Below, piece after piece: positions 1-64,000 of a stretch of 64,000 nucleotides of DNA (position 1 is the first letter of the stretch; every line of letters begins with the position of its first letter). Position numbers and translations under genes: made by a program. This DNA is from Modestobacter roseus (GTDB lineage: Bacteria; Actinomycetota; Actinomycetes; Mycobacteriales; Geodermatophilaceae): NCBI RefSeq assembly GCF_007994135.1, contig NZ_VLKF01000001.1:4402001-4466000 (forward strand), read 5' to 3'. The notes under the pieces are model-generated. The model had not been told where the DNA came from and searched no databases. It saw only the letters and a list, made by a program, of their open reading frames with translations.

Positions 1-120
1 GACGCCGTCGCCGGTGGCGAAGCTGGCCAGCCGGAGCCCGCGCGGGTTGGCCGGGCCGCAGCCGAAGCAGGTCAGCTCGGGCACCAGCCGCTGCTGGATG
101 CTCGGGCCGGGCCCCGGCAC
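1..120 (-). CDS. PaaI/HotDog-type thioesterase, N-terminal fragment cut by the window edge
   Basis: Only the first 40 codons are visible. They read from GTG at 120-118 toward the window edge without a stop. The peptide contains CFGCGPANPRGLRL, a cysteine-rich N-terminal signature common in PaaI-like HotDog-fold thioesterases, which hydrolyse acyl-CoA thioesters. The start lies five bases downstream of the stop codon (127-125) of the upstream methyltransferase gene, so the two are probably cotranscribed. The family call rests on this short motif; the catalytic region lies outside the window. Confidence 0.6.
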   Translation of the reverse strand, partial: MPGPGPSIQQRLVPELTCFGCGPANPRGLRLASFATGDGV

Positions 121-124
121 GCCC

Positions 125-1420
125 TCAGACCCAGTCGGTGCGGCGCAGCGGCGGCTCGGCGCCGCCGGGCTTCTGCACGAGCACCTGGTTGATCCCCATG
201 TCGCCCTTCTCGAACGCGAGCGCGCTGGCGGCCATGTACAGCCGCCACACCCGGGCCCGGCCCTCGGTGGTCGCGGCGACGGCGGCGTCCCAGTGGGTCT
301 CGAGCCGCTGCACCCACGCGCGCAGGGTGAGCGCGTAGTGCCGGCGCAGCGCCTCGACGTCGAGCACCTCCAGGCCGCCGGCCTCCAGGGCGCCGACCGT
401 CTCGGTCAGCCCCAGCAGCTCGCCGTCGGGGAAGACGTAGCGGGCGATGAAGCTGTCGCGGCTCCAGGTGGTCGTGCCGGCGTTCCAGGCGATGGCGTGG
501 TTGAGCAGCCGCGCACCCGGGGCCAGGAGCGCGGCCAGCGTGCGCACGTAGGTGGGCAGCTGCTCCCGGCCGACGTGCTCGGACATGCCGATGGAGCTGA
601 TCGCGTCGAACGGCCCGTCGTCGACCGTCCGGTAGTCCTGCACCCGGATGTCGATCCGGTCGGTCAACCCGGCCTCGGCGGCCCGCTTGCGCGCCAGCCG
701 GGCCTGCTCCTCCGACAGCGTGATGCCGACGACGTCGACGCCGTAGCGCTGGGCGGCGTGGATCGCCATGGACCCCCACCCGCAGCCCACGTCGAGCAGC
801 CGCATCCCCGGCTGCAGCCCGAGCTTGCGGCAGACCAGGTCGAGCTTCGCCTCCTGGGCGGCCTCCAGGTCGGCGACCAGATCCCCGGAGGCGGACTCCC
901 AGACCGCGCAGGAGTAGACCATCGACGGGCCGAGCACCAGCTCGTAGAAGTCGTTGCCGACGTCGTAGTGGTGGCTGATCGCGGCGGCGTCCCGGGCCCG
1001 GGAGTGGCGCCGGCCGACCCGGCCCAGGTCGGCCTCCTCGGCCGGGGGTGCGGGCTCCGGGCCGATCGCACCCAGCCGCAGCGCCGTGCCCAGCAGGTCC
1101 AGCCGCTCACGCACGGTCGGGGCGGCCATCGGTCCGGTCTCGGCGAGCCGGCCGGCGGAGCTCAGCGCGGCGAAGGTGGCGAAGACGTCGCCCTCGACGT
1201 CGATCTCCCCGGCGACGTAGCCGCGGCCCAGCCCGAGCTGACCGGGCGACCAGAGCAGCCGGCGCAGCGCCTTCCGGGACCGGACGGCGACCACCGGCGC
1301 ACCGGGCGGGCCGGCCAGCGAGCCGTCCCAGCCGCGCAGCCGCAGCGGCAGCTCCGTCGTCCCCAGCACCGCACCCAGCGCTGCTGCCAGCCGGTCCGCG
1401 ACCGTCGGGCGTCCCGCCAT
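125..1420 (-). CDS. Cyclopropane-fatty-acyl-phospholipid synthase family SAM methyltransferase
   Basis: The protein has 431 residues. It carries a class I SAM-binding motif (LLDVGCGWGSM, about residue 210) and the HHYDVGNDFYELVLG segment typical of the CFA synthase/mycolic acid methyltransferase family just before it. These enzymes transfer a methyl or methylene group from SAM to unsaturated fatty-acyl chains of membrane phospholipids. An N-terminal region of about 150 residues precedes the catalytic fold, as in CfaS-type enzymes. ATG at 1420 is chosen because GAGGAG lies seven bases upstream; in-frame starts further upstream lack this. The cyclopropane versus methyl product cannot be told from the sequence. 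It is followed at five bases by a thioesterase gene. Confidence 0.88.
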   Translation of the reverse strand: MAGRPTVADRLAAALGAVLGTTELPLRLRGWDGSLAGPPGAPVVAVRSRKALRRLLWSPGQLGLGRGYVAGEIDVEGDVFATFAALSSAGRLAETGPMAAPTVRERLDLLGTALRLGAIGPEPAPPAEEADLGRVGRRHSRARDAAAISHHYDVGNDFYELVLGPSMVYSCAVWESASGDLVADLEAAQEAKLDLVCRKLGLQPGMRLLDVGCGWGSMAIHAAQRYGVDVVGITLSEEQARLARKRAAEAGLTDRIDIRVQDYRTVDDGPFDAISSIGMSEHVGREQLPTYVRTLAALLAPGARLLNHAIAWNAGTTTWSRDSFIARYVFPDGELLGLTETVGALEAGGLEVLDVEALRRHYALTLRAWVQRLETHWDAAVAATTEGRARVWRLYMAASALAFEKGDMGINQVLVQKPGGAEPPLRRTDWV

Positions 1421-1444
1421 GACCACGCTCCTCGCCTCCGCACG

Positions 1445-1463
1445 CAACCGGACAGGCCGGTTG
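1445..1463. promoter_or_regulatory. Inverted repeat upstream of the CFA-type methyltransferase
   Basis: CAACCGG and CCGGTTG form a perfect 7-bp inverted repeat with a 5-base loop, 25 bases before the methyltransferase start. It could be an operator or a 5'-UTR hairpin; nothing else in the window shares it. Confidence 0.35.
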
Positions 1464-1551
1464 CACTCGCCAACTGTCTCGCGCAACACCGGGCGATCGG
1501 AAGATCATCCCGTCCCGAGGCGGTCAGCGGAACCAGGTGCGGTGCGGCTGG

Positions 1552-3798
1552 TCAGCCCGGCTGGGCCAGCGCCACCGAGGTGATCCGGTGGACGGCGAAC
1601 GTGCGGGTCTCCCCGCGGCCCTCGTCGAACCCCTGCAGGAAGCCCCCGGCCAGCGACACCGGCTGCACCATCCGCTGGCTGCCCGACCCCTGCGCGTCGA
1701 CGTAGCCGAGCCACACCGGCACGCCGTCGCGCACCGCCTGGGACAGCAGCTCCAGCGTGCCCGCCGTCGTCACCCCGGGCACCTGGCGCACCGGCTCGGT
1801 GCGGCGGGCGGCGAGCGCGGCGTCGCCGGCGCGGATCTCGCGCACGGTCGCCGCGACGTCGTCGGCGGACATCGGGCGGGGCGCCACCGGTGCGGAGCCG
1901 CCGGGCCGGCGGCCGGCCGCGCGCGGCGGCTGGGCCGGCCGGGTCAGCACCGCGCCCCCGGCGTTCTCCCCGGCCGGGGCGTAGCCCGCCGCGCGCAGCA
2001 CGGTGAGCACCTCCTCCGGGGGCAGCCCGCTGACCAGCACACCCGGTGCGAGCCGGCGGAGCTCGGCGTTCGCCGTCCGCCGGTCGCTGAGCACCTGGGA
2101 CACCAGGCCATGGTCGTCGGAGCGCACGTAGCACTCGATGGCGCCGACCCGCAGCCGCCCGTGCTGGCGGGCGACGTCGTCGACGAGGTAGTCCAGCGCC
2201 TGCGGCACCGGGGTGCGCGAGACCCGGGTGAAGAGGTCGTGCAGGTCGGTGGCCGACCAACCGGCGTCCAGCGCGCGGCGGATGCTGCCGTCGCTGACCC
2301 GGTAGACGGTGGCACCGCCGGAGGACTCCACGTCGGCGACGACGGCGAGCGTCGCGGCCAGCTCGGCGACCAGCGGGCCGGGGGCGATCAGCGACAGGTC
2401 CGGCTGGGCGAGCACGTGGTCCAGCGGCTCGGGCAGCAGCCCGCGCATGCCGTCACCGGCGGCGTCCTCCCCGCCGGTGAGCAGGCCCCGCCCCGCGGTG
2501 CTCAGCACCCCACCCACGGCGATGCCCAGGCGTTCGGCCTCGGCCAGCAGGGCCGGCACCGGCGCCAGCCGGTCGGCCCGCCGCGGGGTGCGCCAGCGCA
2601 GCAGCGCGACGAGCTCGTCGGCGACCAGGCCGCGCCCGGGCGGGAACTCGGCCAGCACGGCCAGCGCCGAGCGCCGCAGCACCGGGGCGGTCTGCCGGAC
2701 GACGTCGGGGGAGAGCACGTTGACCGCCTTGCCGGCCACGTCGCGCTGCCCGACCAGCGAGATCAGCCGGGTGCTGGCCAGCCAGCCGCCGGCCAGCGAC
2801 GCCCACCGGTCGGGGAGGTCCTGCTCGCGCCAGGCGTCGTAGAGCCGGGTGGGCAGCCACTCGTCGCGCTGCGCCCCGCCGACGTCCAGCAGCCCGGCCA
2901 CGTGCGCGAGCTCGATCAGGACGGCGACGTCGGCCTCGCCGATGCGCAGCTCCTTGGCCAGCCGCTTCTGGTCGCGCACCCCCAGCCCGCCGCTGCGCAG
3001 CAACCCGGCCGGCTCCTCCTCCAGCGCGGTGAGCAGGTCGGCGACCCGGCCCAGCACCTCCAGCGCGGCGCCGGCGGCCTGCCGGTCGACGACGGTGGCG
3101 TCGCGCTCGGCGACCCGGGGCTCCGGGCGGAGCCGGGGCGGGCCGAGCGGCGCGTCCCCGCGCAGCAGCAGCCCGATCTCGCGCGGGAGCTCGACGTTGA
3201 CCGCGTCGATCCGGGCGAGCAGGCCCTGCTGCAGCAGCCGGCGGGCGGGGGAGGGCGGCCCGCCGGCGGTGGTGTCGGGCAGGTGCCCGACCGGGCGGTC
3301 ACCGGCGAGCCGCTCCAGCACCGCACGCTCGTCGTCGTCCAGGCCGGCGAGGGCGGCCGCCAGGTCGCGCGGCAGCGGCACCCGCAGGTCGGTCGCCCGC
3401 CGGCCCAGCCCGGCCGGGTAGCGCACCGCCCGGCGGACCGGCTCCGGCGCGTGCAGGTCGGCGTCGCCCCACAGCAGCGCCCGGGTGGTCAGCTCCTCCA
3501 CCGCGGCGTCGACCACGTCGGCGGGCACGCCGGGCAGCAGACCGGGCAGCTCGGCCCGCGGGACGCCGTCGGTGGGGGAGAGCAGCACCGCGTCGAGCAC
3601 CTGGAGCGTGGCGGCGTCCAGCTCGTCGAGGGCCCGGTCGACCGAGACCGGCACCGCCAGCCGGGTCGCCAACCCGACGACGTCGGAGGGCGCCGGGCGC
3701 GCCACGTCGGGCCGGGCGGCCAGCAGGGCGCCCAGCTGCTCGTCGGTGCGGGTGCGCAGCCAGGCGGCGAGCGTGGCGGGCGGCTGGTCCGGAGACAT
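1552..3798 (-). CDS. Helicase-associated domain protein with C-terminal WYL-like domain
   Basis: The protein has 748 residues. It belongs to the actinobacterial family annotated as helicase C-terminal/XPB-associated domain protein; in Mycobacterium a relative (Rv0862c) sits beside the XPB helicase gene. No Walker A motif is visible, so it is unlikely to be an active helicase. The last 70 or so residues (VWLGYVDAQGSGSQRMVQPV onward) resemble a WYL ligand/nucleic-acid sensing domain. ATG at 3798 is preferred over GTG 3807 because a TAGCGT hexamer lies seven bases upstream, giving a leaderless start, and GTG 3807 would lie inside that hexamer. A role in DNA repair or transcription is inferred from family and not shown here; no XPB gene is adjacent in this window. 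Confidence 0.75.
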   Translation of the reverse strand: MSPDQPPATLAAWLRTRTDEQLGALLAARPDVARPAPSDVVGLATRLAVPVSVDRALDELDAATLQVLDAVLLSPTDGVPRAELPGLLPGVPADVVDAAVEELTTRALLWGDADLHAPEPVRRAVRYPAGLGRRATDLRVPLPRDLAAALAGLDDDERAVLERLAGDRPVGHLPDTTAGGPPSPARRLLQQGLLARIDAVNVELPREIGLLLRGDAPLGPPRLRPEPRVAERDATVVDRQAAGAALEVLGRVADLLTALEEEPAGLLRSGGLGVRDQKRLAKELRIGEADVAVLIELAHVAGLLDVGGAQRDEWLPTRLYDAWREQDLPDRWASLAGGWLASTRLISLVGQRDVAGKAVNVLSPDVVRQTAPVLRRSALAVLAEFPPGRGLVADELVALLRWRTPRRADRLAPVPALLAEAERLGIAVGGVLSTAGRGLLTGGEDAAGDGMRGLLPEPLDHVLAQPDLSLIAPGPLVAELAATLAVVADVESSGGATVYRVSDGSIRRALDAGWSATDLHDLFTRVSRTPVPQALDYLVDDVARQHGRLRVGAIECYVRSDDHGLVSQVLSDRRTANAELRRLAPGVLVSGLPPEEVLTVLRAAGYAPAGENAGGAVLTRPAQPPRAAGRRPGGSAPVAPRPMSADDVAATVREIRAGDAALAARRTEPVRQVPGVTTAGTLELLSQAVRDGVPVWLGYVDAQGSGSQRMVQPVSLAGGFLQGFDEGRGETRTFAVHRITSVALAQPG

Positions 3799-3805
3799 CC
3801 GGTCC

Positions 3806-3811
3806 ACGCTA
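3806..3811 (-). promoter_or_regulatory. -10 element for leaderless start at 3798
   Basis: TAGCGT (minus strand) ends seven bases before ATG 3798, with no Shine-Dalgarno sequence between them. Confidence 0.5.
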
Positions 3812-3838
3812 CGTCCTGGGCGGAGCGGGCCGCTCTGT

Positions 3839-3844
3839 CACGAT
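3839..3844 (+). promoter_or_regulatory. -10 element for leaderless start at 3851
   Basis: CACGAT followed by a six-base spacer leads straight into GTG 3851. The divergent -10 at 3806-3811 is only 27 bases away, so the two promoters lie back to back. Confidence 0.45.
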
Positions 3845-3850
3845 GCCCGC

Positions 3851-4366
3851 GTGGCCGCCCTGGACGATCCGCAGACCCGCACCGCCCTGGCCGCCCATCG
3901 TGCCGGGGCGCTGCGCTGGCTCGGTGGGGGCGCGCTCGCCGTCGTCCTGGGCTGCGTGGCCGGGGCGGCGGTCGTCCGCATCGCCCGGGACGGCGGGGAG
4001 CGGGCGCCGTTCGCCGGCCTGGTCGTCGTCGCGCTGGTGGCCGGGGGCGTCGTCGGCGTCGTCGTGGGGGTCGGTGCGCTGCTGCGCACCCGGCGGTGGA
4101 CCCGGGCGCTGGCCGGCACCGGCTGGCGGGCCGGGGTGCTGCGGGTCGCCGGACCGGCGACGCTGCAGGTCGAGCCGGTCGGCTACGACGACCTCACCGA
4201 CGAGCCGGTGCGGCTGCGGCTGCAGTCCACCGCGATCTGGCGGACCCGGGCGGTGCAGCGGCTGGACGGCGCCGAGGTGCGCTGCGCGGAGGTGTCCCCG
4301 CGCGAGTGGCTGCTGACCGCCGACGGCGCGGGCACGGTGTACGGCGCCCGGGTCGCGACCCGCTGA
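3851..4366 (+). CDS. Hypothetical membrane protein with two transmembrane segments
   Basis: The protein has 171 residues and no family I recognise. Two hydrophobic helices (around residues 20-40 and 55-80, rich in Gly/Val/Ala) are followed by about 85 soluble residues containing LRLQSTAIWRTRAVQ and a C-terminal TVYGARVATR. The layout suggests a small membrane-anchored domain. The start GTG 3851 is taken from the leaderless -10 hexamer six bases upstream; an open frame extends further upstream but only as antisense to the neighbouring gene. It is divergent from the helicase-domain gene. Confidence 0.65.
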   Translation: MAALDDPQTRTALAAHRAGALRWLGGGALAVVLGCVAGAAVVRIARDGGERAPFAGLVVVALVAGGVVGVVVGVGALLRTRRWTRALAGTGWRAGVLRVAGPATLQVEPVGYDDLTDEPVRLRLQSTAIWRTRAVQRLDGAEVRCAEVSPREWLLTADGAGTVYGARVATR

Positions 4367-4493
4367 GCGACCCGCTGGCCCACCCGCTGGTGCGACACCA
4401 CGGAGTGCGGTGCGTGTCACGGGGCGGCGACACGGGAAGATGAGCTACGAACGCGCCGGTGTCCGGACCGGCGGCACCGCACACGGAGGCGAC

Positions 4494-4718
4494 ATGGCCA
4501 AGCGCAACGACAAGCAGGCCCACCTGGTCGAGCCCACCTGGGGACGGCGCTCCGAGGGGGAGCCGCCGGTGACCGAGCTGGTCAGCGAGATGGCCGGCGG
4601 GCTCTCCCCGTTCGGTGAGGACCACGCCTTCCCGCTGCCGCCGGAGATGCTGCGCTACGCCCACCCGCAGGACCGCCCCAACCGGGCGGGCGTGCAGCTC
4701 CCCGAGAACCGGCGCTGA
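4494..4718 (+). CDS. Small conserved-looking hydrophilic protein of unknown function
   Basis: The protein has 74 residues and starts at ATG 4494 with GGAGG six bases upstream. It is hydrophilic, starts with a lysine/arginine-rich stretch (MAKRNDKQAH), contains FPLPPEMLRYAHPQDRPNRA, and has no transmembrane segment or cysteine. The good ribosome-binding site, in-frame coding bias and the strong terminator just downstream support a real gene. I do not recognise a function. Confidence 0.7.
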   Translation: MAKRNDKQAHLVEPTWGRRSEGEPPVTELVSEMAGGLSPFGEDHAFPLPPEMLRYAHPQDRPNRAGVQLPENRR

Positions 4719-4741
4719 CCACCCGCGCGTAGCCGTCCTCG

Positions 4742-4770
4742 AGCAGCGGCACCTCCGCGGTGCCGCTGCT
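4742..4770. terminator. Bidirectional hairpin terminator
   Basis: AGCAGCGGCACC and GGTGCCGCTGCT form a perfect 12-bp stem with loop TCCGC between two convergent genes (ends 4718 and 4816). There is no U-tract, which is usual for high-GC actinobacterial terminators. Confidence 0.75.
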
Positions 4771-4815
4771 GGACGGCGCCGTGCCGACGACCTCGACGAC
4801 TGAGCGTGCGCCCGC

Positions 4816-5316
4816 TCAGCCGGCCGGGGGCGCCTCGGTGGTCGTCGTCGCGCCCTCGCCGGCGCGGATGAAGCCCACCGGCCAGGCCCCGGAGAGCCCC
4901 TCGCAGGCGTCCGGGTCCGCGCGCTGCACGACCACCAGGTAGTACGTCGGCGGGACGACGTCGGAGGTGCTGATCCCGTCGAACACGGCCTGACCGGCGT
5001 CGACGTCCACCTCACCGATCTGCTCCTCGAGCTGCTCGTCGAAGACCTGCACGCTCCAGCCGTCGTCGGCGACCTCGTCGGGCACCTCGAGGGTCACCGG
5101 GGTGTCCGGGGAGACCTCCAGGATCGGCGCGGTGACCTGGTACCGCTCGCCCTCGCCGTCCCGGCACCACTGGGTGGGGTCCAGCGTCACCTGCTGCGGG
5201 CCGACCTCCACGGCGACCGTCGGCACCGGGTCGCCGGTGGCCCGGTCGCCGCAGCCGGAGAGCACCGCCAGCCCACCCAGCAGTGCCACCGCGGCTGCGC
5301 CGCGTGCCGTGCTCAC
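4816..5316 (-). CDS. DUF2771-like lipoprotein
   Basis: The protein has 166 residues with a short basic N-terminus, a hydrophobic core and a lipobox LSGC (Cys22), so it is predicted to be exported and lipid-anchored. The mature part has a conserved pair of cysteines (WCRDG, DACEG) and a threonine/proline-rich tail. Length and position directly after an MFS gene match DUF2771 proteins of actinobacteria. GTG 5316 is the start: GAGGAGG lies eight bases upstream, and GTGA overlaps the MFS stop by four bases, which suggests translational coupling. Function unknown; it probably works with the transporter. Confidence 0.75.
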   Translation of the reverse strand: MSTARGAAAVALLGGLAVLSGCGDRATGDPVPTVAVEVGPQQVTLDPTQWCRDGEGERYQVTAPILEVSPDTPVTLEVPDEVADDGWSVQVFDEQLEEQIGEVDVDAGQAVFDGISTSDVVPPTYYLVVVQRADPDACEGLSGAWPVGFIRAGEGATTTTEAPPAG

Positions 5317-6872
5317 GTCCGTACCTCCTCGTCGGCGGCCCGGCCGCCGGCTCCGTCGCGGCGGGTCCGCAGGCTCCACAGGGTCAGCCCGACGGCGAGC
5401 ACCAGCAGCGCCGACGCCACGGTGAAGCCCAGCCAGCCGATGGTGGGCAGCACGATGCCCAGGGCGCCGCCGACCACCCAGGCCAGCTGCAGCCAGGTCT
5501 CCGAACGGGCGAACGCCGAGGCGCGCAGCGCGTCGGGCACCTCCCGCTGGATGATCGCGTCCAGGGCCACCTTGCCCAGCGCGTTGGTCACCGCGGCCAC
5601 CCCGGCGACCAGCGCCGCCATCGGCAGGCTGAACACCGCGGCGGCCAGGCCGGTGATCACGGCGGCGATGCCGGCGGCCACGAGCACCACCCGGTCCGGG
5701 CTAGCGGTGCGCAGCCGGGACCCCACCGCGGTGCCCAGGAAGCTGCCCGCGCCCGCGGCGGCGGCGATCCCGCCCAACGCGGCGGTCGCCGGCCAGCCGC
5801 CGTCGACGGTGGCCTGCACCAGGAACGCCGAGAAGATGGTCAGGAAGCCGGCCAGCCCGCGCAGGGCGGCGGTGGCGCGCAGCGCGGTGGCCACGTGCGG
5901 GACCACCGGCCGCCGGCCGCGCCCGGGCAGCCGGATCGGCGTCGTCCGCAGCACGTCGGCGGGCTGCTCCCCGACGGCCACGTCGACGTGGGGTGGCAGC
6001 CGCACGGCCAGCACCGCAGCGACGACGAAGACGGCGGCGGTGGCGCCGAGCTCCCAGGCGAAGCCGAGCAGGGAGGCGATGCCCGCGCCCACGGCGCCCA
6101 GCACGCCGCCGGCGGCCAGGCCGAACACCGACAGCCGGGCGTTGGCGGAGGTCAGCGACAGGGCGCCGGGCAGCACCCGCGGGACGACGGCGGCGCGCAG
6201 CACGTTGAACGACTTGCTCAGCACGAGCACGCCCAGCGCGGCCGGGTACAGCCCCAGGTCGTCGTGGTGGACGGCCATCAGCACCGCCAGCACGGCCCGG
6301 CCGCCCAGGCTCGCGGCGAGCGCCCAGCGCCGGCCGCGCTGCAGCCGGTCGAGCGCGGGGCCGATCACCGGTGCGACCAGGGCGAACGGCGCCATCGTCA
6401 CCAGCAGGTACAGGGCCACGTTCCACCGCTGCGCGTCGGTGGTGGCCGCGGAGAAGAACAGCGTGCCGGCCAGCGAGACCATGATCATCGCGTCGCCGGC
6501 GACGTGCAGGGCGTTGACCCAGACCAGGTTCGACAGGCCGGTCTGCCCGGCGCCGTCGGCGCGGCCCGCAGCGCGGACCCGCCGGACCGTCGCCGCGGTC
6601 AGCTCCCGGCTCCGCGCCGCCGCGACCCGGGTGACGGTGAGCTTGGCCGGGCTCGTGCCCGCCGCGGGCGGTGCGGTCGTGGCGCCCGGCGGGGCGGCCT
6701 GCGGCGGCGGGCCCGGGGGAGCCGGCGTGGTGACCGGGGGCGGTGGCACCGGCCGGGTCGGGTGCGCGGCGGGTGCGCCGCGGGGGCGGACGACGGCGGT
6801 CGGGGCGTCGTCGCCCCGGGGCTGGGCGGTGGCCACCGGCATCGGCGTGGTCTCCTGCCGGCGGATGCCCAT
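5313..6872 (-). CDS. MFS transporter with proline/alanine-rich N-terminal extension
   Basis: A major facilitator membrane protein with about twelve hydrophobic helices beginning with the segment LSNLVWVNALHVAGDAM. About 110 residues before the first helix are unusually rich in Pro, Ala, Thr and Arg and should be cytoplasmic and disordered. The substrate cannot be inferred. The start is uncertain: ATG 6872 and ATG 6842 both have purine-rich sites nine bases upstream (GGAG and AGGAG), and GTG 6956 also opens the frame; 6872 is given. The stop overlaps the start of the DUF2771 lipoprotein gene by four bases. A similar MFS/DUF2771/DUF3027/DUF2530 grouping is known in mycobacteria (Rv0875c-Rv0883c region). 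Confidence 0.82.
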   Translation of the reverse strand: MGIRRQETTPMPVATAQPRGDDAPTAVVRPRGAPAAHPTRPVPPPPVTTPAPPGPPPQAAPPGATTAPPAAGTSPAKLTVTRVAAARSRELTAATVRRVRAAGRADGAGQTGLSNLVWVNALHVAGDAMIMVSLAGTLFFSAATTDAQRWNVALYLLVTMAPFALVAPVIGPALDRLQRGRRWALAASLGGRAVLAVLMAVHHDDLGLYPAALGVLVLSKSFNVLRAAVVPRVLPGALSLTSANARLSVFGLAAGGVLGAVGAGIASLLGFAWELGATAAVFVVAAVLAVRLPPHVDVAVGEQPADVLRTTPIRLPGRGRRPVVPHVATALRATAALRGLAGFLTIFSAFLVQATVDGGWPATAALGGIAAAAGAGSFLGTAVGSRLRTASPDRVVLVAAGIAAVITGLAAAVFSLPMAALVAGVAAVTNALGKVALDAIIQREVPDALRASAFARSETWLQLAWVVGGALGIVLPTIGWLGFTVASALLVLAVGLTLWSLRTRRDGAGGRAADEEVRT

Positions 6873-7041
6873 CGGAGCGGTCTCCACCCCGGGTCCGGGC
6901 TCGCCCCGCGGGCGGCGCCGGCTCCGCCAGGAACGGGGTCCAGGAGCGGCGGGCACGGCCCCATCGTGCCGCAGTCACCTGTGCGACCGGCGGGAACGGC
7001 GCCGCGGAGGTGCGGTGGCGTGCGCCGACGCGGGCATCCGG

Positions 7042-7047
7042 GACAAT
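7042..7047 (+). promoter_or_regulatory. -10 element for leaderless start at 7054
   Basis: GACAAT, a good TANAAT-like hexamer, ends six bases before GTG 7054; no Shine-Dalgarno is present. Confidence 0.5.
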
Positions 7048-7053
7048 GGCCCC

Positions 7054-7884
7054 GTGTCCGACTCCGCGTACGCCGCTGCCCATGGTCCCCAGCCGGACGA
7101 GGTGCTGGCCGCTGCGGTCGACCTGGCCCGGGCCGCCGCCGTCGAGGTCGCCGGTGACGCCGGCGTGGTCGGCGACCACCTCGGCGTCCACGTCGAGCCG
7201 CTGCTCGCCGAGGAGACGGCCGGCGAGGAGCCGCCGGCCGAGGTGCTCGGCGCCGTCCTGACCCACAGCTTCGCCGCCACGCTGCCCGGCTACCTCGGCT
7301 GGCACTGGGCGGTCACCGTGGCCCGGGTCCCCGGCGACGACGAGGTGACCGTCGACGAGGTGGTCCTGCTGCCCGGCGACTCGGCGCTGCTCGCCCCGGC
7401 CTGGGTGCCGTGGCACGAGCGGCTGCGGCCCGGCGACATGGCGGTGGGCGACGTGCTGCCGGCCACCGAGGACGACGACCGGCTGGTGCCCTCCTACCTC
7501 GCCGAGGACGACACCGCCGACGACCCGGCCGGCCGGGTGGTGGCCGAGGAGCTGGGGATGGGCCGCGAGCGCGTCCTCTCCCCGAACGGCCGCGGGAAGG
7601 CCGCCGACCGCTGGCGGGAGGGCGACTTCGGTCCGCGTTCGGCGATGGCCCGGCACGCCCCCGGCCCGTGCGGCACCTGCGGCTTCTGGATCCCGCTGGC
7701 CGGGTCGATGCGGCTGTCGTTCGGCGCGTGCAGCAACGCCTACGCCCCGGCCGACGGTCGCGTGGTGACCGTCGACTACGGCTGCGGCGCGCACAGCCAG
7801 GCGACCCTGGACCGCACCGGTGGCGACCCGGTCGAGGTCACCAACACCGCCCGCTACGACACGGCCGACTTCGACGTGCTCTGA
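7054..7884 (+). CDS. DUF3027 family protein with cysteine cluster
   Basis: The protein has 276 residues. The middle (HSFAATLPGYLGWHWAVTVA) and the C-terminal cysteine region match the DUF3027 family of actinobacteria. Four cysteines, CGTC near residue 206, GACSN near 226 and YGCGAHS near 244, could form a metal-binding site; this is inference. Function is unknown. GTG 7054 is chosen from the leaderless -10 hexamer. It is divergent from the MFS/DUF2771 pair and convergent with the DUF2530 gene. Confidence 0.8.
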   Translation: MSDSAYAAAHGPQPDEVLAAAVDLARAAAVEVAGDAGVVGDHLGVHVEPLLAEETAGEEPPAEVLGAVLTHSFAATLPGYLGWHWAVTVARVPGDDEVTVDEVVLLPGDSALLAPAWVPWHERLRPGDMAVGDVLPATEDDDRLVPSYLAEDDTADDPAGRVVAEELGMGRERVLSPNGRGKAADRWREGDFGPRSAMARHAPGPCGTCGFWIPLAGSMRLSFGACSNAYAPADGRVVTVDYGCGAHSQATLDRTGGDPVEVTNTARYDTADFDVL

Positions 7885-7888
7885 CATC

Positions 7889-7905
7889 GTCGCCCTCCGG
7901 GCGAC
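7889..7905. terminator. Short hairpin between convergent genes
   Basis: GTCGCCC and GGGCGAC with a three-base loop form a perfect 7-bp stem between the stop codons at 7884 and 7915. Confidence 0.55.
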
Positions 7906-7914
7906 ACCGCGGCG

Positions 7915-8124
7915 CTACCGCTGCCCCTGCCGGCGCATGAGGACGAGGCCGAGCCCGGCGAGGACGATGGCCGCGACGCAGGTCCAGGTCCAGACCCGGT
8001 CGACCCGGTCGCCCAGCACGAGCAGCACCACCAGCGCGACGGCCCACAGCGCGGTCCCGATCTGCACGACGCGGGCGGTGTCGACCTTCAGCGGCGGCGG
8101 GGACGGGCGCGTGGGTGCGGGCAC
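7915..8124 (-). CDS. DUF2530 family small membrane protein
   Basis: The protein has 69 residues and two transmembrane helices (about 23-38 and 46-60) after a proline-rich start and the LKVDTARVVQIGTALW segment typical of DUF2530. Mycobacterium has the same family next to DUF3027. Function unknown. The start GTG 8124 is supported by TAGGCT ending six bases upstream, a leaderless arrangement. Confidence 0.8.
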   Translation of the reverse strand: MPAPTRPSPPPLKVDTARVVQIGTALWAVALVVLLVLGDRVDRVWTWTCVAAIVLAGLGLVLMRRQGQR

Positions 8125-8130
8125 GCGCCG

Positions 8131-8136
8131 AGCCTA
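8131..8136 (-). promoter_or_regulatory. -10 element for leaderless start at 8124
   Basis: TAGGCT on the minus strand, six-base spacer, then GTG. Confidence 0.5.
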
Positions 8137-8211
8137 GGGGCCCGCGCGCCCCGCCTGCCGGCGCCCCGTCGGGCCATCCGCAAACCCGGTGCCGTGACCG
8201 GTGTGCGGCGC

Positions 8212-8217
8212 TACCGT
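8212..8217 (+). promoter_or_regulatory. -10 element leading to ATG 8224 (mini-ORF MPFR-stop)
   Basis: TACCGT followed by six bases and ATG 8224 is the same arrangement as at 13015 and 26390. The ATG opens a frame that stops at TGA 8236 after four codons, in the same frame as the MFS gene that follows. Confidence 0.45.
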
Positions 8218-8292
8218 CCCGGCATGCCGTTCCGTTGACCCGTCTCCCGAAGCCCGCTGCCACTCGCGGCCCGGCCGCTCGCGCGCCTGGCC

Positions 8293-9411
8293 GTGGCCTG
8301 GGCCGCGCTCTCCGAGCTCGTGCCGTACTACCCGCTGTACGCACTGCTCTTCCTCGACACCGGGCTGTCCGGCGCCCAGATCAGCCTGCTGTTCGCGGTC
8401 TGGTCGGTCACCGCCCTGCTCACCGAGGTGCCGGCCGGTGCACTGGCCGACCGGTGGTCGCGGCGCGGGGTGCTCGTGCTGGGTGGCGTGCTGCAGGCGG
8501 CCGGCTTCGTCGTCTGGACGGCGGCGCCGGGGTTCCGGGCCTTCCTCGTCGGTTTCGTGGTGTGGGGCGTGGCCGGCGCGCTCTGGTCGGGCGCCGCCGA
8601 GGCCCTGGTCTACGACGGGCTGGCCGCCGTGGGCGCCGAGGAGTCGTTCGCCCGGGTCAACGGGGCGATGACCGCCGCCGAGCTGCTGGTGCAGGTCCCG
8701 ACCGCGGTCGCGGCGGCGCTGCTCTACGCCGCCGGTGGCCACGAGCTGGTCGGCTGGGTCAGCGTCGCCTGCTGCCTGGCCGCCGCCGCCCTGGCGCTGC
8801 GGTTCCCGGAGGCGCCGCGGGCCGAGGACGGGGAGGACCTGCTCGACACCCTGCGGGCCGGTGTCCGGGCCGCCGTGCGCACGCCGGGTCTGCGGGTCGT
8901 GGTGCTGGCGGTGTCGCTCATCGGCGGGCTGGACGCGGTCGAGGAGTACTTCCCGGTGCTGGCCGACGACTGGGGCCTGGAGCCGACGGTCGTGCCCCTC
9001 GCGGTGCTGGCGGTGTCGCTGGTGGGTGCCCTCGGTGCGTGGCTCGCGGGGCGGGCCGGGCGGCTGCCCTCGCCCGCGCTGCTGGGCTCCCTCGTCGCCG
9101 GGGGCGGGCTGCTGTTCCTGGCGGGCGCCTGGGCCCGGCCCGCCGCGCTGGCCGCGGTCGCCCTGTTCTACGGCCTCTACCTGGGCGTGCTCGTCGTGGC
9201 CGAGGCCCGGCTGCAGGAGCGGATCGAGGGGCGGCACCGGGCGACGATCACGTCGGTCGCCGGGCTGGGGGTCGAGCTGGCGGCGCTGGCCGTGTTCGGC
9301 GCGTGGGCGCTCGCCGGCGTCAGCGGTGTCGCCGTGGTGGTGCTCGCGACCGTGCCGCTGGTCGCCGCCGGGCTGCGGCTGCCCGCCCGGGAGCCGGTGG
9401 ACGACGGCTGA
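8293..9411 (+). CDS. MFS transporter
   Basis: An MFS protein of 372 residues from GTG 8293, with the loop 2-3 region ADRWSRRGVLVLGG and about twelve hydrophobic helices; the family exports drugs or small solutes but the substrate is unknown. The 5' end is odd. No ribosome-binding site precedes GTG 8293, whereas a leaderless-type promoter points at ATG 8224 in the same frame, which is followed by a stop at 8236. The residues between (LPLAARPLARL) look like normal protein, so the gene may once have started at 8224, may start at CTG 8257, or may be reinitiated after the mini-ORF. Confidence 0.78.
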   Translation: MAWAALSELVPYYPLYALLFLDTGLSGAQISLLFAVWSVTALLTEVPAGALADRWSRRGVLVLGGVLQAAGFVVWTAAPGFRAFLVGFVVWGVAGALWSGAAEALVYDGLAAVGAEESFARVNGAMTAAELLVQVPTAVAAALLYAAGGHELVGWVSVACCLAAAALALRFPEAPRAEDGEDLLDTLRAGVRAAVRTPGLRVVVLAVSLIGGLDAVEEYFPVLADDWGLEPTVVPLAVLAVSLVGALGAWLAGRAGRLPSPALLGSLVAGGGLLFLAGAWARPAALAAVALFYGLYLGVLVVAEARLQERIEGRHRATITSVAGLGVELAALAVFGAWALAGVSGVAVVVLATVPLVAAGLRLPAREPVDDG

Positions 9412-9522
9412 GTCCGTCCGGTGTGGCACGCTGTCGCCGCTCGTTGCCAGCTGCACCGGGCGGTCCGCAGGTGCGCCGTCGCACTGTCGCGCCGCGCCGG
9501 CCCGCGTCCCCCGGGGGTCCCC

Positions 9523-11067
9523 ATGCCCGACAGGTCCCGTCCCGCCCGCACGTCCGCCGCCGGTCCGCAGGCGCCCGACGCGGCCGACGGCACGGCGGTG
9601 CTCGGCACGTCGGAGGGCGGCTCGCCGCGGCGCAGCGCCGGCCCGCGGGTCAAGCCGCGCAACGGCCTGGACCGGTACTTCGAGATCAGCGCCCGGCGGT
9701 CCACCGTGGGCCGGGAGGTCCGCGGCGGGTTCACCACCTTCTTCACGATGGCCTACATCGTGGTGCTGAACCCGATCATCCTGTCCGGCGTCGACGTGAA
9801 CGGGAACGCGCTGCCCTTCACCGCGGTCGCCGCGACCACCGCCGTCGTCGCCGGCGTGCTGACCATCGCCATGGGCGTGTTCGGCAAGTACCCGCTGGGG
9901 CTGGCCACCGGGCTCGGGATCAACGCCATCGTCGCGGTCTACGCCGCCACCCAGCTGTCCTGGCCGGAGGTCATGGGCCTGGTCGTGCTGGAGGGCCTGC
10001 TGATCGCGGTGCTGGTGCTCACCGGCTTCCGCCGCGCGGTGTTCAACGCCATCCCCACCCAGCTGAAGGTCTCCATCGCCGTCGGCATCGGGTTCTTCCT
10101 CACCATCGTCGGCCTCGCCGACGCCGGCGTGGTCCGGCCCGGGGAGGGCGCGCTGATCAGCTTCGGCGTGGGGGGTCAGCTCGCCGGCTGGCCGCTGCTG
10201 ACCTTCGTCGTCGGCCTGCTGGTCACCAGCGTGCTGGTGGTGCGCCGGACCCGCGGCGCGCTGCTGATCGGCATCGTGGTGACGACCGTGTTCGCGGTGG
10301 TCGTCGAGGCGATCGCCCAGGTCGGGCCGCGCACCGGCGCCGACGGCGCGAGCAACCCGCGGGGCTGGGCGCTGCAGGTGCCCTCCTGGCCGGACTCCTG
10401 GTTCGACCTGCCCGACCTGTCGCTGGTCGGCCAGTTCTCGCTGTTCGGCGGCTTCGACCGGATCGGCGTGGTCGCCGCCCTGCTCATCGTCTTCTCGATC
10501 ATGATCGCGGACTTCTTCGACACCGTCGGCACGGTCACCGCCGTCGGCGCGGAGGGCGACCTGCTGGACTCCGACCGCAACCTGCCGCGTTCCCAGCCGG
10601 TGCTGCTGGTCGACTCGCTCGCCGCCGCCGCGGGTGGGGCCTCCAGCATCTCGTCGAACACCACCTACATCGAGAGCGCGGCCGGGGTCGGCGACGGCGC
10701 GCGCACCGGGCTGGCCAGCGTGGTCACGGGACTGGTCTTCCTGGTCGCGGCCTTCTTCACCCCGCTGGTGCAGGTCGTGCCGTCGGAGGCCGCCGCGCCG
10801 GTGCTGGTGATCGTCGGGGCCATGCTGATCAGCCAGATCCGGGAGCTGGCCTGGGACGACATGGCGCTGGTCATCCCGGCCTTCCTCACCATCGCGCTGA
10901 TGCCGTTCACCTACTCGATCACCATCGGCATCGGCGCCGGCGTCATCAGCTACGTGCTGCTGAGCGTGGTCACCGGCCGGCGGCGCGACGTGCACCCGCT
11001 CATGTGGGTGGTCGCGGCGGTGTTCGTCGTCTACTTCGCGCTCGAGCCGATCCAGCAGCTCCTGTAG
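9523..11067 (+). CDS. NCS2 family (AzgA-like) purine permease
   Basis: The protein has 514 residues from ATG 9523. FTTFFTMAYIVVLNP near the first helix and NTTYIESAAGVGDGARTG in the middle are hallmarks of the AzgA-type branch of the NCS2 family, proton symporters for adenine, guanine or hypoxanthine in the cytoplasmic membrane. About twelve to fourteen hydrophobic segments follow a polar N-terminus of about 60 residues. An upstream GTG (9421) is in frame but would add an arginine-rich stretch with no match to family proteins. No purine-metabolism gene is adjacent. Confidence 0.88.
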   Translation: MPDRSRPARTSAAGPQAPDAADGTAVLGTSEGGSPRRSAGPRVKPRNGLDRYFEISARRSTVGREVRGGFTTFFTMAYIVVLNPIILSGVDVNGNALPFTAVAATTAVVAGVLTIAMGVFGKYPLGLATGLGINAIVAVYAATQLSWPEVMGLVVLEGLLIAVLVLTGFRRAVFNAIPTQLKVSIAVGIGFFLTIVGLADAGVVRPGEGALISFGVGGQLAGWPLLTFVVGLLVTSVLVVRRTRGALLIGIVVTTVFAVVVEAIAQVGPRTGADGASNPRGWALQVPSWPDSWFDLPDLSLVGQFSLFGGFDRIGVVAALLIVFSIMIADFFDTVGTVTAVGAEGDLLDSDRNLPRSQPVLLVDSLAAAAGGASSISSNTTYIESAAGVGDGARTGLASVVTGLVFLVAAFFTPLVQVVPSEAAAPVLVIVGAMLISQIRELAWDDMALVIPAFLTIALMPFTYSITIGIGAGVISYVLLSVVTGRRRDVHPLMWVVAAVFVVYFALEPIQQLL

Positions 11068-11093
11068 CGACGGCCCGGCGGGGGGTCGGGTCG

Positions 11094-11122
11094 TTAGGCA
11101 CGCTTCTCACCTCCGTTACGCT
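11094..11122 (+). promoter_or_regulatory. Promoter for marR-MFS unit
   Basis: TTAGGC, 17 bases, TACGCT; the -10 ends six bases before GTG 11129, a leaderless arrangement. Confidence 0.5.
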
Positions 11123-11128
11123 GGCGAC

Positions 11129-11563
11129 GTGGCTCGGACGACGCTGGACACCGCGGCGCTCGCCCACGACCTGCGGCTGGCCGTCATGCGGTTCTCCCGG
11201 CGGCTGCGCAACCAGCGGGTCGACACCTCGGTGACGCTGACCCACCTGGCCGCCCTGTCGACGCTGAAGCGGCACGGTGCGATGAGCCCGGGCGAGCTGG
11301 CGGCGCACGAGCGGGTGCAGCCGCCGTCGATGACCCGGGTGGTCGTCGCGCTGGAGGGCAAGGGCCTGGTCACCCGCACCCCGCACCCCACCGACGGGCG
11401 GCAGGTGGTCATCGACCTCACGCCGGCGGCGGAGGTGCTGCTCGACGAGGAGGTGCGGGCCCGGGAGGCGTGGCTGACCGGGCAGCTCCAGGAGCTGACC
11501 GCCGAGGAGCGCGCCACGCTGCGCGAGGCGGCGGCGATCATGGACAAGCTCGCCAGTGGGTGA
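11129..11563 (+). CDS. MarR family transcriptional regulator
   Basis: The protein has 144 residues with a winged helix-turn-helix: LAAHERVQPPSMTRVV is the recognition helix region and LVTRTPHPTDGRQVVIDLT the wing, as in MarR/SlyA proteins that act as dimers on operator DNA and respond to phenolic or drug ligands. GTG 11129 is preceded by a leaderless promoter. Its stop overlaps the start of the MFS gene by four bases (GTGA), so it very probably regulates that pump. No palindromic operator was obvious by eye. Confidence 0.88.
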   Translation: MARTTLDTAALAHDLRLAVMRFSRRLRNQRVDTSVTLTHLAALSTLKRHGAMSPGELAAHERVQPPSMTRVVVALEGKGLVTRTPHPTDGRQVVIDLTPAAEVLLDEEVRAREAWLTGQLQELTAEERATLREAAAIMDKLASG

Positions 11564-12981
11564 CCTCCACGCCTGAGGCAGCCGCACCGGGACGGGCGGG
11601 GATGTTCGCGGCCCTCCGGGTCCGCAACTTCCGGCTGTACGCCTCGGCGAACCTGGTCAGCCTCACCGGCACCTGGATGCAGCGGATCGGCCAGGACTGG
11701 CTGGTCCTGCAGCTGTCCGGGGGCAGCGGCGTGGCCTTGGGCATCACCACCGCGCTCCAGTTCGCCCCGACCCTGCTGTTCAGCTTCTACGGCGGGGTGC
11801 TGGCCGACCGGTACGACAAGCGCCGGGTCCTGACGATGACGCAGTCGGTCATGGGGGTGCTGGCCCTCGGGCTCGGCCTGCTGGTGGTCACCGACGCGAT
11901 CGCGCTCTGGCACGTGTACCTGCTGGCCGCCGCGCTCGGCGTCGCCTCGTCGCTGGACATGCCGGTCCGCCAGTCCTTCGTCTCGGAGATGGTCGGCCCC
12001 GACCGGCTGGCCAACGCGGTCAGCCTGAACTCCACCGTCTTCAACGGCGCCCGGCTGGTCGGGCCTGCGCTGGCCGGCACGCTCATCGGCGTCTCCGGCG
12101 GCGACACCGGGCCGGCGTTCCTGGTCAACGCCGCGAGCTTCGCGGTGACCATCACCGCGCTGCTGGCGATGCGCGGCAGCGAACTGCACCGCAGCCGCCC
12201 GGTGGCCCGGTCCCGCGGGCAGCTCCGCGAGGCGCTGGGCTACACCCGGCGCCACCCCGACCTGGTGCTGGCCATGGCGCTGGCCTTCGTGGCCGGCACC
12301 TTCGGCTTCAACACCCAGATCACCATCGCGCTGATGGCCCGGGAGGAGTACGGCCTCGGAGCGACTGCCTTCGGGTTCCTGTCCACCTGCTACGCCGTCG
12401 GCTCGCTGTCCGGGGCGCTGCTGTCCACCCGGCGCAGCACCCGGCCGCTGCAGCGGTTCCTGGTCGTCTCCGCGGGCGCGTTCGGCGTGCTCCTCGTCGT
12501 GGCCGGGCTGATGCCGAACGAGGCGTCGTTCGCGGTCGCGCTGGTGCCGACGGGTGCCGCCGCGCTGGTGTTCAGCGTCGCCTGCAACAGCTTCGTGCAG
12601 CTCGGCGTCGCGCCGGAGATGCGGGGCCGGGTGCTGGCGCTGTACTTCACCTGCTTCATGGGCGGCACCCCGCTGGGAGCGCCGGTGATCGGCTGGGTGT
12701 CCGAGCACCTGGGGGCCCGCTGGGGGTTCATCGCCGGCGGGCTGGCCTGCGCCACGGCCGCCGTGGTCGCCGCTGCGCTGCTCGCCCGTGGCCGGCGGGT
12801 GCGGTTGGAGCTGCACGTCCGGCCGCCGCGGGCGCAGCTGCACGTCGCCGCCCGGCCGCCGGTGCCCGCGGCGGCGGCCGCGCTGGTCGATGCCGCCGAC
12901 GGGGAGGTGCCGGGGGAGCAGGTGGCGCGGGACCCGGACCCGCACGCGGACCCGGGACGATCAGCTCACCGGCTGCGCTGA
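11560..12981 (+). CDS. MFS transporter, EntS/multidrug-type
   Basis: The protein has 473 residues. FRLYASANLVSLTGTWMQRI at the N-terminus and ADRYDKRRVL in the 2-3 loop are typical of the MFS branch annotated as enterobactin/multidrug exporters (about twelve helices). The last 60 residues are a Pro/Arg/His-rich cytoplasmic tail of no known function. GTG 11560 overlaps the marR stop by four bases; ATG 11602, with GGGCGGGG upstream, is an alternative start. A role in efflux under MarR control is inferred. Confidence 0.83.
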   Translation: MTSTPEAAAPGRAGMFAALRVRNFRLYASANLVSLTGTWMQRIGQDWLVLQLSGGSGVALGITTALQFAPTLLFSFYGGVLADRYDKRRVLTMTQSVMGVLALGLGLLVVTDAIALWHVYLLAAALGVASSLDMPVRQSFVSEMVGPDRLANAVSLNSTVFNGARLVGPALAGTLIGVSGGDTGPAFLVNAASFAVTITALLAMRGSELHRSRPVARSRGQLREALGYTRRHPDLVLAMALAFVAGTFGFNTQITIALMAREEYGLGATAFGFLSTCYAVGSLSGALLSTRRSTRPLQRFLVVSAGAFGVLLVVAGLMPNEASFAVALVPTGAAALVFSVACNSFVQLGVAPEMRGRVLALYFTCFMGGTPLGAPVIGWVSEHLGARWGFIAGGLACATAAVVAAALLARGRRVRLELHVRPPRAQLHVAARPPVPAAAAALVDAADGEVPGEQVARDPDPHADPGRSAHRLR

Positions 12982-12991
12982 CGTCGTCACG

Positions 12992-13020
12992 TTGTGGTCT
13001 TGATGACAGCGTCGTACCGT
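12992..13020 (+). promoter_or_regulatory. Promoter with -35 TTGTGG and -10 TACCGT, leaderless start at 13027
   Basis: TTGTGG, exactly 17 bases, TACCGT, six bases, GTG 13027. This is the clearest leaderless promoter in the window and it excludes the longer in-frame starts at 12994 and 13003. Confidence 0.6.
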
Positions 13021-13026
13021 TTCCTC

Positions 13027-13548
13027 GTGCCGTCGGGAGGGTCGGGCTCTGCAGACGTCGGGACGACGCTGATGCGCCTCGGCGTGCTCACCGTGCTCCT
13101 CGCCGTCGCGGTGCTGGTGATCCTGCTGCTCGTCCGCTGGGCGACCGGGGAGCTGGAGCACCGCCGAGCGGCCCGCCGCCGCGCCGAGGCCCGGGCCCTG
13201 GCCCGTCGGACCGCACCGCCGCGGCCGCCCACCCGGCGCCCCGCCACCCATCCGGCCGGTCGCCGTGTCGGGCCGCCGACCGATCCGAACCTGCCCGCGC
13301 GCCGGCCGCTGGAGGCCGTCGCCGCCGACGTCCGGCGGCTCACGCGCGAGCTGGCGATGGTGCCCGGGGGGATGCCGATGGCCCGCCGGCGTGGGCTGCT
13401 GGCCGCCTACGACGACGTGCTCGTCGAGGCGGCCGCCCTGCTGCAGGTCGACCACCGGCTGACCGAGGTGCCACCGGAGCACCGCGAGCTGGAACGGATC
13501 CGGCTGATCGGCTCCCTGGAGGCCGCCGGGCTGGTGGTGGGTCGCTGA
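13027..13548 (+). CDS. Hypothetical single-pass membrane protein
   Basis: The protein has 173 residues. One transmembrane helix (about residues 17-38) is followed by a strongly basic Arg/Ala/Pro linker and a helical C-terminal domain of about 80 residues (RRGLLAAYDDVLVEAAALLQ). No family is recognised. The helical region is like those of small actinobacterial proteins sometimes placed near RNA-handling genes. It is coupled to the downstream 2H phosphodiesterase, whose CTG start overlaps this stop. Confidence 0.7.
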   Translation: MPSGGSGSADVGTTLMRLGVLTVLLAVAVLVILLLVRWATGELEHRRAARRRAEARALARRTAPPRPPTRRPATHPAGRRVGPPTDPNLPARRPLEAVAADVRRLTRELAMVPGGMPMARRRGLLAAYDDVLVEAAALLQVDHRLTEVPPEHRELERIRLIGSLEAAGLVVGR

Positions 13549-14123
13549 CCCGCCCGGACGCCGACGGCTCGGCGGGCCGGCTGTTCCTCGCCGTCGACCC
13601 GGCGCCGGACGCCGTCGCGGAGCTCGACCGCGCGCTGCAGCCGCTGCGCCAGGCCCCGGGCGCTCCCCGCTGGAGCCCGCTGGACCGCTGGCACCTCACC
13701 CTGCTGTTCCTCGACCAGGTGCCCGGGGTGCGGCTGACGCCGCTGCTCGACGCGGTCGGGCCCGCCGTCGGCGCGGCGCCGCCGATGTCGCTGGCGATGG
13801 CCGAGGGCGGCCGGTTCGGGTCGCGGCGCCGCCCCACCGTCTGCTGGGTCGGCGTCACCGGCGACGTCGCGCCGCTCACCGCGCTGGCCGACCGGCTGGC
13901 CACCGCCGCCCGCGGCGTCGGCCTGCCCGTCGAGGACCGGCCCTTCCGGCCGCACCTGACGGTGGGCCGGTGGCGCCGCGGGCAGCCCGCCGACGGCGAC
14001 CTGCCCGACCGGCTGCAGGGGCACCGGGGGCCGTCGTGGCCGGTGACCGAGGTGGTGCTGTGCCGCAGCCACCTCGGCCCGGTGCCGCGCTACGAGCGGG
14101 TCACCGCCTGGCCGGTGGGCTGA
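13545..14123 (+). CDS. thpR: RNA 2',3'-cyclic phosphodiesterase (2H family), CTG start
   Basis: The protein has 192 residues with the two catalytic HxTx motifs of the 2H superfamily, HLTL near residue 50 and HLTV near 138, the spacing expected for ThpR/LigT enzymes that open 2',3'-cyclic phosphates at RNA ends. The sequence GRLFLAVDP before the first motif is the usual first beta strand, so translation must begin upstream of it. No ATG or GTG in that frame precedes it for many codons; CTG 13545 overlaps the previous stop as CTGA and is the best start. A GTG at 13719 would delete the first catalytic motif. The purine-rich GGTGGTGGG upstream is a weak ribosome-binding site. Confidence 0.82.
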   Translation: MTRPDADGSAGRLFLAVDPAPDAVAELDRALQPLRQAPGAPRWSPLDRWHLTLLFLDQVPGVRLTPLLDAVGPAVGAAPPMSLAMAEGGRFGSRRRPTVCWVGVTGDVAPLTALADRLATAARGVGLPVEDRPFRPHLTVGRWRRGQPADGDLPDRLQGHRGPSWPVTEVVLCRSHLGPVPRYERVTAWPVG

Positions 14124-14147
14124 CCCGCGTGCCGCACCGTGGCCGGC

Positions 14148-15115
14148 TCACCACGCGTACTCCATCGGGGCGGCCTGCTTGCCGGGGAACAGCTCGTCCA
14201 GCCGGTCGAGCTGAGCCTGCTCCAGGGTGATCGAGGTGGCACCCAGGGAGCCCTCGAACTGCGCCATCGTGCGCGGACCGATGATCGGCGCGGTCACCCC
14301 CGGGCGGGTCAGCAGCCACGCGATGCCGACGTCGGCCGGCGCCAGCCCCACTCCGCGCAGGCGTCCTCGTACGCCTGGACGGCGGGCCGGTGCTGCTCCA
14401 GCCGCTGCTGGGCCGCCTCGGCGCTGCGCCGGTCCCCGTCGGCCTTGGCCAGCACCCCGGCCAGCAGGCCGCCCTGCAACGGGCTCCACGGGATGATGCC
14501 GATGCCGTAGTGCTGGGCGGCCGGGAGCACCTCCAGCTCGATGTCCCGGACCAGCAGGTTGTAGATGGACTGCTCGCTCACCAACCCGGTGAAGTGCCGC
14601 GCGCGGGCGGACTCGCTGGCCGCGGCGAGCTGCCAGCCGGCGTGGTTGGACGAGCCGACGTAGAGCACCTTGCCCTGGGCGACGAGCGTCTCGCAGGCCT
14701 GCCAGATCTCGTCCCACGGCGTGGCCGGGTCGGAGTGGTGGAACTGGTAGAGGTCGATCCAGTCGGTCTGCAGCCGACGCAGCGACGCCTCGCAGGCCCG
14801 GACGATGTTGCGGGCGGACAGGAACGTGTCGTTGGGCCAGTCGGTCATGCCGCCGTAGACCTTGGTGGCCAGCACGGTGCGGTCCCGGCGCTCTCCGCCC
14901 TGCGCGAACCAGGTGCCCAGCACCTCCTCGGTGCGGCCCTTGCCGGCGTCGAAGCCGTAGACGTTCGCGGTGTCGAAGAAGTTCACGCCTTCGGTGTGGG
15001 CGCGGTCCATGATCGCGTGGCTGTCCTCCTCGGAGGTCTTCCAGCCGAAGTTCATCGTGCCCAGGCACAGCCGGGAGACGGAGAGGCCGCTGCGGCCGAG
15101 GTGGGTCTGGTCCAT
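14148..15115 (-). pseudogene. Aldo/keto reductase broken by a one-base frameshift
   Basis: From ATG 15115 the frame encodes a typical AKR: Asp and Tyr in FFDTANVYG, Lys in LATKVYGG, His in YQFHHSD, and GIGIIPWSPLQGGLL. After YEDACAEWG the frame is lost, and the remaining 65 or so residues (LAPADVGIAWLLTRPGVTAP onward, with the NADP-binding IIGPRTMAQFE) continue in another frame to the stop at 14148. Adding one G (one C on the plus strand) to the four-C run at 14346-14349 restores a single 322-residue reading frame. This could be a true pseudogene or a sequencing error. Without the C-terminus, cofactor binding would be lost. A NADPH-dependent carbonyl reductase role is expected for the family. 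Confidence 0.85.
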
Positions 15116-15122
15116 GCCGTCG

Positions 15123-15135
15123 AGCCTGGCACCCT
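15123..15135. promoter_or_regulatory. Back-to-back -10 elements for the AKR gene and the thioesterase gene
   Basis: CAGGCT (minus, 15128-15123) ends seven bases before ATG 15115, and CACCCT (plus, 15130-15135) ends seven bases before GTG 15143. Both genes would be leaderless and their promoters adjoin. Confidence 0.35.
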
Positions 15136-15142
15136 GTCCGGC

Positions 15143-15967
15143 GTGCCGCAGACCGACCAGCCCGCCAGCGCCTTCGACACCGCCACCGCCGTCACCCGGA
15201 CCGAGGGCGGCGTCCTCACCACCGAGCTCGACCCCGGCTGGGACGTCGGCGGCGGGATCCTGAACGGCGGCTACCTGCTCTCGATCGCCGCCCGGGCCGC
15301 GGTGCTCGAGTCGCCGCACCCGCACCCGGTGGCGCTGTCGGCCAGCTACCTGCGCGCGCCCGCGGCCGGGCGGGCCTCGCTCACCGTCGTCCCCGGGCCG
15401 GCCGGGCGCACCCTGGCGCACAGCCAGGTGGTGCTCGCCGACGACGCCGGGCCGGCCATCACCGTGCAGGCGACGACGGCGGTCCTGGGCGACGAGCCGT
15501 CGGCGGTGGCCGCGGTGCCGCCTGCGGTGGCCCCGGTCGGGCAGTGCCTGTCGATCGCCGAGCACGCACACCTGGCGCCGCCGGAGATCCAGGTGCCGGG
15601 GCTGGTCCGGCGGATCGACGTCCGGCTGGACCCGGCGAGCGCCGGGTGGGCGCTGGGACAGCCGGGGGAGGAGCCGGTGCTGCGGGCGTGGCTGCGCTTC
15701 ACCGACGAACGCGAGCCGGACCCGCTGGCGCTGGTCGCCTTCGCCGACGCGCTGCCGCCCACCAGCTGGGCGCTGGGCCGGTTCGGCTGGGCGCCGACGG
15801 TGCAGCTCCAGGTGCTCGTGCGCGCGCTGCCGGCGCCGGGCTGGTGCCTGGTGGAGGCCCGCGCCGGCGAGATCGCCGGTGGCTGGCTGGACGAGGACTA
15901 CCGGATCTGGGACTCCACCGGCCGGCTGGTCGCGCAGAGCCGGCAGCTCGCCCGCGCCCCTCGCTGA
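15143..15967 (+). CDS. Acyl-CoA thioesterase-like protein (double HotDog, TesB/4HBT_3 type)
   Basis: The protein has 274 residues. LDPGWDVGGGILNGGYLLSI near the start and WALGRFGWAPTVQLQVLVRA in the second half fit a tandem HotDog fold as in TesB-like thioesterases of actinobacteria. These hydrolyse medium- or long-chain acyl-CoA. No exported or membrane segment is seen. It is divergent from the broken AKR gene and convergent with the alpha/beta hydrolase. GTG 15143 is the likely start, with a leaderless -10 seven bases upstream. Confidence 0.8.
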   Translation: MPQTDQPASAFDTATAVTRTEGGVLTTELDPGWDVGGGILNGGYLLSIAARAAVLESPHPHPVALSASYLRAPAAGRASLTVVPGPAGRTLAHSQVVLADDAGPAITVQATTAVLGDEPSAVAAVPPAVAPVGQCLSIAEHAHLAPPEIQVPGLVRRIDVRLDPASAGWALGQPGEEPVLRAWLRFTDEREPDPLALVAFADALPPTSWALGRFGWAPTVQLQVLVRALPAPGWCLVEARAGEIAGGWLDEDYRIWDSTGRLVAQSRQLARAPR

Positions 15968-15992
15968 CGCCCGGGACAGGTCGGTCCGGGAA

Positions 15993-16808
15993 TCACCCCG
16001 GCGCGTGGCGGTCCAGGAAGGGCACCAGCACGTCCCGTAGGGCACCCGGATGGGTGAGCGCCACGTCGTGCCCGGCGCCGGGGATCGTCACCTGCTCGGC
16101 GTGCGGCAGCCAGCCGCGTACCAGCGCATCGACCCCCTCGAAGAGCGGACCGTGCTCGCTGCCCGCGACGTGCAGCACCGGGCAGCGCACCTGGGCGGCG
16201 GTACCCGCGTCGAACCGCCAGCCGAGCAGCGCCGGGACGTCGACGTCGAAGAACGTGGCGCTGTCGGCCAGCGCCCGCGCCGCGCTGCCGGGGGCGGTGC
16301 CGTCGAGCAGCTCGCGCCAGTGCGGCCCCGTCGTCCGGGTGAGGAAGCGGTCGGCCGCCTCCGCCGCCCCGCGGGCCTGCCGGTCGCTGCGCACCTCGGC
16401 GTTCGCGGCGCGGAACGCGGCGTCCCGGGCGCCGTGCACCGGCGGCGGTTCCACCAGCGTGAGGGTGCGGACCGTGCCCGGGTGGTCGACCGCCAGCTGC
16501 AGGGCCACCGCGGCGCTGTAGGAGACCCCGAGGACGTGCGCGCTGCCGATGCCGAGTGCCGCGAGCAGCCCGGCGCAGTCCGCGGCGTCCCGCGCGACCG
16601 AGCCGGGGAGCGGAGCCGGGCTGCTGCCGCCGTACCCGCGCCGGTGGTGGTGGACCACCCGGAAGCGGTGCTGCAGCCGCTCGGCCAGCGGCAGCAGCTC
16701 GTCCGCGACCAGCGCGGTCGGCACCAGGGCAACGGGTTCACCGGCGCCGAGCACGGCCGTCGCCAGCTCCGCGCCGTCGACGGCGACCGGCACCATCGGC
16801 CCGAGCAC
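15993..16808 (-). CDS. Alpha/beta hydrolase
   Basis: The protein has 271 residues with the alpha/beta hydrolase fold: oxyanion region HHHRRGYGGSSP, nucleophile elbow LGVSYSAAVAL (Ser in G-x-S-x-S) and catalytic His in GAGHDVAL near the C-terminus; the acid is probably in the VLHVAGSEHGPL segment. The substrate is unknown. GTG 16808 is preferred over ATG 16796 because GAGGAT ends six bases upstream (leaderless). It sits after the six-gene ABC unit on the same strand but has its own promoter. Confidence 0.82.
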   Translation of the reverse strand: MLGPMVPVAVDGAELATAVLGAGEPVALVPTALVADELLPLAERLQHRFRVVHHHRRGYGGSSPAPLPGSVARDAADCAGLLAALGIGSAHVLGVSYSAAVALQLAVDHPGTVRTLTLVEPPPVHGARDAAFRAANAEVRSDRQARGAAEAADRFLTRTTGPHWRELLDGTAPGSAARALADSATFFDVDVPALLGWRFDAGTAAQVRCPVLHVAGSEHGPLFEGVDALVRGWLPHAEQVTIPGAGHDVALTHPGALRDVLVPFLDRHAPG

Positions 16809-16814
16809 GCGGCG

Positions 16815-16820
16815 ATCCTC
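16815..16820 (-). promoter_or_regulatory. -10 element for leaderless start at 16808
   Basis: GAGGAT, six-base spacer, GTG; the same hexamer and spacing occurs before the SMP-30 gene at 60040. Confidence 0.45.
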
Positions 16821-16875
16821 GCGCACCGGCGGGCCGGCGGCCAGGTGCCCGGGCGCGGCTCGTGCGGCCGGGACC

Positions 16876-19560
16876 TCAGGCGTCCTGGCGGAGCACGGTG
16901 GCGGGGTCGGCGCGGTCGGCGGCGCGCTGCGCGTAGAGCGCTGCCAGGCCAGCCACGGCGAGGACGACGGCGGCCGTGCCGGCCGCTGCTGCCCATGGCA
17001 CGTCGAGCAGCGGCGTGGGCGGGCGGAGCAGGTCGACGTCGAGGCGCCGGTACACGAGCGCGACGGCGCCCGCGGCGAGCACCGCACCCAGCAGCACGCC
17101 GGCCACCGCGACCCCGGCGAGCTCGACGAGCAGCGACCGCAGGTGCGCCGCGCGGGTCAGCCCCAGCCGGCGGGCCATCACGTAGCCCGACACCCGGGTG
17201 CGGGAGCGGGCCTCCAGGTACAGCAGCAGCCCGCCGACGGCGATCACCCCGACGAACACCGCGAGCGCGGACAGGTAGCCGAACGTCCAGGTGATGCCGA
17301 GGAAGTTCGCGGTGTTGAGCACCAGCGGCGGGGTGAGCGTGCGGTTGCGCGCGCCGCCGGCGTCGACCAGGGCGGTGACCGCGGCGTCGGGGTCGTCGTT
17401 CGTCCAGACCTCGGCCCGCCGCTCCGCGCCGGCCTCCCGGGGGACGTCGGGCAGCCGGTCGGCGTCCACCAGCACGACCGGCCCGTCGATGCGCCGCCCG
17501 GGCAGCACCTGGGCGGTGGCCACCACCTGCGCGGGCAGCTCCATCCGGCCCAGTCGCAGCCCGGGGTCCCCGGTGGGCAGGCCGGCGGCGACCACCGGCA
17601 GCCGGCCGTCGACGGCGGGGCCGGTCAGCTCGGCCACCAGGTCGGCCAGCGGGCGGTCGGCGAACGACTCGTCCCAGAAGGCGGTGCCGGCGAAGGTGTC
17701 CGGGTCGACGCCGAGCACCTGGACGTCGACGCGCGACCCGTCCGGCTCGACCGCATCGGCCTCGTAGCGCTCGACCAGGGTGCCCACCGCGTCGATGCCG
17801 GTCGTCGGCGCGAACCGGGACAGCGAGGTGACCGCCGCCTCCGCGCCGATCTGCACGCCGACCTTCGCGTCCAGGGTGGTCTGCGCGCTCGCGGTGAGGG
17901 TGGCGGTGTAGCCCAGGACGGCGACCGGCAGGGTGACCGCGACCAGCAGGGTGGCGGTGGCCAGCCGGGCGGCGCTCAGCCGGTTGACGGCGAGGAAGAC
18001 GGCGGGCCCCCGGCGTCCGGCCCAGCGCCGCAGCCGGGGCAGGCCCGCGCTGAGCACCCGGGCGAGCAGCGCCGCGGCGCCGGCGATCGCCAGCAGCGGG
18101 AACGCCACCAGCAGCCCGTTCACCTGGGCCACCCCGGCGTCGTCGACGACTGCGTCGCGCCCCTCCAGCAGCAGCCAGCACCAGGCGGCGGCCAGCAGCA
18201 GCGCCACCTCCCACGGCACCCGGGCCGGCCACCGGGGCGCGGCGCCGAGTGGTCGCTCGGCGGTGCCACGAGCACGCAGCCCGGCGACCAGCGACGCGGC
18301 GGCCAGCCCGACGACGAACGCGGCGACGCCGGCCCAGACCGCGGCGGTGGTGGCGGCGGGGTCCAGGTCGTCGGCCGGGCCCAGCCGGGCCACCAGCAGT
18401 CGGGAGGCAGCCCAGCCCAGCGCGGCACCGGCCAGCGCGGGCAGCCCCAGCTCGAGGGCGGCCTTGCCGGCCAACGGCACCGGGCCGACGCCGCGGGCGG
18501 CGAGCAGCCGCACCTCGGTGGCCCGGCGGTCGGCCCAGAAGCTGCCGGCCGAGGCGACCAGCACCAGTGCCAGCAGTGCACCGGCCACCGCCACCGGGAT
18601 CACCGGGCCGCGCAGGCCGCGCTCGATCAGCCGGGCGCGGTCGATGGCGTCGGGCATCCGGTCGTTGAGCACCGGCCCGGCCACCTGGGCTCCGAGCCGC
18701 GCGATCTCCGGCTCGGCGACCGCCTGGACCTCGGCCTGCTCGGTGAGCAGCTGCTCGGCGTCGGTGACCGAGAGCGTCTCCGGGTCGACCTGCACCTGCT
18801 GCAGCCGCCGGGCACCACCGGTGGCGGTGGCCAGCCGGTAGAAGGTCGCCTCGTCGGTGGCCAGCACCACCGGCGGGGGCGCGCTGTTGGCCGAGGCCTC
18901 GTTGAGGAACAGCAGCTCGTAGTCGCACCAGTAGGGGTCGTCGGGGGTCTCGGCGAGGTCGGTGTAGACCCCGGCCACCGGTAAGGGCACCCCGCCCACG
19001 GCCAGCTCGTCGCCCGCAGTCAGGGCGTCGCCGCGCGCCACGGACCGCGGCAGCAGCAACCCAGGCGTGTCCAGGTCGCCGTCCAGCAACTGGAGGTGCT
19101 CGGCCAGGTCGGGTCGGTGGAGCGCGGTGACGAGGGTGCTGAGCGGCTCACCGTCCGGGCCGGCCAACAGCAGGCTCTGGGCCCTGACGCCGGACTGGCC
19201 GATGGTCGCCGTGCCGAGGGCCGGCACCGCAGTCCGGTCGCGCTCGGCCCACGCGTCGATCAGGTCCTGGTCGACCGGAGGGCGCTGCCCGTCCGTGCCG
19301 TACAGCGGCGTGCCGTCCTCGGGATCGGCGAGCGCCCATCCGATGCCGGTCTGCGCCCAGCCCACCTCGGCACACCGCTGGGCGAGCTGCTGCTGCAGCG
19401 CCGCCGAGCGGGCGGAGGAGAGGAACAGCGGGGCGGAGGCCACCGCGCAGGCCAGGATCGCCGTGGTCACCAGCACGGCGACCACCGCGGCGGCGGAGCG
19501 CAGGCCCAGCAGCGGCGCCCGGGTCCACGGCGCCAGCCGCCACAGCGCCGGGCGGCTCAT
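16876..19560 (-). CDS. FtsX/MacB-like ABC transporter permease, large
   Basis: The protein has 894 residues. An N-terminal helix (about 22-45) is followed by a large extracytoplasmic domain of about 290 residues and then by several groups of hydrophobic helices separated by a second extracytoplasmic domain, the pattern of duplicated FtsX-domain permeases. Such proteins move lipids, lipoproteins or peptides, or transmit signals across the membrane, and do not act as classic importers. ATG 19560 overlaps the upstream ATPase stop by four bases. It is the last gene of the six-gene unit and would receive energy from the two ATPases encoded just before it. Confidence 0.85.
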   Translation of the reverse strand: MSRPALWRLAPWTRAPLLGLRSAAAVVAVLVTTAILACAVASAPLFLSSARSAALQQQLAQRCAEVGWAQTGIGWALADPEDGTPLYGTDGQRPPVDQDLIDAWAERDRTAVPALGTATIGQSGVRAQSLLLAGPDGEPLSTLVTALHRPDLAEHLQLLDGDLDTPGLLLPRSVARGDALTAGDELAVGGVPLPVAGVYTDLAETPDDPYWCDYELLFLNEASANSAPPPVVLATDEATFYRLATATGGARRLQQVQVDPETLSVTDAEQLLTEQAEVQAVAEPEIARLGAQVAGPVLNDRMPDAIDRARLIERGLRGPVIPVAVAGALLALVLVASAGSFWADRRATEVRLLAARGVGPVPLAGKAALELGLPALAGAALGWAASRLLVARLGPADDLDPAATTAAVWAGVAAFVVGLAAASLVAGLRARGTAERPLGAAPRWPARVPWEVALLLAAAWCWLLLEGRDAVVDDAGVAQVNGLLVAFPLLAIAGAAALLARVLSAGLPRLRRWAGRRGPAVFLAVNRLSAARLATATLLVAVTLPVAVLGYTATLTASAQTTLDAKVGVQIGAEAAVTSLSRFAPTTGIDAVGTLVERYEADAVEPDGSRVDVQVLGVDPDTFAGTAFWDESFADRPLADLVAELTGPAVDGRLPVVAAGLPTGDPGLRLGRMELPAQVVATAQVLPGRRIDGPVVLVDADRLPDVPREAGAERRAEVWTNDDPDAAVTALVDAGGARNRTLTPPLVLNTANFLGITWTFGYLSALAVFVGVIAVGGLLLYLEARSRTRVSGYVMARRLGLTRAAHLRSLLVELAGVAVAGVLLGAVLAAGAVALVYRRLDVDLLRPPTPLLDVPWAAAAGTAAVVLAVAGLAALYAQRAADRADPATVLRQDA

Positions 19561-20225
19561 ACCGGCGCCCCGGCCGTGACGAGCCCGTCGCGCATCGACA
19601 GCACCCGGTCCGCGCGGGACCAGGCGATCTCGTCGTGGGTGGCGACCAGCACGGCGGCGCCGTCGTCGGCGGCGGCCCGGACGGCGTCGAGCAGCCGGTC
19701 GGCGTGGCCGCGGTCCTGGTGGGCGGTGGGCTCGTCGGCCAGCAGCACCGCCGGGCGCAGCAGCAGGGCCCGCGCCACCGCCACCCGCTGCTGCTCACCG
19801 AGGGAGGCCTGGTGCGGGTAGCGGTCGGCCAGGTGGTCCAGCCCGAAGCCGGCCAGCAGCGCGGCGGCCCGGGGCCCGTCGTCGGCCAGGGTGCCGCGCA
19901 GCCGGGCGGGCAGCAGCACGTTGTCGGCCAGGCTCAGGTCGGCGACCAGCCCGAGCGCCTGCGGCACCAGGGCCAGCTCCGGCCAGCCCAGCGCGTCCGG
20001 TCGCCGGCCGGCCAGGTCGCCGGCGTAGGTCAGCTGCCCGGCGTCGGCGGTCTCCCACCCGCACAGCAGCGCCAGCAGCGTCGACTTGCCCGACCCCGAG
20101 GGGCCGACCAGCGCGACGAACTCACCGGCGGCCACCGCCAGGTCGACCCCGGCCAGCGCGGCGACGCTCTCGGCGCCCCGCCGGTAGTGCTTGACCAGCC
20201 CGGTGCCGCGGAAGCCACCGCTCAC
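19557..20225 (-). CDS. ABC transporter ATP-binding protein (second of pair)
   Basis: The protein has 222 residues, with Walker A GPSGSGKST, Walker B VLLADEPTAHQD and H-loop LVATHDE. The signature is altered to SLGEQQ in place of LSGGQ. It is of the MacB/LolD size class and pairs with FtsX-type permeases. It overlaps its neighbours by four bases on each side, so stoichiometric synthesis with the other ATPase and the permease is likely. The weak signature hints that the pair may form an asymmetric ATPase heterodimer (inference). Confidence 0.88.
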   Translation of the reverse strand: MSGGFRGTGLVKHYRRGAESVAALAGVDLAVAAGEFVALVGPSGSGKSTLLALLCGWETADAGQLTYAGDLAGRRPDALGWPELALVPQALGLVADLSLADNVLLPARLRGTLADDGPRAAALLAGFGLDHLADRYPHQASLGEQQRVAVARALLLRPAVLLADEPTAHQDRGHADRLLDAVRAAADDGAAVLVATHDEIAWSRADRVLSMRDGLVTAGAPV

Positions 20226-20905
20226 GCCGCCACCAGCCGGCCGTGGTCGAGCCGGATGAACCCGTCGGCGATCGCCGTCACCCGCGGGTCGTGCGAGGAG
20301 ACGACGAACCCGACCCCGCCCGCGGCGAGCTCCTCCATCGCGGCGAGCACCCGCTCGGCCGCGGCCGTGTCCAGCTCAGCGGTCGGCTCGTCGGCGACCA
20401 CCAGCGCCGGGCCGCCGACGACGCCGCAGGCCACCGCCAGCCGCTGCTGCTCACCGCCGGAGAGCTGCCCCGGGCGGTGGTCGGCGCGCCCGGCCAGGCC
20501 GAGCCGGTCCAGCAGGTCGGTGGCCTCGCCGTCGCTGACCGGGGCGCCGCGCAGCTGGGCGGCCAGCCGCACCTGCGCGACGGCGTCGAGGTAGGGGAGC
20601 AGGTTCTCCCCGGGCCGCTGGAACAGGTAGGCGACCTGTCGCTGTCGCAGCCGGCGCCGGGCCCACGCCCGCAGCCGGTCGACCCGCTGCCCGGCGATGA
20701 CCACCTCGCCGTCGTCGGGGGAGTCGATGCAGGCCAGCAGGCGCAGCAGCGAGGACTTGCCCGACCCCGACGGCCCGACGACCACGGTCACCCGGGCGCG
20801 CGGGATCTCCAGGCTCACGCCGTCCAGGGCGGTGACCGACTCGGTCGACGTCCGGTAGGTCTTGACCACTCCCCGGCAGACGGCCGCCGCATCCGAGTCG
20901 CTCAT
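20222..20905 (-). CDS. ABC transporter ATP-binding protein (first of pair)
   Basis: The protein has 227 residues with complete motifs: Walker A GPSGSGKSS, signature LSGGEQQRLAVA, Walker B LVVADEPTAELD and H-loop VVSSHD. It is similar in size to MacB/LolD ATPases. It starts 13 bases after the tetR stop and overlaps the second ATPase gene by four bases, placing it in one unit with TetR and the FtsX permease. Confidence 0.9.
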   Translation of the reverse strand: MSDSDAAAVCRGVVKTYRTSTESVTALDGVSLEIPRARVTVVVGPSGSGKSSLLRLLACIDSPDDGEVVIAGQRVDRLRAWARRRLRQRQVAYLFQRPGENLLPYLDAVAQVRLAAQLRGAPVSDGEATDLLDRLGLAGRADHRPGQLSGGEQQRLAVACGVVGGPALVVADEPTAELDTAAAERVLAAMEELAAGGVGFVVSSHDPRVTAIADGFIRLDHGRLVAA

Positions 20906-20917
20906 CAGGGCGGGAGC

Positions 20918-21556
20918 CTAGGCGGTGGCCGGCCCGATCCCCGGCAGCTCCACCGGACCGGTCAGGTACCGCTGGACGGTCGGCCCGATCGCGGCCACCA
21001 GCTCCTCGGGTGGTGCGGAGGCGAGCGGCTCGATCCGCAGCACGTAGCGGGTCATCACCACCCCGACCAGCTGCGACGCCACCAGCGCGCCTCGCGCCTC
21101 CGCCTCGGCCGGCGGCAGGTCCAGGGTGCCCACCACCCGGCGGAGCACCTGGGCGGTGAGGAACTCCCGCAGCAGCCGGGCGGTCCACTCGTTGCTCACC
21201 GCCGAGCGCACCAGCGCCAGCCCGCCGGCGCGGGCCGGGCCGTCCCACACCCGCAGCAGCATCCGGACGACGTTCGCGCCGAGCTCGTCGGGGCCGCCGG
21301 CGAGCACCTCGGGCAGCAGGTCCGCCGGGTCGGCCGGTGCCTCGACCGCGGCGACGAAGAGCTTGTCCTTGCTGCCGAAGTAGTGGTGCACCAGCGCCGG
21401 GTCGACGCCGGCCGCGGTGGCGATCAGCCGGATGGAGGCGCCGTCGAAGCCCCGCTCGGCGAAGGCGTCGCGGGCCGCGGCCAGCACCGCCTCCCGGGTG
21501 CCGGGGTTGCCGGGCCGTCGGCCGGAGGGCCGACGGCGGGGGGCGGGGTCGCTCAG
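20918..21556 (-). CDS. TetR family regulator with CTG start
   Basis: The protein has 212 residues. The N-terminal helix-turn-helix (AVLAAARDAFAERGF then GASIRLIATAAGVDPALVHH and YFGSKDKL) is classic TetR; the C-terminal ligand domain is not assignable. No ATG or GTG lies before the first DNA-binding helix. CTG 21556 overlaps the permease stop as CTGA and has GGAGGAGG five bases upstream, so CTG initiation is strongly supported. It is the third gene of the operon it probably controls through the palindrome at 23108-23131. Confidence 0.87.
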   Translation of the reverse strand: MSDPAPRRRPSGRRPGNPGTREAVLAAARDAFAERGFDGASIRLIATAAGVDPALVHHYFGSKDKLFVAAVEAPADPADLLPEVLAGGPDELGANVVRMLLRVWDGPARAGGLALVRSAVSNEWTARLLREFLTAQVLRRVVGTLDLPPAEAEARGALVASQLVGVVMTRYVLRIEPLASAPPEELVAAIGPTVQRYLTGPVELPGIGPATA

Positions 21557-22365
21557 CTGGTCCTCCTCCGCAGGGTGGTCGCCGCCAGCCCGAGGGCCAG
21601 CAGCGCGGCGCCGGCCACGACGGCGACGTCGGCCCACATGGTGCCCGTCGCGGTGGGGGAGCCGCCGACCTCCTGCAGTGCGTCGACCGCGTAGGTCAGC
21701 GGGAGCGCGTCGCTCACCCCCTGCAGCCAGCCGGCCAGCTGCTCCCGCGGCACGAGCAGCCCGCACAGGAAGAACTGCGGCAGCACCACGACCGGCATGA
21801 ACTGGACCGCCTGGAACTCGCTGCGGGCGAACGCGCTGGCCAGCAGCCCGAGGGCGACGCCGAGCACCGCGTCGACGACGGCGATCAGCACCACGAGCAC
21901 CACCGGACCGGCGACGTCCAGGTCGTACAGGGTGGTCGCGACGGTCACCGTCACCACCGCCTGGGCCGCCGCGGTCAGCCCGAAGGCGGTGCCGTAGCCC
22001 AGCAGCAGGTCACCCCGGGACAGCGGGGTGGTGAGCAGCCGCTCGAGGGTGCCGGTGGTGCGTTCCCGCAGCATCGCGATGCTGGTGACCAGGAACATCA
22101 CCACGAACGGCAGCACGCCGAGCATGGTCAGCCCCACCCGGTCGAAGGTGTCCGGCTGCCCGGGCGCGGTGGGGACCTCGGCGTAGACCAGGTACAGCAG
22201 CCCGAGCAGCGCGCTGGGGAGCACCAGGAGCATGGCGACCGTGCGGTGGTCGTGCCGCAGCTGCCGCAGCACCCGGACGGCGGTGGCGCCGGCCAGACCC
22301 GGGTGCAAGGGGGCGGGGTGCAACGGAGCCGGGTGCAACGGGGCAGGGTGCAGCGGGGCGGTCAT
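21553..22365 (-). CDS. ABC-2 type transporter permease
   Basis: The protein has 270 residues with six hydrophobic helices and the ABC-2 signature region FFLCGLLVPREQLAGWLQ. SIAMLRERTTGTLERLLTTP is the conserved cytoplasmic loop of DrrB/NatB-like exporters. The N-terminus carries four tandem APLHP units encoded by a 15-bp repeat. ATG 22365 overlaps the ATPase stop by four bases. With the preceding ATPase it should form a small-molecule exporter; the substrate is unknown. Confidence 0.88.
   Translation of the reverse strand: MTAPLHPAPLHPAPLHPAPLHPGLAGATAVRVLRQLRHDHRTVAMLLVLPSALLGLLYLVYAEVPTAPGQPDTFDRVGLTMLGVLPFVVMFLVTSIAMLRERTTGTLERLLTTPLSRGDLLLGYGTAFGLTAAAQAVVTVTVATTLYDLDVAGPVVLVVLIAVVDAVLGVALGLLASAFARSEFQAVQFMPVVVLPQFFLCGLLVPREQLAGWLQGVSDALPLTYAVDALQEVGGSPTATGTMWADVAVVAGAALLALGLAATTLRRRTS
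22301..22360. repeat. 15-bp tandem repeat, four units, coding for (APLHP)4
   Basis: Four contiguous units at 22301, 22316, 22331 and 22346 (plus-strand consensus GGGTGCAACGGGGCG) differ at one to three positions each. On the coding strand they give APLHP four times right after Met-Thr of the permease. Length change in steps of 15 bp would keep the frame. Confidence 0.95.
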
Positions 22366-23081
22366 GCCGCCACCTGCCCGGCCCGGTGGATCAGGGTCAG
22401 GAACGCCTGCTCGAGGTCGTCGGTGCCGGCCTCGGCGCGCAGCTGCGCGGGCGTGGAGTCGCTGAGCAGCCGCCCGTCGCGCAGCAGCAGCAGCCGGTCG
22501 CAGCGGCCGGCCTCGTCCATCACGTGGCTGGAGACCAGCAGCGTCGTCCCGCCTTCGGCGAGGCGGTGGAACAGCTCCCACAGCTCGACCCGGAGCACCG
22601 GGTCCAGCCCCACGGTGGGCTCGTCGAGCACCAGCAGGGCCGGCCGGGCGACCAGGGCGCAGGCCAGCGAGACGCGTCCGCGTTGCCCGCCGGAGAGGTC
22701 GCCGACCAGCTGCTGGGCCGCCGCGCCCAGGCCGACGTCGTCCAGCGCGGCGTCGGCGTCGGCCGCGGCCCGGCCGGCCAGGGCGGCGAAGTGCCGGGTG
22801 TTCTCCCGCACGGTCAGGTCGGCGTAGACGCTCGGCGCCTGGGTCACGTAGCCGACCCGGCTGCGCAGCGACCGCGCCCCGGCCGGCTCGCCGAGCACGG
22901 CGACCTGCCCCGACGTGGTCCGCTGCACGCCGACGACGGCGCGCAGCAGCGTCGTCTTCCCGCTGCCACTGGGCCCCAGCAGGCCGGTGACCTGACCGGG
23001 CGGCGCGGCGAAGTCCAGTCCGTGCAGCACCCGGCGGCCGCCGCGGTGCACGACGAGATCGGTGACGGTGACGGCGTCCAT
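22362..23081 (-). CDS. ABC transporter ATP-binding protein (exporter type)
   Basis: The protein has 239 residues with Walker A GPSGSGKTT, Q-loop GYVTQAP, signature LSGGQRGRVSLA, Walker B LLVLDEPTVGLD and H-loop LVSSHVMDE. This is the DrrA/CcmA-like class that works with ABC-2 permeases. It starts at ATG 23081 with GGAGG six bases upstream and is the first gene after the palindromic operator, so it is probably induced when the TetR protein is released. Confidence 0.93.
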   Translation of the reverse strand: MDAVTVTDLVVHRGGRRVLHGLDFAAPPGQVTGLLGPSGSGKTTLLRAVVGVQRTTSGQVAVLGEPAGARSLRSRVGYVTQAPSVYADLTVRENTRHFAALAGRAAADADAALDDVGLGAAAQQLVGDLSGGQRGRVSLACALVARPALLVLDEPTVGLDPVLRVELWELFHRLAEGGTTLLVSSHVMDEAGRCDRLLLLRDGRLLSDSTPAQLRAEAGTDDLEQAFLTLIHRAGQVAA

Positions 23082-23092
23082 GCCGGCCTCCA

Positions 23093-23131
23093 GAACTCAA
23101 CGGCTGATGAACTCAACGTGTGATGAGTTCA
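23093..23131. promoter_or_regulatory. Probable TetR operator
   Basis: TGAACTCA (23108-23115) and TGAGTTCA (23124-23131) form a perfect 8-bp inverted repeat with an 8-base spacer. A further GAACTCAAC copy at 23093 repeats the one at 23109 exactly 16 bases away. The site lies 27-50 bases before the first gene of an operon that includes a TetR regulator, the usual place for autoregulation. Confidence 0.75.
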
Positions 23132-23150
23132 GCATCCGAGGCCGGGGACG

Positions 23151-24467
23151 TCAAGCGTCGAAGAGGGCGACCCCCGTGCGACCGGCCTTCGCGCGGTACA
23201 TCGCGATGTCGGCCTGGCGGAAGAGCGTCCCGGTGTCGGCGGCGTCCGGCCCCGAGACGGCGATGCCCAGGCTCGCGTCGACGTCCAGCTCGTGCCCCTC
23301 GACCGGGAACGGCTGCTGGAGCGCCGCGCGCAGCCGGGTGGCGGCCGAGACGGCCTCCGCCGCGCTCACCCCGGGCATCAGGACGGCGAACTCGTCGCCG
23401 CCGAGCCGGCCCACCAGGTCGGTGTCGCGCACCAGCGGGCGCAGCCGGGGGCCCACCTGGGCCAGCAGCTGGTCGCCGTGCCCGTGGCCCAGGGTGTCGT
23501 TGACCTCCTTGAAGCCGTCCAGGTCCAGGAACACCACGGCCAGCCGGCCGCCCCCGCGCGGGTCGCTGAGCAGTGCATCGGCCCGGTCGAGCACCGCGGC
23601 CCGGTTCGGCAGGCCGGTGAGGTCGTCGTGGGTGGCCTGGAAGGAGAGCCGGCGCTGCAGCTCCAGGCGCTCGGTGACGTCCCGGGCGGTCAGCAGCACG
23701 CCGCCGATCACCGGGTCGTCGCGGCGGTCGGACGAGCTGATCTCCAGGTGCCGCCAGCCGCCGTCCCGGTGCCGGACCTGCACCACGAACACCTGGTCCC
23801 GGGCCTGGTCCCGGGTGATCGGGGCGCCGGCCGGGGTGAACAGGTCACCGTCCTCGGCGTGCAGCAGGTCCCGCACCCGCTGGCCGAGGACGTCCTCCCG
23901 CGCCCAGCCGAGCACGTCGGTGATCGAGTCGGAGACGAACGCGATCTCCCCGGCCGGGTTGAGCAGGGCCATGACGTCACTGGTGGCGTGCACCACCGAC
24001 CGGAAGCGGCGCTCGCGTTCCAGCGCGGTGAGGAGGGAGTTGAAGGCCGCGGCCGTCGCGCCCAGGTCGTCGGCGGACTCCACCGGCAGGTCCAGCGCCG
24101 TGCGGGGCCCGTCGCCGGTCACCGGGTCACCGACGATCCGGGCCACGGTGGTCAGCCGGCCGGCGAGCACCCTCAGCCGGCGGCCGATCAGCACGCGCAC
24201 CAGCAGCCAGTTGGCGCCGCCCAGGACGAGCCCGGCGGCCAGGCAGGCGGTGCGGAACGAGGGAGCACCGGCGTACCGGGCCGGCACGCCCAGCAGCTCG
24301 GCGAACAGCGGGAACACCGCGCCCATGGCCAGACCCAGCAGCGCCATGCCGACGGCGAGCCGCGGGAACACACCCCACCGGGCGGGGGTCCCCCCGGCCA
24401 CGGGTGGGGTGCGGCTCGACACCCCGAGTGCATCGGCCCGATCGGTGTGCGCCCGCAGGTCCGTCAC
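23151..24467 (-). CDS. Membrane-bound PAS-GGDEF diguanylate cyclase
   Basis: The protein has 438 residues. Two transmembrane helices (about residues 33-55 and 65-85) are followed by a HAMP-like stretch, a PAS domain (SVVHATSDVMALLNPAGE onward) and a C-terminal GGDEF domain with intact active site RLGGDEFAVL and the upstream FLDLDGFKEVNDTLGHGHGD metal-binding strand. It should make c-di-GMP from two GTP at the membrane in response to a PAS-sensed signal. No EAL domain is present. GTG 24467 has GGGGGAG eight bases upstream. The FAD oxidoreductase gene lies 35 bases upstream on the same strand. Confidence 0.92.
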   Translation of the reverse strand: MTDLRAHTDRADALGVSSRTPPVAGGTPARWGVFPRLAVGMALLGLAMGAVFPLFAELLGVPARYAGAPSFRTACLAAGLVLGGANWLLVRVLIGRRLRVLAGRLTTVARIVGDPVTGDGPRTALDLPVESADDLGATAAAFNSLLTALERERRFRSVVHATSDVMALLNPAGEIAFVSDSITDVLGWAREDVLGQRVRDLLHAEDGDLFTPAGAPITRDQARDQVFVVQVRHRDGGWRHLEISSSDRRDDPVIGGVLLTARDVTERLELQRRLSFQATHDDLTGLPNRAAVLDRADALLSDPRGGGRLAVVFLDLDGFKEVNDTLGHGHGDQLLAQVGPRLRPLVRDTDLVGRLGGDEFAVLMPGVSAAEAVSAATRLRAALQQPFPVEGHELDVDASLGIAVSGPDAADTGTLFRQADIAMYRAKAGRTGVALFDA

Positions 24468-24502
24468 CGGCGGGCTCCCCCGGGAGGGTGGACCCGGTGG
24501 GG

Positions 24503-25468
24503 TCAGCGGCGCGCGGCCAGCGCCCGGCCCAGTTCGGTGCCGGACCGGAACGCGCTCTCCACCTTCGGCGGCGCGGACCAGCCGTCGCCGCACACCCCGA
24601 GGCCCTCGTGCAGCAGGAAGGGCTCCTCCCGGGGCGACCCCGGCCGGGCCATCGCCCAGCGGTGCGCGTGCGTCCAGTCCGGTTCCCCGGTCACGCCCAG
24701 CACCTGCTGGAGGGCGGCGACCACCGCCGGGACCACGCCCTCGGGGGCGTCCAGGTGCCGGGCGGCCAGCTCCGCGGTGGTGTGCGCGACCAGCACCGGG
24801 GCGCCGTCCCCGCGCCGGGCGCCGTCGTCGGCGACCCATTCCAGGTCGGGGTGGTCGTGCACGAAGACGCCGTGCAGGTCGGCCGGCCAGCGCCGGTCGG
24901 GCCAGCCGAGCGCGACGGCGACGGCGGGGCGCCAGCCGTCGGCGTCCAGCCGGGCGCGCACCGGGTCGCCCGTGGCCAGCAGCCGGGCCGCCTGCGGGTC
25001 GGGCAGGGCCAGCACCGCCGTGGCCACCGGGTCGCCGTCCACCGTGGGGGTGTCGCCGCCGGTGACGGCGCTGACCGCGTGCTCGGGGACCACGTCGAGG
25101 CCCTCGGCGAGGTCCACCACGAGGCTGCGCAGCCCGCCGGGGGTGCCGTAGCGCACCGGCCCGGACGTCGTCCGCTCGATCCCGTCCGGGCCGGCGACGG
25201 CGAAGGTGTCGGTCCACGGGTGGGCCAGCCCGCGGCGCACCCAGTCGTCGACCAGGGGCCGCAGGGGCGAGTCGTCGCCCGCGGTCAGGTAGGACGCGCC
25301 CAGGTCGACCGGTCGACCGTGCAGGGTGCGGCCGCCCATCCGCCCACCCGGCCGGCGTCCCCGGTCGAGCACCTGCACCGGCCGGCCGGCCGACGCGAGC
25401 TCCCGGGCGCAGGCGATGCCGGAGATGCCCGCGCCGACGACGACGGTCTTCAGGGAGGAGGAGGCCAC
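24503..25468 (-). CDS. Renalase-like FAD-dependent oxidoreductase
   Basis: The protein has 321 residues. The N-terminal dinucleotide motif VVVGAGISGIACARELASAG, the RRPGGRMGGRT segment and a C-terminal FAD-binding GVCGDGW fit the small NAD(P)/FAD oxidoreductases related to renalase and amine oxidases. The usual reaction of bacterial renalase-like enzymes is oxidation of unproductive NAD(P)H isomers; whether it applies here is unknown. GTG 25468 is leaderless: CAGGAT ends six bases upstream. Confidence 0.82.
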   Translation of the reverse strand: MASSSLKTVVVGAGISGIACARELASAGRPVQVLDRGRRPGGRMGGRTLHGRPVDLGASYLTAGDDSPLRPLVDDWVRRGLAHPWTDTFAVAGPDGIERTTSGPVRYGTPGGLRSLVVDLAEGLDVVPEHAVSAVTGGDTPTVDGDPVATAVLALPDPQAARLLATGDPVRARLDADGWRPAVAVALGWPDRRWPADLHGVFVHDHPDLEWVADDGARRGDGAPVLVAHTTAELAARHLDAPEGVVPAVVAALQQVLGVTGEPDWTHAHRWAMARPGSPREEPFLLHEGLGVCGDGWSAPPKVESAFRSGTELGRALAARR

Positions 25469-25474
25469 GGAGCG

Positions 25475-25480
25475 ATCCTG
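25475..25480 (-). promoter_or_regulatory. -10 element for leaderless start at 25468
   Basis: CAGGAT, six bases, GTG on the minus strand. Confidence 0.45.
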
Positions 25481-25526
25481 CGGTGCCCGTCGCCGTCCCG
25501 CGCGCTGGAGGCGGCGGGGCGACGGG

Positions 25527-25532
25527 GATGAT
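25527..25532 (+). promoter_or_regulatory. -10 element for leaderless start at 25540
   Basis: GATGAT, seven bases, GTG on the plus strand, back to back with the minus-strand promoter at 25475. Confidence 0.4.
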
Positions 25533-25539
25533 CGGCGCC

Positions 25540-26349
25540 GTGCCCGTCGACCCCCTGCTGATCACCGACCCGGCCGACGAGCGGGTCGCCGACTTCCGCG
25601 ACCTGGTCGCCGGCGACCGCCGGCCCGGCACCGAGCGGGGCACCGGGCCGGTGATCGTGGAGGGCGTCCCCGCCGTCGAGCGCCTGCTCGCCTCGCCCTA
25701 CCCGGTGCGCAGCGTCTTCGGCATCCCCGGGCGGGTGTCCGCGCTGGACCTCCCGGACGGCGTGGCCGCCTACGAGGCGGACCGGTGGGTGCTGTCGGAC
25801 GTCATCGGTTTCCGGTTGACCCGGGGCGTGCTCGCCTCGGCCGACCGGCTGCCCCCGGCGGACCTCGACGAGCTGCTGGCCGGCCCCGACCCGGCCGCGC
25901 CGCGCCGGCTGGCGGTGCTGGAAGGGCTGAACGACCACGAGAACATCGGCTCGATCGCCCGCTCGGCGATGGCGCTGGGCGTCGACGGCCTGCTGCTGGA
26001 CCCGACCTGCGCCGACCCGCTCTACCGGCGGTGCGTGCGGGTCTCCATGGGCCACGTGCTGTCGCTGCCGATCGCGGTGCTGGGCGACTGGCCGGGCGGC
26101 CTGGACCGGCTGCACGAGGCCGGGTACCTCACGGTCGCGCTCACCCCCGCGGACGACGCCGTCGACCTCGGCGAGGTGGACCTCGCCGCCTCCCCGCGCA
26201 CCGCGGTGCTGCTCGGCGCCGAGGGGCCCGGGCTCACCGAGGCGGCCAGGACCGCCGCGCGGGTGCGGGCCCGGATCCCGATGCGCGCCGGGGTGGACTC
26301 CCTGGGCGTGGCCGCCGCGGCGGCGATCGCCTTCGCGACGCTGCGCTGA
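25540..26349 (+). CDS. TrmH/SpoU family RNA 2'-O-methyltransferase
   Basis: The protein has 269 residues. The C-terminal SPOUT fold has the three family motifs: NIGSIARSA (motif 1), LLGAEGPGL (motif 2) and SLGVAAAAAIAFA (motif 3), which form the SAM-binding trefoil knot. An N-terminal substrate-binding domain of about 110 residues is present as in 23S rRNA methyltransferases; the exact RNA target is unknown. The start GTG 25540 fits the leaderless hexamer; an earlier in-frame start at 25483 would overlap the divergent promoter. Confidence 0.88.
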   Translation: MPVDPLLITDPADERVADFRDLVAGDRRPGTERGTGPVIVEGVPAVERLLASPYPVRSVFGIPGRVSALDLPDGVAAYEADRWVLSDVIGFRLTRGVLASADRLPPADLDELLAGPDPAAPRRLAVLEGLNDHENIGSIARSAMALGVDGLLLDPTCADPLYRRCVRVSMGHVLSLPIAVLGDWPGGLDRLHEAGYLTVALTPADDAVDLGEVDLAASPRTAVLLGAEGPGLTEAARTAARVRARIPMRAGVDSLGVAAAAAIAFATLR

Positions 26350-26389
26350 CCCGTCCGGCCGGGCACTGGCGTACGGCGTTGCGCGCCCC

Positions 26390-26395
26390 TACCGT
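26390..26395 (+). promoter_or_regulatory. -10 element for leaderless start at 26402
   Basis: TACCGT, six bases, ATG; identical to the arrangement at 8212 and 13015. Confidence 0.5.
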
Positions 26396-26401
26396 TCCGG
26401 C

Positions 26402-26608
26402 ATGACGTTCTGGGTGGTCACCGGGCTGGTGCTGGCCGTGCTGCTGGGCGGCGCGTGGTGGATGGACCGGCGCGCGAAGGCCCGGGGAGCCCGGGTGAAC
26501 GGCGACGTGGGACGCGGCGTGAGCCGTGCCGCGGTGCGCGGCGACGTCGACGCCCACCGCGGCGCCGACACCCAGGGGCACCGCACCAGCATGGGTGGCG
26601 GCTGGTGA
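26402..26608 (+). CDS. Small single-pass membrane protein of unknown function
   Basis: The protein has 68 residues. One helix (about 3-22, WVVTGLVLAVLLGGAWWMD) is followed by a short basic, glycine-rich cytoplasmic tail ending in HRTSMGGGW. A leaderless promoter precedes it and a strong bidirectional hairpin follows, so it appears to be its own transcription unit. No family is recognised. Confidence 0.7.
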   Translation: MTFWVVTGLVLAVLLGGAWWMDRRAKARGARVNGDVGRGVSRAAVRGDVDAHRGADTQGHRTSMGGGW

Positions 26609-26612
26609 CCCG

Positions 26613-26646
26613 AGCGGGACGACGGCCCGCGGGCCGCCGTCCCGCT
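26613..26646. terminator. Bidirectional hairpin terminator, 16-bp stem
   Basis: Arms 26613-26628 and 26631-26646 pair over 16 positions with one mismatch and a two-base GC centre, between the convergent stops at 26608 and 26652. Confidence 0.75.
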
Positions 26647-26651
26647 GCCGA

Positions 26652-27125
26652 TCAGCCGCGCAGGGACAGCCGCGCCAGCTCGGCGCGCGCCTCCTCGGCG
26701 TACTGCGGGTTGCACATCACGTCGTAGCGGCCGGCCACCGTCTTGCTGGTGCTGGTGAAGTCGCGCCGGCCACCGGTGGCCGCGTAGCCCACCGCGGCGA
26801 ACACCGCGCCGAAGACCAGACCGATCAGCAGACCGGTGAGCACCGAGCCGATCCAGCTGCTGCCGTCGGGGGCGAAGATGCCCAGCAGCAGGCCGACGAA
26901 CAGACCGAACCAGGCGCCGCTGGCCGCGCCCGCGCCGATCGCCCGGCCCCAGGTGAGCCGGCCGGTGACCTTCTCCACCAGCCGCAGGTCGCTGCCGATG
27001 ATCGTCACGTTCTCCACCGGGAACTTCTGGTCGGAGAGGTGGTCCACCGCGCGCTGGGCCTGCTGGTAGTCGTCGTAGGACCCCACCTGCACGCCGCCGA
27101 GCGGCATCGAGACCGAAGCTGACAC
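26652..27125 (-). CDS. General stress protein-like membrane protein
   Basis: The protein has 157 residues. The N-terminal part (VGSYDDYQQAQRAVDHLSDQ and VENVTIIGSDLRLVEKVTG) matches the ferredoxin-like domain of YflT/GSP17M-type general stress proteins, followed by two glycine-rich transmembrane helices (about 70-95 and 100-120). GTG 27125 has GGAGG six bases upstream. Its exact role is unknown; the family is usually stress-induced. Confidence 0.78.
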   Translation of the reverse strand: MSASVSMPLGGVQVGSYDDYQQAQRAVDHLSDQKFPVENVTIIGSDLRLVEKVTGRLTWGRAIGAGAASGAWFGLFVGLLLGIFAPDGSSWIGSVLTGLLIGLVFGAVFAAVGYAATGGRRDFTSTSKTVAGRYDVMCNPQYAEEARAELARLSLRG

Positions 27126-27246
27126 GTCGTCCTCCGTTCCGGGCCGGTCTGGTCGTCGGTGGCCGGAGGTCCCGGCACCGCTCGCGTCCGCCGACCGGTC
27201 CACTACCCGGAACGATCATCGTGGACACGCTGTTCCTCGGCGCGCG

Positions 27247-29121
27247 TCACGCCAGGCTGTCGGCCCAGGCGCGGTGCAGGCCGGCGAACCGGCCGGTGCC
27301 GGTGATCAGCTCGGCGGGCGCGCCGTCCTCGACCACCTGCCCGGCCTCCATCACCAGCACCCGGTCGGCGATCTCCACCGTGGAGAGCCGGTGGGCGATG
27401 ATCAGCGCCGTCCGGTCGGCCAGCAGGGTCTGCAGGGCCCGCTGCACCAGGCGCTCGCTGGGCACGTCGAGGGAGCTGGTGGCCTCGTCGAGCACCAGCA
27501 CCGCCGGGTCGGCGAGGAAGGCGCGGGCGAAGCTGACCAGCTGCCGCTGCCCGGCCGACAGCCGGCCGCCTCGCTTGCGGACGTCGGTGTCGTACCCCTC
27601 GGGCAGTGCCCGGATGAAGGTGTCGGCGCCGATCGCCCGGGCGGCCTCCTCGACCTCCGCGCGGGTGGCGTCCGGGCGGCCGAACCCGATGTTGTCGGCG
27701 ATCGAGCCGGAGAACAGGAAGCTCTCCTGGGTGACCATGACCACCGCCCGGCGCAGGTCGGCGTCGGCCAACCGGTCCAGCGGCACCCCGTCCAGCCGCA
27801 CCTGCCCGGCGAGCGGGTCGTAGAAACGGGCCGCGAGCCGGGCCAGGGTCGACTTCCCGGCGCCGGTGGCGCCGACCAGGGCGACGGTCTGCCCGGCCGG
27901 GATCGTCAGGTCCAGCTCCGGGAGCACGGTGGCCGCGCCGTAGCCGAAGCGCACCTCGTCGAAGACCAGCTCCCCGGCGGGGGAGGGGAGCGGGGTCGGA
28001 TCGGCCGGCTCGGGCACCGTCGAGCGCTCCTCGAGCACCCCGGAGAGCTTCTCCAGCGCGGCGCTGGCCGACTGGTAGCTGTTGTAGAACATCGCGATGT
28101 CCTGCAGCGGGTCGAAGAACCGGCGCAGGTAGAGCAGGAAGGACAGCAGGACGCCGACCGCGAGGTCGCCGTCGATCACCCGCAGCGCGCCGTAGCCGAG
28201 CACGCCGACGGTGACCAGGTTCGCCACCGTGGTGACCGCCGGCACGAAGACCGCGATCAGCCAGAAGGCGTGGTGGTGGGCGCGCCGGTTGGCCTCGTTC
28301 AGCTCGGTGTGCAGCTCGTCGTTGCGCGGCTCGCGGCGGAACGCCTGCACGGCACGGATGCCCCCGAAGGTCTCGGTGAACTGCACGATCAGCGCCGCGA
28401 CGGTCTCCCGGGTGCGGCGGTAGGCGATCGTCGAGTTGCGCTGGAACCACCGGCCGATGAGGAACAGCGCGGGGAAGCCGAGCAGGGCGACCAGCCCGAG
28501 CGGCAGGTCGAGCACCAGCAGGACGACGCCGATGCCGACGACGCTGAACAGCGCGGTGAGCAGCCCGTCCAGCCCCTCGTCGAGCAGCTCGGCGAGCGCC
28601 TCCACGTCGCTGGTCAGCCGGCTGATCGTCTTCCCCGAGGTGTACCGCTCGTGGAAGGACAGCGGCAGGTGCTGCACGTGGGTGAACACCCTCCGGCGCA
28701 GGGTCAGCAGCACGGCCTGGCCGACCCGGCCGGAGCCGGTCAGGAACACGTAGCGGAGCCCGGCGTCGGCGCAGGCGGCGCCGACCATCGCGGCGGTGAC
28801 CCAGACCAGGGGCCAGGCATCGCCGTCGACCAGCGCCGGCAGCGCGACGTCGACGCCGATGCCGATGAGCAGCGGGCCGGCCAGCCAGGCGGCGTTCTGC
28901 GCCACGATGACCGCCAGCAGCGCCCACAGCGCCCGGCGGTGCGGGCGGAGCAGCTCGCCCAGCAGCCGGCGGGAGCGGCCGCGCAGGAACGTGCTGGCGG
29001 AGGTGCTCAGCTCCCCGGCGTCCTCCGCGGCGACGCCGCGCCAGTCGGCGTGCGCGTCGGCCGGCGCGCCGCCGGGGAGGTCGCGGCGCCCGCGCCGGTC
29101 CCGGGGGTGGTCACCGGGCAC
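27247..29121 (-). CDS. ABC exporter half-transporter, consensus ATPase subunit
   Basis: The protein has 624 residues: six transmembrane helices (about 55-330), then a nucleotide-binding domain with Walker A GATGAGKST, signature LSAGQRQ, Walker B VLVLDEATSSLD (catalytic Glu present) and H-loop IIAHRLST. The start at 29121 overlaps the partner gene by 11 bases. It is expected to form a heterodimer with the upstream gene product and export a drug, lipid or peptide. The signature has Ala where Gly is usual, consistent with it contributing the weaker signature to the degenerate site. Confidence 0.9.
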   Translation of the reverse strand: MPGDHPRDRRGRRDLPGGAPADAHADWRGVAAEDAGELSTSASTFLRGRSRRLLGELLRPHRRALWALLAVIVAQNAAWLAGPLLIGIGVDVALPALVDGDAWPLVWVTAAMVGAACADAGLRYVFLTGSGRVGQAVLLTLRRRVFTHVQHLPLSFHERYTSGKTISRLTSDVEALAELLDEGLDGLLTALFSVVGIGVVLLVLDLPLGLVALLGFPALFLIGRWFQRNSTIAYRRTRETVAALIVQFTETFGGIRAVQAFRREPRNDELHTELNEANRRAHHHAFWLIAVFVPAVTTVANLVTVGVLGYGALRVIDGDLAVGVLLSFLLYLRRFFDPLQDIAMFYNSYQSASAALEKLSGVLEERSTVPEPADPTPLPSPAGELVFDEVRFGYGAATVLPELDLTIPAGQTVALVGATGAGKSTLARLAARFYDPLAGQVRLDGVPLDRLADADLRRAVVMVTQESFLFSGSIADNIGFGRPDATRAEVEEAARAIGADTFIRALPEGYDTDVRKRGGRLSAGQRQLVSFARAFLADPAVLVLDEATSSLDVPSERLVQRALQTLLADRTALIIAHRLSTVEIADRVLVMEAGQVVEDGAPAELITGTGRFAGLHRAWADSLA

Positions 29122-30904
29122 CTCCCTCGCCGGCCCCGGCGAGCTCCGGCGCCGAGGAGAGCAGCTCGCGGTAGGCCGGCACGGTGGCCAGCAGCTCGCC
29201 GTGCGGGCCCACCGCGGTGATCCGGCCGTCCTGCAGCAGCGCCACCCGGTCGGCCAGCAGCACGGTCGAGGCCCGGTGGGCGACCACCAGCGCCGTCGTC
29301 TCGGCGAGCACCTCGCGCAGCGCGCGCTCGACCAGCGCCTCGGTGTGCACGTCGAGCGCGGACAGCGGGTCGTCGAGCACCAGCACCGACGGCCGCCCGA
29401 GCACCGCGCGGGCCAGCGCCAGCCGCTGCCGCTGGCCGCCGGACAGCGACAGGCCCTGCTCGCCGATCCGGGTGTCCAGGCCCCAGGGCAGGTCGTGCAC
29501 GAACCCGGCCTGCGCGACCCGCAGCGCCTCCTCGACCTCGGCGTCGCCGGCGCCGGGCCGGCCCAGCGTGACGTTCTCCCGCACGCTCATCGAGAAGAGG
29601 GTGGCCTCCTCGAACGCGGTGGCCACCACGCGGCGCAGCTGGTCCAGCGGCAGGTCGCGGACGTCGTGGCCGTCGAGGGTCACCCGCCCGCCCGTGACGT
29701 CGTACAGCCGGGCCACCAGCGCGGTCGCCGTCGTCTTGCCCGACCCGGTCGCGCCCACCAGCGCGACCGTCTCCCCGGGGGCGATCTCGAGGTCGATGCC
29801 GCGCAGCACCGGGTCGCCGGTGCCGGGGAAGCGGAAGGAGACGTCCTCGAAGCGCAGCCGCGCCGGCGTGCCCACCGGCTGCGGATGCACCCCGGGGCGG
29901 TCGGTGACCGTCAGTTCGGCGTCGAGCAGCTCGCCGATCCGGTCGCAGGCGCTGGCCGCCTCCTGGGCCTGGGCCAGCAGGAACCCGAGGGAGAGGATCG
30001 GCCACAGCAGCACGGTGAACAGGGCGATGAACCCGATCAGCGCGCCGGCGGTCAGCGCGCCGCTGTTCACCGCCAGGGCGCCGCCCACCAGGATCATCGC
30101 GAGGGTGACCTGCGGGTGGAACTCGAACAGGCACCAGATCAGCGCCAGCGTGCGGACCTTGCCCAGCTGCAGCTCCCGCAGCCGCACGGCCTTGCGGTCG
30201 TAGCGGCCGAAGACCAGGCCGCTGCGGCCCAGCGACCGGACCACCCGGATGCCCTGCACCGCCTCCTCCACGTCGGTGGCCAGCTCGCCCTGCTCGTCCT
30301 GCACCAGGCGCGACTCGGTGTTGTAGCGCTTCTCCCAGCGCGCCCCGAAGACCACCAGCGGGGCACTGGTGGCCAGCACGGCCAGGCCCAGCGGCCAGTG
30401 GATGGCGACCAGCAGGGCGCCGACGACGATGCAGGTGATCAGGTTCACCAGCAGGAAGACCGCCCCGAACCCGACGAAGCGCCGGATGGTGGCGACGTCG
30501 GAGGTGGCGCGGGAGAGCAGCTGCCCCGAGGACCAGCCCTCGTGGAAGGCGACCGGGAGCCGCTGCAGCCGCTGGTACAGGGCGTCGCGCAGGTCGCGCT
30601 CGATCTGCAGGCTGCTGACGTTCATCGCCCAGCGGCGGAGGAAGAACAGCGCCGCCTCCGCCAGCCCGAACAGCAGGGCCAGCCCCAGCAGCGGCAGGAG
30701 CGCGCCGCGGTCGCCGTCGGCGATGGGCCCCTCGACGATCGGCGGGACCAGGAGCGGTACCGCAAGCTGGGCGAGGCTGGCCAGCAACGCCGCCGTGAAG
30801 GTCAGCGCGATGAGGCGGCGGTAGGGGCGGGCGAAGGGCCACAGCCGCGTCAGCGCGGTGAGCCGCCCCCGGTCGGTCTCGGCGGGGGCGGGGGTCTCGG
30901 TCAT
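29111..30904 (-). CDS. ABC exporter half-transporter with degenerate Walker B
   Basis: The protein has 597 residues: six helices (about 30-310), then a nucleotide-binding domain with Walker A GATGSGKTT, signature LSLSGGQRQRLALARA, H-loop VVAHRAST, and Walker B VLVLDDPLSALD, in which Asp replaces the catalytic Glu. Such a replacement is known in heterodimeric exporters (TM287/288, BmrCD type) where one of two ATP sites hydrolyses poorly. A -10 TAACCT lies at 30919-30914, nine bases before ATG 30904, so the pair probably has its own promoter downstream of sepH. Confidence 0.9.
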   Translation of the reverse strand: MTETPAPAETDRGRLTALTRLWPFARPYRRLIALTFTAALLASLAQLAVPLLVPPIVEGPIADGDRGALLPLLGLALLFGLAEAALFFLRRWAMNVSSLQIERDLRDALYQRLQRLPVAFHEGWSSGQLLSRATSDVATIRRFVGFGAVFLLVNLITCIVVGALLVAIHWPLGLAVLATSAPLVVFGARWEKRYNTESRLVQDEQGELATDVEEAVQGIRVVRSLGRSGLVFGRYDRKAVRLRELQLGKVRTLALIWCLFEFHPQVTLAMILVGGALAVNSGALTAGALIGFIALFTVLLWPILSLGFLLAQAQEAASACDRIGELLDAELTVTDRPGVHPQPVGTPARLRFEDVSFRFPGTGDPVLRGIDLEIAPGETVALVGATGSGKTTATALVARLYDVTGGRVTLDGHDVRDLPLDQLRRVVATAFEEATLFSMSVRENVTLGRPGAGDAEVEEALRVAQAGFVHDLPWGLDTRIGEQGLSLSGGQRQRLALARAVLGRPSVLVLDDPLSALDVHTEALVERALREVLAETTALVVAHRASTVLLADRVALLQDGRITAVGPHGELLATVPAYRELLSSAPELAGAGEGGAR

Positions 30905-30963
30905 GGCCAGCGCAGGTTATGCCGAGGGACCGACGATCTCGATCCGATTGGGGAGGGCCGTCC

Positions 30964-31950
30964 TCAGCGGCGCCGGCGGACCCCGAAGACGATGTCCTCC
31001 CAGGCCGGGATCCGGGCCCGCGGGTCGTCCTCGTCCTCGAACTCGGTGGCGCCGTCGACGTCCGGCTCGGCGAGGCGGCCGAGCACCACGGTGTCCTGGG
31101 TGTCGGGGTCGGTGCCCGGCTCGGTTCCCGGCACGCCGGTCCGAGCGGGCGCAGCGGCTCCGGGAACGGGCACGGCCCCGGCGGCGGGGGAGTCGAGGTG
31201 GTCCCCGTCGGCGTCCGGCGGCGCGTCCTCGGCGAGGTGCTGCTCGTCGGGAGCGGGTGCCTGGTCCTCCCCGGCACGCACCACGGAGATGCCGCGGCGG
31301 CCGGCCGGTGCGGGCGGCAGCCCGGCCGGGACGTCCGGCACGACCCGGACCAGCCGGGTGCCCTCGGCGAAGTCGGTGGTGGCGGCGTCGACCGGCGTCA
31401 CCGACTTGGCGGGGATGTCGTAGCGCCAGCGCGTGCCGCCGGACGTGGCGCCGGTGTCCCAGTCGGCGCGCACCTGCCACGAGCCGTCCTCGCTGCGGTG
31501 GGCGTCCCAGCTGATCGCGTCGACGTCGGTGCCCAGCAGCCGCAGCCGCTCGGACATGTACTCCTCGAGCGGGACGCCCGGGGTGCCGTCGGAGAGCCGG
31601 ACCCGCGCCTCGCGGGCCTGCTCGGCGACCCGTGCGCGCTCCTGGAGCACCGGGTAGGCGAAGCGCATGATCCGCTCGACCCGCGTGCCGGAGGCCCGTG
31701 CGACCTCCTCCGGGGACTCCCCGGCCCGGATGCGGGCCTGGATGACCCGCGGGGGCAGCTCGTCGGCCGGCGGCTGACCGGTGCGGCGGGACTCCCCGGC
31801 CAGCACGGCCCGCAGCCGGTCGTCGACGGGCAGCTCGAACCGCTCGCCGTCCTCCGCCGCGTCCGACCCGTCGGAGGTGGGCGCCGGCTCGGCGGCGAGC
31901 ACCAGGTTCTTGCCGTCGTCGGAGAGAGCCACGAAGCGCAGGGCGCGCAT
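30964..31950 (-). CDS. sepH: Septation protein SepH
   Basis: The protein has 328 residues. The N-terminal DUF3071 domain (MRALRFVALSDDGKNLVL, helix-turn-helix-like PPRVIQARIRAGESPEEVAR, and YMSERLRLLG) and the short conserved C-terminal motif RIPAWEDIVFGVRRRR, joined by an acidic disordered linker, are those of SepH. In Streptomyces and Mycobacterium SepH binds FtsZ and promotes its assembly at septa. ATG 31950 has GGAGG upstream. Restricted to actinobacteria, so it supports the taxonomic inference. Confidence 0.93.
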   Translation of the reverse strand: MRALRFVALSDDGKNLVLAAEPAPTSDGSDAAEDGERFELPVDDRLRAVLAGESRRTGQPPADELPPRVIQARIRAGESPEEVARASGTRVERIMRFAYPVLQERARVAEQAREARVRLSDGTPGVPLEEYMSERLRLLGTDVDAISWDAHRSEDGSWQVRADWDTGATSGGTRWRYDIPAKSVTPVDAATTDFAEGTRLVRVVPDVPAGLPPAPAGRRGISVVRAGEDQAPAPDEQHLAEDAPPDADGDHLDSPAAGAVPVPGAAAPARTGVPGTEPGTDPDTQDTVVLGRLAEPDVDGATEFEDEDDPRARIPAWEDIVFGVRRRR

Positions 31951-32264
31951 GAGGGGCGACCTCCAGCAGGTTCCGGTGCGAGCCGGGGGAGCGGACCCCG
32001 GTCACGCTATCGCCCGCCCGGGCGACCCGCGCCACGGACACGCCCGGCCCGGCGCGTCGGCTCGACAACGAGGTCCGTCGTGCACCCGGGTCGCCCCGAC
32101 CCAGGGCGACGGTGCGGTCGCAGGCTGCTGACGGCTCGACCAGAATGGACCCTTCGGCGTTCGCCGAGCCCCCGCCCGGGTCATGTGCTGGAAACACCCG
32201 CGGGGGATGGTGGTCCGACGGACGGCGCGGTGCGGCGCCTCCGCGACGAGCGGAAGGGGAGCAC
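31951..32264. other. Divergent intergenic region between sepH and the amidotransferase gene
   Basis: These 314 bases hold no gene I can support. A TAGCGT hexamer on the minus strand at 32009-32004 could be the sepH -10. GTCGCCC/GGGCGAC (32090-32096 and 32104-32110) form a 7-bp hairpin, and CAGAAT at 32141 could be a -10 for the plus-strand genes, leaving a leader of about 110 bases. AAGGGGAG just before 32265 is the ribosome-binding site. Confidence 0.4.
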
Positions 32265-34049
32265 GTGTGCGGCATCTCCGGTGAGGTCCGGTTCGACGGC
32301 GGCGTGGCCGACATGGCGGCCGTGGCCGCGATGTGCGACCAGCTGCAGCGGCGGGGGCCGGACGGCTCGGGTGGCTGGCAGGCCGGGCCGGTCGCGCTGG
32401 GCCACCGGCGGCTGAAGATCATCGACCTGACCGACGCCGGGGCGCAGCCGATGGTGGACGCCGAGCTCGGGTTGACGATGGTCTTCAACGGGATCATCTA
32501 CAACTACAAGGAGCTGCGCGCCGAGCTGCAGGCCGCCGGCTACCGCTTCTTCTCCACCTCCGACACCGAGGTGGTGCTCAAGGCCTACCACCGCTGGGGC
32601 CGCGAGTGCGTCGAGCGCTTCCTGGGGATGTTCGCCTTCGTCGTCGTCGAGCGGGACACCGGGCGCGTGGTCATGGCCCGCGACCGCTTCGGGATCAAGC
32701 CGCTGTACCTCAGCCGTGGGCCCGGCCGGCTCCGGTTCGCCTCGTCGCTGCCCGCGCTGGTCCGCGCCGGCGGGGTGGACACCACCATCGACCCGGTGGC
32801 GCTGCACCACTACATGTCCTTCCACGCCGTCGTCCCGGCGCCGCGCACGATCCTGGCCGGGGTCGGGAAGCTGCCGCCGGCGACCGTGCGCACCTACGAA
32901 CCCGACGGTCGCGAGACCGACTGGGTGTACTGGCGCCCGGTGCACGAGCGGCGCCCGGAGCTCGCCGGCCTGCACCCGGTGGAGTGGCAGGAGCGGGTGC
33001 TCGACTCGCTGCGCGTGGCGGTGCGCCGGCGGATGGTCGCCGACGTGCCCGTCGGTGTGCTGCTGTCCGGCGGCATCGACTCCAGCCTGGTCGTCGGCCT
33101 GCTCGCCGAGGAGGGGCAGAAGGGGCTGGCCACCTTCTCCATCGGCTTCGAGGCGGTCGGTGAGCGCTCGGGCGACGAGTTCGTCTACTCCGACGTCGTC
33201 GCGCAGACCTTCGAGACCGACCACCACCGGCTGATGATCCCCAGCGCCGACGTGCACGCCGGCCTCGACGGGGCGATCGGCGCGATGGCCGAGCCGCAGG
33301 TCAGCCACGACGCCGTCGCCTTCTACCTGCTCTCCCAGCAGGTCAGCCAGCACGTGAAGGTGGTGCAGAGCGGCCAGGGCGCCGACGAGGTGATGGCCGG
33401 GTACGACTGGTACCCGCCGCTGGCCGACGTCCCGGCCGACCAGGCCGTCGACGCCTACACCCGGCACTTCGTCGACCAGCCGCACAGCCGGCTGGCCCAG
33501 GTGCTCGCCGAGCAGTGGCTCACCGCCGACGACGTCAGCCGGCAGCTGGTCGCCGACCACTTCGCCCGGCCGGGCGCGGAGACGACGCTGGACAAGGCGC
33601 TGCGGCTGGACTCCACGGTGATGCTCGTCGACGACCCGGTGAAGCGGGTCGACAACATGACGATGGCCTGGGGCCTGGAGGCCCGCGTGCCGTTCCTGGA
33701 CCACGAGTTCGCCGAGCTCGCCGCCGCCGTCCCGCCCGAGCTGAAGCTCGCCCACGGCGGCAAGGGCGTGCTCAAGGACGCCGCCCGGAAGGTGATCCCG
33801 GCCGACGTCATCGACCGGCCCAAGGGCTACTTCCCGGTGCCGGCGATCATCGACCTGCACGGGGACTACCTGGAGACGGTGCGCGCGGCGCTGCACGCAC
33901 CGGAGGCCCGGGAGCGCGGCCTGTTCCGCCCCGAGCACGTCGACCGGCTGCTCGCCGAGCCGAACGCGCACCGCACCACGCTGGGCGCCAACCAGCTGTG
34001 GCAGGTGGGTCTGCTGGAGCTCTGGCTGCAGCGGCACGGGATCCGCTGA
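32265..34049 (+). CDS. Asparagine synthase-type amidotransferase (N-acetylglutaminylglutamine amidotransferase-like)
   Basis: The protein has 594 residues. GTG 32265 is followed at once by Cys, Gly, Ile (CGISGEV), so Cys2 is the N-terminal glutaminase nucleophile after Met removal. The glutaminase domain contains RGPDGSG, VFNGIIYNYKEL and ARDRFGIKPLY; the synthetase domain has the PP-loop VLLSGGIDSSLV (about residue 270) and SGQGADEVMAGYDWYP. Length and the latter motif fit the amidotransferase that amidates N-acetylglutaminylglutamine, an osmoprotectant dipeptide, better than AsnB proper. Downstream lie an S9 peptidase and an ATP-grasp gene on the same strand. Confidence 0.85.
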   Translation: MCGISGEVRFDGGVADMAAVAAMCDQLQRRGPDGSGGWQAGPVALGHRRLKIIDLTDAGAQPMVDAELGLTMVFNGIIYNYKELRAELQAAGYRFFSTSDTEVVLKAYHRWGRECVERFLGMFAFVVVERDTGRVVMARDRFGIKPLYLSRGPGRLRFASSLPALVRAGGVDTTIDPVALHHYMSFHAVVPAPRTILAGVGKLPPATVRTYEPDGRETDWVYWRPVHERRPELAGLHPVEWQERVLDSLRVAVRRRMVADVPVGVLLSGGIDSSLVVGLLAEEGQKGLATFSIGFEAVGERSGDEFVYSDVVAQTFETDHHRLMIPSADVHAGLDGAIGAMAEPQVSHDAVAFYLLSQQVSQHVKVVQSGQGADEVMAGYDWYPPLADVPADQAVDAYTRHFVDQPHSRLAQVLAEQWLTADDVSRQLVADHFARPGAETTLDKALRLDSTVMLVDDPVKRVDNMTMAWGLEARVPFLDHEFAELAAAVPPELKLAHGGKGVLKDAARKVIPADVIDRPKGYFPVPAIIDLHGDYLETVRAALHAPEARERGLFRPEHVDRLLAEPNAHRTTLGANQLWQVGLLELWLQRHGIR

Positions 34050-34160
34050 CCGGCGTGTGAGCCAGCTCGCGGCGTGGTGGGGAAGGGCGTGCGGCCGGCG
34101 TCTGCTCCACTCTGCTGACGGCCCGGGGCGCCCGGGCCACCGTCGACCTGAGGAGGAGCC

Positions 34161-36041
34161 ATGACCGACGTGCTGCGCCGGACCGGCCTCTCCACCCCGG
34201 TCCGGCTGGCCATCGCCGAGATCGCCGGGGCCTCCGGCGCCTGGACCCCGGCGCTCGCGCCGACCGGCGACCGGATCGCCTACGTCAGCGACCGCTCCGG
34301 GCTGCCCCGGCTCGAGGTGGCCGCGCTGGACCAGCACACCCCGCCGGCGGTGCTGTCGGCCGCGGACGAGGAGGTCGTCTCGGTCGCCTGGTCACCGGAC
34401 GGCGAGTGGCTGGCCTACCTGGTCAGCCCGGGCGGGTCGATCTGCGCGCAGCTGTGGGCGGTGCGCCCGGACGGCACCGACCGGCACCTGGTCGCCGGGG
34501 AGGACCCGCGGGCGACCGTGCTCGCCGGTGGCTGGACGCTGCAGCCGGGCCACTACGTCTGCTCGATCGCCCCCGGCGACGGCCCGGACGCCGACGTGGT
34601 GCTGGTCGACGTGGTCAGCGGGGCGCACCGCACGCTGGCCCGCGGCGGGTTCCTCGCGGTGACCGCCGTCGCCGCCGACGAGCGCACCGTGCTGGCCCGC
34701 CGTGGCCCGCGCGGGCACCGGCACGTGGTCACCGTCGACGTCGCCACCGGCGTGCAGCGGCGGGTGATCCCGCTGGGTGCCCCCGGCGGCGCGGCCAGCG
34801 AGGACGGCCGGTTCGCCCTCGACGGCGCGGCGGTCTTCCTGCGCGCCGCGCTCCCGCCCCGGCCCGGCCTGCCGCGCAGCGACCGGACCGCGCTGCTGCG
34901 GGTGCCGCTGCACGGCGAGGACCGCCTCCCCGGGGACGCGGAGGTGCTCATCGCCCGTCCGGACGCCGACCTGGAGGCCTACGCCGTCCGGCTGGACGGC
35001 ACGGTCGTCTGCGTGTGGAACCGCGACGGCGTCACGCAGCTGGAGCTCCGCCGGGTTGCCGACGGTGGCCTGGTGCGGTCGGTGCCGCTGCCGGAGCCGG
35101 TCATGCCCGGCTGGTCGCTGGCCGCGGACGGGCGGACCCTGCTGGCCGAGCTGACCGGTCCGACGGCGCCCCGCGCCCTGTACCGGGTGTCGCTGGACGA
35201 GGAGACGGACGCGCCGGCCCCGTTGCCGTCCACCCCGCACTGGCCCGACCCGCGCCTGCTGGTCACCCCGGTGCGCCGGGAGTACCGGTCCGCCGACGGC
35301 ACCGAGCTCGACGGGTGGCTGTACACCCCGCCCGGCGTCGACGGGCCCAACCGGACCGTGGTCAGCTTCCACGGCGGGCCGGAGGGGCAGGAGCGGCCGG
35401 CGTTCTCCCCGCTCGCCCAGTCGCTGGTCGCCGCCGGGCTCACCGTGTTCGCCCCGAACGTGCGCGGCTCGGGCGGCCGCGGGCACGCGTTCATGGCCGC
35501 CGACGACCTGCACGCCCGCGAGGCGTCCTTCGCCGACGTCCCGGCCACCGTCGACCACCTGGTCACCAGCGGGATCGCGCTGCCCGGGCACGTCGGGGCC
35601 TACGGGTGGTCCTACGGCGGTTACCTCACCCTGGTCGCGCTCACCCGCTGGCCGGAGCTCTTCGCCACCGGCGTCACGCTGGCCGGGATGAGCGACCTGC
35701 GCACCTTCTTCGCCGGCACCGAGCCCTGGATGGCGGCGGCGTCGGTCACCGAGTACGGCGACCCGGTGACCGACCGGGACATGCTCGCCTCGATCTCGCC
35801 GATGACGATGCTGGACCGGCTGCGTGCCCCCGTGCTGCTCACCCACGGAGACCGGGACACCAACGTGCCGGTGCTGGAGTCCGTGCAGGCCCACCAGGCC
35901 CTCGCCGCCCGCCGCGCCGCCGACTGCGGCGCCCCCGCCGAACTGCTCCTCTTCCGGGGGGAGGGTCACACGATCGTGGGTCGGGAGAACGTGCTGCACC
36001 TGTCGGAGCGGGTCACCGAGTGGTTCGATCGCTGGCTGTGA
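34161..36041 (+). CDS. S9 family (prolyl oligopeptidase-like) peptidase
   Basis: The protein has 626 residues. An N-terminal beta-propeller-like region (WSPDGEWLAYLVSPGGS and similar repeats) is followed by an alpha/beta hydrolase domain with nucleophile YGWSYGGYLT (about residue 480), Asp in HGDRDTNVP and His in GEGHTIVG, the S9 triad. No signal peptide is seen, so it is cytoplasmic. ATG 34161 has GAGGAGGAG six bases upstream. It sits between the amidotransferase and the ATP-grasp ligase genes; cleavage of the peptide they make, or trimming of a precursor, is a reasonable inference. Confidence 0.88.
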   Translation: MTDVLRRTGLSTPVRLAIAEIAGASGAWTPALAPTGDRIAYVSDRSGLPRLEVAALDQHTPPAVLSAADEEVVSVAWSPDGEWLAYLVSPGGSICAQLWAVRPDGTDRHLVAGEDPRATVLAGGWTLQPGHYVCSIAPGDGPDADVVLVDVVSGAHRTLARGGFLAVTAVAADERTVLARRGPRGHRHVVTVDVATGVQRRVIPLGAPGGAASEDGRFALDGAAVFLRAALPPRPGLPRSDRTALLRVPLHGEDRLPGDAEVLIARPDADLEAYAVRLDGTVVCVWNRDGVTQLELRRVADGGLVRSVPLPEPVMPGWSLAADGRTLLAELTGPTAPRALYRVSLDEETDAPAPLPSTPHWPDPRLLVTPVRREYRSADGTELDGWLYTPPGVDGPNRTVVSFHGGPEGQERPAFSPLAQSLVAAGLTVFAPNVRGSGGRGHAFMAADDLHAREASFADVPATVDHLVTSGIALPGHVGAYGWSYGGYLTLVALTRWPELFATGVTLAGMSDLRTFFAGTEPWMAAASVTEYGDPVTDRDMLASISPMTMLDRLRAPVLLTHGDRDTNVPVLESVQAHQALAARRAADCGAPAELLLFRGEGHTIVGRENVLHLSERVTEWFDRWL

Positions 36042-36090
36042 GCTCCCCGCCGGTCAGCCCCCCGGCCGACCCCGCAGCAGACGACCGGCG

Positions 36091-37575
36091 ATGAGCGAGA
36101 CCGCGGGCGTCTTCGCGCGCTACCCGGGCTCCGCCACCGACGAGGCGGTCGACGCCGCCGGCCGCGTGCGCCCGGAGTGGTCCCCGGTGGCGCGCGTGCT
36201 CGACGAGCTCGGCGCCGGGGGGATCGCCGCCACCGCGGCCGCTACCGCCCAGGAGCGCGGGCTGCGCGGCGTCGTGCAGGGCAGCTGGCTGGACGGGCGG
36301 TTCACCGAGCGGCCGGTGCCGATGTGCCCGGTGCCGCGGCTGCTCCCGGCCGCCGACTGGGCGCACCTCGCGCGCGGGGTCGAGCAGCGCGCCCGCGCGC
36401 TGAACGCCTTCCTCGCCGACGTCTACCGCGCCGCCGGCCGACGGCGCAGCGACCCGGACGGCGGCCCGGAGGTGGTGCGCGCCGGCGTGGTGCCCGCCCG
36501 GCTGGTCACCGCCAGCCCCGGCCACCGCCCCGAGGCCGTGGCCCTGGGCACGCCGACCCGGGCCCGGGCCACCGTGCTGGCGTGCGACCTCGTCCAGGGC
36601 CCGGACGGCTGGGTGGTGCTCGCCGACGACGCGCGGATGCCGGTCGGCATCGGCTACGCGCTGGCCGACCGGGACAGCGGCCGGGCCGCGCTGCCGGACC
36701 TCTACGCCGACGCCGAGGCGCGCGGGCTGGCCGACCCGGCCGGGGCGGTCGCGCTGCTGCGGGCGGCCCTGGTCGAGGCGGCGCCCCCGGCGTGCAGCGG
36801 CGCTCCCGGGCTGGCGGTGCTCAGCGACGGGCCGGGCAGCACCAGCTGGTTCGAGCACCGGCTGCTCGCCGAGGCGCTGGGCGTGCCGCTGGCCACCCCG
36901 GACACCCTCTGGGCGACCCCGGCCGGCGGGGTCGCCGTCCAGGTGCGCGGGGAGCGGGTGCCGGTCGACGTGCTGTACCGGCGGGTGGACGAGAGCGAGC
37001 TGGCCGGCCACCTGACCGCCGGCGGCCCGCCGCTGGGCGTGCTGACCGGGCACGCGGTGCGGGCCGGCCGGCTCACCCTGGCCAACGTGCCGGGCAACGG
37101 CGTCGCGGACGACCCCGCACTGCACCGGTACGTGCCCGAGCTGATCCGCTTCTACCTGGCCGAGGAGCCGGTGCTGGCCGGCGTGCCCACCTGGTCACTG
37201 GCCGAGGACGCGCACCTGGCCCAGGTCCGCGACCGGCTGCACGAGCTGGTCGTGGTGCCGGTCGACGGCTACGGCGGGCAGGGCGTGGTGCACGGCCCGC
37301 GGTGCTCGGCGGCCGAGCTGGCCGAGTTGCACGCCGAGGTGGAGGCCGCACCCCACCGGTTCGTCGTCCGGGAGCCGGTCGAGCCCTCGACCGTGCCCAC
37401 CGTCGTCGACGGGACCGTGCGGCCGCGGCGGGCGGGCCTTCGGGTGTTCGCCGTCGCCGGGGCGGGCAGCACCCGGGTGCTGCCCGCCCCGCTCAGCCGG
37501 GTCGCGGCCGACGTGGACGGCCTGCCGGCCGACGACGACGCGGCCAGCAAGGACACCTGGGTCCTGCCCGGCTGA
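36091..37575 (+). CDS. Circularly permuted type 2 ATP-grasp ligase
   Basis: The protein has 494 residues and matches the CP_ATPgrasp_2 family: CPVPRLLPAADWAHLARGV and RALNAFLADVY near the start, YALADRD, PVDVLYRRVDE, YVPELIRFYLAEEPVL in the middle, and DTWVLPG at the end. These proteins are predicted peptide or amide ligases. The expected DNLRVPSG element is DDARMPVG here, so it is a divergent member. The alpha-E and transglutaminase partners often found beside this family are absent. It begins 49 bases after the peptidase stop; a reading from further upstream is open but not supported by a ribosome-binding site. Confidence 0.83.
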   Translation: MSETAGVFARYPGSATDEAVDAAGRVRPEWSPVARVLDELGAGGIAATAAATAQERGLRGVVQGSWLDGRFTERPVPMCPVPRLLPAADWAHLARGVEQRARALNAFLADVYRAAGRRRSDPDGGPEVVRAGVVPARLVTASPGHRPEAVALGTPTRARATVLACDLVQGPDGWVVLADDARMPVGIGYALADRDSGRAALPDLYADAEARGLADPAGAVALLRAALVEAAPPACSGAPGLAVLSDGPGSTSWFEHRLLAEALGVPLATPDTLWATPAGGVAVQVRGERVPVDVLYRRVDESELAGHLTAGGPPLGVLTGHAVRAGRLTLANVPGNGVADDPALHRYVPELIRFYLAEEPVLAGVPTWSLAEDAHLAQVRDRLHELVVVPVDGYGGQGVVHGPRCSAAELAELHAEVEAAPHRFVVREPVEPSTVPTVVDGTVRPRRAGLRVFAVAGAGSTRVLPAPLSRVAADVDGLPADDDAASKDTWVLPG

Positions 37576-37604
37576 CGCGGACGCCGGCGGCCGCGGGCGC
37601 GCCG

Positions 37605-38576
37605 TCAGAGGGGCTGCAGCCGGCGCCAGGCGGTCCAGGCGCTGGCGATCATGTCGGGCAGGCCCCGCCGCGCGCGGAACCCCAGCTCGCGCTCGATCCG
37701 GCCGACCGCGGCGACGACGCTCGCCGCGTCCCCGGGACGGCGGCCGGCCACGACCGGGGTGGTGTCGGCGCCGGTGACCTCGGCGACGACGCGCAGCACG
37801 TCGCGCACGCTGCAGCCGGCGCCGGTGCCCACGTTGTACGTGCCGCCGGCCGACCCCGCGGTCAGCGCCCGGGCGGCGGCCAGGTGCGCGGTGGCGACGT
37901 CGGCGACGTGCACGTAGTCCCGGACCCCGGTGCCGTCGGGGGTGGCGTGGTCGTCGCCGAACACCACCGGCGGCGTGCCGGCGTCGAGGGCGGCGAAGAC
38001 CATCGGCACCAGGTTGGCCGCACCGGTGTCGCCGAGCCGGGGTCGCGCGGCGCCGGCCACGTTGAAGTAGCGCAGCGAGGTGGCCGCCAGCCCGTAGGCG
38101 GTGGCGCAGTCGCGCAGCACCCACTCGCTGACCAGCTTGGTCTGCCCGTAGGGCGACAGCGGGCGGCACGGCGCGTCCTCGGTGACCGGGTCGGCGTCGG
38201 GTGCGCCGTAGACCGCGGCGCTGCTGGAGAAGACGAACCGGCCCACGCCCTTCGCCCGGCAGCTCTCCAGCAGCGCGACCAGCCCCTCGACGTTCTCCGC
38301 GAAGTACCGGAGGGGGTCGGCCACCGACTCCGCGACCGCCTTCTTGCCGGCCACGTGCACCACGCCCTGCACCGCGTGCTCGCGCAGCACCCGGCGCACC
38401 AGCCCGCGGTCCCGCACCGAGCCGACCACCAGGGGCACCCCGGGCAGCCCGTCGAGCCGGCCGGCGTCCCCGCTGGACAGGTCGTCGAGCACCACCACTG
38501 GTTCACCGGCGGCGGCCATCGCGTGCACCACGTGGGCGCCGATGTAGCCGGCGCCGCCGGTGACCAGCCAGGTCAC
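37605..38576 (-). CDS. galE: UDP-glucose 4-epimerase (last gene of the inositol/YcaO operon)
   Basis: The protein has 323 residues: Rossmann motif TGGAGYIGAH at the N-terminus, FSSSAAVYG with catalytic Ser, and YGQTK with the catalytic Tyr and Lys. FNVAGAARP and RDYVHVADVA are typical of GalE, which interconverts UDP-glucose and UDP-galactose (or their N-acetyl forms). GTG 38576 overlaps the PIG-L stop by four bases. In this operon it may supply the nucleotide sugar used by the GT4 glycosyltransferase two genes upstream. Confidence 0.88.
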   Translation of the reverse strand: MTWLVTGGAGYIGAHVVHAMAAAGEPVVVLDDLSSGDAGRLDGLPGVPLVVGSVRDRGLVRRVLREHAVQGVVHVAGKKAVAESVADPLRYFAENVEGLVALLESCRAKGVGRFVFSSSAAVYGAPDADPVTEDAPCRPLSPYGQTKLVSEWVLRDCATAYGLAATSLRYFNVAGAARPRLGDTGAANLVPMVFAALDAGTPPVVFGDDHATPDGTGVRDYVHVADVATAHLAAARALTAGSAGGTYNVGTGAGCSVRDVLRVVAEVTGADTTPVVAGRRPGDAASVVAAVGRIERELGFRARRGLPDMIASAWTAWRRLQPL

Positions 38577-39298
38577 GCCTGCACCGCCACCAGTTCCGGC
38601 GGCAGCGCCGCGAGCGCCGCCGGCCCGGCCAGCAGCACCTCCGGCAGGTCCGCGAGGGCGGTGCGCATGCCGGTCTCCCCGCCGAACTGGAAGCCCAGCT
38701 GGCTGCGGTAGCAGGCGCATGCCCCGGCCCGCCGCTCCGGCAGCTGCGGGAGCCGCACGGGCGACAGCCCGCCGGGCAGCGCCCCGCCGGGGACGGCGTC
38801 GGGCCGCCGCAGCACGTAGGGGCTGTCCCGCCACCACAGCGTCGGCCGGTCCAGCGCCGCCACCGCGCGCAGCACCTGCAGGTGGTCGACGTGGGCGCCC
38901 AGCCCCTGCGGCGCCAGCCACAGGTCGGCGTCCAAGCCGGCCAGCCGGTCGGCGACCTCGGTCCACACGTCGTCGCCGGGGTGCACGCCGGCGAACAGGT
39001 CCGGCGCGCTGGTGTAGCCGCGGTGCGGGGCCTCGGGCAGGTCCCAGTCGACCGCCGTCGCGCCGAGCACCGCCACCGCGGCGGCGTTCTCGATCCGGCG
39101 CAGCGCCAGGTAGTCGACGTCGGCCGGCAGCCCCTTGTCCAGCTGGCAGGCCAGCGCGAAGCCGGTCGGGTCGGGCACGCTGCGGGTGAAGCAGGTGACC
39201 ACGGTGACCTCGTGCCCCGCGTCGGCCAGTGCGGCGAGGGTCGCCCCGGCGGAGAAGGCGGCGTCGTCGAGGTGCGGGCTGACCGCGAGCACGCGCAT
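38573..39298 (-). CDS. PIG-L family deacetylase
   Basis: The protein has 241 residues. The metal-binding PHLDDA motif (residues 8-13) and the later AHVDHL are those of PIG-L/MshB enzymes, zinc-dependent N-deacetylases of N-acetylglucosamine conjugates, including the mycothiol precursor GlcNAc-inositol. ATG 39298 shares one base with the glycosyltransferase stop. Next to a GT4 enzyme and in an operon with an inositol phosphate synthase, de-N-acetylation of a glycosylated inositol-like product is a plausible role (inference). Confidence 0.87.
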   Translation of the reverse strand: MRVLAVSPHLDDAAFSAGATLAALADAGHEVTVVTCFTRSVPDPTGFALACQLDKGLPADVDYLALRRIENAAAVAVLGATAVDWDLPEAPHRGYTSAPDLFAGVHPGDDVWTEVADRLAGLDADLWLAPQGLGAHVDHLQVLRAVAALDRPTLWWRDSPYVLRRPDAVPGGALPGGLSPVRLPQLPERRAGACACYRSQLGFQFGGETGMRTALADLPEVLLAGPAALAALPPELVAVQA

Positions 39299-40506
39299 CA
39301 GAGCAGGTGCGCCGCGGACCGGAAGCGGCACGTCTCGTCCACCGTGGCGGGTGACGTCCAGTCCAGGTCCGGCGCGGTGCCGGCCAGCTCGGTGCAGACC
39401 TCGTCGATGCTGCGGGCGAGCACCGGCCAGGAGTACAGCCGGCGCACCTCCTCCAGCGCGGTGGTGGCCAGCCGGGTGCGCAGCGCGGCGTCGCCGAGCA
39501 GCCGGTCCAGCTCCTTGCGCAGGCCGGCGACGTCGCCCGGTTCGTGCAGCAGCCCGTTCTCCTCGTGCCGCAGGCAGTCGACGACGCCGACGCTGTCGGT
39601 GCTCACCGTGGGCAGCCCGCTGGCCATCGCCTCCAGCAGGGTGTTGCTGAACCCCTCGCTGTAGGTGGGGCTGACGAACACGTCCGCCGTGCGGTACACC
39701 GCGGGTGCCTCGTCCGGGGGCACGTAGCCGAGGAAGGTCGTGCGCCCGTCGGCGCGGGCCTTCGCCTCGTCCAGGTCCGGGCCGATGCCGGACACCACCA
39801 GCCGGACGCCGTCGGGCAGCGCCTCGAGCAGGTCGAGCACGCCCTTGCGCCGGTCGACCCGGCCGTGGAACAGCAGCACCGGCGGGTCGGCCAGGCTGCC
39901 CAGCGGCCGGTCGCCGGGGGTGAACCGGGTGGTGTCGGTCGCGCCCGGCACGATCGTGAACCGCGCCGGGTCGGTGCCCAGGTTGCCGACGACCTCGTCG
40001 CGGAAACTGGCGCTGCCGATCAGCACCGCTCCGGCGTGGTCGAGCACGGCGCGCATCGCGTCGGCGTGCGTGCTGCAGCAGGTGCCCACCCAGTGCCCGT
40101 CGCCGCCCTGGATGCTGACCAGGTTCGGCAGTCCGGTCCGCCGGGAGGCCTCCAGCACGGCCAGGCCGGGCGGGTAGCCGTACTGGGCGTGCAGCACGTC
40201 GAAGGGCCGCTGCTCGTGCAGCTCGACGACGGTGCGCACGATCTCGGCGATGTCGCCCTCCCAGTCGGCCGGGACGACGGTCTCGCCCCGGCTGGGCAGG
40301 GCGTGCACCTCGACGCCCGCGGGCACCCGGTCGGCCGGCGGCACGCCGCCGCCGTAGACCCGGGTGCCCGCCTCGTCGTCCCGGTACTGGCTGACCAGGG
40401 TGACCTCGTGGCCCAGCGCGACGAGCTCGCGGAGCAGGTTCTCCGCGTAGACGCTCATCCCGCTCACCGCGGGCCAGTAGCGGCGGCTGACGAAGCAGAT
40501 CCTCAT
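39298..40506 (-). CDS. GT4 family glycosyltransferase
   Basis: The protein has 402 residues with GT-B fold features: N-terminal YWPAVSGMSVYAENLLREL glycine-rich acceptor site and C-terminal nucleotide-sugar site SPTYSEGFSNTLLEAMASGL (the EX7E-like motif with both Glu). MshA and other GT4 enzymes use UDP-GlcNAc or UDP-hexoses. HAQYGYPPGLAVLEA and GTCCSTHADAM are unusual and cannot be assigned. It starts ten bases after the TIM-barrel stop; this is the only junction in the ten-gene operon with a gap. Confidence 0.88.
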   Translation of the reverse strand: MRICFVSRRYWPAVSGMSVYAENLLRELVALGHEVTLVSQYRDDEAGTRVYGGGVPPADRVPAGVEVHALPSRGETVVPADWEGDIAEIVRTVVELHEQRPFDVLHAQYGYPPGLAVLEASRRTGLPNLVSIQGGDGHWVGTCCSTHADAMRAVLDHAGAVLIGSASFRDEVVGNLGTDPARFTIVPGATDTTRFTPGDRPLGSLADPPVLLFHGRVDRRKGVLDLLEALPDGVRLVVSGIGPDLDEAKARADGRTTFLGYVPPDEAPAVYRTADVFVSPTYSEGFSNTLLEAMASGLPTVSTDSVGVVDCLRHEENGLLHEPGDVAGLRKELDRLLGDAALRTRLATTALEEVRRLYSWPVLARSIDEVCTELAGTAPDLDWTSPATVDETCRFRSAAHLL

Positions 40507-40516
40507 GACTCGTCCC

Positions 40517-41347
40517 TCATGACTCGGCCTTCCGCAACAGCTCGATGGAGCGGGGCACCAGCTGGTGCGCCCGGTGGCCGTCCCGCGAGAGCTCGAGGGT
40601 GACCAGCCGCTGGTAGTCGGCCGCCTGCAGCGCGGCCAGCACCGCGGGCAGGTCTACGTCGCCCTCGTCGAGCGGCAGGTGGTCGTGCACGCCGCGGCGC
40701 ATCCCCTCGACCGCGACCGTGCCCAGGCGGTCGGCGAAGGTCGCCACCGCCTGCTCGGGGGCGTACCGGCCGCTGACGACGCAGTGCCCGGTGTCCAGCG
40801 CCAGGGTCAGCCCCGGGACCTCGGCGGCCAGCCGCGCCCAGTCGTCGGCGTCCTCGACGAGCATCCCCGGCTCCGGCTCGACGGCCAGGTCGTAGGCGCG
40901 CCCACCGTGGCTGTCGACCAGGGCCCGGACGCCGTCGGCCAGCCAGCGCCACGCGTCGTCCCGGTCGACCCCCGGCTGCGGCACGCCGGCCCAGAAGCTC
41001 ACCGCCTCGGCCCGCAGCACCTCGGCGAGGTCGCAGGCCAGCCGCAGGTAGGCCAGCCGGCGGTGGCGGCCCTCGGCGCCGGGGTTGACCAGCGTGGGCT
41101 CGTGCTTGACCCGCGGGTCGAGCAGGAACCGGGCACCGGTCTCCACGACCACGTCCAGACCCAGGGCGTCGCAGCGCGCCCGCACCCGCTCGGCCTGGGC
41201 GAACGCGTCGTCGGCGAACGGGTCCAGGTGCACCACGTCGAGGGTGAGCGCCACCCCGGCGTAGCCGCAGTCGGCCAGGAAGGCCAGCGCGTCGTCCAGC
41301 CGGTGGGAGGTCAGCCCGTTGGTGTTGTAGGCGTACCGCAGGCTCAT
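40517..41347 (-). CDS. Sugar phosphate isomerase/epimerase-type TIM barrel
   Basis: The protein has 276 residues, a xylose-isomerase-like (AP endonuclease 2) TIM barrel. Metal ligands are likely in LAVEPEPGM (Glu), LALDTGHC (Asp, His), GMRRGVHDHLPLDEG (His) and LVTLELSRDG (Glu), the pattern of IolE, IolI and IolH-like enzymes. It is a dehydratase, isomerase or epimerase acting on inositol- or sugar-derived keto compounds by family. ATG 41347 overlaps the YcaO stop by four bases. Confidence 0.85.
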   Translation of the reverse strand: MSLRYAYNTNGLTSHRLDDALAFLADCGYAGVALTLDVVHLDPFADDAFAQAERVRARCDALGLDVVVETGARFLLDPRVKHEPTLVNPGAEGRHRRLAYLRLACDLAEVLRAEAVSFWAGVPQPGVDRDDAWRWLADGVRALVDSHGGRAYDLAVEPEPGMLVEDADDWARLAAEVPGLTLALDTGHCVVSGRYAPEQAVATFADRLGTVAVEGMRRGVHDHLPLDEGDVDLPAVLAALQAADYQRLVTLELSRDGHRAHQLVPRSIELLRKAES

Positions 41348-42792
41348 GACACGGCCCCGGCCGCCGTCGCCGCGACGTGCCGGCCCGGCTCCCGGTACAG
41401 CGCGTACAGCTCGCCCACCGCGCGGTCCGCGCCGGCCCGGTCGAACCAGGCCGGCCCGCCGAGGCGCTCTTCGGCCTCGGCGGTCAGGTGCACCCTCGCC
41501 CAGCCGCCCGGGTCGACGCCGACGGCGGCGAGCCCGGCACCGGGGCCGTCGCGCTCCAGCAGCCGTTGCACGCCGCGCTCGCCGATCCGGCCGTAGGACA
41601 TCGTCTCGGCCTCCAGCCCCGGCACCAGCACCTTCGCTCCGACCGCCTCGCCCTGCGAGGGCTGCAGGTCGACCAGCACGTCGAACCCGGCCGCGGTCAG
41701 CGTCCCGACGGGGTCGCCGCTGCCGGTGGGCAGGTCGGTCAGCGCCACGGTGCTGCGCTGGGCGAGCACCGAACCCCGCAGCAGGTCGACCAGCCGGTCG
41801 GTGCCCAGCCGGGTCCACGCCAGCATCGCCCGCAGCGCCCGGTCCTCCTCGACCATCCGCTCCGGCGGGTGCCCGCGCAGCCACTGGTCCAGGTAGCCCG
41901 GCGGGGTCGCGGCCGCGACGGCGTCCAGCGGGCCGTGCATGAACGCCTTCCGGCTGCGGGCGGCGGCGAACTCGAACAGCGCCTTGCGCACCGCGGCGTC
42001 CCGGTCGGCCGACGCCGCCTCGCCGCAGGCGGTGACCATCATCGGCGCCGGCTCCGAGCCGTCCCGCGAGCAGCCGACGGCGTAGACCGAGACGACGCCG
42101 TGCCCGGTGCTCGCCAGCTTGACCAGGACGTCGATGCCCGCGGCGTCCAGCCGGTCCAGCAGGGCGAGGGCGTCCGGGTCGCGCAGCCCGGCCAGGTCGA
42201 GCACCACGCCCTGGTCCAGCGCCCGGAAGGTGGTGACGTTGCCGTCGCGCTGCAGCAGCTCCAGCACCGCGTGGCCGACCGCCCGCTCGGCGTCGAACCC
42301 GGCGCCCTGCCCGTTGCTGATCACGGTGGTCAGCCAGCCGCCGGGCGGCGGGTCGCCGGGCAGCTCCTCCGGGGCGGAGACCACCAGCTCGGCGGGGACG
42401 AGCACCTGCTCGCCGTCCCGGGTGCGGCTCATCGGCAGCCACTGCAGCGGCCGGTCGTCGACGTAGTCGCTGCCGGCCTCGAGGCACAGCGTGCGCGGGT
42501 CGGCGACCCGGTCCCGGCCCTCGGTGCGGGCCAGCTCGCGGTAGGAGCCGTGCACCCGGTCGAGCCCGGCGTGCGCGCGGACGGACAGCGCCATCTCCGC
42601 CATCTCTCCCAGCGCCCCGGTGCGCGCCTCCTCCCGGGTGGCGCCGTAGCCCAGCCCGCTGCCGCCGGGGTGGTCCGGCGTCGAGGACAGGAACGCGCTG
42701 TGCAGCGGCACGTCGAGGACGTCCAGCCCCTCGATCGGGAACTCCTCGACGCCGGGCGGGAACGAGGCGAGGTACCGCTGGGCGGTGCTCAC
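41344..42792 (-). CDS. Stand-alone YcaO domain protein
   Basis: The protein has 482 residues. YcaO ATP-binding elements are visible: EMAEMALS (about residues 60-67), AVLELLQRDGNVTTF (about 165-180) and ALFEFAAARSRKAF (about 270). YcaO enzymes use ATP to activate amide carbonyls for cyclodehydration, thioamide or amidine formation, mostly on ribosomal peptides. Here there is no partner E1-like/ocin-ThiF gene, no TfuA gene and no precursor peptide in the operon, and no proline-rich YcaO C-terminus. It overlaps both neighbours by four bases. Substrate unknown; a small molecule is possible. Confidence 0.85.
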   Translation of the reverse strand: MSTAQRYLASFPPGVEEFPIEGLDVLDVPLHSAFLSSTPDHPGGSGLGYGATREEARTGALGEMAEMALSVRAHAGLDRVHGSYRELARTEGRDRVADPRTLCLEAGSDYVDDRPLQWLPMSRTRDGEQVLVPAELVVSAPEELPGDPPPGGWLTTVISNGQGAGFDAERAVGHAVLELLQRDGNVTTFRALDQGVVLDLAGLRDPDALALLDRLDAAGIDVLVKLASTGHGVVSVYAVGCSRDGSEPAPMMVTACGEAASADRDAAVRKALFEFAAARSRKAFMHGPLDAVAAATPPGYLDQWLRGHPPERMVEEDRALRAMLAWTRLGTDRLVDLLRGSVLAQRSTVALTDLPTGSGDPVGTLTAAGFDVLVDLQPSQGEAVGAKVLVPGLEAETMSYGRIGERGVQRLLERDGPGAGLAAVGVDPGGWARVHLTAEAEERLGGPAWFDRAGADRAVGELYALYREPGRHVAATAAGAVS

Positions 42793-43673
42793 AGCTCGGC
42801 CAGCGGGATCGGGGCGGCGTCCGGCCGGCGGGACAGCAGCCGCTGCACCAGGTGCACGACGTGGTCGGTGGTCACGCCCGGCACCAGCTCGAACGGGGTG
42901 GCGACGGCGCCGAAGTCCAGTTCGGCGACCACCGCCAGGTACTCCCGCAGCTCCCCGTGCGACAAGGGGATCTGCGCGTGGAACGCCTTGTGGGCGCTCA
43001 GGCCCACCGGTGCGCCGTCGCCGTCCAGGTCGACCTTCAGCGAGTCGCCGCAGAAGAGCACCCCGCGCCGGCTGTCGTGCAGCACCGAGTGGCCGGGGAA
43101 GTGCCCGCCGGTGCGGTGCAGGGTGAGGTCCGGCGCCAGCTCCAGCACGTCGTCGGCGGGCCAGGTGACCCGGAAGGCCTTGGTCCACTCCAGGTCGCGC
43201 ACCCCGACGCAGACGGTGCCCGGTTCCAGCTCCAGCTGCAGCTGCCACAGCGCGCCGTAGCCGTGCACGTGGCTGGCGGCCAGCACGTCGAACCCGCCCT
43301 TCTCGGCGGCCATCCGGCGCAGCTCGGCCAGCATCTCGGGCGTGTACCAGGGGGCGCACTCGAAGCCGACCAGCCCGGCGTCGGTCTCGATCACCCAGCC
43401 GCGGCTGTCCAGCCCGAACCGCGGCTCGGTGCCGAACTCGGTGACGCCGGCGACCGCGGTGGGCCGCCAGAACCCGGTGACCAGCTCGTCGGCCTGCTTG
43501 GGCGTCACGAACTCGAAGCCGTGCTCGGGCAGCGCGTTGCGCACGTCGGCGCAGACCGGGCACACCTGCGGGCCGGGCGCCGGCCAGCGCTGCCAGTGCC
43601 CGCAGTTGGTGCAGGCGAAGGCGGGCAGGTCGGGCAGCAGGCCGCGGTAGGGGTTGGTGTCGGGTGACGTCAC
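42789..43673 (-). CDS. MBL-fold metallo-hydrolase with N-terminal zinc ribbon
   Basis: The protein has 294 residues. Residues about 18-40 hold two CxxC pairs (CTNCGH and CPVC), a rubredoxin-like zinc ribbon. The MBL domain has GGHFPGHSVLH and LFCGDSLKVD, matching metal motifs 3 and 4, but the first motif reads ASHVHGYGALW, keeping HxH without the usual DH. It may bind one metal ion or have a changed activity. No close function can be named. GTG 43673 and the stop overlap the neighbouring genes by four bases each. Confidence 0.82.
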   Translation of the reverse strand: MTSPDTNPYRGLLPDLPAFACTNCGHWQRWPAPGPQVCPVCADVRNALPEHGFEFVTPKQADELVTGFWRPTAVAGVTEFGTEPRFGLDSRGWVIETDAGLVGFECAPWYTPEMLAELRRMAAEKGGFDVLAASHVHGYGALWQLQLELEPGTVCVGVRDLEWTKAFRVTWPADDVLELAPDLTLHRTGGHFPGHSVLHDSRRGVLFCGDSLKVDLDGDGAPVGLSAHKAFHAQIPLSHGELREYLAVVAELDFGAVATPFELVPGVTTDHVVHLVQRLLSRRPDAAPIPLAEL

Positions 43674-44674
43674 AGAGCAGCTCCGGTGCGGTCGGTGGCG
43701 GTGTCGAGGGCCTGCACGAGCAGGCGGTGCAGGGCGAGGTCGCGTGCGGCCGGGTACGGCCAGGGCGCCGTGCCGGCGACGGCGGCGCCGAACGCGGCGA
43801 ACTGGGCGGTGAAGGGGCCGGTGCCGGCGAACGGGACGTCGACCGGCTCGGGGCGGAACAGGGTGAGCGAGCCACCGGCGGTCTGGCCCATCGTGTCCAC
43901 GGCGACCGCGGTGCCCCGGGTGCCGACCACCTCCAGCCGGCGGCGGGGGAGGGCGTCGGGGCAGTTGTAGGCCACGTGCAGGTCGACCAGCACGCCGCCG
44001 GAGGTGCGGCCGATGAGCAGCGCGCCGTCGTCGACCGGGTAGGTCTGCACCCGGCGCTGCAGCAGTGCGGTGAGCTCGGCGACGTCCTCGCCGACCAGCA
44101 CCCCGGCCAGGTCCAGCCCGTGCGGGGCCAGGTCGATCGCGGCGCCGCCACCGGCCCGGGCCGGGTCGACGCGCCAGTTGTCGTGCGGCCTGCCGTCGGG
44201 CGACCAGTCGGCCGGCAGCCAGCAGCAGTAGACGACCCGGACGGCGGTGACCGTGCCGAGCTCGGGCACCAGCTCGCGCAGCCGCACGTGGGCCGGGTGC
44301 CAGCGCTGGTCGTAGGCGGTGCCGAGCAGCACGCCGGCCCGGTCGGCCGCGGCGACGACCGCTTCGGCGTCGGCGACGTCGGCGGCCAGCGGCTTCTCGC
44401 ACAGCACCGCCACACCCGCGCCGGCCGCGGCCTCGACGACCTGTCGGTGCGCGGAGTTGGGCACCGCCACGTAGACCGCGTCGAGCCCGGGCGTGGCGAG
44501 GAAGGCGGCCAGGTCGGTCGTCGCCCGGGGGCCGACGGGCATCCGGGACAGCGCCCCCGGGTCGCGGTCGTGCAGGGCGACCAGGCAGGCGCCGGGAACC
44601 TGGCGCAGGGCCGGGACGGCGTGGTCGCGGGCGACCCAGCCGCAGCCGGCCACCCCCCAGCCGACGCGGCTCAC
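43670..44674 (-). CDS. Gfo/Idh/MocA family oxidoreductase
   Basis: The protein has 334 residues: Rossmann motif GVAGCGWVARDH at the N-terminus, the family signature CEKPLA (about residue 92) and AAIDLAPHGLDLAGV with the catalytic Asp and His. Members include inositol 2-dehydrogenase and sugar dehydrogenases. In this operon, oxidation of an inositol or inositol-derived alcohol is a reasonable guess. Two GTG codons (44677 and 44674) stand together; 44674 gives the four-base overlap seen at the other junctions and is used here. Confidence 0.87.
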   Translation of the reverse strand: MSRVGWGVAGCGWVARDHAVPALRQVPGACLVALHDRDPGALSRMPVGPRATTDLAAFLATPGLDAVYVAVPNSAHRQVVEAAAGAGVAVLCEKPLAADVADAEAVVAAADRAGVLLGTAYDQRWHPAHVRLRELVPELGTVTAVRVVYCCWLPADWSPDGRPHDNWRVDPARAGGGAAIDLAPHGLDLAGVLVGEDVAELTALLQRRVQTYPVDDGALLIGRTSGGVLVDLHVAYNCPDALPRRRLEVVGTRGTAVAVDTMGQTAGGSLTLFRPEPVDVPFAGTGPFTAQFAAFGAAVAGTAPWPYPAARDLALHRLLVQALDTATDRTGAAL

Positions 44675-45729
44675 CACTGCTCCGGCAGGTCGACCAGCAG
44701 CCGCCGGCGGGCGGCGTCGGCGGGCAGCGGCTCGGGCCAGCGTTCCGGCAGGTGGCCCGACCGGGGGCCGTACTCGGCTTCGTACCGATCGCTGGGCCAG
44801 CGCAGCTCGCCGTCGACGTAGAGCGGGTTGGGGCGCAGCGGCCCGAGCGGCTCGCCGAGGTCGGCCGGCGCCGGGCCGCGCAGGTCACCGGCGACCAGGC
44901 CGATCGCCTCGCTGCCGGTCAGGTCCCCGGCCGCCGCCGGCCGGGGCTCGCGGCCCTCGAGCAGTGACCGGGTCAGCTCGGCGTCGTCGTAGAGCACCGT
45001 GGCGCCGAGCAGCCGGGCGTACTCCTGCGGGTCGAGCGGCTCACCGGCGGAGACGGTGTCGGCGACGTGCGCGTGCCCCACGACGACGGTGCCGCCCGGC
45101 CCGGCGAGCGCGCGCATCGCGGCCGCGGCGGCGGGCTTGTCGCGCAGGAAGTAGAACGCGTCGTGGCAGGTGACGTACGCCGGCCGGGCCACCTGCAGGT
45201 CCGGTGCGGCGGTCAGGTCGGCGCACACGTACCGGGCCTCGGGGCAGATGAACCGCTGGGCGAGCCACAGCTTGGCCCAGACGACGTCCAGGCCGAGCAG
45301 GTCGCGCACCCCGCGGCGGGACAGCTCGCGCAGCTGGGTGCCGATGCCGCAGGCGACGTCGACGACCGGTCGGTCGCCGGGCCAGTGCTGCCCGAGCAGG
45401 GCGAGCACGGCCAGGTGCGTGGGGTCGGACCAGCGGTGGGCGAAGTAGTCGCCCACCCGGCCCATGCCGAGCAGCGCCATCGCCTCCCGCAGCGTGGGTG
45501 CCGCCGGCACCCGGGCCAGCTGCTCGTCCGGCGGGGGCGGCTCGGGCCACCAGTCGTCGGCGTCGGCGAGCAGCGCCACCCGGGCCCGGTCGACGTCGCC
45601 GTCGGCGACCAGCCCGGCCACCCGGGCCTGCAGCTCCTCGCGCCCCGCGCGGGCGAACGGGATGCCGTCCACGACCGGGATGCCGGTCGCGGTGAGGCCC
45701 GTCGCCGCGTCCAGGCCGGCCGTGCTCAC
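44671..45729 (-). CDS. SAM-dependent methyltransferase
   Basis: The protein has 352 residues. Motif I is VVDVACGIGTQLRELS (about residue 120) and the post-motif strand is VCADLTAAP, a class I Rossmann methyltransferase; the N-terminal 110 residues and the C-terminal 120 residues are family-specific and not recognised. The acceptor could be O, N or C. GTG 45729 overlaps the HD-like gene stop by four bases. Confidence 0.8.
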   Translation of the reverse strand: MSTAGLDAATGLTATGIPVVDGIPFARAGREELQARVAGLVADGDVDRARVALLADADDWWPEPPPPDEQLARVPAAPTLREAMALLGMGRVGDYFAHRWSDPTHLAVLALLGQHWPGDRPVVDVACGIGTQLRELSRRGVRDLLGLDVVWAKLWLAQRFICPEARYVCADLTAAPDLQVARPAYVTCHDAFYFLRDKPAAAAAMRALAGPGGTVVVGHAHVADTVSAGEPLDPQEYARLLGATVLYDDAELTRSLLEGREPRPAAAGDLTGSEAIGLVAGDLRGPAPADLGEPLGPLRPNPLYVDGELRWPSDRYEAEYGPRSGHLPERWPEPLPADAARRRLLVDLPEQW

Positions 45730-46634
45730 AGCCCGGCCGCGGCGAGCACGTCGAGGTGGAAGGCCTGCACCGGCCCGGCGTGCACCAGCTCCAGGTCGTC
45801 CAGCGCCTGGCCGGCGGTGAACGCGGCGGCCCGCGCGTGGTGGTGCACCTGCAGCACCCGGTCGAGCACGTCGGCGGCGTGGAAGGCCTGCGACGCCGGC
45901 GCCACGGCGTCGCCCCGCAGCAGCAGCACCTCCCGCAGCCGGGCGGCCAGCGGTGCGGGCAGAGCGGTCAGCTCGCGCTCTTCCAGCGTGCCGATCACCC
46001 GGTCCAGCTGGTCGCCGAGCAGCACCTCGCCGGCGAACCCGGCGTCGGGCAGCACCACGTTGTGCAGGTGGTGGGCCAGCCCGACCAGGAAGGGGACGAC
46101 CGGGTCCGCACCCATCAGCGGCGCCAGCAAGGCGGCGTAGACGGCGACGGTGAAGCAGTGGTCGCCGTGGCTCTCCGGCGGTTCCACGACCACCCGCGGC
46201 TTCCCGGGCGCGGTGGCGCCGGCCCGCGGCTGGGCGTTGAGCGCCACCGCGAGGGGCGGGGGCGCGCCGGCTCCCCGCAGCCCCGGCAGCGCGGCCCGCA
46301 GCCGGCCGGCCAGCCCGCCGTCCAGCGCGCCGGCCACCTCGTCGAAGGCGCGCCGCAGCACCGCCTGCGCCTCGTCGGCGGAGAGCCCGGCCGCGGCCAG
46401 CACCGCGGCGTCGACGCCGGCCAGCCGGGCCCGGGCGACGGCGGCGGCGGTCTCCGACAGCGCCACCGTCCCGGCGTCCTCACCCGCGAGGAGCCGGGCC
46501 CAGGACCGGGCGAACGCCTGCTCGGCGAGCGACCCGGGTGCGCCCGCGGTTCGCACCCGCTTGGCGTCGCCGATCTCGGCCAGCAGCGGACGCAGCCCGC
46601 CGAGGGGTGCCGGCCCGGACGTCGTCGCCGTCAC
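45726..46634 (-). CDS. HD-like metalloprotein, possible hydrolase or oxygenase
   Basis: The protein has 302 residues. A histidine-rich core, HGDHCFTVAVY (about residue 145) and VGLAHHLHNVVLPDAGFAGE (about 170), followed by HAADVLDRVLQVHHHAR, resembles an HD-domain metal site, but the exact HD pair is not present as in standard phosphohydrolases. Options include a phosphatase acting on inositol phosphate or a diiron oxygenase like myo-inositol oxygenase, which has an HD fold. Position just after inositol-3-phosphate synthase is consistent with either. The start and the stop each overlap a neighbour by four bases. Confidence 0.68.
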   Translation of the reverse strand: MTATTSGPAPLGGLRPLLAEIGDAKRVRTAGAPGSLAEQAFARSWARLLAGEDAGTVALSETAAAVARARLAGVDAAVLAAAGLSADEAQAVLRRAFDEVAGALDGGLAGRLRAALPGLRGAGAPPPLAVALNAQPRAGATAPGKPRVVVEPPESHGDHCFTVAVYAALLAPLMGADPVVPFLVGLAHHLHNVVLPDAGFAGEVLLGDQLDRVIGTLEERELTALPAPLAARLREVLLLRGDAVAPASQAFHAADVLDRVLQVHHHARAAAFTAGQALDDLELVHAGPVQAFHLDVLAAAGL

Positions 46635-47881
46635 CGGGAGGCCGGGTCGGCGTCGCTCCCCGTCCGGTCGGCCCCGCTGGTCAACCAGTCCATCAACACG
46701 GACTCCTGCCGGTGCAGCGCGTGCTCGGGGGTGCTGCCGTCGGCGGTGATGGGGGCCTTGAAGAACCAGCCCAGGTGCCGCTGCACGCCGCCCTCGCCGC
46801 GCTGCTGGGCCAGGTCGACCAGCCGGACGATCTCCACGGCCAGCGGCGCGGCCAGGATCGAGTCCCGGCACTGGAAGTCGACCTTGATCTGCATCCGCTG
46901 GCCGAGGAAGCCGATCAGGTCGATCGCGTCCCAGGCCTCCTTCTGGTCACCGCGCGGCCGGTAGTAGTCGATCCGGACGACGTGGTCCTCGACCGGGTAG
47001 CCGAGGATCGAGTCCAGCACCTTCCCCTTGGTCTGCAGCTTGCTCTCCAGCGACGCCGGGTCGTCGAGGGCCAAGCCGTCGCGGTTGCCCAGGATGTTGG
47101 CGGAGTACCAGCCCTCGACGGTCAGCGCGCGGCTGCGGAAGGCCGGGGCCAGCACCGTCTTCATCATGGTCTGGCCGGTCTTGCCGTCCTTGCCCGCGAT
47201 CGGGACCGCGTGCCGCTCGGCCAGCTGGACCAGGGCCGGCACGTCGGCGGACAGGGACGGGGTGAAGTTCGCGTAGCCGACGCCTTCGACGATGGCCGCG
47301 TAGGCGTAGACCATCGACGGCGTGATGGCCCGGTCGTCGGCGTCCAGCCCGGCCTCGAAGGCCTCCGGCGTCTGCAGGCAGGCCGCCGCGGGGTCGGGCC
47401 AGCGCTCGGTGGAGGCGAGGTTGAGCAGCACCAGCCCGTCGAGCTGCTGCTCCTCGCGGAACCGGCGGAGGTCGGCGCGGACGGCGTCCACCTGGGCCCG
47501 CCGGCCCTCGGCCAGCACGACGTTGCCGCCGGTGACGTTGCGGCAGAAGTCGGCGTCGCCAGCGGCCGGCCACGGCGTGATGCCCGACAGCAGCGGCTCG
47601 GCCTGCTGCAGCTGGCGGGCGTCGAGCACGCCGTGCTGCTCGGCGGCCTTGTAGAGGTCGGAGGCGTCGAGGTCCCAGCCGCCGACGACCAGGTCGTCGT
47701 AGCCGGCGAGGCCGGTGGCCTCCTCCAGGGACCGGCCACCGACGGTCACCCCGGCGAGCGGGAGACCGTCGGCGCCCACGGCGCCGAGCCGGAGCAGCTC
47801 CAGCCCGGCCACCGCGGTGGTCGCGACGGCACCCCCGAGTCCGACGATGGCGGTTCCGACGCGGCGTGCGGGCTGCGGCAC
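46631..47881 (-). CDS. ino1: Inositol-3-phosphate synthase (first gene of the operon)
   Basis: The protein has 416 residues: NAD-binding GTAIVGLGGAVATTAVAGLE, LLNLASTERW, PIAGKDGKTGQTMMKTVLAP (catalytic lysines), WYSANILGNRDG and FQCRDSILAAPLA. This is the longer branch of MIPS and differs from the roughly 360-residue Ino1 used for phosphatidylinositol and mycothiol in actinobacteria. It converts glucose 6-phosphate to inositol 3-phosphate. GTG 47881 has GAGGAG seven bases upstream. Being first in a ten-gene overlapping operon it probably sets the precursor. Confidence 0.93.
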   Translation of the reverse strand: MPQPARRVGTAIVGLGGAVATTAVAGLELLRLGAVGADGLPLAGVTVGGRSLEEATGLAGYDDLVVGGWDLDASDLYKAAEQHGVLDARQLQQAEPLLSGITPWPAAGDADFCRNVTGGNVVLAEGRRAQVDAVRADLRRFREEQQLDGLVLLNLASTERWPDPAAACLQTPEAFEAGLDADDRAITPSMVYAYAAIVEGVGYANFTPSLSADVPALVQLAERHAVPIAGKDGKTGQTMMKTVLAPAFRSRALTVEGWYSANILGNRDGLALDDPASLESKLQTKGKVLDSILGYPVEDHVVRIDYYRPRGDQKEAWDAIDLIGFLGQRMQIKVDFQCRDSILAAPLAVEIVRLVDLAQQRGEGGVQRHLGWFFKAPITADGSTPEHALHRQESVLMDWLTSGADRTGSDADPASR

Positions 47882-47959
47882 GGGGTGCTCCTCGAGCTCA
47901 GTGCCCGGGTGGACTCCCCAGGCCTGAGACGACCCTCACGCGACCCCACAAGATGCGCG

Positions 47960-47984
47960 ACCAGAAGATGGCACACGATCTGGT
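47960..47984. promoter_or_regulatory. Inverted repeat upstream of the inositol/YcaO operon
   Basis: ACCAGA (47960-47965) and TCTGGT (47979-47984) form a perfect 6-bp inverted repeat with 13 bases between, about 80 bases before the operon start in a locally AT-richer stretch. Two AAGATG boxes lie at 47950 and 47965. A regulator site is possible; no regulator gene is in the operon. Confidence 0.35.
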
Positions 47985-48068
47985 TGCTGCGCCGACACGC
48001 CGTAGAGCGCCCGGGACACGCCGTCGCCGTTCACCTGGACGTCTCCGGCCGCGGCGGGCGCCGCGGGG

Positions 48069-50394
<2,326 letters not shown>

Positions 50395-50522
50395 CTCGCA
50401 TGCTCCCTCGCGCGCGGGTGGGGGTGGACGCCGGTGCTGGTCGGTCCACAACCTAGGCGGTACCGGGCGGCAGCGGTGCAGCCGGGCACCCGGTCGCCGG
50501 GCGGTGCGCGCTGCAACGGTGA

Positions 50523-50528
50523 CAGCAT
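50523..50528 (+). promoter_or_regulatory. -10 element for leaderless start of pdxH
   Basis: CAGCAT, six bases, GTG 50535. The six bases read GGAGGC but are too close to the start to serve as a ribosome-binding site. Confidence 0.4.
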
Positions 50529-50534
50529 GGAGGC

Positions 50535-51182
50535 GTGCCCGACCTGACCAGCATGCGCAGGGACTACGACGCCCAGGGGCTCTCCGAGGAGACCGTGGCC
50601 CCCACCTGGGTCGAGCAGTTCGACCGGTGGTTCGCCGACGCGGTGGCCGCCGAGCTGCCCGAACCCAACGCCATGGTGGTCGCCACCGCCGACGCCGACG
50701 GCGTGCCCGACGCCCGGATCGTGCTGATGAAGGGCTACGACGCCGGCGGCTTCGTGTTCGGCACCAACTACGCCTCGGCCAAGGGCGCGCAGCTGGCGGT
50801 GAACCCGCGCGCCGCCGTCGTCTTCCCGTGGCACGTCCAGCAGCGGCAGGTGCGGGTCACCGGCACCGTCGAGCGGATCGGCGAGACCGCCTCCGACGCG
50901 CTCTGGGACCCCCGCCCGCGCGGGGCGCAGCTGGCCGCCGTCGCCTCGGTGCAGTCGACCGTCGTCGACGACCGAGAGGAGCTGGTCGAGCGGATGCGGC
51001 TGCTGGACGCCGAGACCGGGCCGGGGCCGGTGCCGCGGCCGCCGAGCTGGGGCGGCTACCGGGTGGCGCCCACGCGCGTGGAGTTCTGGCAGGGTGGCCA
51101 CGACCGGCTGCACGACCGGCTGGTCTTCGTGCGGGATGACGAGGAAGGCGGCGGCTGGGTCCTGCAGCGCCTCGCCCCATGA
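50535..51182 (+). CDS. pdxH: Pyridoxamine 5'-phosphate oxidase
   Basis: The protein has 215 residues: FMN-binding ARIVLMKGYDAGGFVFGTNY and PWHVQQRQVRVTGTV, and the C-terminal dimer motif GGYRVAPTRVEFWQGGHDRLHDR. It oxidises pyridoxamine or pyridoxine 5'-phosphate to PLP. It is next to PLP-dependent SerC only in a loose sense, being divergent from citrate synthase. GTG 50535 is the start; M. tuberculosis PdxH has the same size class. Confidence 0.93.
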   Translation: MPDLTSMRRDYDAQGLSEETVAPTWVEQFDRWFADAVAAELPEPNAMVVATADADGVPDARIVLMKGYDAGGFVFGTNYASAKGAQLAVNPRAAVVFPWHVQQRQVRVTGTVERIGETASDALWDPRPRGAQLAAVASVQSTVVDDREELVERMRLLDAETGPGPVPRPPSWGGYRVAPTRVEFWQGGHDRLHDRLVFVRDDEEGGGWVLQRLAP

Positions 51183-51186
51183 AGGG

Positions 51187-51293
51187 TGAAGGACCCCACC
51201 GCCCCCCACACCTCGCACGCTCGGCGCGGGACCCTGCGCCGGGGCCTGGCCCCCGCACCTCGCAGGCTCGGCGCGGGCCCCTGCAGCGGGGCC
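51187..51293 (+). repeat. Dispersed repeat copies B and C in tandem
   Basis: Copy B (51187-51246, 60 bases) begins four bases after the pdxH stop. Copy C (51248-51293) is a 46-base partial copy sharing CTCGCA-GCTCGGCGCGGG and CGGGGCC. Both run in the same direction as the gene they follow, as does copy A. Confidence 0.85.
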
Positions 51294-51322
51294 GTTCCAG
51301 CACCTCACCTCCGGTCGACCCG

Positions 51323-52660
51323 GTGGAGGGCGGGCTGGGCGTCGAGCAGCCGACGCCGCCGGTGCCGCGGCGCCGCGGGTGGGCGATCGACACCACGCCG
51401 CTGCGCAACCGCGCCTACCGCCGGGTCTTCGGCGGGGTCGCGGTCACCATGCTCGGTCAGCAGATGACGCTGGTCGCCGTCCCGTACCAGGTCTACCGCC
51501 TCACCGGCTCGTCGCTGATGGTCGGGCTGACCTCGGTGGTCGCGCTGGTGCCGTTGGTGGTCTTCGGCCTGCTCGGCGGGGCGATCGCCGATGCGATGGA
51601 CCGCCGCCGGCTGATGGTGATCAGCTCGGTCGGGGCCGCCGTCACCAGCGCGCTGCTGGCCGTCCAGGCGCTGCTCCCCGGTCCCGGGCAGCTGTGGGTG
51701 CTGTGGGTGCTGGCCGCCGCCGTGTCGGCGTTCGCCGCGGTCAACCAGCCCGCCCGCAGCGCCGTCATCCCGGCCCTGGTCGGGGCCGAGGGCGTCGCCG
51801 CGGCCAACGCGCTGGCGATGACCGTGCGGCAGGCCGGGGTGATCGTCGGCCCGCTGCTGGCCGGGCTGCTGATCGGCCTGGGCGACCTGTCGATCCTCTA
51901 CACCGTCGACGCGATCGGCTTCGTCCTCGCCGTGCTGCTGCTGCGCGGGCTGCCGGCCCTGCCCCCGGAGGGGGTGTCCGGCCCGCTGCGACTGGGGGCC
52001 GCGGTGCGCGGCGTGGGGGAGGGCTTCGGGTTCCTGCGCACCCAGCCGGTGCTGCTGATGACCTTCGTCGTCGACGTGATCGCGATGCTGTTCGCCTGGC
52101 CGCAGGCGGTGTTCCCCGAGCTGTCCGAGACCACCTACGCCGGTGACGCGAACAGCTTGGGCTGGCTGTTCGCCGGGGTGTCCATCGGCTCGCTGCTGAT
52201 GGGGCTGACGTCGGGCTGGGTGAGCCGGGTCGACCGGCAGGGCGCCGTGGTGCTCGCCGCGATCGCGGTCTGGGGCGTGGCCATCATCGGGTTCGGGGTG
52301 TCGGCCTCGCTCTGGCTGGCGGTGCTCTGCCTGGCGGTCGCGGGCGCGGCGGACATGGTCAGCGCCGTCCTGCGCTCCGCGATGCTGCAGACGGCGGCGC
52401 CGGACGAGATGCGCGGGCGCATGCAGGGCGTGTTCGTCGTCGTGGTCGCCGGCGGCCCGCGGCTGGGCGACCTGCGCGCCGGCGTCATGGCCAGCAGCCT
52501 CGGGGTCACCGCGGCGATGGTCTCCGGCGGCGTCGTGATCATCGTGGCGATGGCCGTGGTCGCCGTCGCCGTCCCGTCGTTCTGGTTCTTCCGCGCCTCG
52601 CGCGCCGACGAGGTCGCGGCGCAGGCCCGGGCCCGGATGGCGGAACGCGCGAACGACTGA
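51323..52660 (+). CDS. MFS transporter
   Basis: The protein has 445 residues from GTG 51323, with about twelve helices. NRAYRRVFGGVAVTMLGQQM before the first helix and ADAMDRRRLMVISS in the 2-3 loop resemble the EntS-like branch. The start is weakly supported: no clear ribosome-binding site or -10 is seen, and the frame is open back to 51179 through the repeat, so GTG codons from 51323 on are all possible. The substrate is unknown. Confidence 0.78.
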   Translation: MEGGLGVEQPTPPVPRRRGWAIDTTPLRNRAYRRVFGGVAVTMLGQQMTLVAVPYQVYRLTGSSLMVGLTSVVALVPLVVFGLLGGAIADAMDRRRLMVISSVGAAVTSALLAVQALLPGPGQLWVLWVLAAAVSAFAAVNQPARSAVIPALVGAEGVAAANALAMTVRQAGVIVGPLLAGLLIGLGDLSILYTVDAIGFVLAVLLLRGLPALPPEGVSGPLRLGAAVRGVGEGFGFLRTQPVLLMTFVVDVIAMLFAWPQAVFPELSETTYAGDANSLGWLFAGVSIGSLLMGLTSGWVSRVDRQGAVVLAAIAVWGVAIIGFGVSASLWLAVLCLAVAGAADMVSAVLRSAMLQTAAPDEMRGRMQGVFVVVVAGGPRLGDLRAGVMASSLGVTAAMVSGGVVIIVAMAVVAVAVPSFWFFRASRADEVAAQARARMAERAND

Positions 52661-52689
52661 CCGCTGTCACACGGGGTAGCTGCGCCTCC

Positions 52690-53871
52690 ATGGCCCTGCC
52701 GAAGATCCTCGTCCTCGTCCTCGCCGGTGGTCAGGGGGGCCGGCTGGAGCTGCTCACCGAGACCCGCGCCAAGCCCGCCGTCCCGTTCGCCGGCGTCTAC
52801 CGGCTGATCGACTTCCCGCTGTCCAACTGCGAGCACTCGCAGATCCCCGACGTGTGGGTGTCGGTGCAGTACCAGCCGATGTCGCTGTCGCAGCACCTGG
52901 CCAACGGCCGCCCCTGGGACCTGGACCGCACGACCGGCGGACTGATGGTGCTGCCCCCGTTCCAGGCGCCCAGCGAGCGGGCCGGGTTCACCGCGGGCAC
53001 CGCCGACGGGCTCTGGCGGCAGGCCCAGCTGATCCGCGACTTCGCCCCGGATGCGCTCGTCGTCGTCAGCTCCGACGCCGTCTACAAGCTCGACTACCGC
53101 GCCGTCGTCGACGAGCACCTGGGGTCCGGCGCCGAGGTGACCATGGTGACGACCGACGTCGCGGCCGACGACGCGTCCCGGTACGGGATCGTGCAGACCG
53201 ACGGCGACCGGGTCACCGACTACGCCTACAAGCCCGACGAGCCGGCCACCACGACCGCCACCAACGAGGTCTTCGTCTTCAGCCCGACGCCGACGCTGGA
53301 CCGGCTCGAGGCGCTGGACGACGAGGTCGGCGAGGAGGGCCTGGAGGACCTGGGCACCCACCTGCTGCCCGCGCAGACCCGGGACGGCGTGGCCCGTGCG
53401 CACCGGCTGAACAGCTACTGGCGCGACGTCGGGACGGTCGAGGCCTACTGGCAGGCGCACCAGGACTTCCTCTCCCCGGAGCCGCCCATCGACCTGGACG
53501 AGCCGGCCTGGCCGGTGCACACGCGCGGCGGCCGGCGCAGCGCCGCACGGGTGCTGCACGGCGCGGTGGTCGAGGGCAGCCTGATCTCCGGCGGCACCCG
53601 GGTGGCCGGGCGGGTGAGCGGCTCGGTGCTCTCGCCCGGGGTGGTCGTGGAGGAGGGCGCCACCGTCGTCGACTCGGTGCTGCTGCCCGGCGCCCGGGTG
53701 CGCGCGGGCGCGACCGTGACCCGGACGGTGCTGGACGACGACGTCGTGGTCGGCCGGAGCGCCACCGTCGGCGGGGACGGGGACATCACCCTGGTGGGCC
53801 GCCGGGCCCAGGTCGAGGACGGCGCCGAGCTGGCCGCCGGCGCCCGGCTCCCCGAGCCCGAGCGCAGCTGA
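52690..53871 (+). CDS. GlgC-like nucleotidyltransferase (glucose-1-phosphate adenylyltransferase family)
   Basis: The protein has 393 residues. VLVLAGGQGGRLELLT is the pyrophosphorylase motif, then AKPAVPFAGVYRLIDFPLSN and a C-terminal left-handed beta-helix of hexapeptide repeats (residues about 290-390). GlgC makes ADP-glucose for glycogen; this protein differs from the standard actinobacterial GlgC (GGEGKRL) and may be a paralogue with another sugar-1-phosphate. Upstream TAGCT before ATG 52690 resembles a -10. No other glycogen gene is adjacent. Confidence 0.82.
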   Translation: MALPKILVLVLAGGQGGRLELLTETRAKPAVPFAGVYRLIDFPLSNCEHSQIPDVWVSVQYQPMSLSQHLANGRPWDLDRTTGGLMVLPPFQAPSERAGFTAGTADGLWRQAQLIRDFAPDALVVVSSDAVYKLDYRAVVDEHLGSGAEVTMVTTDVAADDASRYGIVQTDGDRVTDYAYKPDEPATTTATNEVFVFSPTPTLDRLEALDDEVGEEGLEDLGTHLLPAQTRDGVARAHRLNSYWRDVGTVEAYWQAHQDFLSPEPPIDLDEPAWPVHTRGGRRSAARVLHGAVVEGSLISGGTRVAGRVSGSVLSPGVVVEEGATVVDSVLLPGARVRAGATVTRTVLDDDVVVGRSATVGGDGDITLVGRRAQVEDGAELAAGARLPEPERS

Positions 53872-53958
53872 CCCCCACCGGCTCTCGGCGCTCCCACTCC
53901 GGCTTTCGGCGCCGAAACCCGGCCGGGTTCGGCGCCGAAACCTGATCGGTGGGGTCAG
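53868..53958. terminator. Nested palindromes between convergent genes
   Basis: An outer stem (53868-53880 with 53947-53958, one bulge) contains both neighbours' stop codons. Inside, 53904-53920 pairs with 53925-53940 around GGCC, and TTTCGGCGCCGAAA at 53904-53917 is itself a 14-bp palindrome. It can form a large hairpin or cruciform and probably ends transcription from both sides. Confidence 0.7.
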
Positions 53959-54626
53959 GCGAGGGTCGTGGCGACCACCCGGAGGTCGGTGACCAGCGCG
54001 TCGTAGGCGGCCTGGCGGCCCTCGTCCGGGGTGCGCAGCACCGCCGAGGGGTGCGTCGTCGCGATGACCCAGGTCTGGTGCGGGGCGTCCTCGTCCTGGT
54101 CGGCCTCGGGGACGGGTTCGGTGCCCGGCAGCGTCCACGGCATCAGCTGCCCGTGGTCGCGGGTGATCCGGAACGACGGCGAGATCAGCGCCTTCGCCGC
54201 GACCGCGCCCAGGCACACGACGACCTCGGGCTGCAGCACGGCGAACTCCGCCTCCAGCCACGGCCGGCAGGCGGCGAGGTGCTCGGCTCCCGGTGACTGG
54301 TGGATCCGCCGCTTCGGGGTCGGCCGGAACCGGAAGTGCTTCACCGAGTTGGTGACGTAGGCGTCGCGGCGGTCGATGCCGGCCTCGACCAGGGCCTCGT
54401 CCAGCAGGCGCCCGGCCGGGCCGACGAACGGCTCGCCCGTCCGGTCCTCGGAGTCGCCGGGTTGCTCACCGACGAAGACGACGCGGGCGGTCTCCGGCCC
54501 CTCGCCGAACACGGTCTGGGTGGCCGGTTCCCACAGCTCGCAGGCCCGGCAGCCCGCGGCGGCCTCGCGGAGCCCGGCCAGGCCGACGCCGCTGGGCGGC
54601 TGCGCGGGGTGGTTCTCGCTGCTCAT
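53955..54626 (-). CDS. udgX: UdgX-type uracil-DNA glycosylase
   Basis: The protein has 223 residues. Motif A is GEQPGDSED and motif B is HPSAVL; two cysteine pairs (CRAC near the start, ACRPW and VVVCLG later) can hold a [4Fe-4S] cluster. The loop PTPKRRIHQSPG contains the KRRIH signature of UdgX, whose His forms a covalent bond with DNA at uracil sites. ATG 54626 is the start; a longer in-frame start at 54713 would cross the divergent promoter. It is the only DNA-repair enzyme I can name in this window. Confidence 0.9.
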   Translation of the reverse strand: MSSENHPAQPPSGVGLAGLREAAAGCRACELWEPATQTVFGEGPETARVVFVGEQPGDSEDRTGEPFVGPAGRLLDEALVEAGIDRRDAYVTNSVKHFRFRPTPKRRIHQSPGAEHLAACRPWLEAEFAVLQPEVVVCLGAVAAKALISPSFRITRDHGQLMPWTLPGTEPVPEADQDEDAPHQTWVIATTHPSAVLRTPDEGRQAAYDALVTDLRVVATTLA

Positions 54627-54713
54627 GGACCGATGACACCGGAAACGGTGCTGTCCCGCAGCGTGGGACGTCGCTACGGTCGCGGCGGTTGGGCGACACA
54701 CCCAGCCGTTCAC

Positions 54714-54759
54714 TTGACGGGACGGAAAGTGATCCGCCAGTCTTTCCGCGATGGAAAGT
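54714..54759 (+). promoter_or_regulatory. Promoter and repeated GGAAAGT boxes for the ABC pair
   Basis: TTGACG (54714-54719), 18 bases and CAGTCT (54738-54743) form a reasonable promoter. GGAAAGT occurs at 54724 and 54753, with the near-complement TCTTTCC at 54741, flanking and overlapping the spacer and -10, which suggests operator sites. Confidence 0.5.
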
Positions 54760-54804
54760 CAGCCCGGGCGGACGTGCCGGGATGCGACGACGACCGGAGG
54801 AGCA

Positions 54805-55722
54805 GTGCTCGAGATCGACGGCCTGGTCAAGGCCTACGGCGAGAACCAGGTGCTCAAGGGGGTGAGCTTCACCGTCGCACCCGGCCAGATGTTCGGCTTC
54901 TGCGGGTCCAACGGTGCCGGCAAGACCACCACGATGCGCATCGCCATGGGTCTGGCCCGCGCCGACGCCGGCGAGGTGCGCTGGAACGGCGCCCCGGTCG
55001 ACGAGGCGGTGCGCCGCCGGATCGGCTACATGCCGGAGGAGCGCGGCCTCTACCCGAAGATGAAGGTGCGCGAGCAGCTGGCCTACTTCGCCCGGCTGCA
55101 CGGCATGGACGCCGGCAGCGCCGGTCGCGCGGCCGGCGAGTGGGGCGAGCGGCTCGGCCTGGGGGAGCGGCTGGGCGACCCGGTGGAGAAGCTGTCGCTG
55201 GGCAACCAGCAGCGCGTGCAGCTGGCCGCCGCGCTCGTCAGCGAACCGGACGTGCTGATCCTCGACGAGCCGTTCTCCGGCCTGGACCCGGTCGGCGTCG
55301 ACTCCCTCGCGGAGGCGCTGCTGGACCAGTGCCGGCGCGGCGTGCCGGTCGTCTTCTCCAGCCACCAGCTGGACCTGGTCGAGCGGCTCTGTGACGCCGT
55401 CGGCATCCTGGCCCGCGGTTCGATGGTCGCCACCGGCACCGTCGCCGAGCTGCGCGCCTCGGCCCACGGCCGGCAGCTGCGCGTCGTCGCCCCCGACGCC
55501 GCGGCCGGCTGGGCCGCCGGCCTGCCCGGTGTCCGGGTGGTCTCGGAGAGCCGCGGCGACACGGTGCTCGAGCTGCAGCACGGCGCCGACGACCAGCAGG
55601 TGCTGCACGCCGCGGTCGCCACCGGGCGGGTGACCCACTTCGCCTGGCGTGAGCCCACGCTGGTCGAGCTGTTCCGCGACGCGGTCAGCGCCCCGGCGAC
55701 CCCCGTGGCGGTGGCGGCGTGA
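54805..55722 (+). CDS. ABC transporter ATP-binding protein (NatA-like)
   Basis: The protein has 305 residues: Walker A GSNGAGKTT, YMPEERGLYPKMKVREQL, signature LSLGNQQRVQLA, Walker B VLILDEPFSGLD, H-loop VFSSHQ and a C-terminal extension of about 90 residues. This is the NatA/YhaQ subfamily, which works with NatB-type permeases (sodium or drug export). GTG 54805 has GGAGGAG three to nine bases upstream. It overlaps the permease gene by four bases. Confidence 0.92.
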   Translation: MLEIDGLVKAYGENQVLKGVSFTVAPGQMFGFCGSNGAGKTTTMRIAMGLARADAGEVRWNGAPVDEAVRRRIGYMPEERGLYPKMKVREQLAYFARLHGMDAGSAGRAAGEWGERLGLGERLGDPVEKLSLGNQQRVQLAAALVSEPDVLILDEPFSGLDPVGVDSLAEALLDQCRRGVPVVFSSHQLDLVERLCDAVGILARGSMVATGTVAELRASAHGRQLRVVAPDAAAGWAAGLPGVRVVSESRGDTVLELQHGADDQQVLHAAVATGRVTHFAWREPTLVELFRDAVSAPATPVAVAA

Positions 55723-56921
55723 GCGCCCCGGTGCGGCACCAGACGCGTCCGCAGAGCCCGGCGGCGCTGGTCCGCCTGGTCGCCGCCCGCGAGGTCACGA
55801 CCCGGATCCGCGACAAGAACTTCCTGATCGGCTCCGCCGTCCTGATCCTGCTCATCGTCGGCATGCTGGTCTTCCAGGTGATCATCAACAGCGGCACCGA
55901 CGAGACCCGCATCGGCGTCGTCGGCGGGGACGCCGCCGTGGAGCAGGCGCTGACGGCCCAGGGTGACGCGCTGGGCACCGACGTCACGGTCGTCGAGTAC
56001 GACGACGAGGCGGCGGCCCGGACGGCGGTGGAGGACGAGGACGTCGACGGCGCGCTGCTCAGCCCGTCGGGTGCGCAGCCCGAGCTGCTGGTCGACAGCG
56101 GCGGCGAGAGCACCCGGACCCTGGTCCAGGGCGCGCTGACCAACCTGGCCATGGCCGCCCAGCTCGACCAGGCCGGGGTGCAGCTGCAGCCCGGGCCGGA
56201 GGTGGAGCTGGTCTCGCTGGACGCCGACGCCGACGACCGGTTCACCTCGACCATCGTCGCGCTGGTCGGGGTGGTCGTGCTGTACAGCCTGATCATCCTG
56301 TTCGGCCAGTTCGTCGCCCAGGGCGTGGTCGAGGAGAAGTCCAGCCGGGTGGTCGAGCTGCTGCTGGCCACCATGCGCCCCTGGCAGCTGCTCGCCGGCA
56401 AGGTCATCGGGCTGGGGCTGCTCGGCCTGGCCCAGATCCTGCTGGTCGCGGTCATCGGCGTGGCCGGGGCGCTGGCCTTCGACGTCGTCGAGCTGCCCGG
56501 CGACGTCATCGGCCCGGTGGTCACCGTGATCGCGTGGTTCGTGCTCGGCTACGCGTTCTACGCCTCGGTGTTCGCCGCGGCCGCCTCGCTGGTCAGCCGG
56601 CAGGAGGACCTCGGCACGGTCATCACCCCGACCACGATCCTGCTGGTGGCCGGGTTCGTGATCGCCATCCAGGCCGCGCAGGACCCGGCCAGCACGCTGG
56701 CCACGGTCACCTCGTTCATCCCGGGGCTCTCACCGATGGTGATGCCGGTGCGCATGGCCGCCGGGGAGGCCGCTGTCTGGGAGGTCGCCGTCGCGGTCGT
56801 GCTGATGCTGCTGGCGATCGCCGCGGTGGTGCGGATCGGGGGCCGGATCTACTCCGGCGCCCTGCTGCGCACCAGCGGCAAGGTCAGCATGCGCGAGGCC
56901 CTCAAGACCGAGCGCGCCTGA
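55719..56921 (+). CDS. ABC-2 type permease (NatB-like)
   Basis: The protein has 400 residues: one N-terminal helix (about 33-53), an extracytoplasmic domain of about 120 residues, then five helices from about residue 180, with FVAQGVVEEKSSRVVELLLA at the conserved loop. This fits NatB/YhaP permeases. GTG 55719 overlaps the ATPase stop. The pair should export a cation or small hydrophobic compound. Confidence 0.9.
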   Translation: MSAPVRHQTRPQSPAALVRLVAAREVTTRIRDKNFLIGSAVLILLIVGMLVFQVIINSGTDETRIGVVGGDAAVEQALTAQGDALGTDVTVVEYDDEAAARTAVEDEDVDGALLSPSGAQPELLVDSGGESTRTLVQGALTNLAMAAQLDQAGVQLQPGPEVELVSLDADADDRFTSTIVALVGVVVLYSLIILFGQFVAQGVVEEKSSRVVELLLATMRPWQLLAGKVIGLGLLGLAQILLVAVIGVAGALAFDVVELPGDVIGPVVTVIAWFVLGYAFYASVFAAAASLVSRQEDLGTVITPTTILLVAGFVIAIQAAQDPASTLATVTSFIPGLSPMVMPVRMAAGEAAVWEVAVAVVLMLLAIAAVVRIGGRIYSGALLRTSGKVSMREALKTERA

Positions 56922-57132
56922 GGCCTGAGCTCCAGGGCGGGGCGGGCGCTCGACCCGGCCGCCTGGGGCGGGTGGGGTGGGTGGGGCGGTGAAGTCGTGC
57001 ATTCGACCAATTTCGAGATCCGAACTGGCTCGACTCGTCCCACCACGCGCCGGTCCCGTTCGCCCGGTGCGCCCGAGACTCTGCCCGACCGGGGCGCCTG
57101 CCCCGAGGCGGGCGGAGCGAGGAGTGGGTTCG

Positions 57133-59067
57133 GTGGGGACTGTCCAGAGGGTGGGGCGACGTCCGGGCAGGCGGGCACTCGCGTGCGCGCTCGGCGTCAC
57201 GGCAACGCTGGGCGGGCTCCTCGCAGCTCCGGCCGCGCAGGCCGCCAGCTTCGACGTCGAGTGGCAGGACACGGAAGGCAGCCCCGTCACCTGGTCGGTC
57301 CCGGCGGGCGTGTGCGAGCTGTCCTGGACGGTGGAGGGCGGCGCCGGCGGGCCGGGTGACGACGGTGACGGTGGCGACGTGCCCGGTGGCGCCGGTGGCT
57401 GGGTCATCGGTCGGATGGCGGTGATCCCGGGGCAGCAGTTCGTCGTCCAGGTCGGCGCCCGTGGCAGCTCCGCCGGTGCCGGCGGTGCCGGCGGTATGTC
57501 CGGCGGCGAGCCCTCGGGTGGGTCCACCGCCGGGTCCGACGGCGGTGGTGGTGGCGGAGGTGCCTCCATCGTGTGGTCCGGCGCCTCGCGCACCGGGACG
57601 CCGCTCATCGTCGCCGGCGGCGGTGGCGGTGGGGGCGCCAGCTGGACCGCCGCCGGTGGGGACGCCGGGCCGACAGGGGGCGACGGCGCAGCGGACAGCG
57701 GCAACAGCGTGGGCTACTCGATCCCCGGTGGTGGTGGAGGCAGCAACGCCACCGCGGGCGCCGGTGCGGTCGCACCCGACGGCGGCCCCATCGACGGCGG
57801 AGGTCACTACGCCTGGGGGGAGAACGGGACGAGCGGGTCGACGCTTCTCGGCGGTGCCGGCGCCCGAGCGGCCGGCGGTGGCGGCGGTGGCTGGCAGGGC
57901 GGCGGCGGCGGCGCGTCCAACCGCTACAACAGCAACTCCACGCAGTCCGGATCGGGCGGCGGCGCGGGTGCCAACGGCGTGGGCGCCGGGCTGCAGGACG
58001 TGCTGAGCGGCCGCGGACCCACCTCCCGCGGCGGCCGGATCGGGGCCGACTTCAGTGCCTGTGTGACGCCCCCGGTGCCGGTCCTCGACTCGGCCGCCCC
58101 GGCCGGGGGAGGGAAGGTGCGGCTGGCGTTCCGCCCGGGGCCGGCCAACGGCGTCACCACCCAGGGGTACGAGTACACCATCGACGGCGGAGCGAGCTGG
58201 ACGACCTTGGCCACGGCACCCGGCGCCGCCGGTGCGCTGACCGCTGAGGTCGGTGGGCTCACCGACGGCAACAGCTACACCTTCGCGGTCCGGGCGACGG
58301 CGGTGGCCGAGCGGAGCGCCGCGAGCAACAGCCGCTCGGTGACCTTGGTGAGCGCGCCCGGCGCGGTCCGGGACCTGACGGCCAAGGCCGAGCGCGCCTC
58401 GGTGCTCGTCTCCTGGCAGCCGCCGACCAGCGGTGGGGCGGTCGACCACTACGAGGTGACCCTGCTGCCGAGCGGTCAGGCGATCTCGACCACGCAGCTC
58501 TCCGCCCGCTTCGGCGCGGTGGCCGGGCAGTCCTACACGGCGACCGTCGTCGCCGTCTCGGCGGCGAGGACCGCCGGGCCGGCCGGCTCCGCCACCACCC
58601 AGGCCGAGGCCGCGTCCCCGGTGGTCCCGGCGACGGTGCCCGAGGCTCCGCTGACCCTGACCACGGACAAGGGGCAGATCAGCTCGACCACCCCGGGGGC
58701 GAAGCTGACGGTGATCGGCACCGGTTTCCTGCCGTTCTCGACCGCGACGATCGTCATCTACTCCGAGCCGCAGGTGCTGGGCACGGTGACCACCGACGCC
58801 GACGGCAACTTCAGCAGGGAGGTGGAGGTGCCGGCGACGCTGGCGGCCGGGCAGCACTCGCTGGTGGCCTCGGGTACCGCGCCGGATGGCACGGAGCGGT
58901 TCATGCGGATGGACGTCACCGTCGCCGCGGGTGCCGCTGGTACCCCGGCCGGGGGTGGGCTGGCCTACACCGGTGCCTCGGTCGCTGCCCCGCTGGGCCT
59001 GGGCCTGGTCACGCTGGTCGGTGGGGGTGTGCTGCTGCTGGTCTCCCGGCGGCGTCGCACCGCCTGA
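57133..59067 (+). CDS. Secreted glycine-rich FnIII protein with LAYTG sortase signal (paralogue 1)
   Basis: The protein has 644 residues. GTG 57133 with AGGAG eight bases upstream gives a signal peptide (RRALACALGVTATLGGLLAA, cleavage after AQA). A glycine-rich region (about 60-310, with [11 protein letters not shown] motifs) is followed by two fibronectin-type III domains (about 315-405 and 410-500), a beta-sandwich domain starting at [19 protein letters not shown], and a C-terminal cell-wall signal LAYTG, a hydrophobic helix and RRRRTA. LAXTG is the class E sortase pattern. It should be exported and covalently fixed to the wall. The last 700 bp are nearly identical to those of the gene at 60248. 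Confidence 0.85.
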   Translation: MGTVQRVGRRPGRRALACALGVTATLGGLLAAPAAQAASFDVEWQDTEGSPVTWSVPAGVCELSWTVEGGAGGPGDDGDGGDVPGGAGGWVIGRMAVIPGQQFVVQVGARGSSAGAGGAGGMSGGEPSGGSTAGSDGGGGGGGASIVWSGASRTGTPLIVAGGGGGGGASWTAAGGDAGPTGGDGAADSGNSVGYSIPGGGGGSNATAGAGAVAPDGGPIDGGGHYAWGENGTSGSTLLGGAGARAAGGGGGGWQGGGGGASNRYNSNSTQSGSGGGAGANGVGAGLQDVLSGRGPTSRGGRIGADFSACVTPPVPVLDSAAPAGGGKVRLAFRPGPANGVTTQGYEYTIDGGASWTTLATAPGAAGALTAEVGGLTDGNSYTFAVRATAVAERSAASNSRSVTLVSAPGAVRDLTAKAERASVLVSWQPPTSGGAVDHYEVTLLPSGQAISTTQLSARFGAVAGQSYTATVVAVSAARTAGPAGSATTQAEAASPVVPATVPEAPLTLTTDKGQISSTTPGAKLTVIGTGFLPFSTATIVIYSEPQVLGTVTTDADGNFSREVEVPATLAAGQHSLVASGTAPDGTERFMRMDVTVAAGAAGTPAGGGLAYTGASVAAPLGLGLVTLVGGGVLLLVSRRRRTA

Positions 59068-59093
59068 TCGACCCGCTCCGCCAGCGACCCCGG
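58384..59093 (+). repeat. Duplicated segment, copy 1 (paired with 61565-62280)
   Basis: This 710-bp stretch and 61565-62280 share long identical runs through the FnIII and C-terminal domains and 26 bases beyond the stop codon. The glycine-rich 5' halves of the two genes are not comparably similar. Confidence 0.9.
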
Positions 59094-59116
59094 TGCCGTG
59101 CCACCCGCCGCCGGAC

Positions 59117-60040
59117 TCAGACCTCGCGCAGGCCGGTGAGCGGGCCGCGGTACGGGTACGCCGCGGGGCCGCGCACCCCGGGCCGGGCGGTGAACAGCCG
59201 CCCGGCCCCGGGCTGCGCGGTGCGGGCGGCGTAGTCCAGCCCGTGCGCGGAGGTGCTGATCGCCAGCAGGTCGCGCTCCGGCCCGGCGAAGCAGCAGCTG
59301 GTCGCGTTCTCGGTGGGGACGTCGACCACGGTGAGCAGCTCGCCCTCGGGTGACCAGCGGCGTACCGCCCGCCCGCCCCACATCGCGGTCCACACGCAGC
59401 CCTCGTCGTCGACGACCAGCCCGTCGGCGACGCCGATCGAGCCGTCGAAGCGCAGGAACTCCCGCCGTCCGGACAGCTCGCCGGTGCCCAGGTCGTAGTC
59501 GAAGGCCCAGACCACCGAGTCGCCGGAGTCGGAGAGGTAGGCGGTGCGGTCGTCGGGGGACCAGCCCAGGCCGTTGGAGATGGTGAGCCCGGGCAGGGCC
59601 ACGGTGACCGTGCCGTCGAGGTCGACCCGGTAGAGCCGCCCCGCGCCCGGGGACTCGTCGAAGGCCATCGTGCCGGCGAAGAAGCGGCCGGCCCGGTCGC
59701 AGGCGCCGTCGTTCATCCGGGTGCCGCGTTCCGTGGTGCCGCCCTCGGCGGAGAGCTCCAGCAGCACCCGTGCCTCGCCCTCGGGGGAGAGGTGGGTGAA
59801 CCCGCCGCCGGCGCCCAGCAGCCACCCGCCGTCGGCGGCCGGGACGACGACGCCGACGGTGTCCCCGCCCCGGTGCGCGGCGAGGTCGGAGACCGTGCCG
59901 TCGGCGTCGACCCGGCCGCGGCGGACGAGTCCGGCGGTGATGTCGACCCACACCAGCTCGTCACGCGCGGCGTCCCAGATCGGGCCCTCACCGTGCTCGG
60001 CGGGGGACGGGTCGGCGGGCAGTGCTGCTGGTCGGCTCAC
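59117..60040 (-). CDS. SMP-30/gluconolactonase family protein
   Basis: The protein has 307 residues with a six-bladed beta-propeller: AEHGEGPIWDAARDELVWVD (metal Glu) at the start, RMNDGACDRAGRFFAGTMAF (Asn, Asp), TISNGLGWSPD and GVADGLVVDDEGCVWTAMWG. The family hydrolyses sugar lactones with a divalent metal. It is transcribed opposite to, and lies between, the two LAYTG protein genes. GTG 60040 is leaderless (GAGGAT six bases upstream). Confidence 0.9.
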   Translation of the reverse strand: MSRPAALPADPSPAEHGEGPIWDAARDELVWVDITAGLVRRGRVDADGTVSDLAAHRGGDTVGVVVPAADGGWLLGAGGGFTHLSPEGEARVLLELSAEGGTTERGTRMNDGACDRAGRFFAGTMAFDESPGAGRLYRVDLDGTVTVALPGLTISNGLGWSPDDRTAYLSDSGDSVVWAFDYDLGTGELSGRREFLRFDGSIGVADGLVVDDEGCVWTAMWGGRAVRRWSPEGELLTVVDVPTENATSCCFAGPERDLLAISTSAHGLDYAARTAQPGAGRLFTARPGVRGPAAYPYRGPLTGLREV

Positions 60041-60046
60041 CTCCCG

Positions 60047-60052
60047 ATCCTC
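60047..60052 (-). promoter_or_regulatory. -10 element for leaderless start at 60040
   Basis: GAGGAT, six bases, GTG, as at 16815. Confidence 0.45.
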
Positions 60053-60247
60053 ACCGACCCGCGGCCGGGCCGCCCATCGGGCACGACACGGGACCGTGAG
60101 GTCTGGAGACGAAAAGACACCCATCCGACTGCTCCGATATGGCATTACTTGCCCGAGATTCAGTCGATCCGGCACATGTGTCGCCAGGTACAACGATCGC
60201 CTACTTCCCGGGTGCGGTGCGCGTCCGGGCCACGGAGGGAGCAGTAC

Positions 60248-62254
60248 GTGATCAAGGACGACCGGCGGTTCGGGGCCGCCTGGCGCCTCGCGGCAGGAGC
60301 GGTGGGCCTGGCCATCGGACTGGGCGGCGGGCTGCTCGTTCCCGCTGCGGCCCACGCCCAGACCGGGTTCGAGGAGTGGGTGATCCCGGGACAGGAGGGG
60401 CCCTTCACCGTCCCGAGCGGCGTCTGCCAGGTCAACTGGTTGCTCTACGGCGGTTCCGGCGGCGACGGGTCCAACGGCATCGAGACGTCCACCGGTGGCG
60501 ACGGGGGATGGGTCGAGACCCACATGCCTGTGACCGCCGGCGCGGAGTTCTACGTCCAGGTCGGCACGGAGGGGCGGACCGGTGCCGAGGGAGGCGCGGG
60601 TGGGATGAGCGGGACAGCACCCTCTGGCGGCTCGTCCTCCGGTGGCGGGGGTGGCGGAGGCGGTGCCTCCATCGTGCGGTCCGGGGCGACGATCACCGGC
60701 GAGCCGGTGATCGTCGCCGCAGGTGGCGGTGGCGGCGGCAACACCGAAGGCGCGTTCGGCGGGCCGGCCACAGTGCGTGGCGCCTTCGGCAACAGCTCCG
60801 GCTCCAACGGTGGCGGGCGCGGCGGCACGCACGCGGCACCCGGGACCGGTGGCGTCACCAGCGTCAGCGGCGGTGTCAACGGCGGCAATGGCGTGGACCT
60901 GGTGGGTGGGGCCGCTCCGGCCGGTGCCGGCGGCGGTGGCGGTGGCTTCATGGCAGGTGGCGCGGGCTCGGCCTCCGGCACCGGTGCTTCGCTGCAGGGC
61001 GCCGGTGGTGGCTCCGGGGCGAGCTACGTCGCCGACGCGAGCACCGACTGGACGAACTCGCACAGCGGCAACTCGCCGCTGGTCCGCGCCACCTTCGTCG
61101 CCTGCCCGCCGGCGCCGGCGCCGGCGCCGGCGAAGCCGGCCGCGCCGCAGCTGTCCTCGGCGGTCTCCACCCTCCCGGGGGCGGTCGACCTGGTGCTGGT
61201 CCCCGGCGCGCCGGTGCAGGGCCTGCCCGTCGATCGCTACCAGGTGAGCACCAACGGCACCGGCGGCCCGTGGACCACGCTCATCACCCAGCCCCAGCAG
61301 GACACCCCGCACCTGACGGCGACCGTCACGGGGCTCACCCCGGGCATGACCTACCCGGTGACCGTCCGGGCGATGAGCGACGACGTGGCCAGCGACCCCA
61401 GCGAGGTCAAGCAGGTCACGGTCGCACCGATCATCGTCGTGCCGTTCCCGACCCCGACCCCGACCCCGATTCCGACCCCGACCCCGCCGGTCACCCCGGT
61501 CCCGGACACCGGCGGCGAGGACGTCGTCGTCGGCACCCCTGGTGCGCCGACCGGTGTCGCGGCGAAGGCCGAGCGCGCCTCGGTGCTCGTCTCCTGGCAG
61601 CCGCCGACCAGCGGTGGGGCGGTCGACCACTACGAGGTGACCCTGCTGCCGAGCGGTCAGACGGTCTCGACCACGCAGCTCTCCGCCCGCTTCGGCGCGG
61701 TGGCCGGGCAGTCCTACACGGCGACCGTCGTCGCCGTCTCGGCGGCGAGGACCGCCGGGCCGGCCGGCTCCGCCACCACCCAGGCCGAGGCCGCGTCCCC
61801 GGTGGTCCCGGCGGCGGTGCCCAGCGCGCCGCTGACCCTGACCACGGACAAGGGGCAGATCAGCTCGACCACCCCGGGGGCGAAGCTGACCGTCATCGGC
61901 ACCGGTTTCCTGCCGTTCTCGACCGCGACGATCGTCATCTACTCCGAGCCGCAGGTGCTGGGCACGGTGACCACCGACGCCGACGGCAACTTCAGCAGGG
62001 AGGTGGAGGTGCCGGCGACGCTGGCCGCCGGACAGCACTCGCTGGTCGCCTCCGGCACGGCCCCCGACGGCACCGAGCGGTTCATGCGGATGGACGTGAC
62101 GGTCGCCGCCGCTACCGGTGCCGTGCCCGCGGCGGCCGAGGGCGGGCTGGCCTACACGGGCGCGTCCGTGCTGGTCCCGGCCGGCGTCGGCCTGGCCGCA
62201 CTGATCGGGGGGACGGTCCTGCTGCTGGTCTCCCGGCGGCGTCGCACCGCCTGA
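60248..62254 (+). CDS. Secreted glycine-rich FnIII protein with LAYTG sortase signal (paralogue 2)
   Basis: The protein has 668 residues. GTG 60248 with GGAGGGAG nine bases upstream; signal peptide with hydrophobic core [19 protein letters not shown], then a glycine-rich region (about 60-290), a first FnIII domain, a [14 protein letters not shown] linker (about 400-414), a second FnIII domain, the beta-sandwich and the LAYTG signal with helix and RRRRTA. The proline-threonine linker is absent from paralogue 1. The upstream 140 bases are less GC-rich than the rest of the window. Confidence 0.85.
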
Positions 62255-62280
62255 TCGACCCGCTCCGCCGGCGACCCCGG
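61565..62280 (+). repeat. Duplicated segment, copy 2 (paired with 58384-59093)
   Basis: Matches copy 1 with scattered substitutions and a net six-base gain near the stalk before LAYTG. Confidence 0.9.
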
Positions 62281-62314
62281 CGACCGGCCCACCACGGGCC
62301 GGTCGCCGGGGTCG
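62272..62314 (+). terminator. Perfect 19-bp hairpin terminator
   Basis: Arms 62272-62290 and 62296-62314 pair perfectly over 19 bp around the loop ACCAC, 17 bases after the stop of paralogue 2 and 59 bases before ppc. Confidence 0.8.
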
Positions 62315-62361
62315 TCCCCGTCCCGCGGCCGCCCCGTCACCAGCCGGACACACCCGGCCCG

Positions 62362-62367
62362 GATACT
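62362..62367 (+). promoter_or_regulatory. -10 element for leaderless start of ppc
   Basis: GATACT, six bases, GTG 62374. Confidence 0.45.
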
Positions 62368-62373
62368 CGTGCC

Positions 62374-64000
62374 GTGTCCGAAGCCACTGTCGACGTCGCC
62401 GACCTCCGCGTCCCCGGGGGTCCCACCGCCTCTGACGACCGCACCGACGACCTCCAGCTCCGTGACGACATCCGGCTGCTGGGCCGGGTGCTCGGCGAGG
62501 TGATCGCCGAGCAGGCCGGCCCGGAGGTGCTCGAGCTGGTCGAGTCCACCCGCGTGGAGGCGTTCGAGATCCGCCGCGACGAGCGGGACCGTTCCCAGCT
62601 CGCCGACCGCCTCGCCGGGCTCGACCCGAAGAGCGCCAACCACGTCGTCCGGGCGTTCAGCCACTTCTCGCTGCTGGCCAACATCGCCGAGGACGTGCAC
62701 CACGAGCGCCGCCGCAGGCACCACCGGCGCGAGGGCTCGCCGCCGCAGAAGGGCAGCCTCGCCGGCTCGCTGCAGCTGCTCGACGACGCCGGGCTGGACG
62801 GCGCCACCGTGGCGCGGGAGCTCGCCGGCGCGCTGGTGGTCCCGGTGGTCACCGCGCACCCGACCGAGACCCGACGCCGCACCATCTCCCAGGTGCAGCG
62901 GCAGGTCAGCGAGCTGATCCGGCAGCGTGGTCAGGAGCCGGGCGACGCGGAGGACCCGGCCTGGTCGGCCCGGCTCTCCCGCCAGGTGCTCACCCTGTGG
63001 CAGACGGCGCTGCTGCGGCTGAGCCGGCTGCGCCTGGCCGACGAGATCGACGAGGCGCTGCGCTACTACGAGCTGTCGCTGTTCGACGTGGTCCCGGCGA
63101 TCAACACCGAGCTGCGCCAGGCCCTGCGCGAGCGGTGGCCGGACGCCGACCTGCTGCGCGAGCCGATGCTGCAGCCGGGCTCGTGGATCGGCGGGGACCG
63201 AGACGGCAACCCGTTCGTCACCGCCGACGCCGTCCGCCGGGCCACCACCCGCCAGGCGGCGACGGCGCTGGAGCACCACCTGGCCGAGCTGCTCGCGCTG
63301 GGCGCGGAGCTGTCGATGTCCGACCGGCTGGTCCGCCCGACGCCGGAGCTGTACGCGCTGGCCGACGCCGCCGGTGACGACTCACCGTTCCGCGCCGACG
63401 AGCCCTACCGCCGGGCGCTGCGGGGCATCCACGGGCGGCTGGCCGCCACGGCGCTGCGGGTGCTCGGCTCGGTGCCGGGCCAGCAGCCGGAGGTGCTGCT
63501 GGACCCCTACGTCGCGCCCGAGGAGCTGCGCGCCGACCTGGACGTGCTCGACACCTCGCTGCGCAGCCACGGCGCGGGCGCGCTGGCCGACGACCGGCTG
63601 GCCCGGCTGCGCGACGCGGTGGAGGTCTTCGGCTTCCACCTGTGCGGGCTGGACATGCGGCAGAACTCCTCGGTGCACGAGGAGGTGCTCGCCGAGCTGC
63701 TGGCCTGGGCCGGCGTCTGCGCCGACTACACCTCCCTCGACGAGGCGGCCCGGGTGGAGCTGCTCACCGGTGAGCTGCGGATGCGCCGGCCGCTGGTGCG
63801 GCGGGACGCCGAGCTGTCCGAGCTGGCGCGCGGCGAGCTGGACCTGCTGGTGGCCGCCGCCGAGCAGGTCGCGCTGCTGGGCCCGCGCACCATCCCCAAC
63901 TACGTGATCAGCATGTGCGAGTCGGTCAGCGACGTGCTGGAGGTCGCCGTCCTGCTCAAGGAGGTCGGCCTGCTCGACCCCGACGGCGCCGACGGGCCGC
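62374..64000 (+). CDS. ppc: Phosphoenolpyruvate carboxylase, N-terminal part cut by window end
   Basis: The reading frame runs open from GTG 62374 to the window end, about 542 residues of an expected 900 or more. [14 protein letters not shown] holds the catalytic His near residue 160, and [15 protein letters not shown] is the PEP/bicarbonate site; [14 protein letters not shown] further on is also typical. The enzyme adds bicarbonate to PEP to give oxaloacetate. A leaderless promoter lies directly before the start. Confidence 0.94.

Follow-up and report, generated by a model that had tools for sequence, protein, structure and literature searches.

A nine-gene unit conserved between Modestobacter roseus and other phyla, with a possible role in cyclitol-hexosamine synthesis

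The operon

The window, that is, the whole 64,000-nucleotide stretch of Modestobacter roseus DNA that was analyzed, holds ten open reading frames (ORFs) on the minus strand between 37605 and 47881. They are transcribed in the order ino1, HD, MT, Gfo, MBL, YcaO, TIM, GT4, PIG-L, and GalE (Table 1). This is the order that the original prediction had given, and the ORF coordinates bear it out. Its tally of the junctions is matched exactly: there are seven 4-base overlaps (ino1-HD, HD-MT, MT-Gfo, Gfo-MBL, MBL-YcaO, YcaO-TIM, and PIG-L-GalE), a single base (39298) shared by GT4 and PIG-L, and a 10-base gap between TIM and GT4. The stretch from ino1 to PIG-L is ~9.3 kb long. Rfam, applied at its gathering thresholds to 37300-49400, gave no match.

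The protein families hold as well. Pfam assigned nine of the ten; the exception is the HD protein of M. roseus, which has no Pfam match of its own. Here, the family comes from PF13023 (HD_3), matched by 18 of 21 aligned orthologues at E <= 0.1, and from an AlphaFold2 model (mean pLDDT 86.0) in which residues 124-302 align with HD phosphohydrolases, whose fold is kept.

Table 1. Genes of the operon and the conserved upstream block in the M. roseus window
Feature	Position	Strand	Description
ino1	46631..47881	-	myo-inositol-1-phosphate (inositol-3-phosphate) synthase, by family; Pfam NAD_binding_5 216 bits
HD	45726..46634	-	HD-fold protein (predicted); conserved H159, H188, H189, N192, D255
MT	44671..45729	-	class I SAM-dependent methyltransferase; Methyltransf_25 32 bits
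Gfo	43670..44674	-	Gfo/Idh/MocA oxidoreductase; Pfam; EKP and D181/H185 conserved
MBL	42789..43673	-	metallo-beta-lactamase fold; N-terminal four-cysteine zinc-ribbon-like motif; Pfam
YcaO	41344..42792	-	YcaO-domain protein; Pfam YcaO 165.4 bits
TIM	40517..41347	-	xylose-isomerase-like TIM barrel; AP_endonuc_2 118.2 bits
GT4	39298..40506	-	GT4 glycosyltransferase; Pfam; E284-x7-E292
PIG-L	38573..39298	-	PIG-L family N-deacetylase; PIG-L 50.6 bits
GalE	37605..38576	-	UDP-hexose 4-epimerase; TIGR01179 336.4 bits, cut-off 262.3
CCATCTTCTGGTCGC	47957..47971	-	block upstream of ino1, conserved in Modestobacter

Conservation and distribution

The first nine genes of Table 1 (ino1 to PIG-L) are one conserved unit. 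All ten had been proposed as such, which stands for these nine and fails for GalE, an operon member in Modestobacter only and missing from the Geodermatophilus operon. A search for conserved neighborhoods recovered the complete nine-gene order in 40 of 58 named loci. These loci form a biased sample, taken from a contig scan with two MBL peptide patterns; because the scan was keyed on MBL, loci without that gene (e.g., those of Methylobacterium) could not turn up. The named loci nearest to the M. roseus operon are from Modestobacter. The same order is present in all five complete loci from another class of the same phylum and is kept on a Roseomonas plasmid, and the Methylobacterium and Hymenobacter loci are eight-gene versions. 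In all, the set was found in three phyla, with Geodermatophilus, Kineococcus, Streptomyces and Micromonospora from soil, Methylobacterium, and airborne Hymenobacter among the carriers.

At 271 of the 320 junctions in the 40 complete loci, an in-frame start codon overlaps the preceding stop by four bases, so the packing is not chance. The conserved order supports the claim of one coordinated set of genes, opened by an inositol-phosphate synthase and closed by a GT4 enzyme and an N-deacetylase. Scattering of the genes in close relatives, which would have spoken against that claim, was not seen; they stay together.

Single genes are lost in places. At the loci themselves, no MT gene was found in Hymenobacter, Kineococcus TRM81007, or genome G516, no MBL gene in Methylobacterium, and no ino1 in Goekera (L022/L059). 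Three Kineococcus genomes have only distant Ino1 matches (27-28%), and ordinary inositol phosphate is therefore probably sufficient. YcaO is retained in eight of eight genomes checked, in one of them outside the operon, and both Actinomycetospora genomes checked keep TIM, GT4, and PIG-L as a separate block; where YcaO or this block is gone from the operon, it is still elsewhere in the genomes checked. Among 59 relatives, HD and close YcaO proteins have one and the same distribution, each being present in 11. Pairwise distances among the nine proteins correlate at 0.78-0.93, values that partly reflect shared ancestry and stand without a control gene for comparison.

Please note that the gene caller overlooked genes at several loci (e.g., L121, L127, L128, and L131), where presence was established by tblastn. 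The genome searches, in which no more than 5 or 6 candidates were scored per genome after a fast first look, gave counts of at least 7/396 and at least 2/337. Two genomes (G025 and G052) carry standalone YcaO homologues (44-49%, tblastn) amid unrelated genes, and the other eight genes of the unit were not found there. A third (G219) has an MBL match at 35% without the cluster.

Inositol-phosphate synthase and HD protein

Both Pfam domains of a myo-inositol-phosphate synthase are present in Ino1, as is the catalytic lysine: K375, invariant in 17 sequences, aligns with the residue mutated to alanine in PDB 3qvx. Against solved structures, the Ino1 profile scored 385.5 bits for 7nwr, 66.3 for 6k96, and 48.5 for 1gr0. 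By family, the protein is thus a predicted inositol-phosphate synthase; a five-membered-cyclitol-phosphate synthase was considered and rejected, with 6k96 so far below 7nwr. Elsewhere, the M. roseus genome has a separate INO1 with 693.8 bits against the mycothiol-type cut-off of 638 (TIGR03450), and the operon gene, at 38.2 bits, is a second, dedicated copy besides this housekeeping one.

The HD protein resembles HDDC2, YfbR, and OxsA in fold but differs from them at the active site. Throughout the operon family, the HD metal pair and the next catalytic glutamate (YfbR/HDDC2 type) are replaced by HH and Asn, which are invariant in two alignments, of 21 and of 10 sequences. That glutamate has a catalytic role, in agreement with the E72A mutant titles of structure entries. 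Given these two conserved changes, dephosphorylation by this protein is a guess.

Glycosyltransferase and deacetylase

GT4 enzymes are recognized by an E-x7-E motif in the C-terminal domain, and both glutamates (E284 and E292) are invariant in 17 sequences. The protein is closest to MshA/BshA/PimA-type and sucrose-phosphate-synthase enzymes, the best solved matches being 6kih (126.7 bits), 3c4q (109.5), 5d00 (BshA, 104.1), and 4n9w (PimA, 98.9). PIG-L deacetylases bind metal through H-x-D-D and H-x-D-H motifs, here H9, D11, D12, H136, D138, and H139, all invariant in 17 sequences. Its closest solved structures are glycopeptide sugar deacetylases, with Dbv21 (3dfi) at 104.1 bits.

This trio recalls the opening of mycothiol synthesis (Ino1, MshA, and MshB), where an inositol-phosphate synthase, a related GT4, and a PIG-L enzyme make a hexosaminyl-inositol and then deacetylate it. 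The mycothiol pathway itself was rejected: besides the Ino1 score, GT4 reaches 64.2 of 462.5 bits for MshA (TIGR03449), and PIG-L 17.6 of 224.35 for MshB (TIGR03445) and 25 of 277.15 for Mca (TIGR03446). We know of no counterpart of Gfo, TIM, MT, MBL, HD, or YcaO in that pathway.

With PimA among the GT4 relatives, and with 7nwr, which we take to be the Bacteroides enzyme of inositol-lipid synthesis, as the closest Ino1 structure, a hexosaminyl-cyclitol could also serve as the head group of a glycolipid or as a polysaccharide cap in the cell envelope; mdoH next to the Roseomonas copy would fit. We regard this as very improbable: neither the unit nor the flank families of at least three lineages include a phosphatidyltransferase, flippase, or polymerase, and no part in such a pathway is known for Gfo, TIM, or YcaO.

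Dehydrogenase, TIM barrel, methyltransferase, and MBL protein

The best solved match of Gfo is 2glx (170.1 bits), and its EKP motif and D181/H185 are invariant in 19 sequences. TIM is matched best by 9zmu (IolE, 47.7 bits) and has a plausible metal site (E157/D185/H223/E252); a PDB entry named Art22, for which no relevant paper was found, is also among its matches. MT shows only weak matches to solved structures. What Gfo, TIM, and MT match in these sequence comparisons is too unspecific for a substrate to be assigned. MBL retains HxH, and the customary D-H of the second site is changed to Y/F-G.

A Gfo/Idh dehydrogenase next to an AP_endonuc_2 TIM barrel is also seen in inositol catabolism (IolG, IolE, and IolI). 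However, the operon builds inositol instead and has glycosylation as its final stage, and catabolism was rejected on scores of 83.1 of 355 bits for IolG (TIGR04380) and 25.2 of 290 for IolE (TIGR04379).

It is here that a stress-protective UV absorber, a special case of the explanation that we prefer, has to be weighed. Gfo and TIM, acting like IolG and IolE, would turn inositol into a dehydrated diketone, MT would form the methoxy-enol, and YcaO would phosphorylate the enol oxygen for displacement by an amine, leaving a gadusol- or mycosporine-like chromophore to be glycosylated later. The top solved match of the TIM profile is consistent with this, as are the carriers Geodermatophilus, Kineococcus, Methylobacterium, and airborne Hymenobacter, all sun- or desiccation-exposed groups, and the two spore-photoproduct-lyase-family genes beside the Roseomonas copy. 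Three loci have no MT, however, soil Streptomyces and Micromonospora carry the set too, and the IolE model score is low. Mycosporine-like amino acid clusters have a DHQ-synthase-like cyclase and an ATP-grasp ligase, and with neither among the ten genes, such a cluster was rejected. The likeness, if the UV absorber holds, would be a methyltransferase and an ATP-using condensation on a cyclitol-like ring, a ring that the operon would derive from inositol. On balance, we think this product unlikely. According to the text available from PMC9664959, which states no link to the cluster, methylobacteria make UV-absorbing compounds, including methylobamine.

The YcaO protein

Peptides and proteins are the main known targets of YcaO enzymes. 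The operon protein retains the conserved acidic and QRD positions, the acidic residues presumably being those of the ATP site, and its closest solved structure is MJ1094 (6pe3, 77.3 bits). It scores 77.5 bits against a cut-off of 219.25 for the SagD-type cyclodehydratase model (TIGR03604) and 60.5 against 365 for the McrA-glycine thioamidation equivalog (TIGR03266, methan_mark_1). As both scores fall short, the known RiPP families, TOMM/azole among them, and McrA thioamidation were rejected. RiPP and McrA enzymes share the YcaO domain and its ATP-site acidic residues with the operon protein, whereas the operon has no partner protein for it and no precursor was found.

A RiPP pathway, in which a precursor peptide would receive an azoline, thioamide, or amidine from YcaO and be decorated by the sugar genes, would suit the Pfam score of YcaO, and an azole peptide is the usual interpretation of YcaO clusters in the text available from PMC8776678 and PMC3848822. 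The former mentions a YcaO gene in one cluster from Roseomonas mucosa. We nevertheless hold a RiPP to be quite improbable. No precursor lies between the genes of the packed operon, whose overlaps leave no space for one. In 1.5-kb flanks at 18 loci, a search to which alternate-frame ORFs over the nine genes and distant precursors did not belong, no ORF of at least 20 residues was common to more than two genus labels, epimerases aside.

Could YcaO instead add sulfur to a glucosaminyl-inositol made by Ino1, GT4, and PIG-L, giving a mycothiol-like thiol, a thioamide, or another redox compound? The nearness of GT4 to MshA and BshA types, the MJ1094 match, and the thioamidation score point this way. 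However, that score is far under its cut-off and below the SagD score, which itself falls short; the ten genes include no sulfur-donor, cysteine-ligase, or TfuA-like gene, and no role would be left for Gfo and TIM. Such a compound seems to us a poor prospect.

The proposed pathway

We think it somewhat probable, as the best joint explanation, that the operon is self-contained and horizontally spread, and that its product is a single small compound, probably intracellular: a cyclitol bearing an N-deacetylated hexosamine. The substrate of YcaO would then be something other than a peptide. Ino1 would supply inositol 3-phosphate, as its family suggests. The HD protein may remove the phosphate or act on the cyclitol, Gfo may oxidize the ring, and TIM may isomerize or dehydrate it, with MT methylating in most, though not all, lineages. 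By analogy with their nearest relatives, GT4 would add an N-acetylhexosamine and PIG-L would take off its acetyl group; a linked epimerase suggests that the sugar may be galacto-configured. With ATP, YcaO would activate this non-peptide molecule at an amide or vinylogous acid, and MBL may be its helper in most lineages. We infer the order of the chemical steps, the methylation, and the roles of YcaO, MBL, and HD.

Some observations run against this scheme. The only obvious amide for YcaO is the N-acetyl group, which PIG-L would take off; HD departs from the nucleotidase family at two positions where catalytic or metal residues are expected; and MT and MBL are absent at the loci named above.

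Aminocyclitol antibiotics (fortimicin and kasugamycin type) likewise combine an inositol-derived ring with a dehydrogenase, glycosyltransferase, deacetylase, and methyltransferase. The nine-gene unit differs in its spread over three phyla and in that it encodes neither a cyclitol aminotransferase nor an exporter and carries no resistance gene. An antibiotic cluster of this kind was rejected, as none of the ten genes encodes a cyclitol aminotransferase and the neighboring aminotransferase is SerC.

More tentatively, and with slightly less than even confidence, we propose an undescribed cyclitol-hexosamine pathway in at least three phyla, in which a small, sugar-like molecule would be activated by YcaO at an amide or vinylogous acid. 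The result might be a protective compound that absorbs UV or is a thioamide or amidine. The original prediction knew of no pathway with this combination, and no identical cluster with an assigned product, nor any description of the nine-gene cluster, was found in the literature searched; the text available from PMC9664959, PMC13276223, PMC8776678, PMC3848822, and PMC9290621 does not describe it.

What we have, then, is a complete and compact cross-phylum gene set in organisms that can be grown, for which the literature searched gives no product. It makes the question of further YcaO substrates testable: inositol, the presumed precursor, can be labeled, and single steps can be studied by comparison with the natural variants that lack MT, MBL, or a dedicated Ino1. 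Should the non-peptide substrate hold, YcaO chemistry would operate in carbohydrate metabolism, without a peptide or protein substrate; should the compound protect against stress, it would account for some of the chemistry of bacteria from deserts, rocks, and leaves.

Flanking genes and a possible control site

GalE is a second copy in M. roseus, the other lying elsewhere (381.9 bits). Epimerase genes lie near the unit at 18 of the 58 loci, and their arrangement varies. In the 1.5-kb flanks compared above, epimerases are the only ORFs that recur in at least three genus labels; no widely shared transporter, regulator, or precursor peptide was found in the flanks. Among families in at least three lineages at 25 representative loci, counted after setting aside core genes and overlapping or antisense frames (judged from the members listed), no flanking partner was found except the epimerase and one generic sensor-like family (L032, L066, and L070).

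SerC (627.1 bits, cut-off 401.65) lies 187 bases from ino1, and most Geodermatophilus loci have no serC close to the unit. Convergent with the operon is a circularly permuted ATP-grasp protein (36091-37575), a neighbor that, beyond Modestobacter, is shared only by one strain of Geodermatophilus. The Roseomonas copy is flanked by mdoH and by two genes of the spore-photoproduct lyase family. Upstream of ino1, CCATCTTCTGGTCGC is a possible control site, and its core CATCTTCTGGTCGC is present in the window and in five of the six other Modestobacter-group loci compared.

A Conserved Nine-Gene Unit

The 10 minus-strand genes of the original prediction are borne out by the open reading frames of the window, and its junction count is exact: seven overlaps of four bases, one of a single base, and one 10-base gap. 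All 10 genes are indeed packed together in the window, but the conserved unit has nine, with GalE as a tenth only in Modestobacter-group loci. A contig scan with an alignment of the metallo-beta-lactamase-fold protein (MBL) gave 58 named loci, in which genes were located by tblastn of each window protein. The closest loci are from Modestobacter, and from these matches we take the window (positions 4402001–4466000 of a 4.5-Mb genome) to belong to Modestobacter or a close relative. In 40 of them inositol-phosphate synthase (ino1), the HD-fold protein (HD), methyltransferase (MT), Gfo/Idh/MocA oxidoreductase (Gfo), MBL, YcaO, TIM barrel (TIM), glycosyltransferase (GT4), and PIG-L deacetylase follow in this order on a single strand; at 271 of the 320 junctions in these complete loci the start codon overlaps the preceding stop by four bases. 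The nine genes form one conserved unit, and we hold with high confidence that they serve one dedicated pathway.

Among the 18 incomplete loci are eight where the set is cut by a contig end or lies next to one (L039, L048, L060, L063, L065, L072, L087, and L092), and in six from Actinomycetospora (L068, L071, L073, L078, L081, and L093) it ends after YcaO. There, TIM, GT4, and PIG-L sit together in a separate block in both genomes checked, ∼15 kb from YcaO in one; regulator-like genes (IclR-like by eye) adjoin the blocks, and apparent diiron monooxygenase genes lie nearby. The TIM gene is missing from the Kineococcus operons L064 and L070, as it is from the cut L063, and L064 also has no MT; two Kineococcus genomes carry a TIM gene of 37% identity, divergent beside the cluster. 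At the site ino1 is absent from L064, L070, and Goekera L059. In L061, from a Frankineae metagenome-assembled genome (MAG), MBL overlaps TIM with no YcaO between; the genome has a YcaO of 61% identity on a different contig, ∼7 kb upstream of a second ino1-HD-MT stretch. Either this MAG has the set twice or it may be a mixture.

Distribution and Co-Occurrence

The set is accessory in the genus, since 8 of 23 genomes carry it, our own counted. HD occurs in 11 of 59 relatives, with YcaO at ≥74% identity in these same 11; weaker YcaO matches occur in seven others, all without HD. YcaO was retained in all eight genomes checked. Across up to 24 taxa, correlations between the pairwise distances of the nine proteins reach 0.78–0.93, values that shared ancestry inflates and that have no control gene beside them. 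Standalone YcaO homologues (44–49%, tblastn) sit among unrelated genes in relatives without the cluster (L023, L024). In a Pseudonocardia MAG (L087), YcaO shares 76% identity with the window protein and 50% with its P. oceani counterpart (L075), although for the six other proteins compared P. oceani gives the nearer match; this suggests an exchange of YcaO inside the operon, unless the contig is chimeric.

Of 296 genomes drawn from across the class, six match MBL at E ≤ 1e-20: our own, four with all nine genes (TIM/YcaO order swapped in two), and one with an unrelated MBL. In a phylum-wide draw at least 7 of 396 match HD, namely our own plus six that all belong to a single family of another class (6 of that family's 39 genomes); five of these six loci have all nine genes ordered as in the window, and the sixth, on a 7.6-kb contig, reads ino1-HD-Gfo-MBL-YcaO-TIM, without MT and with TIM cut off.

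Four of 72,556 plasmid records carry HD. That of Roseomonas haemaphysalidis has all nine genes, annotated; after the set come mdoH and two spore-photoproduct-lyase-family genes. Those of Methylobacterium aquaticum and M. bullatum have eight each (MBL not found), as has that of Hymenobacter volaticus (Bacteroidota; MT not found), where Gfo and GT4 are each in two pieces through sequencing error or decay. An Acetobacteraceae MAG has all nine over two contigs (L092, L135, and L143); in its class at least 2 of 337 genomes match HD, one being the MAG and the other having a locus similar to the M. bullatum one, likewise without MBL. Carriers of the set thus span Actinomycetota, Alphaproteobacteria, and Bacteroidota, and its neighborhoods differ, a pattern that points to transfer of the set as a whole.

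Protein Families and Proposed Pathway

The family assignments stand. By profile against solved structures, Ino1 is nearest to 7nwr and distant from the five-membered-ring and 1gr0 types. Its gene is the second copy in our genome, and three Kineococcus genomes have only 27–28% matches, versus 66–67% in Micromonospora and Streptomyces genomes searched alongside, so that ordinary inositol phosphate probably suffices for the pathway. HD residues 124–302 adopt an HD-phosphohydrolase fold (predicted structure aligned to solved ones); in the 21 sequences of the alignment and in 10 more, however, HH stands in place of the HD pair and Asn in place of the following Glu. Gfo conserves EKP and D181/H185, MBL four Cys and HxH without the usual second-site D-H, and TIM a plausible metal site. 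GT4 comes closest to enzymes of the sucrose-phosphate synthase, MshA, BshA, and PimA types, and PIG-L to glycopeptide sugar deacetylases; MT has weak matches only to solved structures.

We lean, with moderate confidence, toward a deacetylated hexosaminyl-cyclitol as the product class. Inositol 3-phosphate would yield a free or modified cyclitol, to be oxidized and then isomerized or dehydrated, with methylation as an optional step; N-acetylhexosamine transfer and de-N-acetylation would follow. This resembles the opening of mycothiol synthesis as a cyclitol-hexosaminide pathway, but adds ring-modifying enzymes and YcaO. Models for mycothiol, iol, SagD, and TIGR03266 came nowhere near cut-off for the operon proteins, and we found no description of the cluster in searches of the open-licence PMC literature, a negative result that does not prove there is none.

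Of all the steps, that of YcaO is explained least. The protein retains its conserved acidic and QRD residues in the sequences examined, is variable in position, and is among the least conserved of the nine proteins (mean pairwise identity 0.55, the same as MT). Nothing found suggests a peptide substrate: among 78 short-ORF matches across genera (1.5-kb flanks, 18 loci) the epimerase alone spans more than two genus labels. Should YcaO be proven to act on a sugar or cyclitol, the step would be new in kind.

Genes and Elements Beside the Unit

Epimerase-family genes lie near the unit in 18 of the 58 named loci, and in L034. In Modestobacter they are inside the operon; Geodermatophilus and Blastococcus have them downstream, for the most part convergent, and Micromonospora and L034 have them upstream of ino1 and divergent. 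This recurrence hints at a galacto-configured sugar. Our genome has a second GalE elsewhere.

In the window, serC and gltA lie upstream of the block on the same strand, with a three-gene convergent run at its other side. ARAGORN found no tRNA genes in the 64 kb, and no Rfam family reached gathering score within 37300–49400. The core of CCATCTTCTGGTCGC, which lies upstream of ino1, is shared by the window and by five of the six further Modestobacter-group loci whose upstream regions were compared, and is absent from those of the other genera compared; it is possibly an operator or promoter element. The amidotransferase of the convergent run, an osmolyte-type gene, scores 974.3 bits with TIGR03104 (cut-off 570.1). 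All three convergent neighbors are kept in the seven other Modestobacter-group loci read (L013–L019), and the S9 peptidase and ATP-grasp protein also in L020/L054.

Locations of features in the window and in other loci
Feature	Location	Strand	Context
N-acetylglutaminylglutamine amidotransferase; S9 peptidase; circularly permuted ATP-grasp protein	window 32265-37575		convergent to block
CCATCTTCTGGTCGC	window 47957-47971	(-)	upstream of ino1
Epimerase-family genes	window 37605-38576; L034, L040, L041, L043, L044, L047-L051, L062, L074, L082, L084, L090		by unit
Split set, ino1-HD-MT-Gfo-MBL-YcaO and TIM-GT4-PIGL blocks	L133:451-3399 and 18831-19901; L134:9688-12639		Actinomycetospora
YcaO and second ino1-HD-MT stretch	L132:8349-9869 and 17008-19900		Frankineae MAG
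Standalone YcaO homologues	L023:9658-11070; L024:9489-10934		relatives without cluster
YcaO	L087:4351-5916		Pseudonocardia MAG
mdoH and lyase-family genes	L126:18042-20792		Roseomonas plasmid
Split Gfo and GT4	L127:10579-16079		Hymenobacter plasmid
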